This document shows, one piece after another, positions 1 through 64,000 of a stretch of 64,000 nt of DNA. The first letter of the stretch is position 1. Every line of letters begins with the position of its first letter. Origin of the DNA: Sulfuricella sp. (GTDB taxonomy: Bacteria > Pseudomonadota > Gammaproteobacteria > Burkholderiales > Sulfuricellaceae); NCBI GenBank assembly GCA_018336195.1, contig JAGXQV010000050.1, positions 1 to 64,000 of the forward strand, written 5' to 3'. Under the pieces are notes generated by a model. That model saw nothing but the letters and a program-made list of their open reading frames with translations. It had not been told where the DNA came from and did no database searches. The position numbers and the translations under genes are program-made.

Positions 1-2142
1 AAGCCGCTCGCCGTGGCGGGCGGCGGGCAGCATTCCCTGGCGCTGCTGGAGGGCGGCACGGTATGGGCGTGGGGGGACAACGGCAGCGGCCAGTTGGGCA
101 ACGCCGCCGCCGCTAGCAGCAGTGCCGTGCCGGTGCAGGTCGACAAGTTGTCCGGGATCGTCGCGATCAGTACCAAAGCCTCGCATAATCTGGCTCTCGA
201 CGCCGCCGGGAAGGTGTGGGCGTGGGGCAACGGCGGGTGGGGCGCGCTCGGCGACGGCACCACCAACAACCGCGCGGTGCCGTTCGCGGTTCCCGGCTTG
301 CCGCGCATCGTCGCCATCGAGGCGGGCAATGCGGTGAGCGTGGCGGTGGGCGGCGATGGTTCGGTGTGGATGTGGGGCGACAATACCTTCGGCCAGTTCG
401 GCGAGAGCCGCTACGTCCGGCAGCTTTCCCCGGTCAAGGTGGACGCCCTGGCGGGATATACGGGATTCAGCGTGGGCGAGCAGCACGTCCTGGCCCGCGA
501 CCCCGGCGGCGTCATCCGGGCGTGGGGCTGGAACAGCTATGGGCAGCTCGGCGTGGGCGATGTCGCCGACCGCAGTGCACCCAGCGCCGTTACAGGATTA
601 CCGGACGTTCAACAATGGTCGGCACGGGCCGGGCATAGCATTGCTTTGGCGGCCGACGGCACAGTCTGGGCGTGGGGATCGAACGGCAATGGCGAAAGCG
701 CCGACCAGACGGTTGCCGCGACCAATCTGCCGATTGCCGTGTCGGCTGGCGGCAAGTTCGTTGCGCTGTCCGCCGGGTCTTTTCACAGCTTGGCGCTGGG
801 CGACGACGGGAGCGCTTGGGCGTGGGGCGGCAACAACAACGGGGCGCTCGGCGACAATACCCAGCGCGACAATTTCCTGCCCCGCCGGGTTGGCGGCTTG
901 CCCAAACTGAGCGCTATCGCCGCCGGCTCGGAATTTTCCCTGGCGCTGGATGCAGGCGGCGCCGTCTGGTCATGGGGCAGCCAGGATTCCGGTCGCCTGG
1001 GTAATGGTTATTCCTCGGGTGTGCAACTCAAGCCCCAAGCCCTCAAAGCGCTATCGAGCGTCACCGCCATTTCCGCCGGTTATCAACATGCCCTGGCGTT
1101 GCGTGACGACGGGACGGTGTGGGCGTGGGGCGCCAACGACAGCGGCCAGCTCGGCGACGGCACCACCACCAGCCGCAGCGCGCCGGTTCCGGTGAGCCGT
1201 CTCAAGGATATCGTCGCGGTGGCAGCCGGTGATTTCCATAGTTTGGCACTGGATCGCGGCGGCCAAGTGTGGGCGTGGGGATACAACATCAGCGGCCAAC
1301 TCGGCGACGGCACCACCACCGACCGGCTGGTTCCGGTGCAGGTTGCCGGGCTGGACCATGCGGTGGCGATTTCCGCCGGCGACCGGAGCGGTTACGCGCT
1401 TACCCAGGATGGACGAATTTGGTCGTGGGGGCTCAACGAGGAAGGTCAACTGGGCAGCGCGGCGAGTGCGGACAAGTTGCCGAAAGCCACGCCGATAGCG
1501 GACGTCGATGCCTTCCTGGGCGTTTCCGCACGTAGTGGCTACGCTCTGGCGCTACGCAAGGACGGCACGGTGTGGGGATGGGGGCGGAATTTCGAAGGCC
1601 AACTTGGCGACGCGACCTTTGCACAACGCGATACGCCGGTGGTTTCCCTCGATACGGGCGGCGAGTCGGCATTGGACCTTGATCCTGCCATCGCCAACGT
1701 GATCCCAGCGTCCAAGCTGCCGCCGTTGCGCACGCACGCCAGCCGTTCGGGGGATTTGTCGCGCTTGAACCTGAGCGTGGAAATCAAGCCGGGTACCCTG
1801 AATGTCGGCGGGCTGGTGACGCGCCACGGCTTCGCGTCGGCGTGCGGTCCCTGCGAAATCTACGTTGCCGCGCTTTACAACGATATGCTGTTGCTGTCCG
1901 ACGAAAAGCGCAACTGGGTGACGCCGTTGCCGGAGCAGATCAAGAACAACGCCCTGCCAGCCTTTTTGCGGGGCGTTCAGGTTTCCAGCCAGACCAAGCT
2001 GACCGTGGATATCCTCCAGCAGGTCGATGTCAGCGGGTTTCCCGGCGCACGGATACTGGTGGGTTACGGCAGCAGCGTTCAGGAAATGCTTGGCGCCGGG
2101 CGCTATTACCCGGTCTTCACCGTTCCCAGGAATACGCCATGA
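1..2142 (+). CDS. RCC1-repeat (beta-propeller) protein, 5'-truncated by window edge
   Basis: The frame is open from base 1, and the first codons already read as RCC1 repeat (K-P-L-A-V-A-G-G-G-Q-H), so the start lies upstream; the GTG at 13 is internal. At least eleven repeats of about 50 residues carry the RCC1 signature, a V-W-A-W-G-x-N core followed by G-Q-L-G. One repeat near base 680 is degenerate and lacks the L-G-D-G part. The repeats end near base 1680. The last ~150 residues are different and include a CGPC motif, probably a small beta domain. RCC1 repeats fold as seven-bladed propellers, so eleven or more may mean two propellers. The stop overlaps the start of the next gene (ATGA), so the two are co-translated. 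The partner is an outer-membrane protein, so a surface or periplasmic place is likely. Exact function is unknown. Confidence 0.85.
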   Translation, partial: KPLAVAGGGQHSLALLEGGTVWAWGDNGSGQLGNAAAASSSAVPVQVDKLSGIVAISTKASHNLALDAAGKVWAWGNGGWGALGDGTTNNRAVPFAVPGLPRIVAIEAGNAVSVAVGGDGSVWMWGDNTFGQFGESRYVRQLSPVKVDALAGYTGFSVGEQHVLARDPGGVIRAWGWNSYGQLGVGDVADRSAPSAVTGLPDVQQWSARAGHSIALAADGTVWAWGSNGNGESADQTVAATNLPIAVSAGGKFVALSAGSFHSLALGDDGSAWAWGGNNNGALGDNTQRDNFLPRRVGGLPKLSAIAAGSEFSLALDAGGAVWSWGSQDSGRLGNGYSSGVQLKPQALKALSSVTAISAGYQHALALRDDGTVWAWGANDSGQLGDGTTTSRSAPVPVSRLKDIVAVAAGDFHSLALDRGGQVWAWGYNISGQLGDGTTTDRLVPVQVAGLDHAVAISAGDRSGYALTQDGRIWSWGLNEEGQLGSAASADKLPKATPIADVDAFLGVSARSGYALALRKDGTVWGWGRNFEGQLGDATFAQRDTPVVSLDTGGESALDLDPAIANVIPASKLPPLRTHASRSGDLSRLNLSVEIKPGTLNVGGLVTRHGFASACGPCEIYVAALYNDMLLLSDEKRNWVTPLPEQIKNNALPAFLRGVQVSSQTKLTVDILQQVDVSGFPGARILVGYGSSVQEMLGAGRYYPVFTVPRNTP

Positions 2143-5100
2143 AAATTATCCAATGGTTCTCGGAAGGATTTGCTTATCCTTCCTGGCGGCGCGCCCTGTT
2201 GTTGCTCGTCGCGTTCCCCATCGCCACACCAACGCTGGCTGGGGTGAACGAAATCGTCAGCCTGAGCGGCAGCGGCGAATACCGGGCGAAAACGGAAAAA
2301 TCCTGGCATGAGGCACACCTCAAGCAGACGCTCGATCTGGGCAGCTATGTGCGTACCGGCGATTTGAGCGCGATGGCGATTCTCTTCGCCGACCAGACCC
2401 AGATGCGTCTCGCGCAAAACAGCATGGTGCAAATCAAGGAAATGCCGGATTGGGGCGAAACCGTCCTGGAATTGAATGCCGGGCGGGTTTGGGCGCAGGC
2501 CAAGCGAAAAATCGCCGCTGCGGAGATGCGTTCCACCAATTTGACCATCCGTGGCCCCAGCGCTGCCGCCGGGATACGCGGTACCGACTGGGAAATGGAA
2601 GTGGATGGCGAAGGCCGCACTCGCCTGGTGGTCCTGCATGGTGTCGTCGAGTTTTACAACGAGCAGGGCAGCGTGACGGTGCGCAACAACGAGCAGGCGC
2701 TTGCCGAAAAGGGCAAGGCGCCGGTCAAGATGCTCCTGCAAAACCCCGCCGAACACATCCAATGGGTGACTTCCTACGTCGTGGATGCGGCGCGCTACGC
2801 CGAGCTGAGCGATGCGGCATTGGTCGGCGCGACTCGGGAAGTCGCAGCGTTGCGTGAGGTCAAGATTTTGCTGGGCGAACGGAAAATGCAGGCAGCGCTG
2901 GAACGCCTGGAAACCCTGATGCGCTCCATGCACCTGGAGTCCGGTGTGGCTTACTTGCTGGGCGCGGATTTCGCCATTTACGCCGGCAACCTGGGGCGGG
3001 CGGAAGAAATCCTGCGCCAAGGTCGGCAGCGCTTTCCCGCCGACCCCCGTTTCGCCGCGCAACGGGCGCGAGTGGCGATGCTTCGCGACGATCTTCCCGG
3101 CGCACGGGAATGGCTGAAATCCGGCTACGCCGTTTCTCCCGCTGCCCTCGAACTGCGCTTGGCGGAAGGCGAGATCGCCCGCTTTGCCGGCGAAGCCGGG
3201 CCGGCGAGTGCGGCTTACCGTGCCGCAATGGCGGCGGCTCCCCTGGATGCGCGCGGCTGGCACGGCTTGGGGGCAGTGGAAAGCGAACGGGAAGAGGTCA
3301 AGCAGGCCCGTCCCCATCTGCTCCAGGCCCTGGAACTCGACGCCGCTTCGCCGGATACGCGCGGCGAACTGGCGACCCTGGAAACCTTCGCCAATCGCTT
3401 CGCCGATGCGCGCCGCTATTACGACCAGGCGTTGCAGGAACACCCCGACGACTACGTGGCGCTCACCGGTCTTGGACTGATGCTGCTCAAGGCCGGCGAC
3501 ACCGGGCAGGCGCTCGACACCCTGTTGCGCGCCAGCGTGATCGAACCGAAATATGCCCGTGCGGTGGTCTACACGGCAGTTGCCTATTACCAGTTGGGGC
3601 GTCATCGCCACGCCCTGGATACCTTGGCGCGTGCCGCCGAGCTTGATCCGCGTGATCCGCTGCCGCACCAGTTGACCAGTCTGATTTACACCGATCTGGT
3701 CGAGCCGGGCAAGGCGCTCGACGCGGCGCGCGAGGCGTTGCGCCGGATGCCCTACCTCAAGTCGCTCAACCAGCTCGCCAACGACCAGAAAGGCGCCGCC
3801 AACCTGGGCAATGCCCTGGCGCAGTTTGGTCTGGAGGACTGGGCGATGAACTATGCGCAGGAATCCTATACGCCGTTCTGGGCGGGCAGTCACCTGTTCC
3901 TCGCCGACCGTTACGACGGCAAGTTCAACAAGCAGTCCGAGTTGATGCAGGGCTACCTCACCGATCCCACCGCTTTCGGCGCATCCAACCGTTTCCAGAC
4001 CCTGCTGACCAAGCCGGGCGATTATTTTTCGGCGAATCTCACCCCTGCCCGTAGCGACGATCTGCGCACCACCACCGCGAGCTTCATCACCAACGGCTAT
4101 GCCAACGGCACCGTGCCGCTTGCCTATTTCGCCGAGGGCATGAAGATCAACCTGACGCCGGGCCGCGAATATTTTGACGGCGACGGCAGCACCGTCACCG
4201 CAGCGCTGGGTGCCGCGCCCCGCGAGGATTTCGGGGTGTTCGCTTTCACCAGCGTGTTCGAGGCGGCAGTGGATGCGAAGGTCAACCCGCTGCTTACCAA
4301 TCGCACCACCGGACGGGAAAATCGCCTGGATGTCGGGGCGAACTACAAGTTCGCGCCAACTTCGCAGAGTTGGCTAAAATTGGGCGTGGGCGAGGAAAAT
4401 GCACGCAACGACATGGCTGACCGCCAGCAGGGAAGGAGCATCGATACGCGCTTCGATACCGCGCCACGCAATCGGGATGTGCAACTCCGCCACAGCCTGA
4501 AGCTGGATGACGACGTGTGGAGTTGGGGCGTCGAAAACACCCGGATGGATAACGACACGGCGCTGACTTCGAATTCCGCGCTAACCCGGATTCGTAACGA
4601 TGTCGGTGATGTGGACAAGTCCTGGAACGTCTACCTGGCCGACCGGCGCAATCTGGGCGAGCGCCTGACACTCGATCTAGGCCTGTTCTATGAGCGCTAC
4701 GAGAAGACCTCCGACAACGTCACCAAGGTCAGTCAGGGCGGTTATGCTTTCTCCGTCGCTGGTCACGACGCTTACTTGCGCGAAGGGCTGCATCCACGTA
4801 TGGGGCTGGCCTTCGCCCGCGTTCCCGGCGAAGTGTGGCGTTTTGCCTACCAGAAATGGGTGCGTCCCAATACCGCCAATACCTTGAGCCCGGTCGCCAC
4901 CGCCGGAATCGCCCTGGACAACCAGTTGGTGTTGCCGGGCGGCGAACTGGAGCGTTTGCGTTTCCAGGTCGAGCGCGAGTTGACCCGCGACGCCTTCGCC
5001 GCGCTGTTCATCGACGGCAAGCGGGTCAACAACCTCGGTCAGCCCGGTAACGTGCTCAATCAGGGCGACGAAATCGCCAATCTCGACCGTCTGCGCAATC

Positions 5101-5549
5101 GCACCGCGCTGGTGTTCCAGAGCAACGGGGAGGCGCTGGAAGATTTGCCGGCCTTCCAGCAGGGGCGAGCGCTCAGCGCCGGCGTTGCGCTCAACCAGCG
5201 CCTTGCCGACAGCCTGTCGGCCTATGCCAATTACGTGTACAGCGAAAGTGAAAACACCCACGAGTGGCTGGCTGGCCTCAAGTTGCCTTATCTGGCGCGC
5301 CATCATGCCACCTTGGGGATGACCTGGGCCGGCCCGCAGCGCTTGGTGGTGCAGGCCGCCGCCGTGTATCGCAGCCGCCGTTTCAGCAACGAGGAAAACA
5401 CCGCCGAATTACCGGCAGGCTGGGATATTGCCGGCAAGGCCAACTGGCAATCCGCCGACAAGCGCTGGCTGGTGGAAGGCTACGCGATCAACCTGTTGAA
5501 GAAGGATAGCGCCGCGACGCTGGGCCTGAACGTGGCGTGGCGCTATTGA
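2139..5549 (+). CDS. FecR-domain / TPR / outer-membrane beta-barrel protein
   Basis: A 1136-residue protein. The ATG at 2139 overlaps the previous stop and is followed by a signal peptide (residues 1-34, cleavage near T-L-A/G); a longer frame opening at 1842 lies inside the upstream gene and is rejected. Residues ~65-195 are a FecR domain with the A-G-I-R-G-T-D motif at 144-150. Residues ~215-560 are TPR repeats. The rest, ~600-1136, alternates polar and apolar residues like an outer-membrane beta barrel and ends in an aromatic residue (W-R-Y). The FecR-TPR-barrel order resembles secretin-like or polysaccharide/adhesin export porins, but I recognise no named family. With the RCC1 gene it probably forms a secretion or surface-display pair; that is inference. 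Confidence 0.8.
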   Translation: MKIIQWFSEGFAYPSWRRALLLLVAFPIATPTLAGVNEIVSLSGSGEYRAKTEKSWHEAHLKQTLDLGSYVRTGDLSAMAILFADQTQMRLAQNSMVQIKEMPDWGETVLELNAGRVWAQAKRKIAAAEMRSTNLTIRGPSAAAGIRGTDWEMEVDGEGRTRLVVLHGVVEFYNEQGSVTVRNNEQALAEKGKAPVKMLLQNPAEHIQWVTSYVVDAARYAELSDAALVGATREVAALREVKILLGERKMQAALERLETLMRSMHLESGVAYLLGADFAIYAGNLGRAEEILRQGRQRFPADPRFAAQRARVAMLRDDLPGAREWLKSGYAVSPAALELRLAEGEIARFAGEAGPASAAYRAAMAAAPLDARGWHGLGAVESEREEVKQARPHLLQALELDAASPDTRGELATLETFANRFADARRYYDQALQEHPDDYVALTGLGLMLLKAGDTGQALDTLLRASVIEPKYARAVVYTAVAYYQLGRHRHALDTLARAAELDPRDPLPHQLTSLIYTDLVEPGKALDAAREALRRMPYLKSLNQLANDQKGAANLGNALAQFGLEDWAMNYAQESYTPFWAGSHLFLADRYDGKFNKQSELMQGYLTDPTAFGASNRFQTLLTKPGDYFSANLTPARSDDLRTTTASFITNGYANGTVPLAYFAEGMKINLTPGREYFDGDGSTVTAALGAAPREDFGVFAFTSVFEAAVDAKVNPLLTNRTTGRENRLDVGANYKFAPTSQSWLKLGVGEENARNDMADRQQGRSIDTRFDTAPRNRDVQLRHSLKLDDDVWSWGVENTRMDNDTALTSNSALTRIRNDVGDVDKSWNVYLADRRNLGERLTLDLGLFYERYEKTSDNVTKVSQGGYAFSVAGHDAYLREGLHPRMGLAFARVPGEVWRFAYQKWVRPNTANTLSPVATAGIALDNQLVLPGGELERLRFQVERELTRDAFAALFIDGKRVNNLGQPGNVLNQGDEIANLDRLRNRTALVFQSNGEALEDLPAFQQGRALSAGVALNQRLADSLSAYANYVYSESENTHEWLAGLKLPYLARHHATLGMTWAGPQRLVVQAAAVYRSRRFSNEENTAELPAGWDIAGKANWQSADKRWLVEGYAINLLKKDSAATLGLNVAWRY

Positions 5550-5556
5550 CGGCGGG

Positions 5557-6411
5557 TCATGGCGCCAGCCGTTGGTACGCCGCCAAGCGCCGTTCGCTGA
5601 TTTTCCCTGTGGCCACCGCGTTGCGCACCGCGCAGTCCGGCTCCACCAGGTGTTTGCAGTTGGCGAAACGGCAGTCGCCGATGTAGGGGCGAAATTCCAC
5701 GAAGGCGTGGGTGATGGCGTCGCGGCTCATGTGGTGCAGGCCGAATTCCTGTAAGCCCGGCGAGTCGATGATGTGGCTGTCGGCGTCGAGGTGGTAGAGC
5801 TGGGCGTGGGTGGTGGTGTGCTTGCCGGAGTTGAGCGCTTGGGAAATTTCCCGGGTGCGTGCCTGGATGTCCGGCAGCAGGGCGTTGACGATGCTCGATT
5901 TGCCCATCCCCGATTGCCCCACCAGGACGCTGGTCTGGCCGTGCAGCCAGGGGCGCAGCGGTGCAATGTCTTGCAGGGCGGAGAGTGGCAGCAGCGGGTA
6001 GCCCAGTTCGGCGTACAGCGCGAGTTGCTGGAGGGCTTGCTGGCTGGGGTTTTCCAGGTCGCATTTGTTGAGGACGATCAGCGCTTTGATGTCGGCGGTT
6101 TCTGCGGCGATCAGGCAGCGGTTGAGAAGGTCCTCGTAAAAAGCCGGCTCGGCGGCGAGCACCACGATGATCTGGGTGACGTTGGCAGCGATGATTTTTT
6201 CGCGGAAGGCATCCGAGCGGTAGAGCAGCGAGGTGCGTGGCGCGATGGTGTCGATGATGCCCTGGCTGGCGCTGATGGACTGCACTATTACCCGGTCGCC
6301 GCACGCCACCCCACCTTTCTTGCCGCGGGTGATGCAGGGGAGGGTGGTTCCGTCCGCCAGTTCGACGAGGAACTGGCGACCGAACGCGGCGACGACCTGA
6401 CCTTCAGCCAT
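5557..6411 (-). CDS. rsgA: Ribosome small-subunit-dependent GTPase A
   Basis: 284 residues, normal for RsgA (YjeQ), the GTPase that helps mature the 30S subunit. It has an N-terminal OB-fold, then a circularly permuted GTPase: G4 N-K-C-D at 115-118 comes before the P-loop G-Q-S-G-M-G-K-S-S at 165-173, and D-S-P-G (G3) is at 216-219. The C-terminal zinc site is C247, C252, H254 and C260. Its start directly abuts the stop of the upstream cytochrome c gene, so the two are translationally linked. It converges with the FecR gene, leaving only 7 bases between stops. Confidence 0.97.
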   Translation of the reverse strand: MAEGQVVAAFGRQFLVELADGTTLPCITRGKKGGVACGDRVIVQSISASQGIIDTIAPRTSLLYRSDAFREKIIAANVTQIIVVLAAEPAFYEDLLNRCLIAAETADIKALIVLNKCDLENPSQQALQQLALYAELGYPLLPLSALQDIAPLRPWLHGQTSVLVGQSGMGKSSIVNALLPDIQARTREISQALNSGKHTTTHAQLYHLDADSHIIDSPGLQEFGLHHMSRDAITHAFVEFRPYIGDCRFANCKHLVEPDCAVRNAVATGKISERRLAAYQRLAP

Positions 6412-6723
6412 CTATTTGAACTTGTAATACTGCTGGTTGAGGTAGGCGCCGACGTGCAACTCGTCTTCCGGAAACCAGCCGGCCCCGGCGTTGCTGTTGC
6501 AGCCGCTGATTTGCGCCTGCAACTTCTGGGGAGTCTTGATCTTGCGTTCCATGCGGCTGTACATGGCGGAGCCGTCGCCGCCCAGCATCGATTTGTGGCA
6601 GGAGATGCAGGACTTGTCGTGGAGGGCTTTGCCTGCTTTGGCGTCGCCCTTGGCGAAAAGGTCGGCGGACTGAACCGGACCGGCGAGCAGCAGGAAAATG
6701 GGGAGAGCGAGCAGATGGCGCAT
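6412..6723 (-). CDS. Small monohaem c-type cytochrome
   Basis: 103 residues with a cleavable signal peptide (cleavage after Q-S-A) and one haem motif, C-I-S-C-H, so it is a periplasmic electron carrier. A methionine in the segment just after the haem site and one further down (S-A-M-Y) are possible distal ligands. The tail has a C-N-S-N-A-G-A-G-W-F-P block. It lies between an M48 protease and rsgA with 31 and 0 bases of spacing, so it is the middle gene of a three-gene minus-strand operon. Its redox partner cannot be told from the sequence. Confidence 0.9.
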   Translation of the reverse strand: MRHLLALPIFLLLAGPVQSADLFAKGDAKAGKALHDKSCISCHKSMLGGDGSAMYSRMERKIKTPQKLQAQISGCNSNAGAGWFPEDELHVGAYLNQQYYKFK

Positions 6724-6754
6724 GGTGAACTCCTTCAGGGTGAGGTGCCGAATT

Positions 6755-7996
6755 TTAGGCGATGTTGCGCAATTGCGCGATGCGCACCGAGGCCGGCGGG
6801 TGCGAATCGTAAAACGCCGAGTGCAGCGGATCGGGGGTGAGCGTGGCGGCGTTGTCGTTATACAGCTTGACCAGGGCGCTGACCAGGTCGGCGGCGGGGG
6901 CGTGGCGGGTGGCGTAGCGGTCGGCTTCGAACTCGTGCTTGCGCGAATAGAAACTCATCAGCGGTTGCAGGAGGAAGGTGAATACCGGGCTGACCAGCAG
7001 GAACAGGGTAAGACCGATTGCCGTACCCGGCGTGGCGACGCCCAGCCCAGCGAAGAACCACGGGGCTTGCATCAGCCAGCCCAGCAGCCACAGCCCGGCC
7101 AGGCTCATGGCGAAGATCAGGACGATGCGCTTGACGATGTGGCGGAGCTTGAAATGGCCGAGTTCGTGGGCGAGCACGGCGACGATTTCGTGATGCTGGA
7201 GACGCTCCAGCAGGGTATCGAAGAAAACGATCCGCCGCGATTTGCCGAAGCCGGTGAAATAGGCGTTGCCGTGGGTGCTGCGGCGCGAGCCGTCCATCAC
7301 GTAAAAGCCTTGGGCCTCGAATTGGCAGGTGGCGAGGAGCTTTTCGACGTGGGCTTTCAGTTCGGCGTCTTCGAGCGGGGCGAACTTGTTGAACAAGGGC
7401 GCGATGAAGGTCGGGTAGACGGCCAGGATCAGCAGGTTGAAACCCATCCACGCCAGCCACACGTACAACCACCAGTTTTCGCCCATCCGTGCCATTAGCC
7501 ACAGGACGCCGAGCAACAGCGGCGCGCCGATGGCGAGGCCGAGGGCGGTCTGTTTGGCGAGATCCTTGGCGTACAGCGCCGGGGTGGTCTTGTTGAAGCC
7601 GAAACGCTCGTCGATGACGAAGGTGCGGTACACGCCGAGCGGCAATTCGACGATGCCGCTGATGAAGAACACCGCGAGGATCAGCGCCACGCCTTGCCAC
7701 AAGGGATCGCTCAGCGCGCCGCCGAGCGCCTGGTTGAGCGTTTCCAACCCGCCGCCCAGGGTGAATGCCAGCAACAGCGCGGTTTCCAGGAGGGCGTGGA
7801 CGATGCCCAGGCGGGTTTTGGCGATGCTGTAATCGGCGGCTTTCTGGTGGGCGGGGAGGGTGATTTGAGCGGCGAATTCAGGCGGAACCGCTGCACGATG
7901 CGCGGCGATGTGGTTGATGTGGCGTAGTGCCAGCCACAGACGCACCGCGAGAGAAAGGGCCAGGGCAGCGAGAAAAACCAGGGTGAATGTTTGCAT
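6755..7996 (-). CDS. M48 family (Ste24/CAAX protease-like) membrane metalloprotease
   Basis: 413 residues with at least five hydrophobic segments. The zinc motif H-E-L-G-H is at 277-281 and the third ligand is in E-F-E-A-D-R near 352. The F-G-F-N-K-T-T-P block at 132-139 is typical of Ste24-type M48A proteases rather than the shorter HtpX. These enzymes cleave or quality-control membrane proteins; bacterial substrates are mostly unknown. First gene of the operon with the small cytochrome c and rsgA, divergent from orn across about 77 bases. Confidence 0.93.
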   Translation of the reverse strand: MQTFTLVFLAALALSLAVRLWLALRHINHIAAHRAAVPPEFAAQITLPAHQKAADYSIAKTRLGIVHALLETALLLAFTLGGGLETLNQALGGALSDPLWQGVALILAVFFISGIVELPLGVYRTFVIDERFGFNKTTPALYAKDLAKQTALGLAIGAPLLLGVLWLMARMGENWWLYVWLAWMGFNLLILAVYPTFIAPLFNKFAPLEDAELKAHVEKLLATCQFEAQGFYVMDGSRRSTHGNAYFTGFGKSRRIVFFDTLLERLQHHEIVAVLAHELGHFKLRHIVKRIVLIFAMSLAGLWLLGWLMQAPWFFAGLGVATPGTAIGLTLFLLVSPVFTFLLQPLMSFYSRKHEFEADRYATRHAPAADLVSALVKLYNDNAATLTPDPLHSAFYDSHPPASVRIAQLRNIA

Positions 7997-8073
7997 GAGT
8001 TTAACGGGGTATGCTTACTTCGGATGGCGGGTTATGCCAAAATGCGTAATTAACGGTTTAATAAGTGGACATT

Positions 8074-8622
8074 ATGGCACAAGACAGTAATAACCTTATC
8101 TGGATCGACCTGGAAATGACCGGCCTGGTCCCGGAGCGCGACCGGATCATCGAAATCGCCGTGGTGATGACCGATTCGCAACTCAATGTCCTGGCGGAAA
8201 GCCCGGTGCTGGTCGTGCATCAGAGCGACGAGGTGCTGAGCGGCATGGACGCCTGGAACACCTCGACCCACGGCAAGTCCGGCCTGACCGAAAAGGTGCG
8301 CGCCTCCACCCTCGACGAGGCGGAGGTCGAAAACCGTATGCTCGAATTCATCAGCCAGTACGTTCCCGCCGTCAAGTCGCCGATGTGCGGCAACTCGATC
8401 TGCCAGGACCGGCGCTTTCTCGCCAAATACATGCCCAAGCTGGAAGCGTGGTTCCACTATCGCAACCTCGATGTCAGCACACCCAAGGAACTGGCCAAGC
8501 GCTGGTATCCGAAACTCTATGACGGATTCAAGAAAGCCAACAAGCACGAAGCGCTCGCCGACATCTACGAATCCATCGAAGAGCTGAAATACTACCGCGC
8601 TACCCTGTTCCGCGAACTTTAA
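8074..8622 (+). CDS. orn: Oligoribonuclease
   Basis: 182 residues. It degrades 2-5-nt RNAs and pGpG to mononucleotides. DEDDh exonuclease residues are present: D and E in I-D-L-E-M-T-G, D in Q-D-R-R-F, and H and D in H-E-A-L-A-D-I. The ATG at 8074 gives the usual short N-terminus ([12 protein letters not shown]); an in-frame GTG at 8065 adds three residues and cannot be excluded. Because Orn removes pGpG, the product of EAL phosphodiesterases, it completes the c-di-GMP breakdown started by the EAL proteins elsewhere in the window. Confidence 0.97.
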
Positions 8623-8638
8623 CGACGGGAAAACCAGC

Positions 8639-11203
8639 ATGAATCAAGGCACGACTTTCGCGATTGAGGTCAATCCCGGACTCCCCCGCAAACTCTTGCG
8701 CTTGCAGGAACTGGCGAACAACCTCTGGTATAGCTGGGACAAACCCACCCGCACCCTGTTTGCGCGCCTCCATCCGGGGTTGTGGGATGCCGTCGGGCAC
8801 AATCCCAAGGTGTTCCTGCGCCGCGTCGACGAACAGCGCCTGCTCGATGCCAGCGACGACCAAGTGTTCCTCGCCACCTACAATCGCGTGCTGTCCGCCT
8901 ACGATACCTACCACATCGAGCCGATGCGGCGCGGCGGCATTCACGAGCAGTTCAAGCAGGACGACCTGATTGCCTATTTCTGCGCGGAATTCGGCTTTCA
9001 CGAGAGCTTCCCGGTTTATTCCGGGGGCTTGGGGATTCTTGCCGGCGATCACTGCAAGGGGGCCAGCGACCTGCGTCTGCCTTTCATCGGCGTCGGGCTG
9101 CTGTACCGCCAAGGCTATTTTTCCCAGGTCATCGACGGTGAAGGCAACCAGATCGCTACCCACAACGATTCCGACTTCGACGATCTGCCGGTCACCCCGG
9201 CGCTCGACGCGGACGGCAAGGAAATCCACGTTTACGTGGAATTTCCGGGACGCAAGGTAGCGGTCAAGGTCTGGCATTCGCGGGTCGGTCACGTTTCCCT
9301 GTGCCTGCTCGATACCGACATCGAGGAAAATTCCCCGGAAGACCGCGATATCGCCCACCAACTCTACGGCGGCGACCGAAACATGCGCATCACCCAGGAA
9401 ATCATCCTCGGCGTGGGCGGTGTGCTCGCCTTGCGTGCTCTGGGGTTGAAGCCCACTGTCTGGCACATCAACGAAGGCCACGCGGCGTTCCTGTTGCTGG
9501 AGCGCATCCGCAGTCTGATCAAGGAAGAGGGGTTGGATTTCGCCAGCGCCCTGGAAGCGACTGCGGTGAATACGGTGTTTACCACCCATACTCCGGTGCC
9601 GGCGGGCCACGATCATTTCGCCGATGACATGATGTGGTACTACTTCCAGAATTGTGCTGCCGATTTGAATATCGGGCGTTCCGATTTCCTTGCCCTCGGT
9701 CGTACCGCCGACGGGCCGGATTTCAACATGACCAACTTGGCGATTCGCGGCTCGCGTCGCCAGAACGGCGTATCGCGCATCCACGGCAGCGTTTCCTCGC
9801 AGATTTGCGCCAATCTGTGGCCGCAGATTGTTCCCGAAGAAAACCCCATGAGCTATGTCACCAACGGGGTGCACGTGCCGACTTTCCTGGCGCAGGAATG
9901 GATCGATCTGTTCGACAACTATTTCGGCTACGAATGGCGCCATCGCATGTCCGACGAGGAATACTGGACACAGCGTATCGATGAGATTCCCGATCACCTG
10001 TTCTGGAGCGTGCGCCAGTCGCTCAAGTCGCAGATGCTGCAATTAGTGCGTTACCGCCTGTCGCAGCAGCATTTCCGCAATCACGGCAGCGAAGCGCATC
10101 TCGACCGCCTGCTCAAGCACGTCGACAGCTATGACCCCAACGTGCTGACCATCGGCTTTGCCCGGCGCTTCGCCACCTACAAGCGCGCCGCGTTGCTTTT
10201 CGAAGACCCCGACACGTTGCGCCAATTGCTCTCCGACGCCGACCGTCCGGTGCTGTTCATCTTCGCCGGCAAGGCCCACCCCGCCGACCGGCCCGGTCAG
10301 GACTTGATCCGGCGCATCCACGCGCTCGCCCATATGCCCGAGTTCGAGGGTAAGGTACTGCTGGTCGAAGGCTATGACCTGGGCTTGGCGCGGCGCCTGG
10401 TGGCGGGGGTGGACGTGTGGCTCAACAACCCCATTTATCCGCTTGAAGCCAGCGGTACCTCGGGCATGAAGGCCGGTATCAACGGCGCCATCAACCTGTC
10501 GGTGCTCGACGGCTGGTGGGGGGAGGGCTACGACGGCACCAACGGCTGGGCAATCAAGCCCGCGCCGACCTATCTCGACGATGGTCGGCGCAACCGCGAG
10601 GATAGCCTGGGCTTGTACGACATCCTGCGCAACCGGGTTTTCCCCTTGTACTACGACCGCGGCAGCATGGGCTATTCGGTGGAGTGGGTGAAAAAGGCCA
10701 AACGTTCCATCGCCACCGTGCTACCCCGCTACAACTCGGGGCGAATGGTCGGCGAATACGTGTCGCGTTTCTACCTGCCAGCCTCCGAGCAGGGCAAACT
10801 CTACGCCGGTGAGGGCTACGCCAACGCGCGCCTGATTGCTGAATGGAAAGCCAAAATCCGTGGGGCGTGGCAGAACATTTCCCTGCGCCGCCTGGATACG
10901 CCGAAGAAACACATCCGTTTCGGTGACACCCTGAAATTCGAAGTGGCGGTGCGCCTCGACGGCCTGAAGCCGGAAGACGTGGAGGTGGAATTGCTGTTGC
11001 GCCGCCCTGCCAAGAAGGATCTCAGCGACTTCCTGCACTTTTCCTTTACCTGCCAGGGCATCATCCAGGAAACCGGGGAGTGCCGCTTTACCCTGGATAT
11101 GTCTCCGGAAATGTGCGGTCGCCTGGATTATAAAATCCGTATTTACCCCCATCATCCCCTGCTGACTCATCCATTGGAGATGGGGCTGATGTTGTGGCTT
11201 TGA
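8639..11203 (+). CDS. glgP: Alpha-glucan phosphorylase (GT35, DUF3417 type)
   Basis: 854 residues. It releases glucose-1-phosphate from glycogen or maltodextrin. The N-terminal ~110 residues are the DUF3417 module (N-N-L-W-Y-S-W near residue 28) that marks the bacterial/archaeal short phosphorylase branch, distinct from E. coli GlgP. The pyridoxal-phosphate lysine is K611 in G-T-S-G-M-K-A-G-I-N-G, followed by the G-W-W-G-E-G-Y block. It starts 16 bases after orn and may be read from the same transcript. Downstream is a palindrome at 11222-11239. Confidence 0.95.
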   Translation: MNQGTTFAIEVNPGLPRKLLRLQELANNLWYSWDKPTRTLFARLHPGLWDAVGHNPKVFLRRVDEQRLLDASDDQVFLATYNRVLSAYDTYHIEPMRRGGIHEQFKQDDLIAYFCAEFGFHESFPVYSGGLGILAGDHCKGASDLRLPFIGVGLLYRQGYFSQVIDGEGNQIATHNDSDFDDLPVTPALDADGKEIHVYVEFPGRKVAVKVWHSRVGHVSLCLLDTDIEENSPEDRDIAHQLYGGDRNMRITQEIILGVGGVLALRALGLKPTVWHINEGHAAFLLLERIRSLIKEEGLDFASALEATAVNTVFTTHTPVPAGHDHFADDMMWYYFQNCAADLNIGRSDFLALGRTADGPDFNMTNLAIRGSRRQNGVSRIHGSVSSQICANLWPQIVPEENPMSYVTNGVHVPTFLAQEWIDLFDNYFGYEWRHRMSDEEYWTQRIDEIPDHLFWSVRQSLKSQMLQLVRYRLSQQHFRNHGSEAHLDRLLKHVDSYDPNVLTIGFARRFATYKRAALLFEDPDTLRQLLSDADRPVLFIFAGKAHPADRPGQDLIRRIHALAHMPEFEGKVLLVEGYDLGLARRLVAGVDVWLNNPIYPLEASGTSGMKAGINGAINLSVLDGWWGEGYDGTNGWAIKPAPTYLDDGRRNREDSLGLYDILRNRVFPLYYDRGSMGYSVEWVKKAKRSIATVLPRYNSGRMVGEYVSRFYLPASEQGKLYAGEGYANARLIAEWKAKIRGAWQNISLRRLDTPKKHIRFGDTLKFEVAVRLDGLKPEDVEVELLLRRPAKKDLSDFLHFSFTCQGIIQETGECRFTLDMSPEMCGRLDYKIRIYPHHPLLTHPLEMGLMLWL

Positions 11204-11221
11204 ACCGGTACAGTGACCGGG

Positions 11222-11244
11222 ACTACGATTTTTCGTAGTAGAAT
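11222..11244 (+). promoter_or_regulatory. Palindrome overlapping a possible -10 element upstream of the 66-aa ORF
   Basis: ACTACGA (11222-11228) and TCGTAGT (11233-11239) form a perfect 7-bp inverted repeat around TTTT, and its right arm runs into TAGAAT (11239-11244), a fair -10. No good -35 lies at 17 bases. It could be an operator, a weak attenuator of glgP read-through, or both. There is no T-run after it, so it is not a standard terminator. Confidence 0.35.
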
Positions 11245-11325
11245 AATGCCGTTGGCATTGCAGGGCGTACCGTTAGCCCATGAGACCAACGCTTTTTAGG
11301 CGGTTACTTTTAGAGAAAGGCAGTT

Positions 11326-11526
11326 ATGTCGATCAATTCCGTGTCGTCCGGCAGCAGCAAGATGGTGGCCGCCTCGCCTCAACCCGAGAAAAACGAAGTG
11401 AAGCGCGCGGGACGCGAAGTCAAGGTCGATGGCGATGCCGACGACGCAAAGTCCAAGGCGTCTATCGGGCCGTCGGTTAATACCAGCGGTCAGACCATCG
11501 GTTCGATCATCAACGTCACGGCCTGA
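11326..11526 (+). CDS. Small uncharacterised protein (66 aa)
   Basis: A free-standing small gene with a plausible ribosome site (AGAAAGG, 6 bases before ATG) and its own terminator 20 bases after the stop. The product is soluble, has no signal peptide, is rich in Ser, Lys and Asp in the middle, and ends in N-T-S-G-Q-T-I-G-S-I-I-N-V-T-A. The tail looks conserved-protein-like and compact, the front looks disordered. I do not recognise a named family. It is flanked by a palindrome upstream. Confidence 0.6.
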   Translation: MSINSVSSGSSKMVAASPQPEKNEVKRAGREVKVDGDADDAKSKASIGPSVNTSGQTIGSIINVTA

Positions 11527-11546
11527 CCACTTTTTCGGGCTGATTC

Positions 11547-11584
11547 AAACAAAACGGCGAGCCGCAAGGTTCGCCGTTTTGTTT
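11547..11584 (+). terminator. Bidirectional rho-independent terminator
   Basis: A perfect 14-bp stem (11547-11560 with 11571-11584), A/T-rich at its foot on both sides, with a loop that can add a further short GCC/GGT pairing. It serves the 66-aa gene on plus and the DUF3365 gene on minus, whose stop is at 11608. Confidence 0.85.
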
Positions 11585-11607
11585 GGGGCAATTCAAGAAG
11601 CCGGGAG

Positions 11608-12186
11608 TTACAGGGCTTTCTTGAACGAAAACGCGCCGCGGATCTGGTCGAGCGTGTAGCCGGTGGCCTTGTCGTGAGGATATTCGGCTTTGAGCGTTTC
11701 CTTTACCGAGGGGTCAAGGGCGTCGCTGCCGCCATGACAGTCCAGGCAGGCACCCTGCACCGGAATGGCTTTCATGAAACGCAGGTATTTGCCTTGCGGT
11801 TCGCTCACCACTTCGGCGAATTCCAGCATTCCCGGTTTTTCCTTTTCCAGGCGTTTTTCGAAGTCCGCCAGAACCTTTTGTTCCCATGCATCCGGCGTGC
11901 CCAGTAGCGGGTTGCGGACTTTCTGCGAGACGCGGGTGATGCGTTGGCCGGTCTTGCGCGACATTTCCGAGAGCATGGCGGGCGCAATGTCCTTGCATAC
12001 TTTGATGGTGGAGGCCGGACCGTTGGCTTTCAATTCGCTTTGCAGCTTACCGCCCAACTGGGTTGCCAGTTCCTTGACGATCTTGCGGCTGTCATCCTGG
12101 AATTTCGCCAGATCATCGTCGGCAGCCGCGGCGGGGTTGAGGTTGAAAGCCAGGGTCAGTGCGAGGGGAAGCCATGCCTTTTTCAT
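11608..12186 (-). CDS. DUF3365 (Tll0287-like) periplasmic haem protein
   Basis: 192 residues with a signal peptide (A-A-A-A-D-D cleavage region) and one c-type haem motif, C-L-D-C-H, around residue 147, within the DUF3365 fold, which is found as a free haem-binding redox or gas sensor and as an input domain of kinases and cyclases. Here it stands alone. It is downstream of glgA on the same strand (71 bases between), so it could be on that transcript, although no functional link to glycogen is obvious. Confidence 0.85.
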   Translation of the reverse strand: MKKAWLPLALTLAFNLNPAAAADDDLAKFQDDSRKIVKELATQLGGKLQSELKANGPASTIKVCKDIAPAMLSEMSRKTGQRITRVSQKVRNPLLGTPDAWEQKVLADFEKRLEKEKPGMLEFAEVVSEPQGKYLRFMKAIPVQGACLDCHGGSDALDPSVKETLKAEYPHDKATGYTLDQIRGAFSFKKAL

Positions 12187-12257
12187 ATCCGATTTCTCCG
12201 GGTGGTAATAGAAAAGCCAATATTAGGGTTTTATGAAATTCCTGTAAATGATCGAAA

Positions 12258-13733
12258 TCAATCTTTCTCGGCGAGCAAGCTGCGGTACAGTTCCAGATAG
12301 CGTGTGGCGCTGGCGTCCCAGGAAAAATCCCGGTTCATGCCGGCCAACTGGATTTGCCGCCAGGTGTTGGGGTTGCGGTAGCATCCCAGGGCGCGCCGGA
12401 TGGCGTCCAGCAGTCCGGCAGCGGTATTTTCGCCGAACAGGAAGCCGCTGGCGCTTTTGTCGAGAAGGGTTTCCGGGGTAGTGTCGATCACGGTATCGAC
12501 CAGCCCGCCGGTGGCATGAACGATGGGTGGCGTGCCGTAGCGCTGGCTGTACATCTGGTTGAGGCCGCACGGCTCGAAGCGCGAGGGCATGAGAAACATG
12601 TCGATGCCGGCTTCGACGAGATGGGAAAGCTTTTCGTCGAAGCCGATGTAGGCGGCGACCTTGCCGGGGTGACTTTGCACGAGGCGGGTGAAGGATTGCT
12701 CCAGGAGGGCTTCGCCGGTGCCCAGAATGACCAGTTGCACCGGTTCTTCAAGCAGCGTCGGGACGATTTCGAGCAGCATGTCCAAGCCCTTCTGGTAGGA
12801 AATGCGGCTGACCGCGCCCAGCAGGGGGATGGCCGGGTCGACGGCGAGGCCCAGCATTTTTTGCAGGGCCGCCTTGTTGGCGGCCTTCTCGTCGAGGTTG
12901 CCTGAGCCGTAATTGCGGGCGATGTGCGGATCGGCGGCGGGGTTCCATTCGTCGTTGTCGATGCCGTTGACGATCCCGGTGAGGTCGGCGGCACGCTGTT
13001 TGAGCAGCCCCTGCATGCCGAAGCCGAGCGGTTCACGCTGGATTTCCTCGGCGTAGTTGGGGCTGACCGTGGTGATATGGGTGGCGTAATACAGCCCGGC
13101 CTTGAGGAAAGACAGGTTGCCGTAGTATTCGACCCCCTCGATCGCAAAACTTTGCGGCGGCAGGCCGACTTCGGCGACCACCGGGGGCGGGAAAATTCCT
13201 TGGAACGCCAGGTTGTGAATGGTCAGCACCGTCGGCACCTGGGGCTCTGTGGCGAAATGCAGGTAAGCGGGGGCGAGGCCGGTTTGCCAGTCGTTGCAAT
13301 GCAATAGCTTGGGACGGAATTCCAGCGGGCTGGCAGAACTGACCAGGTATGCCGCCATTCGTGAAAGCAGGGCGAAACGCAGGGCATTGTCGGGCCAATC
13401 GAGTTTCTTGGGATCCTGGTAGGGGCCGCCGCCACGGGTGTAATACTGCGGCGCCTCGATGATGAGCAAGGGGATGTCGGTGCCGGGCAGGATCGCGGAT
13501 AACAGGTGAACTTCGTCGAAACCGAAAAAATCGCCGAACCAGTACAGCGACTGGATGTTGAGTGCGCCTTCCATGACCGCCGGATAGCCGGGAACCAGAA
13601 CGCGCACGTCCACCCCCAGTTTGCGCAGGGCGGCGGGCAGCGAGGCACTAATGTCGGCGAGGCCGCCGGTCTTGATGAGCGGGCGAATTTCGGGGGTGGC
13701 GAAGAGAATCTGCAAATCGGAAGTGTTTGGCAT
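12258..13733 (-). CDS. glgA: Glycogen synthase (ADP-glucose, GT5)
   Basis: 491 residues, typical length. It adds glucosyl units from ADP-glucose to glycogen. The N-terminal K-T-G-G-L-A-D substrate loop is at about residues 21-27, and the C-terminal R-F-E-P-C-G-L-N-Q catalytic-glutamate block with H-A-T-G-G-L-V-D is intact. It is divergent from gnd across 148 bases. It works with glgC and glgB further along the window. Confidence 0.97.
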   Translation of the reverse strand: MPNTSDLQILFATPEIRPLIKTGGLADISASLPAALRKLGVDVRVLVPGYPAVMEGALNIQSLYWFGDFFGFDEVHLLSAILPGTDIPLLIIEAPQYYTRGGGPYQDPKKLDWPDNALRFALLSRMAAYLVSSASPLEFRPKLLHCNDWQTGLAPAYLHFATEPQVPTVLTIHNLAFQGIFPPPVVAEVGLPPQSFAIEGVEYYGNLSFLKAGLYYATHITTVSPNYAEEIQREPLGFGMQGLLKQRAADLTGIVNGIDNDEWNPAADPHIARNYGSGNLDEKAANKAALQKMLGLAVDPAIPLLGAVSRISYQKGLDMLLEIVPTLLEEPVQLVILGTGEALLEQSFTRLVQSHPGKVAAYIGFDEKLSHLVEAGIDMFLMPSRFEPCGLNQMYSQRYGTPPIVHATGGLVDTVIDTTPETLLDKSASGFLFGENTAAGLLDAIRRALGCYRNPNTWRQIQLAGMNRDFSWDASATRYLELYRSLLAEKD

Positions 13734-13824
13734 TATTGTTGTGGGAAGGCTAATTAGGATATAGCTTGAAGTATATCAAAAAGCATACGAATACAGCCGG
13801 TCCGCTTTTCCCGCGCGTAACTGG

Positions 13825-13850
13825 TTGAAAATCGCCGCTGGGCCTATACT
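13825..13850 (+). promoter_or_regulatory. Possible promoter of gnd-zwf-pgl
   Basis: TATACT (13845-13850) is a good -10 about 31 bases before the gnd start. The nearest -35-like hexamer TTGAAA (13825-13830) is only 14 bases away, too close for a standard promoter, so an activator-dependent or non-standard promoter is possible. Confidence 0.3.
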
Positions 13851-13881
13851 GAAACCGCTTTCAACAACCCTAGGAGCGGAC

Positions 13882-14798
<917 letters not shown>

Positions 14799-14802
<4 letters not shown>

Positions 14803-16283
14803 GCGACGACAACCCGCTTTATCCGTGCAGCATGGTGATTTTCGGGGCCACCGGCAATCTTTCGACGATCAAGCTGCTGCCGGCGCTGTATCACCTCGAA
14901 GAAGCCAAGCGCTTGCCGGAAAACCTTACCTTCATCGCTTTTGCCCGCCGCCAATGGGGGCAGGAAGAATGGCGTGCCTTCATGGAGAATGCGCTCAGGG
15001 ACAAGCTCAAGGAGCATTTCAGCGAGGAGCTTTTCGCGCGCTTTGCCGCCCGTTTCAGCTATCTGCGCGGGGAATTGCACGATCTCGATGCCTATCGCAG
15101 GCTGGTCGAGGAGTTAGGCAAACCGAAAAGCGGTGCGTGTTCCAACATCGTGTTTTATCTCGCCATCAAGCCGGCGGAGTTTGCCTCGGTCATCAAAAAT
15201 TTGAGCGAAGTTGGACTCAACCGCCCGCGCGGCCTGCACCGGGTGGTGGTGGAAAAGCCTTTCGGTCAGGACATCGAAAGCGCGCAGTTGTTGAACAAGC
15301 TGATGCATGACCATTTCGACGAGGAACAGATTTTCCGCATCGACCATTACCTGGGCAAGGAAACCGTGCAAAACCTGCTGGTGTTCCGTTTCGCCAACAC
15401 CCTCATCGAACCGCTGTGGAACCGCAATTTCATCGATCACGTGCAGATCACCGTGGCCGAGGACGTCGGTATCGGCACGCGCGCCGATTATTACGATAAG
15501 GCCGGGGCGATGCGCGACATGTTGCAGAATCACCTGATGCAGCTCCTCACCGTGGTGGCGATGGAGCCGCCGCCGGTGCTGGAAGCCGACGCCCTGCGCG
15601 ACGAGAAGGTCAAGGTGCTACGCTCGATCCGCCCGATCACCAAGCGTGCCGTCCATGCCCATGCTTTTCGCGCCCAGTACACCGCCGGGAGCATCCATGG
15701 TGTGCCGGTGCCGGGTTACCAGGACGAGCCGGGGGTAGAGAAGAATTCGGTCACCGAAACCTTCGTCGCCGCCAAGTTCTACATCGACAACTGGCGCTGG
15801 CGCGGTGTGCCGTTTTACCTGCGCACCGGCAAGCGGATGGCGAAAGCCATGTCGATGATCGCCATCCGCTTCCGTCATCCGCCCCAGCAGTTGTTTCGCG
15901 AAACCCCGCTGGAAAGCGTCGACCCCAACTGGATACTCCTGTCGATCCAGCCCGCCGAATCCATGCACATGGAATTGCACGTCAAACAGCCGGGCTTGGG
16001 CATGAATACCCGGGTTATCCAACTCAACGCTTCCTACCGCAGGAGTCACGAGGTGCCGCTGGACGCCTATGAAACCCTGCTGCTCGACGTGATCGAGGGC
16101 GACCGTACCTTGTTCATCCGCTTCGACGAGGTGGAGTGGTCGTGGCGGGTGGTCGATCCGATCATCAAATACTGGGAGCAGGAGCGCGATTTCATCCACA
16201 CTTACGCGGCGGGGGCGTGGGGGTTGCACGAAGCCAACCGGCTGTTCGATAGCGAAGATCAGGAATGGCGCAACGAACTGTGA
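14799..16283 (+). CDS. zwf: Glucose-6-phosphate 1-dehydrogenase
   Basis: 494 residues, normal for the family. It oxidises glucose-6-phosphate to 6-phosphogluconolactone. The catalytic block R-I-D-H-Y-L-G-K-E is intact. The coenzyme loop near residue 16 reads G-A-T-G-N-L, where most family members have G-A-S-G-D-L; a small oddity that may or may not affect cofactor use. Translationally coupled to gnd upstream and overlapping pgl downstream. Confidence 0.96.
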
Positions 16284-17011
16284 CAAGTGCTGCCCAGTTC
16301 AGCCATGGCGATGCCTTGAACCCCGAACTGCGCTGGCATGTTCTTCCCGACGCCGATGCGGTGCGCGACCGGGCGCTCGACTGGATACGCCGCTCGGCAG
16401 CCGAAGCCATCGCCTTACGGGGGGCCTTTCACATCGTCCTGGCGGGCGGGACGACGCCCCGCGCGGTTTACCAGTCCCTGCGCAACGAGCCGCAGGAGTG
16501 GAGCAAGTGGCATGTGTGGTTCGGCGATGAACGCTGTTTACTTGCCGACGATACTGAGCGGAATTCGCGCATGGCGCACGCTGCCTGGCTCGACCAGGTG
16601 GCGATTCCCGTTGACCAGATACACGATATGCCCGGCGAATTAGGCGCGGAGCAAGGTGCCTTGGCCTATGCCGAGGCGTTGAAGAACATCGCTGAATTCG
16701 ACCTGGTGCTGCTCGGTTTGGGCGAAGACGGCCATACCGCTAGTTTGTTTCCAGGCCATCAATGGGGGATCGAAAAGGATGCGCCAGCGGTCCTGGCTGT
16801 TCACCGCGCGCCCAAACCCCCACCTGAGAGGATTTCCCTGAGTGCTTGGCGTTTGTCCGGCGCGCGCCGGGTGGTATTCATGGTTACGGGAATCGGCAAG
16901 CGCGAAGCAGTCGCGCGCTGGCGTGCCGGAGAAGCGTTGCCGGTAACGGCGATCTGTCCGGCGAATGGGGGGGAGCTGCTGGTGGAAGAAGCGGTTGTGC
17001 AGGAAGATTGA
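16265..17011 (+). CDS. pgl: 6-phosphogluconolactonase (DevB/SOL type)
   Basis: 248 residues. It hydrolyses 6-phosphogluconolactone, the step between Zwf and Gnd. Motifs: [15 protein letters not shown], and [15 protein letters not shown]. The ATG at 16265 overlaps zwf by 19 bases; a GTG at 16280 forming a GTGA overlap with the zwf stop is an alternative. The operon order gnd-zwf-pgl makes a complete oxidative pentose phosphate module. Confidence 0.94.
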
Positions 17012-17054
17012 CGGCCGCATTCCGATCTGCGGGGCGGCCACCAGGGACTGATGG

Positions 17055-17918
17055 TTACTGGTTCTTCAGGGTGTCGTAAACGTCTTCCTCGAATTCCTTG
17101 AGGCCTTCCTCGCCGAGACCGATTTCCTCAAGTACCCGTTCCTTGTCGATTTCCCATTCCGTATCGTTGTTGCCGGAATTGACGTTGTAGATATGGCGGG
17201 CCGTTTGCAGAATAGCGACCATGGTCATGGCTTTGTGTTCTGCGTGAAGAATTTCGTGGTGGAAACGGACTGCCTGACAGATGAAATCCGGCAGGTTCCA
17301 GTGGCGGGCAATCAAATAGCCGACCACGGCATGATCGGTGTTCAGGGTACGGTCTTCTTCGATGACGTTCGGCCATTTCCGGCTGATATCAGTGCGGAAC
17401 GGCAGGCAATAGTTGGGGAAACGCTGCATCAGGATGGGGACGCCGCAGTCGTGGAACAGGCCGGCAAGCTGGGCTTGGTCGGGGAAAATGTTGCACACCG
17501 TGCGTTGCTTGTAGGCGATGATCGAGCACAACTGCGCGATTTCGCCGGAACGCTCCCAGAACCATTCGTAAAACGGCTCGCTGCCACCCAGGCTCTTGCG
17601 CAAGGCGGCGCTTTTGACGATGTTGGCCATTTGCGTCAGGCCGATTACCGAAATGGCTCTTTCCACCGAATCGATGGGCTTGCGCAGACCGTAGATCGGT
17701 GAGCCGATAATCCGGAAGATGATCGCGGTCAACGCCGGGTCGTGGCTGACCAACTTGGCGATTGCGCTGATGTTGGCCTGCGGCTGGTTGATGAGGCGAT
17801 CCAGCTCGATCATGATTTTCGGCTGGGCCGGAATGGTGATTCCACTTTTCAGGAGGTTATCAAGATCGCCTTGTTCCTGAGGGGTGAGTTGAACGGTCTG
17901 GGTGGGGGGCTGTTTCAT
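17055..17918 (-). CDS. HDOD domain protein
   Basis: 287 residues, almost all of it one HDOD domain (residues ~25-225), an HD-like fold without the metal-binding residues, used in signalling, often with c-di-GMP or two-component proteins. No receiver, GGDEF or other output is attached. It overlaps the pgi stop by 4 bases, so it is translated from the pgi message and converges on pgl. Why a signalling domain is coupled to glucose-6-phosphate isomerase is not known. Confidence 0.88.
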
Positions 17919-19570
17919 ATTCCAATGGGGGTGCGCAGGTTTTTGTAGTGATTGACGAGGCCGTTGGTCGATGCGTCGTGCGCGCTTATTTTCGCACTAT
18001 TTCTTAATTCCGGGAGGATATTTTGAGCAAGCTGTTTGCCTAGTTCAACACCCCATTGGTCGAAGGAATTGATGTTCCAGACGATGCCCTGGACGAATAC
18101 CTTGTGCTCGTAAAGCGCGATCAGGGCGCCCAGCGTGGCGGGATCGAGCTTGCCGAAGAGGATCGAATTGGTGGGCTTGTCGCCAGGGAAAACCTTGTGT
18201 GGCAGGAGGGCTTCGAGTTCCGCTCCGGCAAGGCCGGTGGCTTCGAGTTCGGCTCGGACTTCGGCGGCATTCTTGCCCTTCATCAGCGCCTGGGTTTGTG
18301 CAAAGAAATTCGAGAGCAGAATCGGGTGGTGCTCGCCGAGGGGATTTTGCGATAGCGCCGGTGCGAGAAAATCCGCTGGAACCATCTGGCTGCCTTGATG
18401 AATCAACTGGTAGAAGGCGTGCTGGCCGTTGGTGCCGGCTTCTCCCCACAGCACTGGGCCGGTCGCGTAGTCCACCGGGTTGCCGTCGCGATCCACCCGC
18501 TTGCCGTTGCTTTCCATGTCGAGTTGTTGGAGATAGGCGGGAAAACGGTGCAGGTACTGGTCGTAGGGCAGCACCGCGTGGCTGCGGGCATCCCAGAAGT
18601 TGACGTACCACACGCCCAACATGGCCAGGATCACCGGCAGGTTGCGTTCCAGCGGTGCAGTGCGGAAGTGCTCGTCCATCTCGAAGGCGCCGCCGAGCAG
18701 GGCTTCGAAATTGTCCATGCCGATCGAGACGGCAATCGGCAGGCCGATCGCCGACCACAGGGAATAGCGTCCGCCCACCCAGTCCCAGAACCCGAACATG
18801 TTGTCGGTGGCAATGCCGAAAGCCGCGACCGCCTTGGCGTTGGTGGATACGGCGACGAAATGGTGGGCAATGGCGGTTTCATCTCCACCGTGGCCGAGAA
18901 ACCAATCGCGCGCCGAATGGGCGTTGGTCATGGTCTCCTGGGTGGTGAAGGTCTTCGAGGCGACAATGAATAGGGTGGTTTCCGGGGCAACCCGCTTCAG
19001 TGTCTCGGCGAGATGGGTGCCATCGACGTTGGAGACGAAGTGCATGGTCAGGCCGGCCTTGCCGTAAGGCTTGAGCGCTTCGCAGACCATCGCCGGGCCG
19101 AGGTCGGAGCCGCCGATGCCGATATTGACCACGTCGGTGATGGCTTTGCCGGTATGGCCGCGCCACACCTCGTTGCGCAGCCTTTCGCTGAAATCCCGCA
19201 GGTGCGCCAGCACCTGCCGCACGTCCGGCATGACGTCGTGACCGTCCACCAGCATCGGGCGTTCCGAGCGATTGCGCAGCGCGGTGTGGAGCACCGCACG
19301 TTTTTCGGTGAAATTGATTTTTTCGCCGCTGAACATCTTGTCGCGCCATTCTTCGACTTTGGCAACGCGTGCCAGGTCGAACAGGAGGGGCAGCGTTTCC
19401 CCGGTCACGCGGTTTTTCGAGTAGTCGAGCAACAGGCCCGCCGCTTCCGCGGAGAATTTCTCGAAACGCGCCGGGTCGGCGCTGAACAATTCGCGCATGG
19501 TTATACCGGTCAAGGTCGCGCGATGAGCCTGAAGTCCTTTCCAGGCGGGTGATTCGGTGAGCTTGGACAT
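17915..19570 (-). CDS. pgi: Glucose-6-phosphate isomerase
   Basis: 551 residues, the bacterial Pgi length. It interconverts glucose-6-phosphate and fructose-6-phosphate. Both family blocks are present: the [11 protein letters not shown] phosphate loop near residue 150 and the [19 protein letters not shown] block near the C-terminus. It lies 23 bases after glgB and overlaps the HDOD gene, giving a glgB-pgi-HDOD operon. Confidence 0.98.
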
Positions 19571-19593
19571 GTTCGCTTTAATTCTCGGACTGG

Positions 19594-21756
19594 TTAATCA
19601 CGTTTTAGGATAATGCCCGCCAAAGGTGGCAAAGTGATGACCACCGATTGGTCGAAGCCCATCCAGGCGACGTTTTCCGATTCCAGGCCCGCGCCGTTGC
19701 CGACATTGCCGCCGCCGTAGTGGTTGGAGTCGCTGTTGAATATTTCCTGGTAGTGGCCAGGCTGCGGGGTACCGATGCGGTAGCCTCGGCGTGGCACTGG
19801 GGTGAAATTGATCGCTACGGCGACAAACGAGCCGTCCCGTCCCCAACGCAGGTAGGAAACCACCGATTGGTCTGCGTCGTGGCAGTCGATCCATTGGAAG
19901 CCCTCAAAAGAGGAGTCCTGGGTGTGGAGGGCCGGCAGGTCGCGGTATAGATGATTGAGATCGCGACTCAGGTTCTTCACCCCTTCGTGCCAATGGCGGT
20001 CCAGCAGCCACCAGTCGAGTTCGCCGCCCACCCGCCATTCGCGGCCCTGGGCGATTTCGTTGCCCATGAAGTTGAGCTTGCGGCCCGGATAGGTCATTTG
20101 ATAAGTAAGCAGGGCGCGCAGGTTGGCGAATTTCTGCCAAGTGTCGCCGGGCATCTTGTCGAGCAGGGATTTTTTGCCGTGTACCACTTCATCGTGGGAG
20201 AAGGGAATAACGAAGTTTTCGCTGTAGGCGTAGATCTGGCCGAAGGTCAGTTCATTGTGGTGATAGCGCCGATGAATGGGTTCGTGCTGCATGTAATACA
20301 GGGTGTCGTTCATCCAGCCCATGTTCCATTTCATCGAGAATCCCAGTCCGCCCAGGTAGACGGGGCGCGATACGCCCGGCCAGGCGGTGGATTCCTCGGC
20401 GAAGGTGAGGGCGCCGGGAAACTCTTCATGCACCATGATGTTGAGTTCGCGCAGGAATTCAATGGCATCGAGGTTTTCGCGTCCGCCGAATTTGTTGGGA
20501 ATCCATTCCCCTGCCTTGCGCGAGTAATCGAGGTAGAGCATGGAGGCCACCGCATCGACGCGCAACCCGTCGATATGGAATTCGGAGAGCCAGTAGTGGG
20601 CGCTGGAGAGCAGGAAGCTTTTTACTTCGTGACGTCCGAAGTTGAAGATGTGGGTGCCCCAGTCTTGATGAAAGCCAAGGCGCGGATCTTCGTGTTCGTA
20701 CAGCGCGGTGCCGTCGTAGCGGGCCAGCGCCCAGGTGTCTTGCGGGAAATGTGCCGGCACCCAGTCGAGGATTACGCCGATATCGGCCTTGTGGCAGGCA
20801 TCGACGAAAAACCGGAAGTCGTCGGGGGTGCCGAACCGTGAAGTCGGGGCGAAATACCCGGTGGCCTGATAGCCCCAGGATTCATCGAGAGGATGCTCGG
20901 AAACCGGCATCAACTCGATATGCGTATAACCCATTTCCTGGGTATAGGGAACCAGGCTTTCGGCCAATTCGCGCCAGTTGTAGAAACGCCCGTCGGGATG
21001 GCGTTTCCACGAACCGGCGTGAACCTCGTAAATGTTGAAGGGAGCATGCAGCCAGTCGAGCTTTGCACGTTTTTTAAGCCACAAGCTATCGTGCCAAGCG
21101 TGGCTGGGTTGGCAAGGGACCTTGCCTGCCGTGCTGGGGCGAATTTCGAATTCGCGGGCATAGGGGTCGATCTTGGTGATGGCATGGCCGCCCTGGCTGC
21201 GTATTTCGAATTTGTACAGGTCGCCGGCCTGCAAGCCGGGAACGAACAATTCCCAAACGCCGCCGGCACCGAGGTTACGCATCGGATGCAGGCGCCCGTC
21301 CCAGCCGTTGAACTCGCCCACCACGCTGACGCGCTCGGCATTCGGTGCCCATACGGCGAAGCGGACCCCCGCCACGCCGAGGGTTTCGATGTGCTGTGGG
21401 CCGAGGGATTTGTAGCCTTGCAGTAGGCGTCCTTGGCCGAGTAGGTAAAGATCGTGTTCGGAGAACGTGGAGGGAAAAGCGTAGGGGTCGCGGACTTCCC
21501 AGCGATTGGCACCCGCTTCGTGGCGCAGCCGGTAGGTGCGTCCGGGATCCGCGTCGCCGCACCATTCGTATAGGCCGTTGGGGTGTATTTTGGTAAAAGC
21601 TACCCAGCCTTCGCCTTGTTCGAGGAATACTCGTTCGGAGTGAGGGGCGAATACCCGGATGAGCCATTTTTCTCCGGACTGGTGCGGGCCGAGAAAGCCG
21701 AACGGATCATGGTGGCGCGCCTGAAGGATGGCCTTGAATTGGGGATCGAGTTTCAT
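19594..21756 (-). CDS. glgB: 1,4-alpha-glucan branching enzyme (GH13)
   Basis: 720 residues. It makes the alpha-1,6 branches of glycogen. It has an N-terminal CBM48-type region (F-G-F-L-G-P-H at 19-25), a second carbohydrate-binding module, then the GH13 barrel with nucleophile D401 in D-G-L-R-V-D-A and acid/base E454 in F-A-E-E-S. The F-S-H-D-E-V-V-H-G block is present. Numbering is offset by four from E. coli GlgB, showing near full-length alignment. Divergent from glgC. Confidence 0.98.
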
Positions 21757-21772
21757 GGAGTCGGTGTTTTCA

Positions 21773-21801
21773 TGGCAACGTAACGTTTAAGCCATTATAA
21801 T
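21773..21801 (+). promoter_or_regulatory. Probable glgC promoter
   Basis: A perfect TATAAT lies at 21796-21801 with a weak -35 (TGGCAA, 21773-21778) 17 bases upstream. It would give a leader of about 70 bases before the GTG at 21877. The start of glgB lies 17 bases before the -35, so the divergent promoters of glgB and glgC overlap here. Confidence 0.5.
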
Positions 21802-21876
21802 GAGTTCGGCGGTCGTTGCGGGATTTTTGCCCGTTGCGTGAGAGTTTTCCAGGAAATAGTTTTCGGGAGTGGTAAC

Positions 21877-23154
21877 GTGCAAAAAGAATATCCCCGTTTT
21901 GTCAGTTTGCTCACTAAGAATACCGTAGCCCTGATTCTCGCCGGTGGGCGGGGATCCCGTTTGAAGGCGCTGACCGATTGGCGCGCCAAACCGGCGGTCC
22001 CGTTTGCCGGCAAGTTTCGCATTATCGATTTTCCCTTGTCCAATTGCCTGAATTCGGGAATCCGCCGCATTGGTGTGATTACCCAGTACAAGGCCCATAG
22101 CCTGTTGCAGCATTTGTCGCGCGGCTGGGGGTTCCTGCGTGGCGAGTTCAACGAGTTCGTCGAGTTGATGCCGGCCCAGCAGCGGATTGAGGATAATTGG
22201 TACAAAGGCACGGCTGACGCAGTGTTCCAGAATATGGACATTCTTCGCAGTTATGATCCGTCCTACGTGGTGATTCTGGCCGGCGACCACATTTACAAGA
22301 TGGACTACGGTGAAATGCTGGCTTATCACGCTAGTAGCGCCGCCGACATGACCGTGGCGTGCCTGGAAGTTCCGGTGGATGAGGCCAAGGCTTTTGGAGT
22401 GATGTCGGTCGATGCCAGTCAGCGGGTGACGGCTTTTCATGAGAAACCGGAGAATCCCCAGTCGGTTCCGGGGCGTCCCGACCACGCCTTGGCGAGTATG
22501 GGCATTTATGTGTTCAACGCGGATTTCCTGTTTGAACAGTTGATTCGTGATGCCGACGATCCCCAGTCGTCCAACGATTTTGGCAAGGACATCATTCCCT
22601 ATATCGTGTCGCGCTACCGGGTTTTCGCCCACAAGTTTTCCGACAGTTGCGTCGGTTCGCAGCAAGGCGCGGAGCCGTACTGGCGCGACGTGGGGACCGT
22701 GGATGCCTATTGGGAAGCCAATATCGACCTGACCAAGGTGGTGCCGGATCTCAATTTGTATGACGATACTTGGCCGATCTGGACGTACCAAGCGCAATTG
22801 CCGCCCGCCAAGTTCATTTTCGACGATGCAGATCGGCGCGGCGCGGCAATCGATTCCATGGTTTCCGGCGGCTGCATCATCAGCGGTGCGACGGTGCGGC
22901 GCTCCATGCTGTTTTCCAACGTGCATGTGCATAGCTATGCCGAAGTGACCGACTCGGTCATCCTCCCCAATGTCGAAGTCGGCCGCAATGCCGTCCTCCG
23001 CAAGGTGGTGGTGGATAAAGGCTGCAAAATCCCCGAAGGCTTGGTGGTGGGGGTGGATCGCCAGAAGGACGAGGAGCGTTTCTATGTGTCGGAAAAGGGC
23101 GTGACCCTGATTACCCCTGAAATGCTCGGGCAGAACATGCACCAGATTCGTTGA
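21877..23154 (+). CDS. glgC: Glucose-1-phosphate adenylyltransferase
   Basis: 425 residues from the GTG at 21877, which has GGGAG seven bases upstream; an earlier in-frame GTG at 21838 would add 13 residues and has no good ribosome site. It makes ADP-glucose, the committed and usually allosterically controlled step of glycogen synthesis. Motifs: [11 protein letters not shown] (nucleotide loop), [25 protein letters not shown]. Close to E. coli GlgC over its whole length. Confidence 0.97.
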
Positions 23155-23180
23155 CTACTTACGCCAGTTCAGTCCACCCG

Positions 23181-23200
23181 GCCCGGTTCGCCGGGCTTTC
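23181..23200 (+). terminator. Probable terminator after glgC
   Basis: GCCCGG-TTCG-CCGGGC, a 6-bp GC stem on a TTCG tetraloop, followed by a short T stretch broken by CAA. It lies 27 bases after the glgC stop and 31 bases before the next gene, so it may only partly stop transcription. Confidence 0.5.
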
Positions 23201-23230
23201 AATTTCAACTTTTCCGTCGTTTCCCTGCCC

Positions 23231-25003
23231 ATGACCAAAGGTAAGAAACTCAATTTGATTCTGTGCTGGCACATGCACCAGCCGGATTACCGCAGGCAGA
23301 CTGATGGCCAGTTCACGCTACCGTGGACGTATTTGCACGCCATCAAGGATTACACCGACATGGCGTTTCATCTGGAAACCCATCCCAATGCGCGTGCGGT
23401 ATTCAACTTCGTTCCCGTTCTGCTGGATCAGTTGGAGGACTACTGCGAACAGTTCGCCAGTGGCGATATACGCGATCCGCTGCTGGCCTTGCTGGCCAAG
23501 GAAAATCTCGACGATCTGACCGATCAGCAACGCAAGGTGGTGCTGGATAGCTGCTTCCGCAGCAACCACACCAAAATGATCGAGCCTTACCCGCCTTACA
23601 AGCGCCTCTACGATCTTTTCGGTTTCGTGCAAGGGCAGAGCGAGGTCGGACTGGATTATCTTTCCGGCCAGTTTCTCGGGGATTTGCTGACTTGGTATCA
23701 TTTGGTGTGGTGCGGCGAAACCGTGCGCCGTACCCACGATCTGGTGGTACGCTTGATGTCCAAGGGCGGGCACTTTACGCCCTCGGATCGGCGTCAGTTG
23801 TTCGATCTGATCGGCAAGGTCATGCAAGGGTTGATTCCGCGTTACCGCCAGTTGGCGCAAAACGGACAGATCGAAATTTCTACCACCCCGCACAATCACC
23901 CCATCATCCCGTTGCTGATCGACTTCAAGGTGGCACGGGAAAGCATGCATGGAACGGCGCTCCCGATAGCACCGGGGTATCCGGGTGGCGTCAGGCGCGC
24001 CACTTACCATGTCGAGTCGGCGATTGCCACGCATCGCAAACGTTTTGGGGTTGCTCCGCAAGGCGTGTGGCCTTCCGAAGGGGGGGTATCCCAAGCGGCG
24101 GCCCATCTGTTTGCGCAGAATGGGTTGCGCTGGATGGCCAGTGGCGAACAGGTGCTGGTCAACAGTCTGCGCGGGCTTGACGGGCATGGTTTTTTACCTG
24201 ACCGCAATGCCTATTTGTATCGGCCATATCACATCGTTTTCGAGGATCACGAAATCGCCTGTTTCTTCCGTGACGACCGTCTCTCGGACATGATCGGTTT
24301 CGAATACGCCAAGTGGTTCGGCAAGGATGCCGTCAACGATTTCATCCGCCTGATCGAAGATATTTATCACCATACCCCGCCCAACGAGAGCCCTGTGGTG
24401 TCCATTATCATGGATGGCGAGAACGCTTGGGAATACTACCCGTACAACGGCTATTACTTCCTGTCGGAATTGTATGACGCTTTGGAACAGCACCCATTTA
24501 TTTGCAGCACCACTTTTGGCGAGTATCTGGGCGCCTGCTCGGGGCAGGCTGAGTCCCAGGGCGAATTGATGTTCGGGGAGGAACAGCAAAAGGTGGCGCT
24601 GGAGTGCCGAGCAGCAGGCGAATTGGACTACTTGGTGGGCGGGAGTTGGGTTTACGGCAATTTTGCCACCTGGATCGGTTCATTGGAGAAGAATCACGCT
24701 TGGGATCTGCTTTGTTCGGCAAAACACAGCTTCGATCTGGTGATGGCGGGGAATGCCCTCAGCGAAGAGGAAAAGGACCGTGCGCTCAAGCAACTCGCCG
24801 TGTGCGAAGGCTCCGACTGGTTCTGGTGGTTCGGCGACTATAACCCCGCCCATAGCGTGGAGAGTTTCGACCGCTTGTATCGGGAAAACCTGGTGAATCT
24901 CTACCGCATGCTCAAACTGCCGGCCCCGGAAGAACTCGGACAGCCGATCAGTCACGGCAGCGGGCATCCCGAGGCAGGCGGGGCAATGCGCCGCGCAACC
25001 TGA
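23231..25003 (+). CDS. Glycoside hydrolase family 57 enzyme
   Basis: 590 residues, soluble. GH57 signatures in order: H-M-H-Q-P-D-Y at 14-20 (region 1), G-V-W-P-S-E-G-G-V at 278-286 with probable nucleophile E283, and F-F-R-D-D-R-L-S-D-M-I-G-F at 345-357 holding the acid/base aspartate. This arrangement is that of the uncharacterised alpha-amylase/alpha-mannosidase-like GH57 group found next to glg genes. Likely an intracellular enzyme acting on glycogen or maltodextrin; exact bond and product are inferred. Follows glgC by 76 bases. Confidence 0.92.
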   Translation: MTKGKKLNLILCWHMHQPDYRRQTDGQFTLPWTYLHAIKDYTDMAFHLETHPNARAVFNFVPVLLDQLEDYCEQFASGDIRDPLLALLAKENLDDLTDQQRKVVLDSCFRSNHTKMIEPYPPYKRLYDLFGFVQGQSEVGLDYLSGQFLGDLLTWYHLVWCGETVRRTHDLVVRLMSKGGHFTPSDRRQLFDLIGKVMQGLIPRYRQLAQNGQIEISTTPHNHPIIPLLIDFKVARESMHGTALPIAPGYPGGVRRATYHVESAIATHRKRFGVAPQGVWPSEGGVSQAAAHLFAQNGLRWMASGEQVLVNSLRGLDGHGFLPDRNAYLYRPYHIVFEDHEIACFFRDDRLSDMIGFEYAKWFGKDAVNDFIRLIEDIYHHTPPNESPVVSIIMDGENAWEYYPYNGYYFLSELYDALEQHPFICSTTFGEYLGACSGQAESQGELMFGEEQQKVALECRAAGELDYLVGGSWVYGNFATWIGSLEKNHAWDLLCSAKHSFDLVMAGNALSEEEKDRALKQLAVCEGSDWFWWFGDYNPAHSVESFDRLYRENLVNLYRMLKLPAPEELGQPISHGSGHPEAGGAMRRAT

Positions 25004-25096
25004 AATGTTTAGCGATAACTTCACTGGGCATAATGAAACGCAAGGTAACGCCTGCTGCTCGTGAGTAAGAAAAATCAAATTGAAAGTCAACGGAAC

Positions 25097-27109
25097 ATGA
25101 CCAAACCCATCGCTTTATTGCTCGGCGTACACGCCCACCAACCCGTCGGTAATTTTTCCGAAGTGTTGCACGATGCTCATCGGCGTTGTTACAAGCCTTA
25201 TCTGGAAACCTTGCATCGCTTTCCCGAATTTCCTTTCGCCGTGCATTTTTCCGGATGGTTGCTCGACTGGCTGTTGAAGCACTATCCCGAGGACATGGCC
25301 TTGTTGCGTGACATGGTCAAGCGCGGGCAGGCCGAATTGTTCGGGGCGGGCGATACCGAGCCAGTGTTGGCAGTGATTCCCTACCGCGACCGGGTCGGGC
25401 AGTTGCAAACGCTTTCCGCCAAGCTGGAAAAAAACCTGGGGCAGCGCCCCCAAGGGGCATGGTTGACCGAACGGGTGTGGGAAGCCACTGTGGTGCCGGC
25501 GTTGATGGACGCGGGTATCCGTTACGTGACGGTGGACGATTACCACTTTCTGTGTGCCGGCAAGACCAGCGAAGAGCTCGACGGCTATTTCACCACCGAA
25601 GAAGATGGGCGCCAACTCGACCTGTTCCCTATATCCGAGGCATTGCGCTATCGTTTCCCGTTTTCGCCGGCGCACGAGGCGGTTGCCTACCTGGAAGGGA
25701 TGGCGGATGGCGGCCATGAAGCAGCGATCTATTTCGACGACATCGAGAAATTCGGGATATGGCCGGAGACCTACGAGTGGGTCTACGAAAAGAAATGGCT
25801 GGAGGATTTCATCAAGGGCGTTCTGGCTTCTCCCAAAATAAAGCCGATGCGCTATTGCGATTTTCATGCCGCAGCTAAAACCCACGGCATCGTTTATTTG
25901 CCCACGACTTCTTATATCGAAATGAACGAGTGGAGCCTTCCCGCTGAACAGGCCAATGCTTATGCCGATCTGGTTCAACACAACAAACACAGCGGGCAAT
26001 TCGAGCAAAACAAGGCGTTTCTGCGCGGGGGGATCTGGAAGAATTTCCTGACGCGCTATCCGGAAGCCAACTGGATGCACAAGCGCATGTTGGGGCTGTC
26101 ACAGCGCCTCGAAGCACTGCCCAAGGCTAAACGCACTCCGGAAATGATTGATCTGCTGTACCAGGCCCAAGCCAACGATGCCTATTGGCACGGGTTGTTC
26201 GGCGGTTCCTATCTGCCGCACTTGCGGCGCGCGGTATTTAACGCCATTGTCGGGCTGGAAGGTCTGTTGGATCGCTGCGATCCTCGCCCGGCGGTGATTT
26301 GTGCCGACTTCAACCTGGACGGCAAGGAAGAGTTGTTTTTACAAAATGGGCTGCTCCAGGCTATCGTCATCCTGGATGGCTTGGCCGCCATCGGTGAGTT
26401 GGATGCCTATGCGCTCAACCACAATTTCGGCGACACCTTGCGACGCCAGAACGAGCACTATTACCGCAAAATCCACCTTCAGGATCAACAGTCAGGCCAT
26501 GCCGCAACGGGAATCGCCTCCGCTCATGACCGTGTCAGCTTCAAGCATGAGATCGGCCCGCAGGATCTGACGTTGGATCATCGTCCGCGCGCACTGTTCC
26601 TCGATACTTTCCAGCCCTCCGGTGGTCCGCTGCTGGAACTGGATGACTATCTGCCGGGTGAGGGGGGCGCACGCGTAGCGGTATTCAGCACGCCGACCTG
26701 CGCCGTGGAGAAATCCATTGAATTGGCGGGAAACCGGATTGCCGTGGTCTATCGCTTTGGTGCCAAGTCGGCGGGGATTTTCTCTACTGAAATCAATCTG
26801 GCGATGCCGAGTTGCGACGGCCCGGCGGGAAAATTCATCTATAAGGGAGATATTCCGGGTGGTTTCGGGCAGGCCCTGGAAATCGATGGCCTGCGCGAAA
26901 TTTTTCTTGATGACGACGTGTTGGGCGGCTCTCTCAAATTAATTGCCAGCAAGCCGGTACGTTTCAGTGCAAGCCCGTATTTCTCGGTGTCCCAATCGGA
27001 AGCTGGCTTTGAAAAAATCATGCAGGCGGTGACTCTGACCTTGCAGTGGATCGTGCCACAGATCAAAAGCGAGGTACGCATTGAACTGGAGATTGACGGG
27101 AAACCTTGA
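25097..27109 (+). CDS. GH57 4-alpha-glucanotransferase / alpha-amylase (with DUF1925/DUF1926 C-terminus)
   Basis: 670 residues from the ATG at 25097; an in-frame GTG at 25061 adds 12 poorly conserved residues. It lines up along its whole length with the Thermococcus litoralis GH57 4-alpha-glucanotransferase as I recall that sequence: H-A-H-Q-P at 12-16, W-L-T-E-R-V-W with E125 (nucleophile, E123 in the archaeal enzyme) and Y-F-D-D-I-E-K-F-G with D214 (acid/base). Motifs S-E-W-S-L-P and N-D-A-Y-W-H-G-L-F-G-G match too. Probably reshuffles maltodextrins, taking the place of GH77 MalQ, which is not seen here. Ends before a strong terminator. Confidence 0.93.
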   Translation: MTKPIALLLGVHAHQPVGNFSEVLHDAHRRCYKPYLETLHRFPEFPFAVHFSGWLLDWLLKHYPEDMALLRDMVKRGQAELFGAGDTEPVLAVIPYRDRVGQLQTLSAKLEKNLGQRPQGAWLTERVWEATVVPALMDAGIRYVTVDDYHFLCAGKTSEELDGYFTTEEDGRQLDLFPISEALRYRFPFSPAHEAVAYLEGMADGGHEAAIYFDDIEKFGIWPETYEWVYEKKWLEDFIKGVLASPKIKPMRYCDFHAAAKTHGIVYLPTTSYIEMNEWSLPAEQANAYADLVQHNKHSGQFEQNKAFLRGGIWKNFLTRYPEANWMHKRMLGLSQRLEALPKAKRTPEMIDLLYQAQANDAYWHGLFGGSYLPHLRRAVFNAIVGLEGLLDRCDPRPAVICADFNLDGKEELFLQNGLLQAIVILDGLAAIGELDAYALNHNFGDTLRRQNEHYYRKIHLQDQQSGHAATGIASAHDRVSFKHEIGPQDLTLDHRPRALFLDTFQPSGGPLLELDDYLPGEGGARVAVFSTPTCAVEKSIELAGNRIAVVYRFGAKSAGIFSTEINLAMPSCDGPAGKFIYKGDIPGGFGQALEIDGLREIFLDDDVLGGSLKLIASKPVRFSASPYFSVSQSEAGFEKIMQAVTLTLQWIVPQIKSEVRIELEIDGKP

Positions 27110-27133
27110 TCCCGGTCATGTATTGGCAAGTGT

Positions 27134-27161
27134 AAAAACCCGCTTAACGGCGGGTTTTTTT
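27134..27161 (+). terminator. Rho-independent terminator after the glycogen cluster
   Basis: AAAAACCCGC (27134-27143) pairs with GCGGGTTTTT (27150-27159) around a 6-base loop, ending in a T-run. It closes the GH57 transcript just before a sigma54-like promoter for fliK. Confidence 0.9.
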
Positions 27162-27165
27162 GTTT

Positions 27166-27181
27166 GGGCATACAAATTGCT
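27166..27181 (+). promoter_or_regulatory. Sigma54 (RpoN)-type promoter for fliK
   Basis: GGCA at 27167-27170 and TTGCT at 27177-27181 match the -24/-12 consensus, with exactly 10 bases between the GG (27167-27168) and GC (27179-27180) dinucleotides. It is 43 bases before the fliK start. RpoN control is common for middle-class flagellar operons in beta- and gammaproteobacteria. Confidence 0.65.
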
Positions 27182-27223
27182 CCTGAGTCGATGTCGAAAG
27201 TTGAATCCCTCGGGAGAATGAAC

Positions 27224-28423
27224 ATGCAAGGTATAGCGATCGCTTCACCAACGCCTGCTGCGGCAGGCACAAATACCGCAGCAGGTAGTGCGGACGATGC
27301 CGCCAGCGGTCAGGCGAATCTGTTCGGGGCTATTCTGGCGGGTCACCTGAAAGGGCGGACCATGGCGGTGAAAATCGGTGCGGACGGACAGCTGGGGCAG
27401 GTCGATATTGGCAAGGCGCTGGCTGAAAAAGGAAAATCTGCGGATGGCGGGGACCTTTCCATCGCCAGGGATGCCTTGGCAGATATGCTGGCTTTGGCGA
27501 ATTCCGGCTTGTTGCCGATAGCGGTTCAGCAGCCCATTCAGGTAGAGGGGGCTGTATCAGCGGAGGCAGGTGTCTCGGCGGAAGGTCAAAGCCTGCTGGC
27601 GGAAATTGGCCAGGGCGGACAAGTCGGGGAAGATGTCGGCAAGCTGCGCGGAGCCTCGAAGAAAGTCGATGTGGTCGCTCGTGGCGATGCAGACCCCCCC
27701 CCGCTGGCGGATGTGCCGGTGGCGGGTGGGGATAATGTTAAGCTGGCAGAAATTGCCGGTAACGGCAAAACCCAACCGGTTCAGGCGTCGGTTGTCGATG
27801 GTGCGCTCAAGGCGCCTCGCGAAGGAAAGGAAAAGGATTTTTCCGCAAGTCTGGAGCTTGCCGTTTCCAGCCAGGCAAGTGCGCCGGCTGAAGCGGGTTT
27901 GCAGAATGCCGTCATGCAAATGGCGCAAGTCGGCGCTCCACGCCAGGAGGCGGTATCTCAGTCTCAATTGAACGCTATCGCTCCCCAGGTTGGTTCCAAC
28001 GAATGGAGTGGGGCGCTGGGCGACAAAGTCACCTGGATGGCGTCGCAAGGCACCCAGGTTGCCGAGTTGCAGCTCAATCCGCCCAATCTGGGGCCACTTG
28101 AGGTGCGCTTGACCATGAATGGCGACCAGTTGTCAAACGTGGTTTTCGTCTCTCACCAGCCAGCAGTTCGCGAGGCGATTGAAACCGCTATGCCGCGCCT
28201 GCGTGAAATGCTGGCGGACAGCGGGATCATGCTGGGCAATTCGATGGTGGGGGCGGAATCCTTCCAGCAGCAGCAACAAGCTCATTCCCAGAAATCGGGA
28301 GGGGGCGGTAAGGGTAATGCCGTGGAAAGCGATTCCCAGGGGAGTGTGGCGGGGCTTGACGGCACGTCTGCCGGGGCAGTGCAATCTCGTTCAGGGCGGG
28401 GCATGGTCGACATGTTCGTTTGA
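27224..28423 (+). CDS. fliK: Flagellar hook-length control protein
   Basis: 399 residues from the ATG at 27224 (GGGAG seven bases upstream; ATG 27218 and an earlier frame opening at 27164 are less likely). The long N-terminal part is low in complexity and variable. The conserved C-terminal domain, residues ~265-355, has N-P-P-N-L-G-P-L-E-V-R and V-F-V-S-H-Q-P-A-V-R. FliK measures hook length and switches export to filament proteins by acting on FlhB. A terminator separates it from fliL. Confidence 0.9.
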   Translation: MQGIAIASPTPAAAGTNTAAGSADDAASGQANLFGAILAGHLKGRTMAVKIGADGQLGQVDIGKALAEKGKSADGGDLSIARDALADMLALANSGLLPIAVQQPIQVEGAVSAEAGVSAEGQSLLAEIGQGGQVGEDVGKLRGASKKVDVVARGDADPPPLADVPVAGGDNVKLAEIAGNGKTQPVQASVVDGALKAPREGKEKDFSASLELAVSSQASAPAEAGLQNAVMQMAQVGAPRQEAVSQSQLNAIAPQVGSNEWSGALGDKVTWMASQGTQVAELQLNPPNLGPLEVRLTMNGDQLSNVVFVSHQPAVREAIETAMPRLREMLADSGIMLGNSMVGAESFQQQQQAHSQKSGGGGKGNAVESDSQGSVAGLDGTSAGAVQSRSGRGMVDMFV

Positions 28424-28445
28424 TTTTCGACTGTTTGTGTTTACG

Positions 28446-28476
28446 CAAAAGCACCGCGAGGTGCTTTTGTTATTTT
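28446..28476 (+). terminator. Rho-independent terminator after fliK
   Basis: CAAAAGCACC (28446-28455) and GGTGCTTTTG (28460-28469) form a 10-bp stem on a GCGA (GNRA) tetraloop, followed by TTATTTT. Confidence 0.88.
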
Positions 28477-28563
28477 GGGCGGGCCAAAAAGGTCTTTTCC
28501 CTTTCTTTCTGTTGTTTTCTTGCAGTGTTGTTACAAAGAACATAAACTACGTTGTGAAAATTC

Positions 28564-28592
28564 TTGTTTTTTACGGATATTTTTAGTATAAA
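28564..28592 (+). promoter_or_regulatory. Sigma70-like promoter for fliLMNOPQR
   Basis: TTGTTT (28564-28569), a 17-base spacer, and TATAAA (28587-28592), in an AT-rich 208-base gap between the fliK terminator and fliL. The rest of the gap holds no other feature I could support. Confidence 0.5.
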
Positions 28593-28631
28593 GAAGCTCA
28601 GGTCGGATGAAGGTTTAGCGTTGGAGAAGGT

Positions 28632-29144
28632 ATGGCCAAAGGTAAAGAAACGGCAGAGGTGAAATCTGCTGGTGATGGGGCTCAAAAACCCCAAAAAACC
28701 AAGATGTTGATTCTGGTTGTCGTGGCGGTGCTGGTCCTGGGGGGCGGCGCGGGTGGGGCTTGGCTCCTGCTGGGTGGTTCGAAGAAGGGCGGCGACAATC
28801 ACGAAAAGGCCAAGGAAGAGTCGGTCAAGCCGGTATATGTCTCGCTGGAACGGAAAACCTACAATCTGTCTTCCCAGGATGGTGTCGACCATTTCCTGAT
28901 GCTAGCTGTCGATGTCCGGGTTAACGACGAGAAGCTCAGTGGCAAAATCAAGTCAGTAATGCCGGATATCCTGAACGGGATGTTGATGCTGGTTTCCAGC
29001 AAGAACGTCGAAGAGTTGTCTTCTCTGGAAGGTAAGAAAAAATTCAGTTCCGAAATCGTGAAGATCGTTAATGAGCCTTTGCATCTCCATGAGGGGGAGA
29101 AAGGCGCTTCGGATGCGCTGTTTACCGAGTTCGTCATTCAGTGA
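28632..29144 (+). CDS. fliL: Flagellar basal-body protein FliL
   Basis: 170 residues. A charged cytoplasmic head, one membrane segment at about residues 24-48, then the periplasmic FliL domain (stomatin-like) that surrounds the stator and stabilises it. First gene of the fliLMNOPQR transcript, 42 bases before fliM. Confidence 0.94.
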   Translation: MAKGKETAEVKSAGDGAQKPQKTKMLILVVVAVLVLGGGAGGAWLLLGGSKKGGDNHEKAKEESVKPVYVSLERKTYNLSSQDGVDHFLMLAVDVRVNDEKLSGKIKSVMPDILNGMLMLVSSKNVEELSSLEGKKKFSSEIVKIVNEPLHLHEGEKGASDALFTEFVIQ

Positions 29145-29186
29145 TGAACCGCGTGGTCGATAAAAAGTTATTCACCGGGAGTTCGA

Positions 29187-30197
29187 GTGGCTGACGACAT
29201 TCTGTCTCAAGAAGAGGTCGATGCACTCCTGAAAGGCGTAACCGGCGAGGTTGATGAGTCGTCGGACGATGGTCAGGAGGGGGGCGATGTACGTCCCTAT
29301 AACCTGGCCAAGCAGGAACGGATTGTGCGCGGGCGCATGCCCACGCTGGAAATCATCAACGAGCGATTTGCACGGTTGTTCCGCATCGGGTTGTTTAATT
29401 TCATGCGTCGCAATGCTGAAATTTCCGTTGGACCCGTGCGTGTTCTCAAATACAGCGAATTTATCCGCAACCTGGTCGTTCCGACTAACCTGAACCTGGT
29501 GCACATAAAGCCCCTGCGTGGGACTTCACTGTTCATTTTCGACCCCAATCTGGTATTCCTGGTAGTGGATAACTTGTTCGGCGGGGACGGACGTTTCCAC
29601 ATGCGGGTCGAGGGGCGCGACTTTACTCCGACTGAGCAGCGGATTATCCAGCGTATGCTGGACGTGGCTTTTGCCGAGTATCAGAAATCGTGGGAACCGA
29701 TCTATCCGGTCGAATTCGAATACATCCGCTCGGAAATGAATACCCAGTTTGCCAATATTGCCACCCCCAGCGAAGTGGTGGTGGTGACCACCTTCAACAT
29801 CGAACTGGGTGCTGGGGGCGGCGATTTTCACATCTGTATGCCCTATGCTATGATTGAGCCGATTCGCGACCTGCTCTATAGCACCATGCAGGGCGAACGG
29901 CTGGAAGTCGACGAACGCTGGGCCAAGCTGCTGAGCAAGCAGATTCAAGTGGCAGAAGTCGATCTGGTGGCCAATCTTGGTCACGCCCCGGTTACGCTGG
30001 GGCAAATTCTCAATATGAAAGTCGGCGATGTGATCTCGCTCGACGTTCCCGAAGCGGTGATTGCGGAGGTCGACGGAATTCCGGTGCTTGAATGCAAGTA
30101 CGGAGTTCTGAATGGCCAGTATGCGTTGAAAGTGAATAAAGTCCTGTCCGGCGTCTCTGAGGACGACCTGGGGCATGGGGATGACAAGCATGGCTGA
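29187..30197 (+). CDS. fliM: Flagellar motor switch protein FliM
   Basis: 336 residues from a GTG with CCGGGAG five bases upstream. The N-terminus (L-S-Q-E-E-V-D-A-L-L) is the CheY-P binding motif, followed by the CheC-like middle domain and a C-terminal SpoA domain that packs with FliN. It forms the switch complex of the C-ring. The C-terminus overlaps the fliN start. Confidence 0.97.
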   Translation: MADDILSQEEVDALLKGVTGEVDESSDDGQEGGDVRPYNLAKQERIVRGRMPTLEIINERFARLFRIGLFNFMRRNAEISVGPVRVLKYSEFIRNLVVPTNLNLVHIKPLRGTSLFIFDPNLVFLVVDNLFGGDGRFHMRVEGRDFTPTEQRIIQRMLDVAFAEYQKSWEPIYPVEFEYIRSEMNTQFANIATPSEVVVVTTFNIELGAGGGDFHICMPYAMIEPIRDLLYSTMQGERLEVDERWAKLLSKQIQVAEVDLVANLGHAPVTLGQILNMKVGDVISLDVPEAVIAEVDGIPVLECKYGVLNGQYALKVNKVLSGVSEDDLGHGDDKHG

Positions 30198-30714
30198 AGA
30201 TGAAGTCAAGGAATCGGCGAGCGCCGAGGACGACTGGGCTGCTGCGTTAGCCGAACAAGAGTCTACGGAGAGCAGCGGAGATGTCTCTGCCGCGGACGAT
30301 TGGGCTGCGGCAATGGCCGAGCAGACCACGGCGGATTCTCAGGCGGCGCATGCGACGGAATCCTTAGGGTTTTCGAACGGCAATTCCACCGCTACGCAAA
30401 AAGGCGTGTTCGAACAGCTTGTTCCGGAATCGGCATCCATCCCCGGTGGTCCCGCCAATCTTGACATGATTCTGGATATCCCAGTCAACCTTACGGTGGA
30501 ACTGGGGCGTACGAAGATAGCCATTCGCAGCCTGCTGCAATTGGCGCAGGGTTCGGTGGTCGAGCTGGACGGCTTGGCTGGTGAACCAATGGATGTGTTG
30601 GTCAATGGCTGTTTGATAGCCCAGGGCGAAGTGGTTGTGGTGAATGACAAGTTCGGGATTCGTCTGACCGACATCATCACGCCTACCGAGCGCCTGCGTA
30701 AACTGCATAGATGA
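30190..30714 (+). CDS. fliN: Flagellar motor switch protein FliN
   Basis: About 174 residues from the ATG at 30190 (ATGs at 30175 and 30181 are in frame and possible). The C-terminal ~80 residues are the SpoA domain (D-I-P-V-N-L-T-V-E-L-G-R-T and V-N-G-C-L-I-A-Q-G-E-V-V-V-V). The N-terminal extension is acidic and holds two copies of a D-D-W-A-A-A motif, longer than in E. coli FliN. The gene overlaps fliM by 8 bases and fliO by 4. Confidence 0.95.
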   Translation: MAEDEVKESASAEDDWAAALAEQESTESSGDVSAADDWAAAMAEQTTADSQAAHATESLGFSNGNSTATQKGVFEQLVPESASIPGGPANLDMILDIPVNLTVELGRTKIAIRSLLQLAQGSVVELDGLAGEPMDVLVNGCLIAQGEVVVVNDKFGIRLTDIITPTERLRKLHR

Positions 30715-31157
30715 TTCCCCCCCTCTTGGCCACGCGCTTCATCTTGGCGCTGGCCGTCCTGTCGCCGTATGGTGCGTTTGCCCAGCAGGTGAGTTCACAA
30801 AGCGCTTCTCCAACAGCCCCCCTTTCCATGGGCGGGGTGTTCCAGGTGTTGCTCGGCTTGCTGATGGTTTTGGCGACCATTGCCGCGACAGTTTGGCTGC
30901 TCAAGCGCTTTCCCGTGGGGAGGCAGGCCATGGGCGGTGTCGTGAGAGTGGTTGGAGGAGTGGCTGTCGGCCCGCGTGAGCGCCTGGTGCTGGTGGAAAT
31001 CGGCGAAACTTGGTTGTTGTTGGGCGTGGCCCCCGGACAGGTGAATACCTTGCATACTCTTCCCAAACCGGCGGATGCGCCGAAAATCGAAACGCTTCCC
31101 GAGCCGGCTTTTTCCATATGGCTGAAACAGGCGATGCACAGGCGGACCGAAAAATGA
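30711..31157 (+). CDS. fliO: Flagellar export protein FliO
   Basis: 148 residues. A signal-like N-terminus, one membrane segment at about residues 40-62, and a short cytoplasmic FliO domain ([12 protein letters not shown]). It is an assembly chaperone for the FliP ring. It overlaps fliN and fliP with ATGA junctions. Confidence 0.9.
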
Positions 31158-31906
31158 AGCGGTATGGATTGATGCTGTTGACCGGCGCCTTGCTGTATTG
31201 GGTGCCCATGCTTGCCGGCGCGGCTGAGCCGGGGTTGCCAGCCTTCATCGCCACGCCGGCAGCGGGTGGCGGGCAGACTTACACGCTGACGATCCAGACG
31301 CTGTTGTTCATGACGGCGTTGACCTTTATTCCCGCGCTGCTCCTGATGACCACCGCATTCATTCGTATCGCCATTGTCCTGTCCCTGCTGCGGCAGGCGT
31401 TGGGTACCATGCAGGCGCCGCCTAACCAGGTATTGATCGGCTTGTCGCTGTTTCTGACCTTTTTCGTCATGTCTCCGGTTATCGACAGAATTTACGCCGA
31501 AGCCTATCAGCCGTACGTCGAGCAGAAACTCGATTTCGTCCAGGCGCTGGATAAAGGTTCCGAGCCGTTGAAGGCCTTCATGTTGCGCCAGACCCGCCAA
31601 GAAGACCTCGCCCTTTTTGTGCGGCTATCCAACAGCAAGCCGTTGCAAGGACCGGAAGCCGTAACCATGAAGATTCTCGTCCCCGCCTATGTCATCAGCG
31701 AACTCAAGACGGCTTTCCAAATCGGGTTTGTGGTCTTTATTCCCTTCTTGATCATCGACATGGTCGTGGCGAGCGTGTTGATGTCGATGGGGATGATGAT
31801 GCTGTCGCCGATGGTGATATCATTGCCCTTCAAGCTCATGTTATTCGTGCTGGTGGATGGTTGGAACCTGATTATCGGTTCCCTGATGCAAAGTTTTTAT
31901 ACGTAG
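31154..31906 (+). CDS. fliP: Flagellar export gate protein FliP
   Basis: 250 residues from the ATG at 31154, which overlaps the fliO stop; a longer frame from 31010 runs inside fliO and is rejected. It has a signal peptide and four hydrophobic segments with the signature [12 protein letters not shown]. Core of the type III export gate with FliQ and FliR. Confidence 0.97.
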
Positions 31907-31913
31907 GCGAAGA

Positions 31914-32183
31914 ATGACCCCCGAAAGTGTCATGACCATTGGGCAGCAGGCTCTCGAAGTCACCATCCTGGTTTCGGCTCCGCTATTGATCGCGGCGCTG
32001 GTGATCGGCTTGCTGGTCAGTATTTTTCAGGCGGCAACCCAGATCAACGAAATGACTCTGTCTTTCATTCCCAAATTGCTGGTTATTTTTGTCGTGCTGG
32101 TCGTGGCCGGGCCGTGGATGCTGACCATCATGATGGACTATACCAAGCGCCTGTTTACCAGCATACCCGGCTTGGTCGGCTAG
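31914..32183 (+). CDS. fliQ: Flagellar export gate protein FliQ
   Basis: 89 residues with two membrane helices, and the family motif Q-A-A-T-Q-I-N-E-M-T-L. It packs on the FliP-FliR gate. Seven bases after fliP. Confidence 0.97.
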   Translation: MTPESVMTIGQQALEVTILVSAPLLIAALVIGLLVSIFQAATQINEMTLSFIPKLLVIFVVLVVAGPWMLTIMMDYTKRLFTSIPGLVG

Positions 32184-32198
32184 TTCCGCGAGGCTCGG

Positions 32199-32990
32199 GT
32201 GATTACCGTCACTTCTGCACAAATCACCGCCTGGATGGCGGCATTTTTTTTCCCTTTTTTTCGTATCTTGGCATTGATTACCAGTGCACCCGTCTTAGGG
32301 GCAAAAGGCTCCCCGATGCGCGTCAAGGTCGGATTGGCATTCTTTGTTACGCTGGCGATTGCCCCGACTCTGGGGCGCTTTCCCAATGTTGATCCGGGAT
32401 CCGCGTTGGGGTTGCTGATCGTGGCTCAACAGATCGTCATCGGGCTGGCCATGGGGCTGGCGATGCGCATCATATTCAGTGCGGTCGAGATGGCGGGCAA
32501 CCTGATAGGCCTGCAGATGGGGCTGGGGTTTGCGACCCTGTTCGATCCGCAAAATTCCGCGCAAACACCGGTAATGGGGTCGTTTATCGGGATGTTGGCG
32601 ATCCTGATATTTCTTTCTCTCGATGGTCATGCGCTTATGCTGGAAACCTTGGCAGTCAGCTTTCGCGAGTTGCCGATATCCGCCCAGCCGCTCGCAGCGG
32701 GAGGATTCAAGCTGCTGTTGAATTGGGGCGGGGAAATTTTTCTTGCCGGAGTGTTGCTGTCCTTACCGGTTATTGCGGCCTTGTTGGTAACCAACATTTC
32801 GTTGGGGATCATGACCCGGGCGGCCCCCCAATTGAACATATTCTCGGTAGGCTTTCCAATTACTCTAATGGCGGGATTTTTGATACTGTATTTGTTGTTG
32901 CCGTATTTTATTCCCCTCCTGAGCCGCTTTATGCACGATGCATTGGCGGTGATGCTGCAAGTCGCCCGCCTCGGTTTAACGGGTAGTTGA
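32199..32990 (+). CDS. fliR: Flagellar export gate protein FliR
   Basis: 263 residues from a GTG at 32199, with six hydrophobic segments. It completes the FliPQR gate. Motifs R-I-L-A-L-I-T-S-A-P-V-L-G and L-I-G-L-Q-M-G-L-G-F-A are typical. Last flagellar gene in the window; flhB does not follow. Confidence 0.96.
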   Translation: MITVTSAQITAWMAAFFFPFFRILALITSAPVLGAKGSPMRVKVGLAFFVTLAIAPTLGRFPNVDPGSALGLLIVAQQIVIGLAMGLAMRIIFSAVEMAGNLIGLQMGLGFATLFDPQNSAQTPVMGSFIGMLAILIFLSLDGHALMLETLAVSFRELPISAQPLAAGGFKLLLNWGGEIFLAGVLLSLPVIAALLVTNISLGIMTRAAPQLNIFSVGFPITLMAGFLILYLLLPYFIPLLSRFMHDALAVMLQVARLGLTGS

Positions 32991-33083
32991 AATTATTTTG
33001 TAACCTGATTCAACTTTCTATCGCCCCATCCGTTATGACTTATAACGATGCAGGTTCAACGCGGTTAATCCAGGAGGTGCATC

Positions 33084-33311
33084 ATGTTGACGATAATGGA
33101 TATGGGGACGGGAATGCTGGGAAGTAAGTCGGGCGACGAAGAATACAGTCAGGAAATTCTGCGGGTCGAATGGAATCCGGTGGTGGCGACTTTGCAGGCG
33201 GTGGCAGACGAGTTGGCGGGCGAGTTGATCGGGCGGAATGCCATGCCCGCGGACCTGCGGGAAGCCGACATCGAAGGGTTTCTGCGCAAGATGTACGCTG
33301 CCCAGCAGTGA
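33084..33311 (+). CDS. Small uncharacterised protein (75 aa)
   Basis: A small gene with an excellent ribosome site (CAGGAGGTG, 6 bases before ATG) and its own terminator 28 bases after the stop. The product is acidic, without a signal peptide or membrane segment, and its C-terminal ~45 residues look helical. I do not recognise a family. It is 93 bases after fliR and may be independent of the flagellar operon; TATAAC just upstream near 33042 could be a -10, but no good -35 accompanies it. Confidence 0.6.
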   Translation: MLTIMDMGTGMLGSKSGDEEYSQEILRVEWNPVVATLQAVADELAGELIGRNAMPADLREADIEGFLRKMYAAQQ

Positions 33312-33339
33312 CCGTTGTCTTGCGTCGCGGAGAAATCGG

Positions 33340-33367
33340 CGGGAAGCTGTGAGGCTTCCCGTTTTTT
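33340..33367 (+). terminator. Rho-independent terminator
   Basis: CGGGAAGC (33340-33347) and GCTTCCCG (33354-33361) around a 6-base loop, then six Ts. Closes the 75-aa gene. A second, shorter hairpin (GGGCGTG / CACGCCC, 33377-33393) follows without a T-run and lies in the dapA promoter region. Confidence 0.88.
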
Positions 33368-33473
33368 ATGGTGTGGGGGCGTGTTCCACGCCCAATAATA
33401 ATCGGGTAAACTAGACCCCCTGAATTCGAGGCCGCAGGCCTTAATAACGACATTTTCGGTTTGGGAATAATTC

Positions 33474-34352
33474 ATGCTCAAAGGCAGTCTGGTTGCAATC
33501 GTTACCCCCATGCTCGCGGATGGCGCTCTCGATCTGGAGCGGCTGCGCAGCCTGGTGGATTTTCATCTGCGCGAAGGCACGGATGGCATCGTAGTAGTTG
33601 GCACGACTGGCGAGTCCCCGACGGTGGATTTCGATGAACACTGCCGCTTGATCGAAACCGTGGTGAAACAGGTTGGCGGACGGGTGCCAGTGATTGCCGG
33701 CACGGGCGCCAATTCGACCAGCGAAGCCATCGAATTGGCGCAATGCGCAAAAAAACACGGCGCAAATTACAGCCTGACCGTGGTGCCGTATTACAACAAA
33801 CCCACTCAGGAAGGCCTCTACCGCCATTTCAAGGCAATCGCGGAAGCGGTGGATATGCCCCACATCCTGTATAACGTGCCGGGCCGCACCGCTTGCGATT
33901 TGAGCAACGATACGGTACTGCGCTTGGCGGAAATTCCCAATATCGTCGGGATCAAGGATGCCACTGGGAACATCGAACGAGGCAGTGACCTGTTGTTGCG
34001 TGCACCCGGGGATTTCGCGGTGTATAGCGGCGACGACGCAAGTTGCCTGGCATTGATGCTGCTGGGCGGGCACGGGGTTATTTCGGTAACGTCCAACGTC
34101 GCGCCACGCTTGATGCACGAAATGTGCGAGGCGGCATTTGCCGGCGAACTGAAATCGGCACGGGAGATCAACAACAAGCTGCTGGGCTTGCACTCCAAGC
34201 TGTTTGTCGAAGCGAATCCCATCCCGGTTAAATGGGCCGTTGAGCAGATGGGGCTGATTGGCGAAGGCATCCGCCTGCCGCTGACGCCGCTTTCGGCGGG
34301 TAATCATGAAATCGTCCGTAAGGCCATGCAACAGGCTGGAATCGGCAACTAA
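33474..34352 (+). CDS. dapA: 4-hydroxy-tetrahydrodipicolinate synthase
   Basis: 292 residues, the E. coli length. It condenses pyruvate with aspartate semialdehyde, the first step of the lysine/meso-DAP branch. The Schiff-base lysine is K161 (G-I-K-D-A-T-G-N) and the proton-relay tyrosine is Y133 (L-Y-N-V-P-G-R-T), both at the E. coli positions. Start of a dapA-bamC-MBL operon, with bamC 14 bases on. Confidence 0.98.
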
Positions 34353-34366
34353 CACTGGGCGAAACG

Positions 34367-35509
34367 ATGAACGGCGCAAAATTTATCAGCGGAATCATTC
34401 TGGCGGCAGCAACCCTGGCCTTGACCGGATGCGGATCGTTTTCCATTCTGGAAAGCAAAAAAATCGATTACAAGTCTGCCGGCAAGTTGCCGGCTCTGGA
34501 AGTTCCCCCGGATTTAACCTCGTTGAGCAGCGATGACCGCTTCACCGTTCCGGACGTCACTCCCCAGGGGAGTGCGACTTACTCCAGTTATTCCAAGGAC
34601 CGCAGTGCCCAGCCCCAGTCCGGTTCAGCGGGTCTATTGCCCTCGGTGGACAAGGTCCGCGTGGAGCGTTCGGGATCGCAGCGCTGGCTGGTGGTTAACG
34701 CCAACCCGGAGCAGGCGTGGAGCGTGGTGCGGGAGTTTTGGCAGGAAATGGGTTTCATCGTCAAGCAGGAAGTCCCCGAGGCTGGCGTGATGGAAACGGA
34801 CTGGGCGGAAAACCGTGCCAATATTCCCCAAGACATGATTCGCAACCTTCTCGGTAAAGCGCTGGACAGCCTTTATTCCACCGCCGAGCGCGACAAGTTT
34901 CGTACTCGCTTGGAGCGGGTTCAGGGGGGCACTGAGATATTCGTCAGCCATCGCGGCATGATCGAAGTTTACGAAGGCTCTTCTACCGGAAGCGGCAATG
35001 GTCGTACCGTTTGGCAGCCGCGTCCCGCCGACCCTGAGTTGGAGGCTGAAATGCTGGGGCGTCTGATGGTGCGTTTTGGGGTCGACGAAGTGCGCGCCAA
35101 ATCGCTTGTCGCGGCGGATGGCGTGCGCGAGCGCGCCAAGATCACCCGTGCCCAGGAAGGCGCAGGAAGTCTCGCGATCGTTGACCCATTCGACCGCGCC
35201 TGGCGCAGGGTCGGTCTGGCGCTGGACCGGGTTGGCTTTACCGTGGAAGATCGTGACCGCTCGAAGGGTATGTATTTCGTCAGGTATGTCGATCCCGAAA
35301 CGGAAAGTGGCAAGGATGACAAGGGATTTTTCTCCAAGCTGGCGTTCTGGAAGAGCGGCAAGGGTGTCAACAAGAACGAGCAGTTCCGCATCCAGGTGTC
35401 GGAAAACGCCGACGGCTGCGTGGTCCGGGTGTTGAACAAGGATAACGTTCCGGAAAAATCGGAAACCAGCGACCGTATCCTGACGTTGCTTCACGAACAG
35501 TTGAAATGA
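34367..35509 (+). CDS. bamC: Outer-membrane assembly lipoprotein BamC (NlpB)
   Basis: 380 residues with lipobox L-T-G-C at residues 19-22 (C22 lipidated). Two helix-grip domains follow an extended N-terminal stretch (D-Y-K-S-A-G-K-L-P-A-L-E-V-P-P-D-L-T, which binds BamD in E. coli). Part of the BAM complex that inserts outer-membrane proteins. dapA-bamC order is conserved in proteobacteria. Overlaps the next gene by 4 bases. Confidence 0.92.
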   Translation: MNGAKFISGIILAAATLALTGCGSFSILESKKIDYKSAGKLPALEVPPDLTSLSSDDRFTVPDVTPQGSATYSSYSKDRSAQPQSGSAGLLPSVDKVRVERSGSQRWLVVNANPEQAWSVVREFWQEMGFIVKQEVPEAGVMETDWAENRANIPQDMIRNLLGKALDSLYSTAERDKFRTRLERVQGGTEIFVSHRGMIEVYEGSSTGSGNGRTVWQPRPADPELEAEMLGRLMVRFGVDEVRAKSLVAADGVRERAKITRAQEGAGSLAIVDPFDRAWRRVGLALDRVGFTVEDRDRSKGMYFVRYVDPETESGKDDKGFFSKLAFWKSGKGVNKNEQFRIQVSENADGCVVRVLNKDNVPEKSETSDRILTLLHEQLK

Positions 35510-36273
35510 GATTTGCCTCGCTGGGCAGCGGCAGCCGGGGCAACGCCCTGGTTGTCGAAGCCGGGCGAACCAGCGTCATGCTCGACTGCGGTTTCGGAAT
35601 TAACGAGACCGTTCTGCGTCTTTCCCGGCTAGATCTTCAGCCGACCGATCTTTCCGCCATCCTGGTGACTCACGAACACACCGACCATGTTGGGGGTGTC
35701 GCCCGCGTGGCGCGCAAGTTCAATCTCCCCGTGTGGATGACGCACGGTACCTTTAAGGGGCTTGGCGAAAATTCGCTGAGCGGCGTCGCCCTCAATCTGA
35801 TCGACGATCACAGTCAATTCATCATCGGCGATCTGCATATCCAGCCATATCCCGTTCCCCACGATGCTCGCGAGCCGGCCCAATACGTATTTGGCGACGG
35901 TGCCCGGCGGTTGGGAGTGCTGACCGATGCTGGCGCCGCAACGCCGCATATTGAGGAAGTATTGGCAGGGTGTGAAGCCTTGGTGCTGGAAAGCAATCAC
36001 GACGCGGTGATGCTACAAAACGGCCCATATCCACCCATGCTGAAGAAACGGGTGGCGGGGCGTTTCGGGCATCTCGACAATCAGGCGGCGGCACAGTTGC
36101 TGGCGCGTTTGGTGCACGGCAAGCTGCAGCATGTGGTGGCGGCCCACCTGAGTGAAAAAAACAATACTGAGGAACTGGTGTTGGAGGCGTTTTGCGAGGT
36201 ACTGAATTGTGCCCGGGAATGGGTGGGCATTGCTGCCCAAGACGGCGGCCTGGGGTGGCGTCATATAAACTGA
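35506..36273 (+). CDS. MBL-fold metallohydrolase (YycJ/WalJ-like)
   Basis: 255 residues. The metal-binding motif H-E-H-T-D-H sits at 56-61, followed by V-P-H-D-A and D-A-G, and a C-terminal H in A-A-H-L-S. This branch resembles YycJ (WalJ) and is often found after dapA-bamC in betaproteobacteria. Substrate unknown; a role in nucleic-acid end processing has been proposed for relatives. Translationally coupled to bamC by ATGA. Confidence 0.9.
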   Translation: MRFASLGSGSRGNALVVEAGRTSVMLDCGFGINETVLRLSRLDLQPTDLSAILVTHEHTDHVGGVARVARKFNLPVWMTHGTFKGLGENSLSGVALNLIDDHSQFIIGDLHIQPYPVPHDAREPAQYVFGDGARRLGVLTDAGAATPHIEEVLAGCEALVLESNHDAVMLQNGPYPPMLKKRVAGRFGHLDNQAAAQLLARLVHGKLQHVVAAHLSEKNNTEELVLEAFCEVLNCAREWVGIAAQDGGLGWRHIN

Positions 36274-36286
36274 ATGGTGTGATTTT

Positions 36287-36328
36287 GGCAAGAAAAAGCC
36301 GGCCTGGAAAGGCCGGCTTTTTCTTGCC
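36287..36328 (+). terminator. Bidirectional rho-independent terminator
   Basis: A perfect 18-bp stem (36287-36304 with 36311-36328) on a 6-base loop, with A-run and T-run inside the arms, located between the converging MBL and lipoprotein genes. Confidence 0.93.
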
Positions 36329-36340
36329 GAGCTACCGGAA

Positions 36341-36598
36341 TTACTTCGCGGGAGCAGGTGCAGCAGCCGGAGCGGCAGCGTCAGCAGGCTTGGCAGCATC
36401 GGCAGGGGCGCCAGCGGCCGGAGCAGCAGCGTCAGCGGCGGGAGCGGCCGGAGCAGCAGCGTCAGCAGCGGGAGCAGCCGGAGCGGGGGCGGGAGCAGCA
36501 GCGGGAGCGGGAGCCGGTGCAGGAGCAGCTTCTTCTTTTTTACCACAAGCAGACAGGGAAACAGCCAACAGGGCGGCGAGCAGGAGAGAGTGTTTCAT
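36341..36598 (-). CDS. Small Ala/Pro-rich lipoprotein
   Basis: 85 residues. A signal sequence ends in the lipobox L-S-A-C at 15-18, followed by G-K-K-E-E and then only Ala, Pro and Asp with a few Gly/Lys in A-P-A-P and A-D-A-A-A-P repeats. It would be a lipid-anchored extended spacer. The matching DNA is a GC-rich imperfect repeat prone to length change. It converges with the MBL gene. Confidence 0.8.
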   Translation of the reverse strand: MKHSLLLAALLAVSLSACGKKEEAAPAPAPAPAAAPAPAPAAPAADAAAPAAPAADAAAPAAGAPADAAKPADAAAPAAAPAPAK

Positions 36599-36635
36599 AT
36601 TCTATTGTTCCTTATTCAAAGTTATGACAAAAACG

Positions 36636-36641
36636 ATTATA
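36636..36641 (-). promoter_or_regulatory. Possible -10 of the lipoprotein gene
   Basis: On the minus strand this reads TATAAT, 38 bases before the ATG. A TTGAAA lies only 13 bases upstream, too close for a standard -35, so the promoter is uncertain. The 154-base gap to mutS holds nothing else I can support. Confidence 0.4.
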
Positions 36642-36752
36642 GATCGGCCATCTATTTCAACGCATTTTCAACCGACTTCAGTATTTTAGCAGTTTTTCTG
36701 ATTTATTCCAGTGCTTGATTGAGTGGGTTATTCAGGTATTTGCCGATAATTG

Positions 36753-39308
36753 TCAGCAAGTTGACAGTTTTTTTAAGTCATAAAAGAGTTCCAGTGCTCT
36801 TTTGGGTGTCAGTTCGTCGGGGTCGATAGCGGCCAAGGCATCTAGGATGGGATGGTTGGGCGGAGTAGCGGGTTCGCAAGGGGCGCTGAACAGGTCGCCT
36901 TGCGCACCGTTCGAAATGCCTTGCTGTTCGAGTTGCACCAGCCTGCGTCGCGCCGATTGGATCACGTTGCCGGGTACCCCGGCCAACTGCGCGACTTGCA
37001 GGCCATAGCTTTGACTGGCCGGGCCTTCCTCGACGCTATGCAGGAAAACGATATGGTCGCGATGCTCGACGGCATCCAGATGCACGTTGGCAACTTGGCG
37101 GAACTCCTGGGAGAGGCGGGTCAACTCGAAATAGTGGGTAGCGAACAGCGTGTAGCTGCGGTTTTTTTCGATCAACTGGCGGGCGATGGCCCAGGCCAGC
37201 GCCAAGCCGTCGAAGGTCGACGTGCCGCGTCCGATTTCGTCGAGCAACACCAGGCTGTGTTCGGTGGCGTTATGGAGGATGCTGGCGGCCTCGGTCATTT
37301 CCACCATGAAGGTCGAGCGGCCCCCGGCGAGGTCGTCGGAGGCGCCGATGCGGGTGAAGATCTGGTCGATCGGGCCGATACGGGCGCTGCCGGCAGGCAC
37401 GAAGCTGCCGCAGTGGGCGAGCAGGACGATCAGGGCGGTCTGGCGCATGTAAGTGGATTTTCCGCCCATGTTGGGACCGGTGATGAGCAGCATCTGGCGG
37501 GTGCGCGACAGGCAGGCGTCGTTGGCGATGAAGCCGTCGGTCTGGCTTTCCACCACGGGATGGCGTCCCGCGACGATCTCAATCCCCGCTTCAGCGGTAA
37601 ATTCCGGCGCGACCAGATTGAGGGTCAGCGCGCGTTCGGTGAGGGTCGCCAGTACGTCGGTTTCAGCGACTGCGGCGGCGATCCGCTGCAAGTCGGCGAT
37701 GTGGGGCTGGAGGGCTTCCAGGACCATTTCGTAAAGATGTTTCTCACGCGCCAGAGCCCGTTCCGAGGCGGACAGCGCCTTGTCCTCGAAAGTCTTCAGT
37801 TCGGGGGTGATATAACGTTCGGCGTTTTTCAGCGTCTGGCGGCGCCGGTAATCATCCGGCACCTTGTCGGCCTGGGCGTGGGTGACTTCGATGTAAAAGC
37901 CGTGGACGCGGTTGTACTCGACTTTCAGGGTGGTGATGCCGGTGCGTTCCCGTTCCCGTGCTTCCAGGGCCAACAGGAAATCTCCGCAGTTGTTCTGGAT
38001 GCCGCGCAGTTCGTCGAGTTCGGCGTCGAAGCCGTCGGCGATTACCCCGCCGTCGCGCAAGACCGAGGCCGGTTCGTCCTTGATGGCGCGGCGCAGCAGG
38101 TCGAGCAGGTCGAGCGGAACCTCCAGGTCGACGTGCAGGCTGGTCAGGCGCGGGCTGTCGAACTGGGTCAGGAGCGTCTGTAAGTCCGGCAGCAGGGCCA
38201 GGCTGTCGCGGAGTCCCGAAAGATCGCGGGGACGGGCCGATTTGAGGGCGATGCGGGCGGTGATGCGCTCGATGTCCGCAGTCCGGCGCAAGGCGCTATG
38301 GATTGCCTGGTAAGGCGTTTCAAAGGCATCGCCTTGTAGGGTGGCAATGGCGTCGAAACGGGCATGCAGCACCGCGCGGTCGCGCAGCGGATGATGCAGC
38401 CAGTGGCGCAACAAGCGGCTGCCCATGCCGCTGGCACAGGCGTCGAGCAGGGACAGCAGGGTCGGAGCCGGCTCGCCGCGCAGGGTTTCGCTGATTTCCA
38501 GGTTGCGGCGGGCGGCGGCGTCGAGGCGGATGTAGGCATCCTCATGCTCGACGTTCAGCCCGGTGATGTGGGGCAGCGCGCCGCACTGGGTGGTGCGGGC
38601 ATAGGCGAGCAGCGCTCCGGCGGCCTGAATGGCGGAATGCAGGCCGCCGCAGCCGAAGCCGTTGAGATCGAGGGTGGCAAACTGGCGGCACAACGCCTGG
38701 GTCGCGCCATCGAAATCGAATTGCCAGGTTGCCAGGGATTTGCACGGGGATTTCAGGCCGGTCAGGGCAGGGTGGGCGTAGCCCTCCGGAACCAGGATTT
38801 CCGAGGGTTTGAGCCGTTCCAGTGTCGCACCGAGCTGGTTTTCGGCGATTTCGCTGACGCTGAAGCGCCCGCTGGCGAGGTTTAGCCATGCCAGTCCGAT
38901 GCGGTTTTTCGCGGAGGTCAGGGCGAGCAGCAGGTTGTCGCGCCGCTCGTCGAGCAGCGCCGCGTCGGTCAGGGTGCCGGGGGTGACGATGCGCGCCACG
39001 CGGCGTTCCACCGGCCCCTTGGAAGTGGCCGGATCGCCGAATTGTTCGCAGATGGCAACCGCCACGCCGAGCTTCACCAGCTTGGCGAGGTATTGCTCCA
39101 CGGAGTGATAGGGCACCCCCGCCATCTTGATCGGTTGCCCGGCGGAGGCTCCACGAGTGGTCAGGGTGATGTCGAGGAGTTGCGCGGCTTTTTCCGCATC
39201 CTCGAAAAATAGTTCGTAAAAATCTCCCATGCGATAAAGCAGCAGCATGTCCGGGTGTTCCGCCTTGATACCCAGGTACTGCTGCATCATCGGAGTGTGT
39301 TGTTGCAT
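36753..39308 (-). CDS. mutS: DNA mismatch repair protein MutS
   Basis: 851 residues from the ATG at 39308 ([11 protein letters not shown]); a longer upstream frame covers the end of the GGDEF/EAL gene and is rejected. The mismatch-reading F-Y-E is at 30-32 (D-F-Y-E-L-F), and the Walker A is G-P-N-M-G-G-K-S-T. ATPase and C-terminal domains are complete. It recognises mismatches and small loops and recruits MutL. Only 5 bases after the GGDEF/EAL stop, so part of that operon. Confidence 0.98.
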
Positions 39309-39313
39309 GAGGA

Positions 39314-41782
39314 TTAACCTAGCGTCGAATGAAGCGGGTGAGGGAGTTCCACCAAGGGGGCGGGCATGGCGATACCGAAGCCTTGCGCGTAATCGACGCC
39401 GATGGCGCGCAGTTTTTCCAGGATGGCATCGTTTTCGACGTATTCCGCGATGGTTTTGATGCCCATCACGTGGCCCACGTTGTTGATGGCTTCGACCATC
39501 GCGTAGTCGACGCCCACGTGGGCCATGTCCTTGACGAAAATGCCGTCGATCTTCAAATAGTCGACCGGCAGGTTTTTCAGGTAGCTGAAAGACGACAGAC
39601 CGCTGCCGAAGTCGTCGAGGGAGAAGCGGCAGCCGATGGCCTTGAGTTCCCCGATGAAGTCGGTGGCCTTGCCGAGGTTGGCGATGGCGGCGGTTTCGGT
39701 GATCTCGAAACAGACCCGCTGCGGCGCTACCCCGGTTCCCTTGAACTGGTTGAACAGGTAATGGAGGAACTGTTCGTCGCCGATCGATTGGCCGGACAGG
39801 TTGATCGAGCACACCACGTTGCGGGTCGGATTGGCGACCAGCCAGTTGAAGGTATGAGCGACCACCCAGCGATCCACCGAACGCATCAGGTTATAGCGCT
39901 CGGCGGCGGGGATGAATGAATTGGGCGGGGTAATTTTGCCGTTTTCATCGAGCAGGCGGATGAGGATTTCGAAATGTTCCTCCTCTTCCGCGCCATTCAA
40001 CGGGACGATGGGCTGGTGGTAGAGGATAAAGCGTTCTTCCTCGAAGGCCCGGGCAATCCGGGCTACCCAGTGCATTTCCCCGTGGCGGCGGGCCATTTCT
40101 ACATCGTCGGGCTGATAGACCTGGACCCGGTTGCGCCCGCTGTCCTTGGCGGCGTAGCAGGCCGTGTCCGCGGCACTCAGGAGACGGACGGCGCTGCCGC
40201 TGCTCTCGGTGATTTCGACCAAGCCGATGCTGGCGCCGATGGAGAAGGTGTTTTCTTCCCATTCGAAGCGGAAGGCCTTGATCGTTTCCAGCATCTCCTG
40301 GGCGATGGCAAGCGCCTTGTGGGGCGGGCAATTGGCGAGGAGCAGGCCGAATTCGTCGCCGCCCAGGCGGGCCAGGGTATCCGAGCCGCGCACCTTCTCC
40401 TTGAGCAGGTTGGAGAGTTCGCGCAGCAGATGGTCGCCGGCACTGTGTCCGCACGTGTCGTTGATGACCTTGAATTGGTCGAGATCGATGTAGAGCAGGG
40501 CGTGGGAACGGTTGAAGGCGCCGGTCGCGTGGATCATTTCCGCCAGGCGGAGTTCGAATTCGCTGCGGTTCACCAGGCCGGTGAGGTTGTCGTGGCGTGC
40601 CTGGTAGGAGAGTTGCAGCGACAGCATGTATTTTTCGCTGACGTCGTTGAATACCAAGATCACCCCAAGGATGCTGCCGTCGCGATTGCGGATCGGGGCA
40701 GCGGAATCCTCGATGTGCAGTTCCTTGCCGTCGCGGCGGATCAGCACGGTGTGGTTGGCCAGCCCGACGATGCGGTTCTCCCGTAATGCCCGCATGACCG
40801 GGTTTTCCACGGTTTTTCGGGTGGTGTCGTTGATGATGCGGAAGATTTCTTCGAGCGGCTTGCCTTGCGCTTCGTCGTTGTTCCAGCCGGTCATGTTTTC
40901 CGCGACCGGGTTGAGGAAAGTGACGTTTCCCGCCACATCGGTGGTGATTACCGCATCGCCGATGGAATTGAGCGTGACTTGGGCGCGCTCCTTTTCCTCG
41001 AAGAGTTCGGCCTCGATGTGATCGCGTTCCGCGATATCCTTTTCCAGGGCGTGCACCATCGCCGCGAAATCGTGGGTGAGGCGCGACACCTCGTCGCGGC
41101 CCAGCGTGGAGGGCAGCGAGACGGCCAAGTTGCCGGCGGCGATCTGGTCGGCGGCATGGGAGAGCAGCGCCAGTCGGCGGGTAATCGTGCGCACCAGTAG
41201 CCAAGCGATCAGCCCGCCAAGCAGGATGGCCGCCACGGTGTAGAGCATGCCCTGGCGGGTGACGGCCTGGAGTTCATGCTGCACCGGTTCGGCGTCGATC
41301 AGGACGCGGGCGTAGCCGATGGGCTGATTGCCGGAGCGGATCTCGGCAACGCTGTCGACCATGCCGTCGTGCCATAGTTGCTGATCGGCGCTGCCGCCGT
41401 GCAGTGCGCCGAGCAACTGGCGGCTGGCGCTGTCGTCGAGCACCAGGTTGAACAGGCTACCGTCGGTGGAGGCGCGCACTTTGCCCTGGGCGTCCAGCAC
41501 CATGGCGAGGCGCACGTTCTTGGCGGTTTTCAGGGTCTCGACGATTTCCCCGAGGCCGTTGAGGTCGTTGCTGAGCAGCCAGGAAGGGGCGTTGGCGGCG
41601 AGGGTTCGGCTCAGGCTCAGACCTTCCGCGGCGATCTGTACTTGCATGAAAGTCTGCTGACGGACCACCATGTCCCATACCACCAGCCCCATCAGGATGG
41701 CGTGCAGGGCGACGACGCCGGCGATCATGCGACCGCGCACGCTATGAAAAAGAAAATCGAGCGATTTACCGGGACGCGACAC
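39314..41782 (-). CDS. Membrane PAS-GGDEF-EAL c-di-GMP protein with periplasmic sensor
   Basis: 822 residues: TM1 ~20-40, periplasmic region ~41-177, TM2 ~178-198, HAMP ~198-255, PAS ~265-385, GGDEF ~395-555, EAL ~570-815. The GGDEF motif is intact at 474-478, with an inhibitory I-site R-G-S-D five residues upstream. The EAL domain reads E-I-L-I-R-L at 605-610 (Glu kept), and D-D-F-G-S-G and Y-L-K-I-D are present, so both activities are possible. It begins 3 bases after the PhnD-like gene stop; the partner protein probably docks on its periplasmic part (inference). Confidence 0.93.
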
Positions 41783-41785
41783 GAG

Positions 41786-42715
41786 TTATTTGAAGGTGTT
41801 GGAACGGGCTTTCATCTGGCCCGGCAGGCCCAGGGCCTGTTCGTAACGCTTGAGAAATTCAAGCATGGGTTTGTAGGTGGCGTTGGCGGCGAGTTCGAAA
41901 TGGGCTTGGTCGGCCTTGAACTGCTTGGGGTCGAGGTCCTTGTCCTTATCCATGCCGGCCAGGGTGCTGGCAACCTGCTGGGCCAGTTGCGGAGCAACGT
42001 CGTCGCGAACCACGATGCCGTTGTGCGGCAACGCCTCGGTTTTCCACAGCACCGTCATTTCCTTGGCCTTGTCCGGGTTGTCGCGCGACCACAGCCGCCA
42101 GAAACGCACCGTGCTGCCGCAAGCCAGGGCATCGCCGGAATAGGCGTTGAGGATCGAGGAAAACTGCGAACCGACAAAACGCACCTGCTCCTTATCGATT
42201 TTCAGTCCATGGTCGGCGAGATACAGCATGGGGAGCATGGTGCCGGCCACAGCGGTGGGCGAGGGGAAGCACAGCGGCTTGCCGGCCAGATCGCGCGGCG
42301 CGGGGATTTTCTTGTCGGCACGGGCCACGATCAGGCCGCGAAAGTCGTCGTCGGGCGTCATCTTGGCGATTACCCGGTAACCGTGGTCGAGACTCAACAG
42401 GGTTTCATAGGGATTGGGCATGGCGAAGTGAAAACGCCGCGCCGCCAGCTTGGCTTCGTAATCGGCGTAATCCTTGGAGGCTTCGATCTGGAATTTCGTC
42501 CCCGGAAGCTTGTTTTCCAGATAGCGGGCGATGGGATTGTAAGCCTCGAACAAATCCTGAGGGTTGGTATAGGGATGAATGCCGAAGATCAGCGTATCGT
42601 CGCGCGCGGTGCTGCCGGACGGCTTGTAGGCGCCGTCTGCGGCGGCCAACGTGGCGCAGCACAGCAGCAAGGCGCCTAGCAGATGTTGCACCCAACTAAA
42701 ATCAACCCTGTACAC
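41786..42715 (-). CDS. PhnD-like periplasmic substrate-binding protein
   Basis: About 309 residues from the GTG at 42715 (CTGGGGGGC upstream); an in-frame GTG at 42742 adds 9. Signal peptide with a C-C-A-T-L-A-A-A-D cleavage region. The body is the phosphate/phosphite/phosphonate-binding PhnD fold (F-G-I-H-P-Y, Y-E-T-L-L, and the phosphate-loop-like S-P-T-A-V-A-G-T). No ABC permease or ATPase is near, so it probably serves as a ligand-sensing subunit for the GGDEF/EAL protein rather than a transporter part. The ligand is unknown. Confidence 0.85.
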   Translation of the reverse strand: MYRVDFSWVQHLLGALLLCCATLAAADGAYKPSGSTARDDTLIFGIHPYTNPQDLFEAYNPIARYLENKLPGTKFQIEASKDYADYEAKLAARRFHFAMPNPYETLLSLDHGYRVIAKMTPDDDFRGLIVARADKKIPAPRDLAGKPLCFPSPTAVAGTMLPMLYLADHGLKIDKEQVRFVGSQFSSILNAYSGDALACGSTVRFWRLWSRDNPDKAKEMTVLWKTEALPHNGIVVRDDVAPQLAQQVASTLAGMDKDKDLDPKQFKADQAHFELAANATYKPMLEFLKRYEQALGLPGQMKARSNTFK

Positions 42716-42771
42716 GAAGCCCCCCAGCGGGAAAATCAACACTTGGAATTATCCTAAGCTTTGGATAGGGG

Positions 42772-42801
42772 ATTATCCTGGCAATGCCCTGTTCCTGGCA
42801 A
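42772..42801 (-). promoter_or_regulatory. Probable promoter of the PhnD-GGDEF/EAL-mutS operon
   Basis: On the minus strand, TTGCCA (42801-42796), an 18-base spacer, and GATAAT (42777-42772), about 55 bases before the GTG start of the binding protein and just after suhB. Confidence 0.5.
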
Positions 42802-42815
42802 TCGGATTCCAAACG

Positions 42816-43610
42816 TTATTTCAGCGCTTCGGTCAGATGCGGCGCGAGCGTCAGCAACAGTTGGTGGAAGACTCGCGGATTGCCCGCCACGATGTTGCCG
42901 CTTTCCAGGTAGGTTTCGTTGCCGCTGAAGTCGCTTACCAGTCCGCCCGCTTCCGAAACCAGCAGGCAACCGGCGGCGATGTCCCACTTGCTCAGGCCGA
43001 TTTCCCAGAAGCCGTCGAAATAGCCCGCCGCCGTGTAGGCCAGATCCAGCGCCGCCGAGCCGGGGCGCCGCACACCGGCGGTTTTCTGCACCATGTCGCG
43101 GAACATCGCCATGTAGGCGTCGAGATGGGTGAAGTCGCGAAACGGGAAACCGGTGCCGATCAGCGCTTCGTCGAGTTGCTTGCGTTTGGAGACGCGCAGG
43201 CGCCGGTCGTTGAGGAAAGCGCCGCCGCCGCGCGAGGCGGTGAACAGGTCGTTGCGGTTGGGGTCGTAGACCAGCGAGTGCGACAGGACGCCCTTGTGCA
43301 TCAGCGCGATGGAAATCGAATATTGGGGAAAACCGTGCAGGAAATTGGTGGTGCCGTCGAGCGGATCGATGATCCACACGAATTCCGAATCGCCTTGCGC
43401 GCCGCTTTCTTCTGCTAGAATCGCGTGCTTTGGATAGGCATCCAGCAGGGTTTCGATGATTGCGGCCTCGGCGGCCTTGTCGACTTCGCTGACGAAATCA
43501 TTGTGCTGCTTGGCGGTCACGGTAAGCGAATCGATATCGCGGGAAGCGCGGGTAATGACGCTGCTGGCGCGGCGGGCGGCCTTGACCGCAATGGTGAGCA
43601 TGGGATGCAT
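42816..43610 (-). CDS. suhB: Inositol-1-monophosphatase family protein
   Basis: 264 residues with the metal-binding [12 protein letters not shown] (near residue 80), E-E-S upstream, and the second site W-D-I-A-A-G near 220. SuhB also works in rRNA transcription antitermination. Divergent from trmJ across 60 bases, the arrangement known from E. coli. Confidence 0.95.
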
Positions 43611-43670
43611 GATGAGGAACTTTCCGGTGGGATGCCAAGATAATTCGCTATTTTAAATGAATCCGCGTCA

Positions 43671-44399
43671 ATGAAGAAATCTACCGCGCTCGACCGCGTC
43701 CGCGTGGTCCTCAGCCACCCCTCCCACCCCGGCAACATCGGCGCGGCAGCGCGCGCCATGAAGACCATGGGGTTGAGCCGCCTGTACCTGGTCAATCCCC
43801 GCCGTTTTCCCGATCCCGAGGCTGTCACCCGCTCGTCCGGTGCGGCGGACGTGCTGGAAAACGCCACGGTATGCGGATCCCTCGAAGAAGCGCTGGGTGG
43901 AACGGTGCTGGCGGCGGCGCTCACCTCGCGCCGCCGCGACCTCTCCCTGCCGCCGCTGACGCTGCGTGAGGCCGCCCCCAAGCTGCTCGCCGAAGCGCAG
44001 GATCATGAGGTGGCTGTCGTGTTCGGTGCGGAAACCAGTGGCCTGACCAATGCCGAACTGGATTGTTGCCAGATGCTCCTGAGCATCCCCGCCAATCCCG
44101 AATACGCCTCGCTGAATCTGGCCGCAGCCGTACAAGTGGTCACCTACGAGCTGCGCACCGCCACGGCGAGCGAAGCGCCACCCACGGAAACCGGCAACCT
44201 CGCCACCCTCGAAGAAATCGAAGGCTTTTACGGGCATCTGGAAGAAGTGATGATCGCCGCCAGCTTCCTCGATCCCGCCAGCCCCAAGCGCCTCATGCAC
44301 CGCCTGCGCCGCCTGTACGCCCGCACCCGCCTGGAGCGCGAGGAAGTCAACATCCTGCGCGGCATCCTCAAATCCCTCGACCCACGCCGCAAATCCTGA
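43671..44399 (+). CDS. trmJ: tRNA (cytidine/uridine-32-2'-O)-methyltransferase
   Basis: 242 residues, SPOUT fold. N-terminal H-P-G-N-I-G-A-A-A-R-A-M and the knot motifs V-V-F-G-A-E-T-S-G-L-T-N and L-N-L-A-A-A-V-Q are intact. Methylates the 2'-OH of position 32 in tRNAs. In E. coli it lies directly before iscR; here ~6 kb of repeats and accessory genes come between. Confidence 0.95.
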   Translation: MKKSTALDRVRVVLSHPSHPGNIGAAARAMKTMGLSRLYLVNPRRFPDPEAVTRSSGAADVLENATVCGSLEEALGGTVLAAALTSRRRDLSLPPLTLREAAPKLLAEAQDHEVAVVFGAETSGLTNAELDCCQMLLSIPANPEYASLNLAAAVQVVTYELRTATASEAPPTETGNLATLEEIEGFYGHLEEVMIAASFLDPASPKRLMHRLRRLYARTRLEREEVNILRGILKSLDPRRKS

Positions 44400-44402
44400 C
44401 CA

Positions 44403-44999
44403 TGTAGGAGGGGCTTCAGCCCCGAAGCGGTGCCTACCGAAGCGGCAGTGGCTGTCGCGGCCAAGGCGCGCTCCTACGGGGAAGGCGGCATCCCAGCGCA
44501 GCCGCAAATTTTTAGGAGGAGCCTCAGCCCCGAAGCGGTGTGTGCCGAAGAGGCGGTGGTTGTCGCGGCCAAGGCACGCTCCCACGGGGTGGAGGCATCC
44601 CAGCGCAGCCGCAAATTTGTAGGAGGGGCCTCAGCCCCGAAGCGGTGTGTGCCGAAGAGACGGTGGTTATCGCGGCCAAGGCACGCTCCCACGGGGGGGG
44701 CATCCCAGCGCAGCCGCAAATTTGTAGGAGGGGCCTCGGCCCCGAAGCGGTGTATGCCGAAGAGACGGTGGTTGTCGCGGCCAAGGCACGCTCCTACGGG
44801 GAAGGCGGCATCCCAGCGCAGCCGCAAATTTGTAGGAGGGGCCTCGGCCCGAAGCGGTGTGTGCCGAAGAGGCGGTGGTTGTCGCGGCCAAGGCACGCTC
44901 CTACGGGGAAGGCGGCATCCCAGCGCAGCCGCAAATTTGTAGGAGGGGCTTCAGCCCCGAAGCGGTGCCTGCCGAAGAGGCACTGGTTGTCGCGGCCAT
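44403..44999. repeat. REP/BIME array 1: five ~107-bp units plus a partial sixth
   Basis: Units begin at 44403, 44511, 44618, 44723, 44831 and 44938 (steps 108, 107, 105, 108, 107). Each has a GTAGGAG head with a GGGGC...GCCCC hairpin, ~35 bases of linker, then an inverted second element ending in CTCCTAC, and a ~25-base spacer. Read from either end an element starts GTAG followed by a hairpin, the form of REP sequences used by RAYT transposases. The last unit loses its inverted arm at about 44999. The next 174 bases to the CHAT gene hold only a GGGCTT/AAGCCC hairpin (45037-45052) and no clear promoter. Confidence 0.85.
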
Positions 45000-45173
45000 A
45001 CCCCCAAAAGCCTGTGCACAAGAGGCGCGTTCCCACGGGCTTCCCAAAGCCCCCCGTCTGGCCTGACATTGCAGGTTAGTGCTCGCCACCCTGTTACTTC
45101 TTACAGGTATCCCCGCGCGCCGATGCCGGGTAGGATTCCCGCCTTGCAAAAAAACAACTCGGGGAGCACCGCC

Positions 45174-48100
45174 ATGACCGGACATTTCGACCTTGTCGTC
45201 ACCACCCACGAACACACTGCCGAATTTGAATTGCGCGACGGCGGCGGCAATCACCTCGCCTTCCATTCCGCCGATTTTTCGGCCATTTCGCCCAGCCGTC
45301 GGCAAAGCCTGTTCGACCTGGGCAATTACCTGCGTCTGTACGTCGAGACGCAGGACGAAGCGGCGGAAATCGCCGCAGTCGGGGTATGTATCGCCGAACA
45401 AGTGCTTGGCGAGGCTATTTTCAAGCCTCTTTGGGAGCCGCAAACCGCCCGCACCCTGCGCATCCAGTTGCCGGGTGCCGCACCCCAGGACGACTCGCTG
45501 ACCGCCTTGCTCGCCAATGTGCCGTGGGAAATCGCCCGGCCCAGCGCCGCCCAAAAAACCCTCGCCGAGCGCAATCTGCTGTTGCGCATCGTCCACGACA
45601 GCCACGCCCCCGCCGCCGAGGTGCTGCAGCTTCCGCCCGGCGAACCCTTGCGGGTGTTGTTCGTCTTCGCCGAAGCGCGCGGCTCCAACCCGCTGGGCGC
45701 ACGGCGCGAACGCCTGGAACTGCTGGACTTGTTCCGCCGCGAAATTTACCCGCAGCGCGGCATCGTTGCGCATTTCCTCACCCACGGCGTCACCCGCGAA
45801 CGCCTCAAAGAGCAGATCGCAGGGCACGGCGGCTACCACGCCGTCCATTGGAGCGGTCACGGCAACCTCAACCTGCTCGAACTCGCCAAGAGTGGCGGCG
45901 CGCGGGACAGCCTTTCCGGCGAGGCATTGCTGGCGCTGTTCATGGAGGCGGGCGGCTTCCTGCCGCGGCTGTTTTTTCTCAGCGCCTGTCATTCCGGCGA
46001 TGTCGGGCAAGTGCGCGACTGGGACGATTTCCAGGCCGTCGCGCAAGGGCGGGTTCCGGGCCGCAAAACCGCCGCGCCGCCCCGCGAAATGGATATTTCC
46101 GCACCACCCGGCTACACCGGCACCGCCCATGCCCTGCTGCAAGGCGGCGTGCCTTCGGTGGTGGCGATGCGCTACGCAGTGGGCGACGATTACGCCCGCG
46201 AACTGGCGGTGGAGTTCTACCGCGCCTTGCTCGCTCATCCCCAGCCGAAAAACCCCGCCCAGGCGCTTGCCCTGGCGCGCAAGGCGCTGCTCGACGCCGA
46301 CCGGCACGACCTCGACCGCTACGCCCCCTGCGACCACGCCACCCCCTTGCTATACGGCGCGGAATCGCCCGGCTTGGCGTTTCCCGTGGGGCGCAGCCCG
46401 GAACTCGACACCCGCAACCCGCGCCTCAACCCGGTCCCCGAACTGGGCATGGCGGAACACCGCCATTTCGTCGGGCGCACCTGGGAGCTTGCCGGGCTGG
46501 GCGCCGAATTCATCGGCACGAAAAACGCCGCGACGGTCAAGCCGGTGGCGGTCATCACCGGCCTGGGCGGGATGGGCAAAACCGCCCTCGCCGCCGAAGC
46601 TCTGGCCCTGTGGGAAAAGCGTTTCGCCTGGGTGCTGATCTATCAGGCCAAACCCAACGCCCTGTCCTTCGACGCTACGCTACGCGACATCCATACCCAA
46701 CTCAATGGCGAACTGGGCCGCTACCACGAGCACGTCCAAGCCCACCGCAGCGACGCCATCCACCGCGAAGCCGATGCCGAATTCAACGGCACAGCGCGGC
46801 AGGATAGGCTGATCCGCAACCTGCTGCGCGCCATGCAGGACGAAGCCATCCTGCTGGTGCTGGACAATTTCGAAGGCAACCTCAAAGCGCCGACTGACGG
46901 GCAAGCCGCCGCCACCTGCCAAGACCCCGCCTGGGAGCGTTGCCTGGCAGCATTGGCGGTTGGCCTGGCCGGTACGGCGTCGCGGCTGCTTATCACTTGC
47001 CGGCGCCCGTTGGCTGTGCTGGCCGATAATGTCGCCCATCCCGTCCGGCTCGGCCCGCTGCCCCCGGCGGAAGCCGCGCTTTTTTTGCGCGAACACCCCG
47101 CCCTGAGCGCCATGCTGTTCGGCGCGGACAACGGCGCAAGGGCGCTGACCTATCGCCTGCTCAACGCCAGCCGCTTCCATCCGCTGCTGATGGACAGACT
47201 GGCGCGGCTGGCGGCGGACGTAACGCTGCGCCCGCAGCTTCTGGCGGCGCTGGATACCCTGGAAACGACCGGCGATTTCGCCCACCTCCCGGAATTGTTC
47301 GCCGCCACCCCCGGCGATAAAAAGGAACTGGACTACCTCAACGACGCGCTGGCCGCCTCGCTCGACCAGCTTATCCGCAGCGCCACCCCGGATGCCCGCC
47401 GCCTGCTGTGGATGATCGCCATCGCCAACGAGCCGGTTGATCTTGAATTGCTGAACGGCGTGTGGAGCGGGGAAGACTTCCAGCAGCAGCAACTCCGCGA
47501 GATCAAGCAGATGCTGGATATCTTGCCGCAACTCCCGCCGGAGCTACAGGCAAAGTTGCAAGCCTTGCCACCCGAGGTTCACGCTCTGCTTGACGCACTG
47601 CCACCGCCAAGGCCGACGCGCCCCGACCCCGCGCCGTTATTGGCCCACCTCGTCAGCGTCGGGCTGGTCACCGCTGAGTGCCGCGCCCCGGACACCAACC
47701 CCGACCTCACCTGCCACGAACTGGTGCGCGAACGCATCCGTGACTGGATGGCACAGCACCCGCAGGACAAGGGTGACCTCAGCGCAAACTCCATCCGCCT
47801 CGCCTACGCCGAACGTCTGGAAGCGCTGTTCAATGGGATCCAGCACCGGAACCTGAGCGCCGCCCTCCAGGCGGGCAGCCGCGCCCTGGTCTATTGCGTC
47901 CAGGCTGAAGCCTGGGATCAGTTGGGCGGGTTCGCCAGCGGCGTCGTCACTGGCACCGGCGACCCGCGCCTGCTGGCGGGGCTGCTGCCCCATCTCCACG
48001 CCGCCGCCGAATCGGCGCCCGAGGGCGGGCCGCGCTGGTCTTGCCTGGGCTACCTCGCCGATGCGCTGGCGCGTGGTAGCCGTCCCGACGCCAGCCTGGC

Positions 48101-49175
48101 TTTCTACGAACAGGCCGCAACCCAGGCCCGCGCCGTCGCCGAGGCGGGGGGTGATGCCGCCCGGCTGGCGTGGGCGGGCTATGCCTGGATTGCCGGCAAC
48201 TGGGCGAATGCTCTGGCAATGACCGGTAACCTCGACGCCGCGCGCCAACGCCAACTCGACAGCGCGGCGGCCAAAAAGCAAGCCGGCAGACCTGCGGTCA
48301 ACGTCATCGCCAGCGAGTTGGAAGCCCTGCGCATCGACATCCGGCAAGGCAAGGTCGCCACGGCGTTGCCCGAGGTCGAAACGCGGCTGGCGCAGATTGC
48401 CTCCTGGTGGCAGCAGCACCGTTCCGGCGAGCACGTCGCGGAGGCACCGGACGCCGAGCTTCTCGCCCGCGCCTATATCAGCGCGCTCGACATCGCGAAA
48501 GGTGCCGACTTTGCCCGCCAGGACTGGTCTGCCGCGCTCCCCCGCATCGACATCATCCTGGAGGTCAAACGGGCGCTGAAGCGTCCGGCGCAGGACATCG
48601 CGGGTGACCGGATGAACCGCGCCAATGTGCTGACACATCTCGGGGGCTACGCCGCAGCCCAGGCCGAAATGGAAGCCTGTCTCGCGCTTTTCCAGGGGAA
48701 ACCCGATTCGTGCGCCAAGGTCTATGGCTCTCTCGCCAATCTCTTCGACGAACAAGGCGATGTGGCGCAGGCCATCACCCAAGTGCGCCGCGCCCTCGCC
48801 TTGCGCGAAGACCTGCCCGATCCCGCCGAGCGCGCCATTTCGCACCACAACCTCGCCAATTATCTGGAACGCAACGTCACCCCCTCCGACCGCGCCGAAT
48901 CACCGCGCCACCAACTCGCCGCGCTGGTTTACCGCCTCGTCGCCGGGTTGGGGCAACACCTGCAAACCTCGTTGCACAACTACGCCATCCGCTTCCGCGA
49001 CGCCCGGCAAACCGGCGGCGAACCCGCGGTGCCGCGCCTCGCCGTATTGCTCGCAGACCCGGCTTTTCACCCGCTCCAACAGTGGCTGGCGCAACGCCAG
49101 GAGGATGTGGACGAACTGCAAACCGCCGTGGACGAGCTTCTCGACCAAGCCCGTCAGGCAGCGCAGCAGCCCTAG
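45174..49175 (+). CDS. CHAT protease-like / STAND (NB-ARC-type) NTPase / TPR protein
   Basis: 1333 residues from the ATG at 45174 (GGGGAG seven bases upstream; a frame opening at 45069 is rejected for lack of a ribosome site). Residues ~140-410 are a CHAT (caspase-like) domain with the dyad His229 (W-S-G-H-G) and Cys272 (L-S-A-C-H-S-G-D). A F-V-G-R linker leads to the NTPase at ~435-760: Walker A G-L-G-G-M-G-K-T with K469 and Walker B L-L-V-L-D with D564. After a Pro/Leu-rich bridge (~780-815), residues ~950-1210 are TPR-like helices. No signal peptide or membrane segment, so cytosolic. The plan is that of STAND sensors in which TPRs bind a trigger, the NTPase oligomerises, and the CHAT cleaves a target. 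Such proteins include defence proteins, but no substrate or accessory gene is adjacent. Flanked on both sides by REP arrays. Confidence 0.85.
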   Translation: MTGHFDLVVTTHEHTAEFELRDGGGNHLAFHSADFSAISPSRRQSLFDLGNYLRLYVETQDEAAEIAAVGVCIAEQVLGEAIFKPLWEPQTARTLRIQLPGAAPQDDSLTALLANVPWEIARPSAAQKTLAERNLLLRIVHDSHAPAAEVLQLPPGEPLRVLFVFAEARGSNPLGARRERLELLDLFRREIYPQRGIVAHFLTHGVTRERLKEQIAGHGGYHAVHWSGHGNLNLLELAKSGGARDSLSGEALLALFMEAGGFLPRLFFLSACHSGDVGQVRDWDDFQAVAQGRVPGRKTAAPPREMDISAPPGYTGTAHALLQGGVPSVVAMRYAVGDDYARELAVEFYRALLAHPQPKNPAQALALARKALLDADRHDLDRYAPCDHATPLLYGAESPGLAFPVGRSPELDTRNPRLNPVPELGMAEHRHFVGRTWELAGLGAEFIGTKNAATVKPVAVITGLGGMGKTALAAEALALWEKRFAWVLIYQAKPNALSFDATLRDIHTQLNGELGRYHEHVQAHRSDAIHREADAEFNGTARQDRLIRNLLRAMQDEAILLVLDNFEGNLKAPTDGQAAATCQDPAWERCLAALAVGLAGTASRLLITCRRPLAVLADNVAHPVRLGPLPPAEAALFLREHPALSAMLFGADNGARALTYRLLNASRFHPLLMDRLARLAADVTLRPQLLAALDTLETTGDFAHLPELFAATPGDKKELDYLNDALAASLDQLIRSATPDARRLLWMIAIANEPVDLELLNGVWSGEDFQQQQLREIKQMLDILPQLPPELQAKLQALPPEVHALLDALPPPRPTRPDPAPLLAHLVSVGLVTAECRAPDTNPDLTCHELVRERIRDWMAQHPQDKGDLSANSIRLAYAERLEALFNGIQHRNLSAALQAGSRALVYCVQAEAWDQLGGFASGVVTGTGDPRLLAGLLPHLHAAAESAPEGGPRWSCLGYLADALARGSRPDASLAFYEQAATQARAVAEAGGDAARLAWAGYAWIAGNWANALAMTGNLDAARQRQLDSAAAKKQAGRPAVNVIASELEALRIDIRQGKVATALPEVETRLAQIASWWQQHRSGEHVAEAPDAELLARAYISALDIAKGADFARQDWSAALPRIDIILEVKRALKRPAQDIAGDRMNRANVLTHLGGYAAAQAEMEACLALFQGKPDSCAKVYGSLANLFDEQGDVAQAITQVRRALALREDLPDPAERAISHHNLANYLERNVTPSDRAESPRHQLAALVYRLVAGLGQHLQTSLHNYAIRFRDARQTGGEPAVPRLAVLLADPAFHPLQQWLAQRQEDVDELQTAVDELLDQARQAAQQP

Positions 49176-49177
49176 CT

Positions 49178-50007
49178 CGTAGGAGGGGGCTTGCCCCCGA
49201 TAGCGGTGCGCACCGAAGCTGCGGCTGTCGCGGCCAAGGCGCGCTCCTACGGGGGAAGGCGGCGTCCGGGCACAACCGCAAATTGTGTAGGAGGGGCTTC
49301 AGCCCCGATAGCGGTGTGTACCGAAGCTGCGGCGGTCGCGGCCAAGGCACGCTCCTACGGGGGCGGTGGCATTCCGGCACAACCGCACATTGTGTAGGGG
49401 GGGCTTCAGCCCCGATAGCGGTGTGTACCGAAGCTGCGGCGGTCGCGGCCAAGGCGCGCTCCTACGGGGGCGGTGGCATTCCGGCATGGCCGCACATTGT
49501 GTAGGAGGGGCCTCGGCCCCGATAGCGGTGTGTACCGAAGCTGCGGCGGTCGCGGCCAAGGCACGCTCCTACGGGGGCGGTGGCATTCCGGCACAACCGC
49601 ACATTGTGTAGGGGGGGCTTCAGCCCCGATAGCGGTGTGTACCGAAGCTGCGGCGGTCGCGGCCAAGGCGCGCTCCTACGGGGGCGGTGGCATTCCGGCA
49701 TGGCCGCACATTGTGTAGGAGGGGCCTCGGCCCCGATAGCGGTGTGTACCGAAGCTGCGGCGGTCGCGGCCAAGGCACGCTCCTACGGGGGCGGTGGCAT
49801 TCCGGCATAGCCGCACATTGTGTAGGAGGGGCTTCAGCCCCGATAGCGGTGCGCACCGAAGCTGCGGCGGTCGCGGCGAAGGCGCGCTCCTACGGGGGCG
49901 GTGGCATCCCGGCACAACCGCACATTGTGTAGGAGGGGCTTCAGCCCCGATAGCGGTGTAGGCCGAAGCGGCAGTGGCTGTCGCGGCCAAGGCACGCTCC
50001 TACGGGG
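49178..50007. repeat. REP/BIME array 2: eight tandem 107-bp units
   Basis: Units start at 49178, 49286, 49393, 49500, 49607, 49714, 49821 and 49928, at an almost exact 107-base period. Each has GTAGGAG or GTAGGGG plus the GGGGC...GCCCC hairpin, then GATAGCGG (array 1 has GAAGCGG), a linker, and an inverted arm ending CTCCTAC. The unit at 49393 equals that at 49607 and 49500 nearly equals 49714, so a two-unit block has been duplicated. The array starts 2 bases after the CHAT stop and ends 8 bases from the RAYT stop. It covers the whole gap; no gene is in it. Confidence 0.88.
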
Positions 50008-50015
50008 AAGGTGGC

Positions 50016-50477
50016 TCAGAGCCAAACCGCATCCCAATGCGGATAATCGCCGATTCGTTTGACCAATCCGGCGCGCAATGGGTTGGCGACGATGTAACGG
50101 GCGACAGCTTGCAGGTCTTCTTCGCGGCGTAGGGCGCGGTCGTGAAATCCCGCTTGCCATGTCGGGGCACCGGGGGTGTTGCGGGTTGCGTTGAGCCAGC
50201 GGCTGCTGGTGGATTTGAAACGTTTGACGGCGTCGGACAATTCCCCGTTTGTCAATTCGAACAGCCAGTGCAGGTGGTCGGGCATGAGGACGTAGCTGAG
50301 CGTTTGCGTTTCGCCGGTCGCATCGCATTCGTGCAGGGCGCGAACCATCAGGCGGGCCAGGATGAAATCGGTGAAAAGCGGTTTGCGCCGGGGTGTGGCG
50401 GTGGTGATGAGATAAACGCGCCCGGTTTCGGAAAACCGTCCGATGCGCAGATTGGCGGCGTGGGGCATGGGATGCAT
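50016..50477 (-). CDS. REP-associated tyrosine transposase (RAYT, Y1/HUH family)
   Basis: 153 residues, IS200-like fold. The HUH-type metal motif is P-D-H-L-H with H68 and H70, and the probable nucleophile is Y128 in A-R-Y-I-V-A-N-P-L-R-A-G-L. The H-D-R-A-L-R block before it is typical of RAYTs. These single-copy proteins nick and join single-stranded REP hairpins with a GTAG foot and do not form ordinary insertion sequences. The gene is enclosed by matching REPs: array 2 on its 3' side and a solo REP at 50502 on its 5' side. Confidence 0.9.
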   Translation of the reverse strand: MHPMPHAANLRIGRFSETGRVYLITTATPRRKPLFTDFILARLMVRALHECDATGETQTLSYVLMPDHLHWLFELTNGELSDAVKRFKSTSSRWLNATRNTPGAPTWQAGFHDRALRREEDLQAVARYIVANPLRAGLVKRIGDYPHWDAVWL

Positions 50478-50501
50478 GGTAAAGGAATTGAGGTGCTGCG
50501 G

Positions 50502-50563
50502 GTAGGAGGGGCTTCAGCCCCGAAGCGGTGCCTGCCGAAGCTATGGCTGTCGCGGCCAAGGTC
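50502..50563. repeat. Solo REP/BIME remnant upstream of the RAYT gene
   Basis: GTAGGAG, the GGGGCTTCAGCCCC hairpin, GAAGCGGTGCCTGCCGAAG and the start of the inverted arm (CGCGGCCAAGG), but the closing CTCCTAC is lost. Its linker matches the last unit of array 1 rather than array 2. It is 24 bases before the RAYT start and 18 bases before the cysE promoter. Confidence 0.8.
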
Positions 50564-50580
50564 GCTCAACTCAAAAATAA

Positions 50581-50608
50581 TTGACCTGCCGGGTAGGTCA
50601 TATAATAT
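50581..50608 (+). promoter_or_regulatory. cysE promoter with a 19-bp palindromic operator
   Basis: TTGACC (50581-50586) as -35, with TATAAT at 50601 (14-base spacer) or TAATAT at 50603-50608 (16-base spacer) as -10. The spacer is filled by an inverted repeat, TGACCT (50582-50587) and AGGTCA (50595-50600), whose inner bases also pair except one position. An operator here would block polymerase directly. It does not fit the IscR type-1 consensus. Confidence 0.55.
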
Positions 50609-50642
50609 TAGCGCTTTCTAACTTCTTACGACTCGGCCCAGC

Positions 50643-51395
50643 GTGTTCAACCATCTCCGCGAAGACATTTCCGTCGTATTCGACCGCGACCCGGCGGCGC
50701 GCTCCACCTGGGAGGTATTGACCACCTATCCGGGGGTTCATGCCCTGCTGATCTACCGGTTGTCGCGCCGCTTGTGGGGATGGGAACTGAAATGGCTGGC
50801 GCGTTTCCTGTCCTTCCTGGGGCGCTGGTTCACCGGCATTGAAATCCATCCGGGTGCGACCATCGGGCGGCGTTTTTTCATCGATCACGGGATGGGCGTG
50901 GTGATCGGCGAAACCGCCGAAATCGGCGATGACTGTACGCTATATCACGGCGTCACCCTGGGCGGCACCTCGTGGAACAAGGGCAAGCGCCATCCCACCC
51001 TGGAAGCGGGGGTGGTGATCGGCGCCGGCGCGAAAGTCCTGGGTCCGATCACCATCGGCGAAGGAGCGAAAATCGGCTCCAATGCGGTGGTGGTCAAAAA
51101 TGTCCCGGCGGGCGCCACCGCGGTCGGCATTCCGGCGCGTATCCTCGACGGTGGCAAGGCTCAGCAGCGCGAAAGCCACGCCCAGAAACTGGGGTTTTCC
51201 GCGTATGCAATGAGCGACGACATGAACGATCCCATCGTCAAAGCCATTCACGCCATGCTCGACCACGCTTCGGCAACCGACCGGCGCATCGCCATTGTCC
51301 TCGAACAACTCAAGAAATGCGGCATCGACATCGAGCAGGACGCCGCCGTGGCGGACGCCTTCGACGTGAATTACCTGAATAAGATAGTTGACTAA
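50643..51395 (+). CDS. cysE: Serine O-acetyltransferase
   Basis: 250 residues from a GTG at 50643. An N-terminal helical domain is followed by a left-handed beta helix of hexapeptide repeats, with [12 protein letters not shown] and H-G-V-T-L-G-G-T. It makes O-acetylserine for cysteine synthesis and so supplies the cysteine used by the desulfurases encoded next. The stop overlaps the IscR box. Confidence 0.96.
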
Positions 51396-51416
51396 AATAA
51401 TACGGTATTATATCCT
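51384..51416 (+). promoter_or_regulatory. IscR type-1 box and iscR promoter
   Basis: Bases 51384-51408 match 22 of 25 positions of the IscR type-1 consensus as I know it from E. coli (ATASYYGACTRWWWYAGTCRRSTAT). Its TTGACT (51388-51393) doubles as the -35, with TATCCT (51411-51416) as a -10 at 17 bases. The box covers the last codons and stop of cysE. It predicts repression of the isc operon by [2Fe-2S]-IscR. Confidence 0.75.
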
Positions 51417-51448
51417 TACAACACAAATGCCATTGGAGATAGACTGAC

Positions 51449-51931
51449 ATGCGATTAACCACGAAAGGCCGCTTCGCCGTAACGGCCATGCTGGATCTGG
51501 CGATGCGCCAGGGTGCGGGGCCGGTGACGCTGGCGGGTATCAGCGAGAGGCAGAAGATTTCCCTGTCTTATCTTGAGCAGTTGTTCGGCAAGCTGCGCCG
51601 TCATGGCTTGGTGGAAAGCGTGCGCGGTCCGGGTGGCGGTTATTACCTCGCCAAGAAGATGGAAGAAATCCCGGTTTCCGAAATCATTCGTGCGGTTGAC
51701 GAAACCATTGACGCCACCCAATGTGGCGGCCTGGGGAATTGTCACGACGAGCATGAGTGCCTGACCCACGAGTTGTGGATCACCTTGAATGCCAAGATTT
51801 TCGAATATCTTTCCTCGATTACCTTAGCCAGTCTGGCTGCCAAACAGTGTGGGGGAAAGATCATGCCGCTTCCCGAAATGAAGCCGGGTCGGGTGATACG
51901 CCAGCCCAAGAATGCCGCTCGCATACTTTGA
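51449..51931 (+). CDS. iscR: Fe-S cluster regulator IscR (Rrf2 family)
   Basis: 160 residues. The winged helix-turn-helix contains S-L-S-Y-L-E-Q-L-F and V-R-G-P-G-G-G-Y. Cluster ligands C92, C98, C104 and H107 sit at exactly the E. coli positions. It represses the operon when loaded with [2Fe-2S]. The 3' end overlaps the next gene by 20 bases. Confidence 0.97.
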
Positions 51932-53051
51932 CCATAATGCCACTACCCCGCTCGACGAGCGGGTGGTGGCGGCGATGCTGCCCTATTTCCGCGAGCACTA
52001 CGGCAATCCTTCCAGTCGCCATGAATATGGACGCGAAGCGCGGCGTGCAGTGGATACTGCTCGTGAACAGGTGGCTCAGGCTGTCGGTGCGCATCCCTCG
52101 CAGGTGCTGTTTTGCAGCGGCGGTAGCGAGGCGAACAATCTGGCGATCAAGGGCGGCACGGCTTATTTGAGTCCAGCCCAAGTGGTGGTCAGTGCCATCG
52201 AGCATCCCTGTGTGGCTAAACCGGCACGGGAATTGCAGGAACGAGGTTGGACCTGTCGTACTGTAGCGGTTTCGCCACACGGCGAAATCTCCACGGATGA
52301 CCTGAAAAGTGCGCTGGAAAGCCCCACCGGTCTGGTTTGCGCGATGCTCGCCAACAACGAAACCGGGGTGGTGCAGGATATCTCCGGATTGTCCGAAATA
52401 GCACAGGAACGGGGCGCTCTACTGCATACCGACGCGGTTCAGGCGCTGGGCAAGATCAAGATTGATTTTGCCGCGCTGGGGGTGGATAGCTTGAGCATCT
52501 CGGCGCACAAGGCGTATGGCCCCAAGGGTGTGGGTGCCCTGGTGGTGGGGCGGCGCGTCGATTTGAAGGCGCAGATCAGCGGTGCGGGCCACGAAAAAGG
52601 CCTGCGCGCCGGCACCGAAAATGTGCCGGGCATCGTCGGATTCGGCATGGCTTGCGAACTGGCGGTGCGCCAGCTTGCGGATTATGAAAACCGGATCGGC
52701 GCACTGCGCGACGAATTCGAGCGAGAACTGAGCGCGCTGGGCGCGACAATTTTCGGGAGTTCGGCGCGGCGGTTGGCGAATACCAGTTTCTTCGCGTTTC
52801 CCCGCATCGAGGGGGAAACGCTGGTGATGGCCCTGGATAATGTGGGCTACGCGGTGGCGAGCGGTGCGGCGTGTTCCAGCGGGACCGCCAGCGCCACGTT
52901 GCTGGCGATGGGCGTGGATAACCAATTGGGGCGCGGCGCGGTGCGCGTCAGCCTGGGCCGGGACACCACCGGCGCACAGGTGGGCGGTCTGCTGCGGGCT
53001 CTGCAAAACGAGGTGGCGCGGTTGCGCGGCCTTTCCGCGATGAAAGTTTGA
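51912..53051 (+). CDS. Cysteine desulfurase, NifS/IscS-like (first of two)
   Basis: 379 residues. PLP lysine in [13 protein letters not shown] and catalytic loop cysteine in [15 protein letters not shown] and [10 protein letters not shown] are intact. It is clearly a different protein from the IscS that follows (shorter, own loop sequence). Overlaps iscR and lies 22 bases before iscS. Role beside IscS is unknown: a spare, a stress version, or sulfur supply to another acceptor. Confidence 0.93.
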
Positions 53052-53073
53052 GATTTTTGGCATAGGAAAAAAC

Positions 53074-54285
53074 ATGGTCAAGACCCCGGTTTATCTCGAT
53101 TATTCGGCTACGACGCCGGTCGATCCGCGCGTTGCGGAAAAGATGATCCCCTATCTGGTGGAAAAATTCGGCAATCCCGCCAGTCGCTCCCATCCCTTCG
53201 GCTGGGCAGCCGAGGAAGCCGTCGAACAGGCGCGCGAGCAGGTGGCGGCGCTGGTCAATGCCGATCCCAAGGAAATCGTGTGGACTTCCGGGGCCACCGA
53301 ATCGAACAACCTCGCCATCAAGGGGGCCGCGCATTTCTACAGCGGCAAGGGCAAGCACCTGGTGACGATGTTGACCGAACACAAGGCGGTGCTCGACACC
53401 ATGCGCCACCTGGAAAGCGAAGGCTTCGAGGTGACCTACCTGGCACCCGAATCGAATGGCTTGGTCAATCCCGAGACCTTCAAGGCGGCCCTGCGTCCCG
53501 ACACCATTCTCGCCTCGGTGATGCTGGTCAACAATGAAATCGGGGTGATCCAGGACATCGAAACCCTGGGTGACATCTGTCGCGGCAAGGGCGTCCTGTT
53601 TCACGTCGATGCCGCGCAGGGCACCGGCAAGGTGGCCATCGATCTGAGAAAGCTGAAAGTCGATCTGATGTCCTTTTCGGCGCACAAGACTTACGGCCCC
53701 AAGGGCATCGGCGCGCTCTACGTGCAACGCAAGCCGCGCGTGCGCCTGGAAGCCCAGATGCACGGCGGTGGTCACGAGCGCGGGATGCGTTCCGGCACCT
53801 TGGCGACCCACCAGATTGTCGGCATGGGTGAAGCCTTCCGCATCGCCCGCGAAGAAATGGTCACTGAAAACGCGCGGATTCGCGCCCTGCGCGACCGTCT
53901 TTACGCAGGCCTGTCGAAAATCGAGGAAGTCCACCTCAACGGCGACCTGGAAAGCCGGGTGCCGCACAACCTCAACATGAGCTTCAATTTCGTCGAAGGC
54001 GAATCGCTGATTATGGCGGTCCGCGATCTGGCGGTGTCGAGCGGTTCCGCTTGTACCTCGGCGAGCCTGGAGCCGTCTTATGTCTTGCGCGCCCTGGGAC
54101 GTAGCGACGAATTGGCGCACAGCTCGATCCGGTTTACCATAGGCCGTTTTACCACAGAGGACGAAGTGGATTTCGCCATTGACCTGATGACTCGCAATAT
54201 CGGGCGTCTGCGCGAGATGTCGCCGTTGTGGGATATGTTCAAGGAAGGCATCGACCTGAGCACCGTGAAATGGGCGGCGCATTGA
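53074..54285 (+). CDS. iscS: Cysteine desulfurase IscS
   Basis: 403 residues, the E. coli length. It removes sulfur from cysteine for IscU. PLP lysine in [13 protein letters not shown] and loop cysteine in [14 protein letters not shown]. The E-F-N-like C-terminal region that binds IscU ([11 protein letters not shown]) is present, so this copy is the main housekeeping one. Confidence 0.98.
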
Positions 54286-54333
54286 ATTCAAGGGGCTATC
54301 GGCTAGTCCCCGGTTGTTAGAAGGAGAAACACC

Positions 54334-54747
54334 ATGTCATACAGCACAAAAGTTTTGGATCATTACGAAAACCCGCGTAACGTCGGCAGCTTCGGCGGCG
54401 ACGAAGAAGGTGTGGCTACCGGGATGGTCGGCGCGCCGGCTTGCGGCGACGTGATGAAGCTGCAAATCCGCGTGAACAAGGACGGCGTCATCGAAGATGC
54501 CAAGTTCAAGACCTACGGCTGCGGTTCGGCAATCGCCTCGTCGTCGCTGGTGACCGAGTGGGTCAAGGGCAAGACCCTCGATCAGGCGCTGGAAATCAAG
54601 AACACCCAGATTGCCGAGGAACTCGCTCTGCCGCCGGTGAAAATCCATTGCTCGGTACTGGCGGAAGACGCCATCAAGGCCGCCGTCGCCGACTACAAGG
54701 CCAAGCACGGCGAAACCGTGGAAACCAAGGTGTGCAGTTCACATTGA
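54334..54747 (+). CDS. iscU: Fe-S cluster scaffold IscU
   Basis: 137 residues. Cluster cysteines in A-P-A-C-G-D, Y-G-C-G-S and I-H-C-S-V-L-A-E-D, Asp39 next to the first. The chaperone recognition motif L-P-P-V-K, bound by HscA, is intact. A strong ribosome site (AGAAGGAGAAA) precedes it. Confidence 0.98.
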   Translation: MSYSTKVLDHYENPRNVGSFGGDEEGVATGMVGAPACGDVMKLQIRVNKDGVIEDAKFKTYGCGSAIASSSLVTEWVKGKTLDQALEIKNTQIAEELALPPVKIHCSVLAEDAIKAAVADYKAKHGETVETKVCSSH

Positions 54748-54805
54748 ACCCCGTCCGGGATGAGGTGATGCCCATCCCGCCGGCCTCATACAGGAGAAAC
54801 TGAAA

Positions 54806-55129
54806 ATGGCAGTAACCATGACCGAAAGGGCAGCGAAACACGTTTCCAACTTCATCGCCAAGCGCGGCAAGGGCGTGGGTCTGCGCCTCGGCGTGCGCAC
54901 CAGCGGTTGTTCGGGGATGGCCTACACCCTCGAATTCGCCGACGAAACGGCGGAAGACGATACCTTGTTCGAGAGCTTCGGCGTGACCGTGCTGGTCGAT
55001 CCCAAGAGCCTGACCTATCTCGACGGCACCGAACTGGATTACGTGCGCGAGGGGCTCAACGAAGGCTTCAAGTTCAATAATCCCAACATCAAGGGCCAAT
55101 GCGGCTGCGGGGAAAGTTTCAACGTCTGA
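54806..55129 (+). CDS. iscA: A-type Fe-S carrier IscA
   Basis: 107 residues. The three conserved cysteines are in T-S-G-C-S-G-M and the C-terminal G-Q-C-G-C-G-E-S-F. It passes clusters or iron to [4Fe-4S] proteins. The stop overlaps the hscB start (TGATG). Confidence 0.97.
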
Positions 55130-55659
55130 TGCTGGATTTCAACCAAAATCATTTTGAATTGTTCGGGTTGGCGCCGGCGTTCAGCATTGATCTGACCCAG
55201 CTCGAACAGTCCTACCGCGATATCCAGGCGCAGGTCCATCCCGACAAGCACGCCCATCTGGGCGACGTCGAGCGGCGCCTGGCGATGCAGTGGGCGACCC
55301 ACACCAACGAGGCTTACCAGACCCTGCGCCAACCCTTGAGTCGGGCGCGCTATTTGTTGCAGTCCAACGGCGTCGACAGCGGCGAGGAAACCAATACCGC
55401 GATGTCCCCGGCCTTCCTGATGGAACAGATGGAATGGCGGGAAGCTATTGGCGAAGCCAAGGCCGCCGAAGCGGTTGAGGATCTGGAGCGTCTCGCCGCG
55501 CGCCTGCGCCAGGAAATGCAGCAGCGCCACGAAGGGCTGCGCGTCTCGCTCGACGAAAAACGCGATTTCGGCCGCGCGGCGGAACAGGTGCGCGAACTCA
55601 AATTCATGGAAAAATTGCGCGAGGAAATTCTCCACGCGCTGGAAGCATTGGAAGACTAG
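55129..55659 (+). CDS. hscB: Co-chaperone HscB (J protein)
   Basis: 176 residues from the ATG at 55129; a frame opening at 55099 lies within iscA and is rejected. N-terminal J domain with H-P-D-K at about 38-41, then a three-helix domain that binds IscU. It delivers IscU to HscA and stimulates its ATPase. The next gene starts at the following base. Confidence 0.95.
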   Translation: MLDFNQNHFELFGLAPAFSIDLTQLEQSYRDIQAQVHPDKHAHLGDVERRLAMQWATHTNEAYQTLRQPLSRARYLLQSNGVDSGEETNTAMSPAFLMEQMEWREAIGEAKAAEAVEDLERLAARLRQEMQQRHEGLRVSLDEKRDFGRAAEQVRELKFMEKLREEILHALEALED

Positions 55660-57525
55660 ATGGCTTTATTGCAAATCGCCGAACCCGGCTTGTCCGCCGC
55701 GCCGCACCAACACCGACTGGCGGTGGGGATCGATCTGGGAACCACCAATTCGCTGGTCGCCACCGTGCGCAGCGGCATCAGCGTGGTCCTCAACGACGAG
55801 GAGGGCCGCCCGCTGCTGCCTTCCGTGGTGCGCTACCTGAGCGACGGCAACATCGAGGTGGGCTATGCCGCCCAGGCCATGCAAAGCGCCGACCCGCACA
55901 ACACCGTGGTTTCGGCCAAGCGCTTCATGGGGCGCGGGGTGCGCGACATTGCCAATATTACCAACCTGCCTTACCAGTTTCTCGATGCGCCGGGCATGGT
56001 GCAACTCAAGACCGCCGCCGGGGTGAAAAGCCCGGTGGAAGTGTCGGCGGAAATTCTCAAAACCTTGCGCGCCCGCGCCGAAAAATCGCTGGGCGGCGAT
56101 CTGGTCGGTGCGGTGATTACCGTCCCGGCGTACTTCGACGACGCACAGCGCCAGGCGACCAAGGACGCTGCCCGGCTGGCCGGTCTCAATGTCCTGCGCC
56201 TGCTCAACGAGCCGACCGCCGCCGCCGTGGCCTACGGCCTGGATAATGCCGCCGAGGGGGTTTACGTGGTCTACGACCTGGGCGGCGGGACTTTCGACGT
56301 GTCGATCCTGCGTTTGAGCCGCGGGGTATTCGAAGTGATGGCGACCAATGGCGATTCGGCCTTGGGCGGCGATGATTTCGACCACCGCATCTATTGTTGG
56401 GTGCTCGAACAGACCGGTTTGTTCGCCCCGAACGCCCAGGATACCCGGTTGCTCCTGACCCGCGCCCGCGAAGCCAAGGAAGAGTTGACCTACCATCCCG
56501 AAACCCAGATCACCGCCGTACTCTCCAGCGGCCAGACCATCGATGTGTGCCTGACCGGCAAGATTTTTACCGAGATCACCCAAAGCCTGGTCAACAAGAC
56601 CCTCGCCCCGACCAAAAAAGCCCTGCGTGACGCCGGGTTGGGCGTCGAGGAAGTGAATGGTGTGGTGATGGTCGGCGGTTCCACGCGGATGCCGCAAATC
56701 CAGCGCGCCATCGGCGAATATTTCGGACGCGAACCCCTCAATAATCTCGATCCTGACAAAGTCGTCGCACTGGGTGCGGCGATCCAGGCCAACGTCCTGG
56801 CCGGCAACCGTTCCGGCGACGACTGGCTGCTGCTCGACGTGATTCCCCTGTCGCTGGGCCTGGAAACCATGGGCGGTTTGACCGAAAAAGTCATCCCGCG
56901 CAATTCCACCATTCCCGTGGCGCGCGCCCAGGAATTCACCACCTACAAGGACGGCCAGACCGCCATGAGCATCCACGTGGTGCAGGGCGAGCGCGAACTG
57001 GTCAGCGATTGCCGCTCCCTCGCCAAATTCGAACTGCGCGGCATTCCGCCCATGGCTGCGGGTGCTGCGCGGGTGCGCGTGACCTTCCAGGTGGATGCCG
57101 ACGGCCTGCTGTCGGTGGCGGCGCGCGAAAAGAATTCCGGGGTGGAAGCCTCGGTGGTGGTGAAACCCTCCTATGGCCTCTCCGACGGTGAAATCGCCGA
57201 CATGCTGAAAAGCTCCCAGCAACATGCCCGCGAGGACATGGATGCGCGCAACCTGCGCGAACAGCAGGTGGAAGCCGGGCGCATCCTCGATGCCGTGGCG
57301 GCGGCGCTGGAACAGGACGGGGCGCTGATCGACGCCAAGGAGCGCGCCACCATCGAAAAAAATATGATGGTTTTGCGTGGCAAGCTGGAAGGCAGCGATC
57401 CGAACGCCATCAAATTTGCCGTGGAAGCGCTCAACCGCGCCACCGAGAATTTCGCCGGTCAACGCATGAACGCTAGCGTCCAGAAGGCGCTGGCCGGCCA
57501 TAAGCTTGAAGAATTGGAGGGCTAA
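55660..57525 (+). CDS. hscA: Fe-S chaperone HscA (Hsp70 family)
   Basis: 621 residues. Hsp70 blocks [21 protein letters not shown] and [10 protein letters not shown], then a substrate domain that binds the L-P-P-V-K of IscU, and a helical lid. ATP-driven release of clusters from IscU. No gap before fdx. Confidence 0.98.
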
Positions 57526-57864
57526 ATGCCGCAAATCATCGTTCTGCCGCACCACGAATTGTGTCCCGATGGCGCGGTGATCGAAGCCGAAAGCGGCGTC
57601 TCGATTTGCGATGCGTTGCTTGAGCACGACATTGAAATCGAACATGCCTGCGAAAAATCCTGCGCCTGCACCACCTGCCATGTGATTGTGCGGGAAGGCT
57701 TCGATTCCCTGGAGCCCTCCGACGAACTGGAAGACGACATGCTCGACAAGGCTTGGGGCCTGGAGCCGAATTCCCGGCTGTCCTGTCAGGCCGTGCTCGG
57801 CGAGACCGATCTGGTGGTGGAAATCCCCAAGTACACCATCAACCTGGCGAGCGAGAAGCATTGA
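57526..57864 (+). CDS. fdx: [2Fe-2S] ferredoxin of the isc system
   Basis: 112 residues, adrenodoxin type. Cluster cysteines in H-A-C-E-K-S-C-A-C-T-T-C (first, and the two with C-x2-C spacing) and L-S-C-Q-A. It supplies electrons for cluster assembly on IscU. Confidence 0.97.
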   Translation: MPQIIVLPHHELCPDGAVIEAESGVSICDALLEHDIEIEHACEKSCACTTCHVIVREGFDSLEPSDELEDDMLDKAWGLEPNSRLSCQAVLGETDLVVEIPKYTINLASEKH

Positions 57865-57910
57865 TTGGATTGGCGGCTGGCCGCTAGTCCCTAACAGTAA
57901 GGAGTCCCCC

Positions 57911-58105
57911 ATGAAATGGATCGACATTGCCGACATCGCCATCGAACTCAGCGAGAAATTTCCCGACACCGATCCACGTTATGTGCGTTTCACCGACCTG
58001 CACAACTGGGTCATGGAATTGCCGGGGTTCGACGACGACCCCAACCATTCCAATGAAAAAATTCTCGAAGCGATTCAGTCTGCCTGGATTGAAGAATCGG
58101 CTTGA
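57911..58105 (+). CDS. iscX: Fe-S assembly protein IscX
   Basis: 64 residues from the ATG at 57911 (AAGGAG upstream). Acidic, with F-T-D-L-H-N-W-V and the D-D-D-P-N-H-S-N iron-binding patch. It binds IscS and tunes cluster assembly. Last gene of the operon; a short hairpin follows. Confidence 0.96.
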   Translation: MKWIDIADIAIELSEKFPDTDPRYVRFTDLHNWVMELPGFDDDPNHSNEKILEAIQSAWIEESA

Positions 58106-58134
58106 TAGCCCGGCGCTATGAGGGCGCCCCGGTA

Positions 58135-58153
58135 TCCCGCATTTTGTGCGGGA
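58135..58153 (+). terminator. Weak terminator-like hairpin after the isc operon
   Basis: TCCCGCA (58135-58141) and TGCGGGA (58147-58153) on a 5-base loop, not followed by a T-run. A GGCGC/GCGCC pair just upstream could stack on it. Confidence 0.4.
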
Positions 58154-58157
58154 GTCC

Positions 58158-58186
58158 TTGTTCTCTCTGACTTTCCACCTTACCAT
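58158..58186 (+). promoter_or_regulatory. Possible promoter of the FIST-GGDEF/EAL operon
   Basis: TTGTTC (58158-58163), a 17-base spacer, and TACCAT (58181-58186), 37 bases before the ATG at 58223. Both hexamers are only fair matches. Confidence 0.35.
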
Positions 58187-58222
58187 TCGTAAAAACCCCT
58201 TTCCGGTTGTGAGAAATTCCGA

Positions 58223-59350
58223 ATGGCAATGAAATTGTTGCAGCAAGCCGACGCACGGGAATTCGCCGCGCTCATTGATGAATGGCGCGGGGCTGACCAA
58301 GCGTTTCATGTCCTGGCTTTTTTCCCCGAGCCGGAGAGCGCGCAGGTGGCGGTGCTGCAGGCAGTGTGCCGGGAATCCGGCATCCCCCTGGCGGGGGCGG
58401 TGTTTCCCGAATTGATCGATGGGGCGACGACGCTGAAACACGGTGCCTTGCTGCTGCGCGTCGATCAAGCGCCGCCGCCTTTGCTGATCGAAGGTGTCGG
58501 CAAGGGGGCGGCTACCGAGCAGATTGCCGGTTACGTCGAAGACCATCTCGGCGAGGACGGCGAGGCCGCCCTGTTTTGCTTGTTCGATGCCCTCGTGCCG
58601 ACCATCGCCACTCAGCTCGATGCCCTGTATTTGCGCCTCGCCGACCGGGTCCGCTATTTCGGGGTGAACGCCGGCAACGAGCGTTTCGTCTCGGCACCGT
58701 GTCTTTTCGACAGCGAGCGTTTCGTGGCGGACGCGCTGCTGCTCCAATTGCTTCCCGATCATCCGGGCGCCTGCCTGGAACATGGTTATGCGGTGCCCAA
58801 TCGTTTCATTACCGCCACCTCGGCGCAAGGCAACCGGATCGTTCAGATCGACTGGCAACCCGCCCTCGAAGTGTATCGCGAGGTGATGGCGCTGCAATAT
58901 GGCGTCACCATAGACCGCGACAACTTCTATGCCCATGCCGTGCATTTCCCGTTCGGCATCCTGCGTGCCGACGGCGAGGTGTTGGTGCGCATTCCGGTGG
59001 CTCTCGATGAAGCGGGCGGTATTGTCTGCGTCGGCGAAATTCCTCCCAATTCGGTGTTGGCGCTTCTTGATGCACGGGCCGGCAGCGGTGAGGCCGCCGC
59101 CGCGCTGGCCGGTAATCTCGCGGACGGAAAGATGCGGCCTGGCGACGCACTATTGCTGTTCTATTGTGCCGGGCGGCGCATGCATATCGGTGCCGGGATG
59201 GCCGATGAGTTGCGCGATCTGATGCAGCGTAGCGGTGTGGAAAAACTGGTGGGCGCGCTGTCGTTGGGGGAAATCGGGGAATCGCGTAGCGGCGGCTATC
59301 CGCTGTTCCACAACGCGACCTTGGTGGGGGTGCCGTGGCCGAACTGCTGA
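58223..59350 (+). CDS. FIST-domain sensor protein
   Basis: 375 residues, cytosolic. FIST_N at about 25-205 and FIST_C at about 215-345 (D-N-F-Y-A-H-A-V-H-F-P-F-G, D-A-L-L-L-F-Y-C-A-G-R, and the closing G-E-I-G-E-S-R-S-G-G-Y-P-L-F-H-N). FIST is thought to bind small ligands such as amino acids in signalling proteins. Here it is a separate protein whose 3' end overlaps the next gene by 16 bases, so it is probably the sensor subunit for that c-di-GMP protein. Confidence 0.88.
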   Translation: MAMKLLQQADAREFAALIDEWRGADQAFHVLAFFPEPESAQVAVLQAVCRESGIPLAGAVFPELIDGATTLKHGALLLRVDQAPPPLLIEGVGKGAATEQIAGYVEDHLGEDGEAALFCLFDALVPTIATQLDALYLRLADRVRYFGVNAGNERFVSAPCLFDSERFVADALLLQLLPDHPGACLEHGYAVPNRFITATSAQGNRIVQIDWQPALEVYREVMALQYGVTIDRDNFYAHAVHFPFGILRADGEVLVRIPVALDEAGGIVCVGEIPPNSVLALLDARAGSGEAAAALAGNLADGKMRPGDALLLFYCAGRRMHIGAGMADELRDLMQRSGVEKLVGALSLGEIGESRSGGYPLFHNATLVGVPWPNC

Positions 59351-61599
59351 ACCGCGAACACGCGCTGGCGATCCTCTACGATCTGGCCCTGACCATCGGC
59401 AGCGAAGTGACGGTTGCACCGTTGCTTACCCGCACGGTACAGCGCCTGATGTACCACACCGGGTTTCCGGTGGGGATCATCCTGGCCGATGAAGGCAAAA
59501 GCATCGAAGGGGAATGGGGGGTATTGCGCCTGCAAACCGCCATTGGCGACTATGCGCTGGCAAGGCGCCAGGGAGAATGGCTGCGGTTACCCACGGCGCT
59601 GACCGAAGGCCCGGCAACATTGGGCGAAGCACCCGAACTGTTGGCTGCGCTGGGGGCGCGCAAACCCCGCCAATCTTACCTACGGCTTCCTGTGGAAGGT
59701 TTCGGTAAGGTGCTGCTGCTCGGGGATCGCCTGCCCGCCACCGATTTGCATCTGGCCGAATTGTTTGCACCGCTCATGGCGCGGCTCGCCACCACCATCA
59801 AGCTGTGTCGCAGTTACGAGAAGGAAGTGCAGCATCGCCTGGAGCGCATGGCCTATTACGACGCGCTGACCGAGTTGCCCAACGCCTTGCTGTTTTCCGA
59901 TACCGTGCGTCAGACCTTGATCGGCGCGCGGCGCGTGAATGCCTGGCTGGCCGTGGTTTATCTGGATATCGACGATTTCCGACAGTTCAACAACCGCTTC
60001 GGCCAGAACATGGGCGACCGCCTGCTGGCCGCCGTTGCCCATCGCCTGGAAAAACACCTGCGCTCGGGTGAAATGGCGGCCCACCTGATGGGAGACGATT
60101 TCGCCCTGTTGCTGCCCAATTTGAACGGTTGGGAGAGCGTCGAGACGCGGGTGGCGGAAGTTCTGCAACTGGATCGGGAGCCGTTCGTCATTGGTGGACA
60201 AACCGTGCAAGTCACCGCGAGCATGGGGGTTGCCGTCCACCCGGTGGACGCCGATGACGCCGACAGCCTCATGCGTCATGCCCAGATTGCCATGCATCAG
60301 GCCAAGGAAGAAGCGCGCGGGCGTTTCCGTTTCTTCGATGCGGAACACGACCGCCGTACCTCGGAGCGGCGGTCCCTGGTGGGGAAGGTTGAAAACGCCC
60401 TGGTGCAGGGGGAATTGCGCCTCTATTACCAGCCCAAGGTGGATTTGTTTTCCGGGCAGGTAGTGGGTTTCGAGGCGCTGCTGCGCTGGTTCGACCCGGC
60501 GCGGGGGATGGTTCCGCCCGGAGAATTTCTGCCGGCGGTCGAGGATAGCGAACTGATCGTGCGGATCGGTGAATGGGTGATGCGCGAAGCGTTGCGGCAG
60601 GCCGTGGCGTGGCGCAAGGGCGGGCTGAATACCACGGTCAGCGTGAACATCGCCGGTCGCCACCTGCAATTGCCGGATTTCGTCGAGCGCGTCCGCCAGG
60701 CCTTGCGCGACGTGCCGGAGGCCACCCCGGATTGTCTGGACATCGAAATCCTCGAATCCACTATTTTGAGCGATTTTGCCCACGTCCGGCAGGTTATCGA
60801 GGAGTGTGGCGAAATCGGCATCGGTTTCGCCCTCGACGATTTCGGTACCGGCTATTCCTCGCTGGCTTATCTCGGCCAGTTGCCGGCGGCCACTGTCAAG
60901 ATCGACCAAAGCTTCGTGCGCAACATGTTCGAGCGGCGCGAGGATCAGACCATCATCGAGGCCATCGTGCAGATTGCCGAGGTGTTCGGCAGGCAAGTGG
61001 TGGCGGAAGGGGTGGAATCTTCCGACCACGGCATTCTGCTGGTCAGCATGGGTTGCCGGGTCGCACAGGGCTTCGGCATCGGACGCCCAATGCCGGCGGA
61101 GAACGTGTCGGAATGGACCAAATCGTTTCGCATTCCCGCCGATTGGTTCGGCTGGCAGGATACCAACTGGCATCCGTCGCTGTACAACCTGTTCCGTGCC
61201 CGCCACGCGCACCGGGTCTGGTATGAGGAATTGGTCGGCGCGGTAAAACGCCACGAACCCGTCACCGTGCCGGTCAATCCACACGAATGCCGCCTTGGAC
61301 AATGGCTGGATTCGTGCGTCGAACTCGGTTACGACCACCCGATTTTTAAGGAGCTGGGTGCCACCCACGAGCATTTGCATTCCTTGATCGATACGCTGGA
61401 AGCCAGGCTGGCAAAGGGCGATCGGGCGGCAATACAGGCGATATTCGGGGAATTCGAGGCAGTCTCTGCACGAATATTGACCCTGATTGACGACATGATC
61501 CGCATCGAGTCGGCCAAGCACCCGCTCAAGGGAAAGAATAGTGTTGAATGTCGAGTCGTTGAGGAGGGAGCACCTACGGTTTCTTTGCAGGAACCGTGA
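59335..61599 (+). CDS. GAF-GGDEF-EAL-CZB c-di-GMP phosphodiesterase
   Basis: 754 residues from a GTG at 59335. GAF-like domain ~10-160; GGDEF domain ~170-335 whose motif is degenerate (M-G-D-D-F at 252-256), so cyclase activity is unlikely; EAL domain ~350-600 with intact E-A-L-L-R at 380-384 and D-D-F-G-T-G, so a phosphodiesterase; and a C-terminal CZB zinc-binding domain ~620-735 with H-A-H at 624-626, C652 in H-E-C-R-L-G-Q-W-L, and T-H-E-H-L-H. CZB is known from chemoreceptors and the cyclase DgcZ, where zinc or the cysteine state controls activity. No membrane segment. Likely inputs: FIST ligand, GAF ligand and zinc. Confidence 0.92.
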   Translation: MAELLNREHALAILYDLALTIGSEVTVAPLLTRTVQRLMYHTGFPVGIILADEGKSIEGEWGVLRLQTAIGDYALARRQGEWLRLPTALTEGPATLGEAPELLAALGARKPRQSYLRLPVEGFGKVLLLGDRLPATDLHLAELFAPLMARLATTIKLCRSYEKEVQHRLERMAYYDALTELPNALLFSDTVRQTLIGARRVNAWLAVVYLDIDDFRQFNNRFGQNMGDRLLAAVAHRLEKHLRSGEMAAHLMGDDFALLLPNLNGWESVETRVAEVLQLDREPFVIGGQTVQVTASMGVAVHPVDADDADSLMRHAQIAMHQAKEEARGRFRFFDAEHDRRTSERRSLVGKVENALVQGELRLYYQPKVDLFSGQVVGFEALLRWFDPARGMVPPGEFLPAVEDSELIVRIGEWVMREALRQAVAWRKGGLNTTVSVNIAGRHLQLPDFVERVRQALRDVPEATPDCLDIEILESTILSDFAHVRQVIEECGEIGIGFALDDFGTGYSSLAYLGQLPAATVKIDQSFVRNMFERREDQTIIEAIVQIAEVFGRQVVAEGVESSDHGILLVSMGCRVAQGFGIGRPMPAENVSEWTKSFRIPADWFGWQDTNWHPSLYNLFRARHAHRVWYEELVGAVKRHEPVTVPVNPHECRLGQWLDSCVELGYDHPIFKELGATHEHLHSLIDTLEARLAKGDRAAIQAIFGEFEAVSARILTLIDDMIRIESAKHPLKGKNSVECRVVEEGAPTVSLQEP

Positions 61600-61661
61600 G
61601 CGAAGCGTACCTATCAACTCGGCATCAAAAGCCCCGGATTAATCCCCGCTTTATCCCTGCC

Positions 61662-61690
61662 TTGATTTGTGACCCCTCATGCCACATAAT
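61662..61690 (+). promoter_or_regulatory. Probable surE promoter
   Basis: TTGATT (61662-61667), a 17-base spacer and CATAAT (61685-61690), 41 bases before the surE ATG. The stretch from 61600 to here holds no clear terminator. Confidence 0.5.
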
Positions 61691-61730
61691 CCTGGCTTTG
61701 CGGCGTAAACATTGAAGCGGGGCGGGGTTG

Positions 61731-62474
61731 ATGCGGATTTTATTGAGTAACGACGACGGTTACTTTTCACCTGGTCTGGCTTGTCTCGCTGAAACACTTT
61801 CCGCCATCGCCGAAGTCATCGTGGTGGCCCCCGAATCAGACCGCAGCGGGGCCAGCAATTCCCTTACCCTCGACCGCCCCCTGAGCTTGCGCAAGTCCCA
61901 TAGCGGGTTTTACTACGTCAACGGGACGCCCACCGATTGCGTCCATCTGGCGGTTACCGGGATGTTGCCGGAATTGCCGGACATGGTGATTTCCGGTATC
62001 AATCACGGCGCCAACATGGGCGACGACACTCTGTATTCAGGCACCGTGGCAGCCGCCACCGAAGGTTATTTGTTGGGCATACCCTCCATCGCGGTATCGC
62101 TGGCCAGCAAGTCGGCGGGCAATTATCCGACCGCGGCGCGGATCGTGAAGGAAATCGCCGAACGTTACTCCGCCAACCCGTTTCCCCAGCCCATCCTGCT
62201 CAACGTCAACGTGCCGGATGTGCCTTACGAACAACTGCAAGGCACGCTCGTCACCCGCTTGGGCAAGCGCCACAAGGCTGAACCGGTGGTAAAGATGGTC
62301 AATCCGCGCGGCGAAACCATGTACTGGGTGGGCGCCGCCGGAGCGGCGGCGGATGCCGGGGAGGGCACCGATTTTCACGCGGTTGCCAACGGCAAGGTTT
62401 CCATCACGCCCTTGCAGATCGACTTGACCCAGTTTGCCCAGGTCGAATCCGTGGATCGCTGGCTCAAGGCATGA
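61731..62474 (+). CDS. surE: 5'-nucleotidase / survival protein SurE
   Basis: 247 residues from the ATG at 61731 (a TTG one codon earlier is in frame). Metal site L-S-N-D-D-G-Y at the N-terminus, [13 protein letters not shown], and [11 protein letters not shown] with T-L-Y-S-G-T-V. Dephosphorylates nucleoside monophosphates and polyphosphate. Overlaps pcm by 4 bases. Confidence 0.97.
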
Positions 62475-63127
62475 ACAACAAGATTCACGGCATCGGCATG
62501 ACCTCGCAACGCACCCGGACGCGCATGCTGGACCGCCTGCGCGGGCAGGGAATCAAAGACGAGGTGGTGCTGGAGATCATGGGGAGCATTCCCCGCCACA
62601 TTTTCGTCGAGGAAGCCCTGGCGCACCGCGCCTACGACGACGACGCCCTGCCCATCGGCTACGGACAGACTATTTCCAGCCCTTACACCGTGGCACGTAT
62701 GTCCGAACTCCTGCGCGCCGGGGGCAGGCTCAATAAGGTTCTCGAAATCGGCACCGGCTGTGGCTATCAGACTTCCGTGCTGTCCGGTCTAGCCAAGGAC
62801 GTTTACACCGTGGAACGGATCGCGCCCCTGCTTGCCAAGGCACGCGAGCACTTCCGCGCCCTGCGCATACTCAACGTGCGTGCCCGCCATGCCGACGGCA
62901 CCATGGGGTTACCCGAAACTGGACCGTTCGACGCGATTATCATGACTGCGGCGGCGACCCGCGTTCCCCCGGAGTTGCTCGATCAACTAGCGCCCGGAGG
63001 CCGCTTGGTGATGCCGGTGGGCACCGCCGAGCAGCGTCTTTGTCTGGTGGAATACGATGGCAAGGACTTTCGCCAGACCCAACTCGAAGCGGTGCGTTTC
63101 GTACCGTTGTTGCCGGGGTTGGCATGA
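62471..63127 (+). CDS. pcm: Protein-L-isoaspartate O-methyltransferase
   Basis: 218 residues. SAM motif [10 protein letters not shown] and the substrate loop [10 protein letters not shown]. Repairs damaged aspartyl residues. surE-pcm-nlpD is a conserved stationary-phase stress block, often followed by rpoS. Overlaps both neighbours with ATGA. Confidence 0.96.
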
Positions 63128-64000
63128 ACGACGGGGGGGCGACGCACGTATTTCTCCGCCTCCGCTCTTGGGGTCTGATCCTGGCTGTTGCGGGACTTTC
63201 CCTGCTCGCCGGTTGCGGATCCACGGGCCGACATGCTCCGGTGGTCGATCGTGCGGTTTCTCAGGGGGGAATCCCGGCGCCGCGCAAGGCCGCAACGCGA
63301 CCGGTCCGGTCGCCCGATTCGCGGCCCCAGAGCTATACCGTGCAAAAGGGCGATACCCTTTACGGGATTTCCTTCGAGTATGGCTTCGACTACAAGGAAG
63401 TCGCAGAATGGAATGGCATCGAAGCGCCATACATCATCCGCCCCGGCCAGCAAATCCGTTTTAGCCAGGGGGGGCAGTCAACCCAGGGCGGTGGCGAGGC
63501 GCAAGTGGCGGTGATGCCCCTGAAAGGTGCCGCAGCGGAGAGCAAGCCGGTGTCCGGCGATCCAACGGTGAAGACCGAGCCCAAGGCGATCAAGCTGCCC
63601 TATAGCGAGCAGGCGTTGCATGCCGAAGTCAAGTCGCCGGCCAATCCTGCCCTCCCGCCGCCTGCGCCACCGGCAGTGGTGGCAGCACCGCCGGTGGTAG
63701 CGGAAAAGCCGCCGACCAAGATGGTCGAGGAGAAAAAAGACAGCGGTACGGATGACGAGGAAAAAGTGGATTGGGGTTGGCCCACCCAAGGTAAGGTGGT
63801 GGGGGAGTTTAGCGAAAGTGGTAGTGCCAAGGGAGTGGAGATCGCCGGCAAGAACGGCCAGCCGGTGGTGGCGACCGCCGCCGGGAAGGTGGTATATAGC
63901 GGCAGCGGCCTGCGCGGCTATGGCAAGTTGATTATCATCAAACACAACAAGACCTATCTCAGTGCTTATGCGCACAACAGCCAGATTCTGGTCAAGGAAG
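63124..64000 (+). CDS. nlpD: NlpD-like LysM/M23 lipoprotein, 3'-truncated by window edge
   Basis: 292 codons are visible and the frame is open at base 64000. A signal sequence ends in lipobox L-A-G-C with C31. LysM domain at about 70-115 (Y-T-V-Q-K-G-D-T-L-Y-G-I-S), a Pro/Ala/Lys linker, and the start of an M23/LytM domain at about 215 (W-P-T-Q-G-K-V-V-G-E-F). The usual H-x-G-x-D is replaced by A-K-G-V-E, so it is a degenerate LytM domain, as in NlpD, which activates an amidase instead of cutting murein itself. Starts inside the pcm stop. Confidence 0.93.
   Translation, partial: MNDGGATHVFLRLRSWGLILAVAGLSLLAGCGSTGRHAPVVDRAVSQGGIPAPRKAATRPVRSPDSRPQSYTVQKGDTLYGISFEYGFDYKEVAEWNGIEAPYIIRPGQQIRFSQGGQSTQGGGEAQVAVMPLKGAAAESKPVSGDPTVKTEPKAIKLPYSEQALHAEVKSPANPALPPPAPPAVVAAPPVVAEKPPTKMVEEKKDSGTDDEEKVDWGWPTQGKVVGEFSESGSAKGVEIAGKNGQPVVATAAGKVVYSGSGLRGYGKLIIIKHNKTYLSAYAHNSQILVKE

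What the first reader, a model, noticed from the sequence alone, without database searches (positions are those of the whole stretch)
45174..49175. Lone CHAT-STAND-TPR gene as a candidate cell-suicide or defence switch
Seen: an intact caspase-like His229/Cys272 dyad, an intact Walker A and B, and TPR-like helices in one cytosolic chain. Known: CHAT, STAND NTPase and TPR modules occur together in bacterial surveillance proteins (including phage-defence STANDs and CHAT effectors that cut gasdermins or other targets). Inferred: the TPRs sense a trigger and the CHAT cuts a protein. No gasdermin, nuclease or target gene is adjacent, so either the substrate is a housekeeping protein or it is encoded elsewhere. 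It is the best lead in the window for an undescribed system.
Basis: partly seen in the sequence, partly recalled or inferred. Interest (0 to 1): 0.8.

Follow-up and report, generated by a model that had tools for sequence, protein, structure and literature searches.

The report
NLR-like caspase switch, hydrolase partner lost
This bacterial gene encodes one protein that joins a caspase-like protease to an immune-receptor-type molecular switch and a sensor; in relatives from three other phyla the next gene is an alpha/beta hydrolase, so the protease probably works with that enzyme, which this genome no longer has.

Summary
45174-49175(+) encodes a 1333-aa CHAT–STAND–TPR protein with H229/C272, Walker A K469 and Walker B intact. 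The predicted CHAT fold matches SAVED-CHAT, separase and Craspase TPR-CHAT (Z 19-21).

(1) The family is rare but spread over several bacterial groups, mostly at 58-79% identity. In three homologous loci (Lysobacteraceae, Methylomirabilota, Planctomycetota MAGs) the next gene on the same strand is a DUF900 alpha/beta hydrolase, 61-75% identical between loci, overlapping by 4 bp in one. A CHAT–DUF900 fusion exists in a Nostoc VMAP locus. Caspase–hydrolase pairing is already described in other conflict systems (PMC7159879). (2) The window gene has lost it: no hydrolase in this genome, and a REP array starts 4 bp after the stop. The gene lies in a REP/RAYT block inserted between trmJ and cysE, adjacent in all 14 family genomes found.

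Best reading: a new variant of NLR-like conflict protein, a sensor-gated protease acting with the hydrolase; here an orphan under purifying selection. Defence function is inferred, untested.

The parts
45174..49175 (+). CHAT-STAND (NB-ARC-like)-TPR gene, 1333 aa (P0001)
45609..46388 (+). CHAT protease core (residues 146-405); H229 codon 45858-45860, C272 codon 45987-45989
   Evidence: Pfam CHAT 1.2e-17; caspase/separase fold Z about 20; dyad invariant in homologues
45174..45608 (+). N-terminal CHAT subdomain (residues 1-145), with the PWE motif 117-119
   Evidence: The model aligns with separase and Craspase from residue 1; conserved in homologues
46461..47093 (+). STAND NTPase (residues 430-640); Walker A 46560-46583 (K469), Walker B 46848-46874
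   Evidence: AAA_16 above cut-off; motifs invariant
47094..47783 (+). Helical and winged-helix part of the STAND module (residues 641-870) with MHD-like CHELVRER, H848 codon 47715-47717
   Evidence: sequence motif, H848 invariant; helical in model
47979..49172 (+). C-terminal TPR superhelix (residues about 936-1333), presumed sensor
   Evidence: TPR_12; model helices 510-912, LGN TPR Z about 24; STAND-TPR structure 6mfv is best Foldseek hit
44403..44998 (+). Upstream tandem array, 5.6 copies of a 107-bp GTAG-type REP unit
49179..50015 (+). Downstream tandem array, 7.8 copies of the related 107-bp REP unit, starting 4 bp after the stop where homologues carry the hydrolase gene
50016..50477 (-). 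RAYT-like Y1 transposase (153 aa)
   Evidence: Pfam Y1_Tnp 4e-11
50502..50570 (+). Single REP copy at the outer edge of the inserted block
43671..44399 (+). Flank: trmJ (SpoU methylase), adjacent to cysE in all 14 family genomes found
50643..51395 (+). Flank: cysE, followed by iscR

Best explanation
The protein is an NLR-like, sensor-gated caspase switch. Shown: one chain with an intact CHAT protease, an intact STAND P-loop ATPase with an MHD-like winged helix, and a TPR superhelix; conserved and under purifying selection; in three homologous loci followed directly by a DUF900 alpha/beta hydrolase. Inferred: at rest the ADP-bound STAND module holds the CHAT domain inactive. The TPR superhelix binds a trigger (phage or other invader product, or a damaged host component), nucleotide exchange drives oligomerisation, and the CHAT dyad becomes active. 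In the complete two-gene form the protease acts on the partner hydrolase, most likely by cutting the variable linker (residues about 52-98) between its conserved N-terminal helical segment and its catalytic domain. This would release or unleash an esterase or lipase that damages the cell and stops the invader. In this genome the hydrolase gene has been lost and the locus is a REP/RAYT-bounded orphan, which either cuts another substrate or keeps only the protease limb.
For: Domains and motifs. Dyad and Walker motifs in all six sequences covering them. CHAT fold Z 18-21 to SAVED-CHAT, separase and Craspase TPR-CHAT. STAND-TPR structure 6mfv is top Foldseek hit for the rest. Pairwise dN/dS 0.22-0.25. 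Hydrolase directly downstream in L025 (ATGA overlap), L042 (18-bp gap) and L041 (430-bp gap), 61-75% identical. These three lie on both sides of the window in the tree, so the ancestor probably had the pair. CHAT-DUF900 fusion in a Nostoc VMAP locus and CHAT genes beside DUF900 on Hymenobacter and Sulfitobacter plasmids. Published: a neighbouring alpha/beta hydrolase always accompanies the caspase domain in VMAP systems (PMC7159879); CHAT proteases act on paired proteins such as Csx30 (PMC10028731) and a fungal gasdermin (PMC12881547).
Against: The hydrolase is absent from this genome and from the Gammaproteobacteria G234 bin, so the protein must also persist without it. In L041 the two genes are 430 bp apart. 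No cleavage site is known. The TPR sensor is not clearly more variable than the rest (55-70% against 63-70%, close homologues), unlike an arms-race sensor. No defence-island context in the window, no PADLOC model hit, no viral, phage or plasmid relatives. All homologues are MAG contigs, several broken within the gene.
Confidence: 0.55

Rival explanations
1. Self-sufficient protease switch: the protein kills or arrests the cell by cutting a housekeeping or distant substrate, and the hydrolase in some loci is an optional add-on.
For: Window and G234 lineages keep a conserved protein without any hydrolase found in the genome; the window branch is not longer than its sister (0.29 against 0.36). 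CHAT protease defence without a hydrolase (Borvo) is listed in PMC10952713.
Against: The hydrolase is the only recurrent neighbour, in three phyla, with one translational overlap and fusion elsewhere.
Confidence: 0.25
2. Regulatory or developmental proteolysis rather than defence: the protein is a signalling protease that responds to an internal cue.
For: The TPR region is about as conserved as the rest. The top Foldseek hit of the CHAT model is the anti-sigma factor DdvA (8rot), and Csx29 acts partly by releasing a sigma factor (PMC10028731).
Against: Patchy, cross-phylum, insertion-borne distribution and the CHAT/DUF900 link to conflict systems fit an accessory conflict gene better than a core regulator.
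Confidence: 0.13
3. Decaying orphan: after loss of the hydrolase the gene has no function and persists briefly in a REP/RAYT block.
For: Hydrolase missing, REP array directly after the stop. The Methylomirabilota copy has an in-frame TAG, although its hydrolase is present, and the Desulfobacteraceae copy is frame-broken.
Against: 1333 codons open, all catalytic motifs intact, low dN/dS and no long branch for the window copy.
Confidence: 0.07

Closest known systems
Caspase-alpha/beta-hydrolase pairing in MoxR-vWA (VMAP) and GAP1 conflict systems (Kaur et al. 2020, PMC7159879)
   Same: A caspase-superfamily domain accompanied by an alpha/beta hydrolase; the Nostoc CHAT-DUF900 protein in a VMAP locus is the nearest plasmid relative of the hydrolase found (46%).
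   Different: Here the switch is a STAND NTPase with TPRs in the same chain. No MoxR, vWA or VMAP gene was seen in the window or among the neighbours inspected.
Craspase TPR-CHAT (Csx29) of type III-E CRISPR
   Same: CHAT fold and His-Cys dyad with the same 43-residue spacing (Z about 19); TPR-linked, allosterically gated protease with a substrate encoded in the same locus.
   Different: TPR is N-terminal and CHAT C-terminal there; no STAND NTPase; activated by gRAMP and target RNA, absent here.
SAVED-CHAT / CalpL-type proteases
   Same: Closest CHAT core by structure (Z 20.7, rmsd 2.6, 194 residues).
   Different: Sensor is SAVED (cyclic oligoadenylate); no SAVED domain here.
NLR-like STAND proteins (Avs/AVAST, NB-ARC/AP-ATPase-TPR)
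   Same: N-terminal effector, central STAND NTPase, C-terminal helical repeat sensor; Walker A/B and MHD-like histidine; best structural hit 6mfv STAND-TPR.
   Different: Effector is a CHAT protease; no PADLOC model matched; Pfam NB-ARC is below its cut-off, AAA_16 above.
CHAT-gasdermin gene pairs (bacteria and fungi)
   Same: Sensor-bearing CHAT protease next to a putative membrane-damaging effector (PMC12881547).
   Different: The partner is an alpha/beta hydrolase, not a gasdermin.

Membership tests
CHAT protease (PF12770) | Profile match above the gathering score | tested here: met
   64.8 bits against 24
CHAT protease (PF12770) | His-Cys dyad at the ends of two strands of a caspase fold | tested here: met
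   H229 and C272 at strand ends, invariant in the six sequences covering the site, Z 18-21 to CHAT/separase structures; distance not measured
CHAT protease (PF12770) | Proteolytic activity | not testable with these tools
   needs purified protein
STAND NTPase (AP-ATPase/NB-ARC-like) | Walker A and B and winged helix with MHD-like His | tested here: met
   GLGGMGKT, ILLVLDNFE, CHELVRER; K469, D564, H848 invariant
STAND NTPase (AP-ATPase/NB-ARC-like) | Pfam NB-ARC above its curated cut-off | tested here: not met
   13.6 bits against 23.5; AAA_16 is above cut-off, hence called NB-ARC-like only
Avs/AVAST or another PADLOC system | Match to a PADLOC model | tested here: not met
   only a TPR model at E 0.024
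Craspase (type III-E) | TPR-CHAT order and gRAMP/Cas7-11 neighbour | tested here: not met
   CHAT is N-terminal; neighbours are trmJ, a Y1 transposase and cysE
SAVED-CHAT | SAVED sensor domain | tested here: not met
   Pfam and PADLOC scans of P0001 show none
CHAT-gasdermin pair | Adjacent gasdermin gene | tested here: not met
   Adjacent genes identified as trmJ, Y1_Tnp, cysE; no genome-wide gasdermin search was made
Caspase-alpha/beta-hydrolase VMAP ternary system | Neighbouring alpha/beta hydrolase | tested here: inconclusive
   Met in three homologous loci; absent next to the window gene and from its genome
Caspase-alpha/beta-hydrolase VMAP ternary system | MoxR ATPase and vWA/VMAP components | tested here: not met
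   None adjacent in the window, and none recognised beside L025, L041 or L042 in the stretches read; these neighbours were mostly named by inspection, not by profile

The most novel reading that the evidence does not exclude
A distinct two-gene conflict system, 'CHAT-STAND-TPR plus DUF900 hydrolase', in which an NLR-like caspase directly activates a dedicated hydrolase. It is spread among at least three phyla by horizontal transfer, and in the window lineage the protease limb persists alone inside a REP/RAYT-bounded insertion.
Probability: 0.4. Interest if true: 0.75.

Novelty: new variant of a known kind. Interest (0 to 1): 0.57.

Why it matters
If true, it turns a substrate-less CHAT-STAND gene into a testable protease-substrate pair. 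An NLR-like receptor with its own caspase would switch on an alpha/beta hydrolase, a bacterial parallel of the apoptosome or inflammasome with sensor, switch and caspase in one chain. It would also test what the recurring caspase-alpha/beta-hydrolase pairing in bacterial conflict systems is for, a question left open when the pairing was described. The rare, cross-phylum distribution and the orphan copy here give natural with- and without-partner comparisons.

Tried and rejected
PADLOC and NCBIfam profiles: no meaningful match. phmmer and profile search of PDB sequences: only TPRs or noise, so fold comparison was needed. The single-sequence GTDB scan failed; the two-sequence alignment worked. 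No relatives in IMG/VR contigs, phages or plasmids; none for the hydrolase in IMG/VR. No relative at 1e-10 in 60 kin genomes. Surveys of Acidobacteriota and Planctomycetota found only the seed genomes, but these and the class survey scored only two candidates per genome, so rarity is an impression and the counts are lower bounds. PF05990 search of the own genome had no positive control, so I relied on the hydrolase protein search, which found its target in three other genomes. A weak tblastn hit of the hydrolase downstream of the G234 copy (30 bits, no motif, stop inside) was judged chance. The Hymenobacter CHAT protein next to a DUF900 gene is TPR-CHAT and not an orthologue. Idea that the TPR sensor diversifies fast: not supported. 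Idea that REP/RAYT mobilised the gene: possible but untested; the REP arrays could have grown around an already inserted gene.
Full report
OBSERVATION. The open frame at 45174-49175(+) encodes 1333 aa without a stop. Pfam finds CHAT (1.2e-17), AAA_16 (7e-10) and TPR_12 (6e-8), all above their curated cut-offs. The ATG at 45174 is the likely start, because homologues begin at the same residue.

FAMILY. No relative was found in 60 kin genomes. A 369-genome class sample gave only one strong relative, G234, in two fragments, plus a weak N-terminal fragment in G092. A GTDB scan with a two-sequence alignment found relatives labelled Gammaproteobacteria (the same locus as in G234), Lysobacteraceae, Methylomirabilota, Kouleothrix (Chloroflexota), Acidobacteria, Desulfobacteraceae and Planctomycetota. 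Apart from the Desulfobacteraceae copy (about 42%), pairwise identities are 58-79% across these groups. All are MAGs and several contigs break inside the gene, so taxon labels may be wrong, but the sequences differ enough to be separate species. H229, C272, Walker A and B are kept in all six sequences that cover them. H848 in CHELVRER, which resembles the MHD motif of NB-ARC proteins, is also invariant. Pairwise dN/dS is 0.22-0.25 (NG86, dS near 1, so rough).

STRUCTURE. The AlphaFold2 model of residues 1-430 (six sequences, mean pLDDT 70, pTM 0.73) has H229 at the end of strand 223-231 and C272 at the end of strand 266-273. VIA-align gives Z 20.7 to SAVED-CHAT, 20.0 to separase and 19.2 to Craspase TPR-CHAT. 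The H-C spacing of 43 equals that of Csx29 H615/C658, shown by mutation to be catalytic (PMC10028731). The geometry is therefore supported by fold and position, not by a measured distance. The model of residues 422-1333 (mean pLDDT 79, pTM 0.56) has a STAND part and a long TPR superhelix. Its top Foldseek hit is 6mfv, a STAND protein with a TPR sensor, and VIA-align gives Z about 24 to LGN-type TPRs.

THE PARTNER. In L025 (Lysobacteraceae) the gene's TGA overlaps the ATG of a 423-aa DUF900 alpha/beta hydrolase (PF05990, 3e-42). The Methylomirabilota and Planctomycetota bins, once the contigs with the gene's 3' end were found, have the same hydrolase 18 bp and 430 bp downstream. The three hydrolases are 61-75% identical, with a conserved AHSMGN nucleophile elbow, a conserved N-terminal helical-looking segment (about 1-51) and a variable linker (about 52-98). 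No upstream gene recurred in the loci I read. Among plasmid records the nearest relative is a CHAT-DUF900 fusion in a Nostoc VMAP/AAA-ATPase locus (46%), followed by a Hymenobacter hydrolase with a CHAT gene beside it. A Sulfitobacter DUF900 gene has a caspase gene and a CHAT gene beside it, while four other plasmid DUF900 genes looked at (H4, H7, H16, H19) have no annotated CHAT neighbour. Kaur et al. report that a neighbouring alpha/beta hydrolase always accompanies the caspase domain in VMAP systems, and infer that the two work together (PMC7159879). A search of the held library for 'DUF900' with 'caspase' gave no paper.

THE WINDOW COPY. A hydrolase search over this genome, with positive results in three others as control, found none, and no remnant is seen downstream. 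A 107-bp GTAG-type REP array starts 4 bp after the stop. The whole block 44403 to about 50575 (REP array, gene, REP array, RAYT-like Y1 transposase, single REP) lies between trmJ and cysE. In all 14 same-family genomes whose cysE locus was retrieved, including the same-genus G001, the two genes are adjacent with tens of base pairs between them, and the native cysE upstream sequence resumes after the block. So this is an acquired insertion. The tree places hydrolase-bearing copies on both sides of the window copy, its sister being the Lysobacteraceae copy (support 0.94), so loss here is more economical than repeated gain. The window branch is not longer than its sister's.

MECHANISM AND LIMITS. 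I commit to a sensor-gated caspase that in complete loci acts on the hydrolase. Shown: domains, motifs, fold, conservation, neighbourhood. Inferred: autoinhibition, trigger, oligomerisation, cleavage of the hydrolase, membrane or cell damage, defence. The TPR region is about as conserved as the rest, so the trigger may be conserved rather than fast-evolving. Defence is the likeliest context, from the CHAT/DUF900 link to conflict systems and the patchy distribution, but there is no defence island here, no PADLOC match and no phage data.

VERDICT. A new variant of a known kind. The gene is real and intact. The 'undescribed system' claim is narrowed to a protease-hydrolase gene pair whose parts are known, and the window itself holds only the protease half.

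Noticed in passing
44403-50575: Two tandem arrays of a 107-bp GTAG-type REP unit (5.6 and 7.8 copies), a RAYT-like Y1 transposase and a single REP bound the CHAT gene between trmJ and cysE; 13 of the 19 REP-core matches in the genome are here. Whether RAYT moved the gene or the REPs came later is open.
   Followed up: partly
L019 (G000:C118), 4129-11418: Second CHAT-TPR protein of 1441 aa in the same genome, 27% alike to P0001 over CHAT-STAND, followed by a peptidoglycan-binding and papain-like C1 protease gene, a possible protease pair.
   Followed up: partly
L021 (G000:C53), 3943-9504: 1853-aa CHAT-SIR2-NB-ARC-TPR-FGE-sulfatase protein with a ThsA-type PADLOC hit: another STAND conflict protein in the same genome.
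   Followed up: partly
L020 (G000:C171), 140-6218: CHAT protein near a PP2C phosphatase and a Ser/Thr kinase-FHA gene.
   Followed up: no
L046 (Nostoc sp. HK-01 plasmid, AP018319.1), 6050-13411: CHAT and DUF900 fused in one 646-aa protein in a locus with VMAP, AAA ATPase and FGE-sulfatase proteins.
   Followed up: partly
L030, 2143-2616: Truncated HsdM N-terminus directly upstream of, and overlapping the start of, the Planctomycetota copy: a type I restriction context or an insertion into hsdM.
   Followed up: no
L026 codon 665; L029 near residue 1142: The Methylomirabilota copy has an in-frame TAG and the Desulfobacteraceae copy a break near the TPRs: pseudogenes or MAG errors.
   Followed up: no
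L017 5978-6131 (G234:C353): The G234 copy is broken near residue 698 by an 11-bp tandem repeat with stops, at a contig end; an N-terminal part is on another contig.
   Followed up: no
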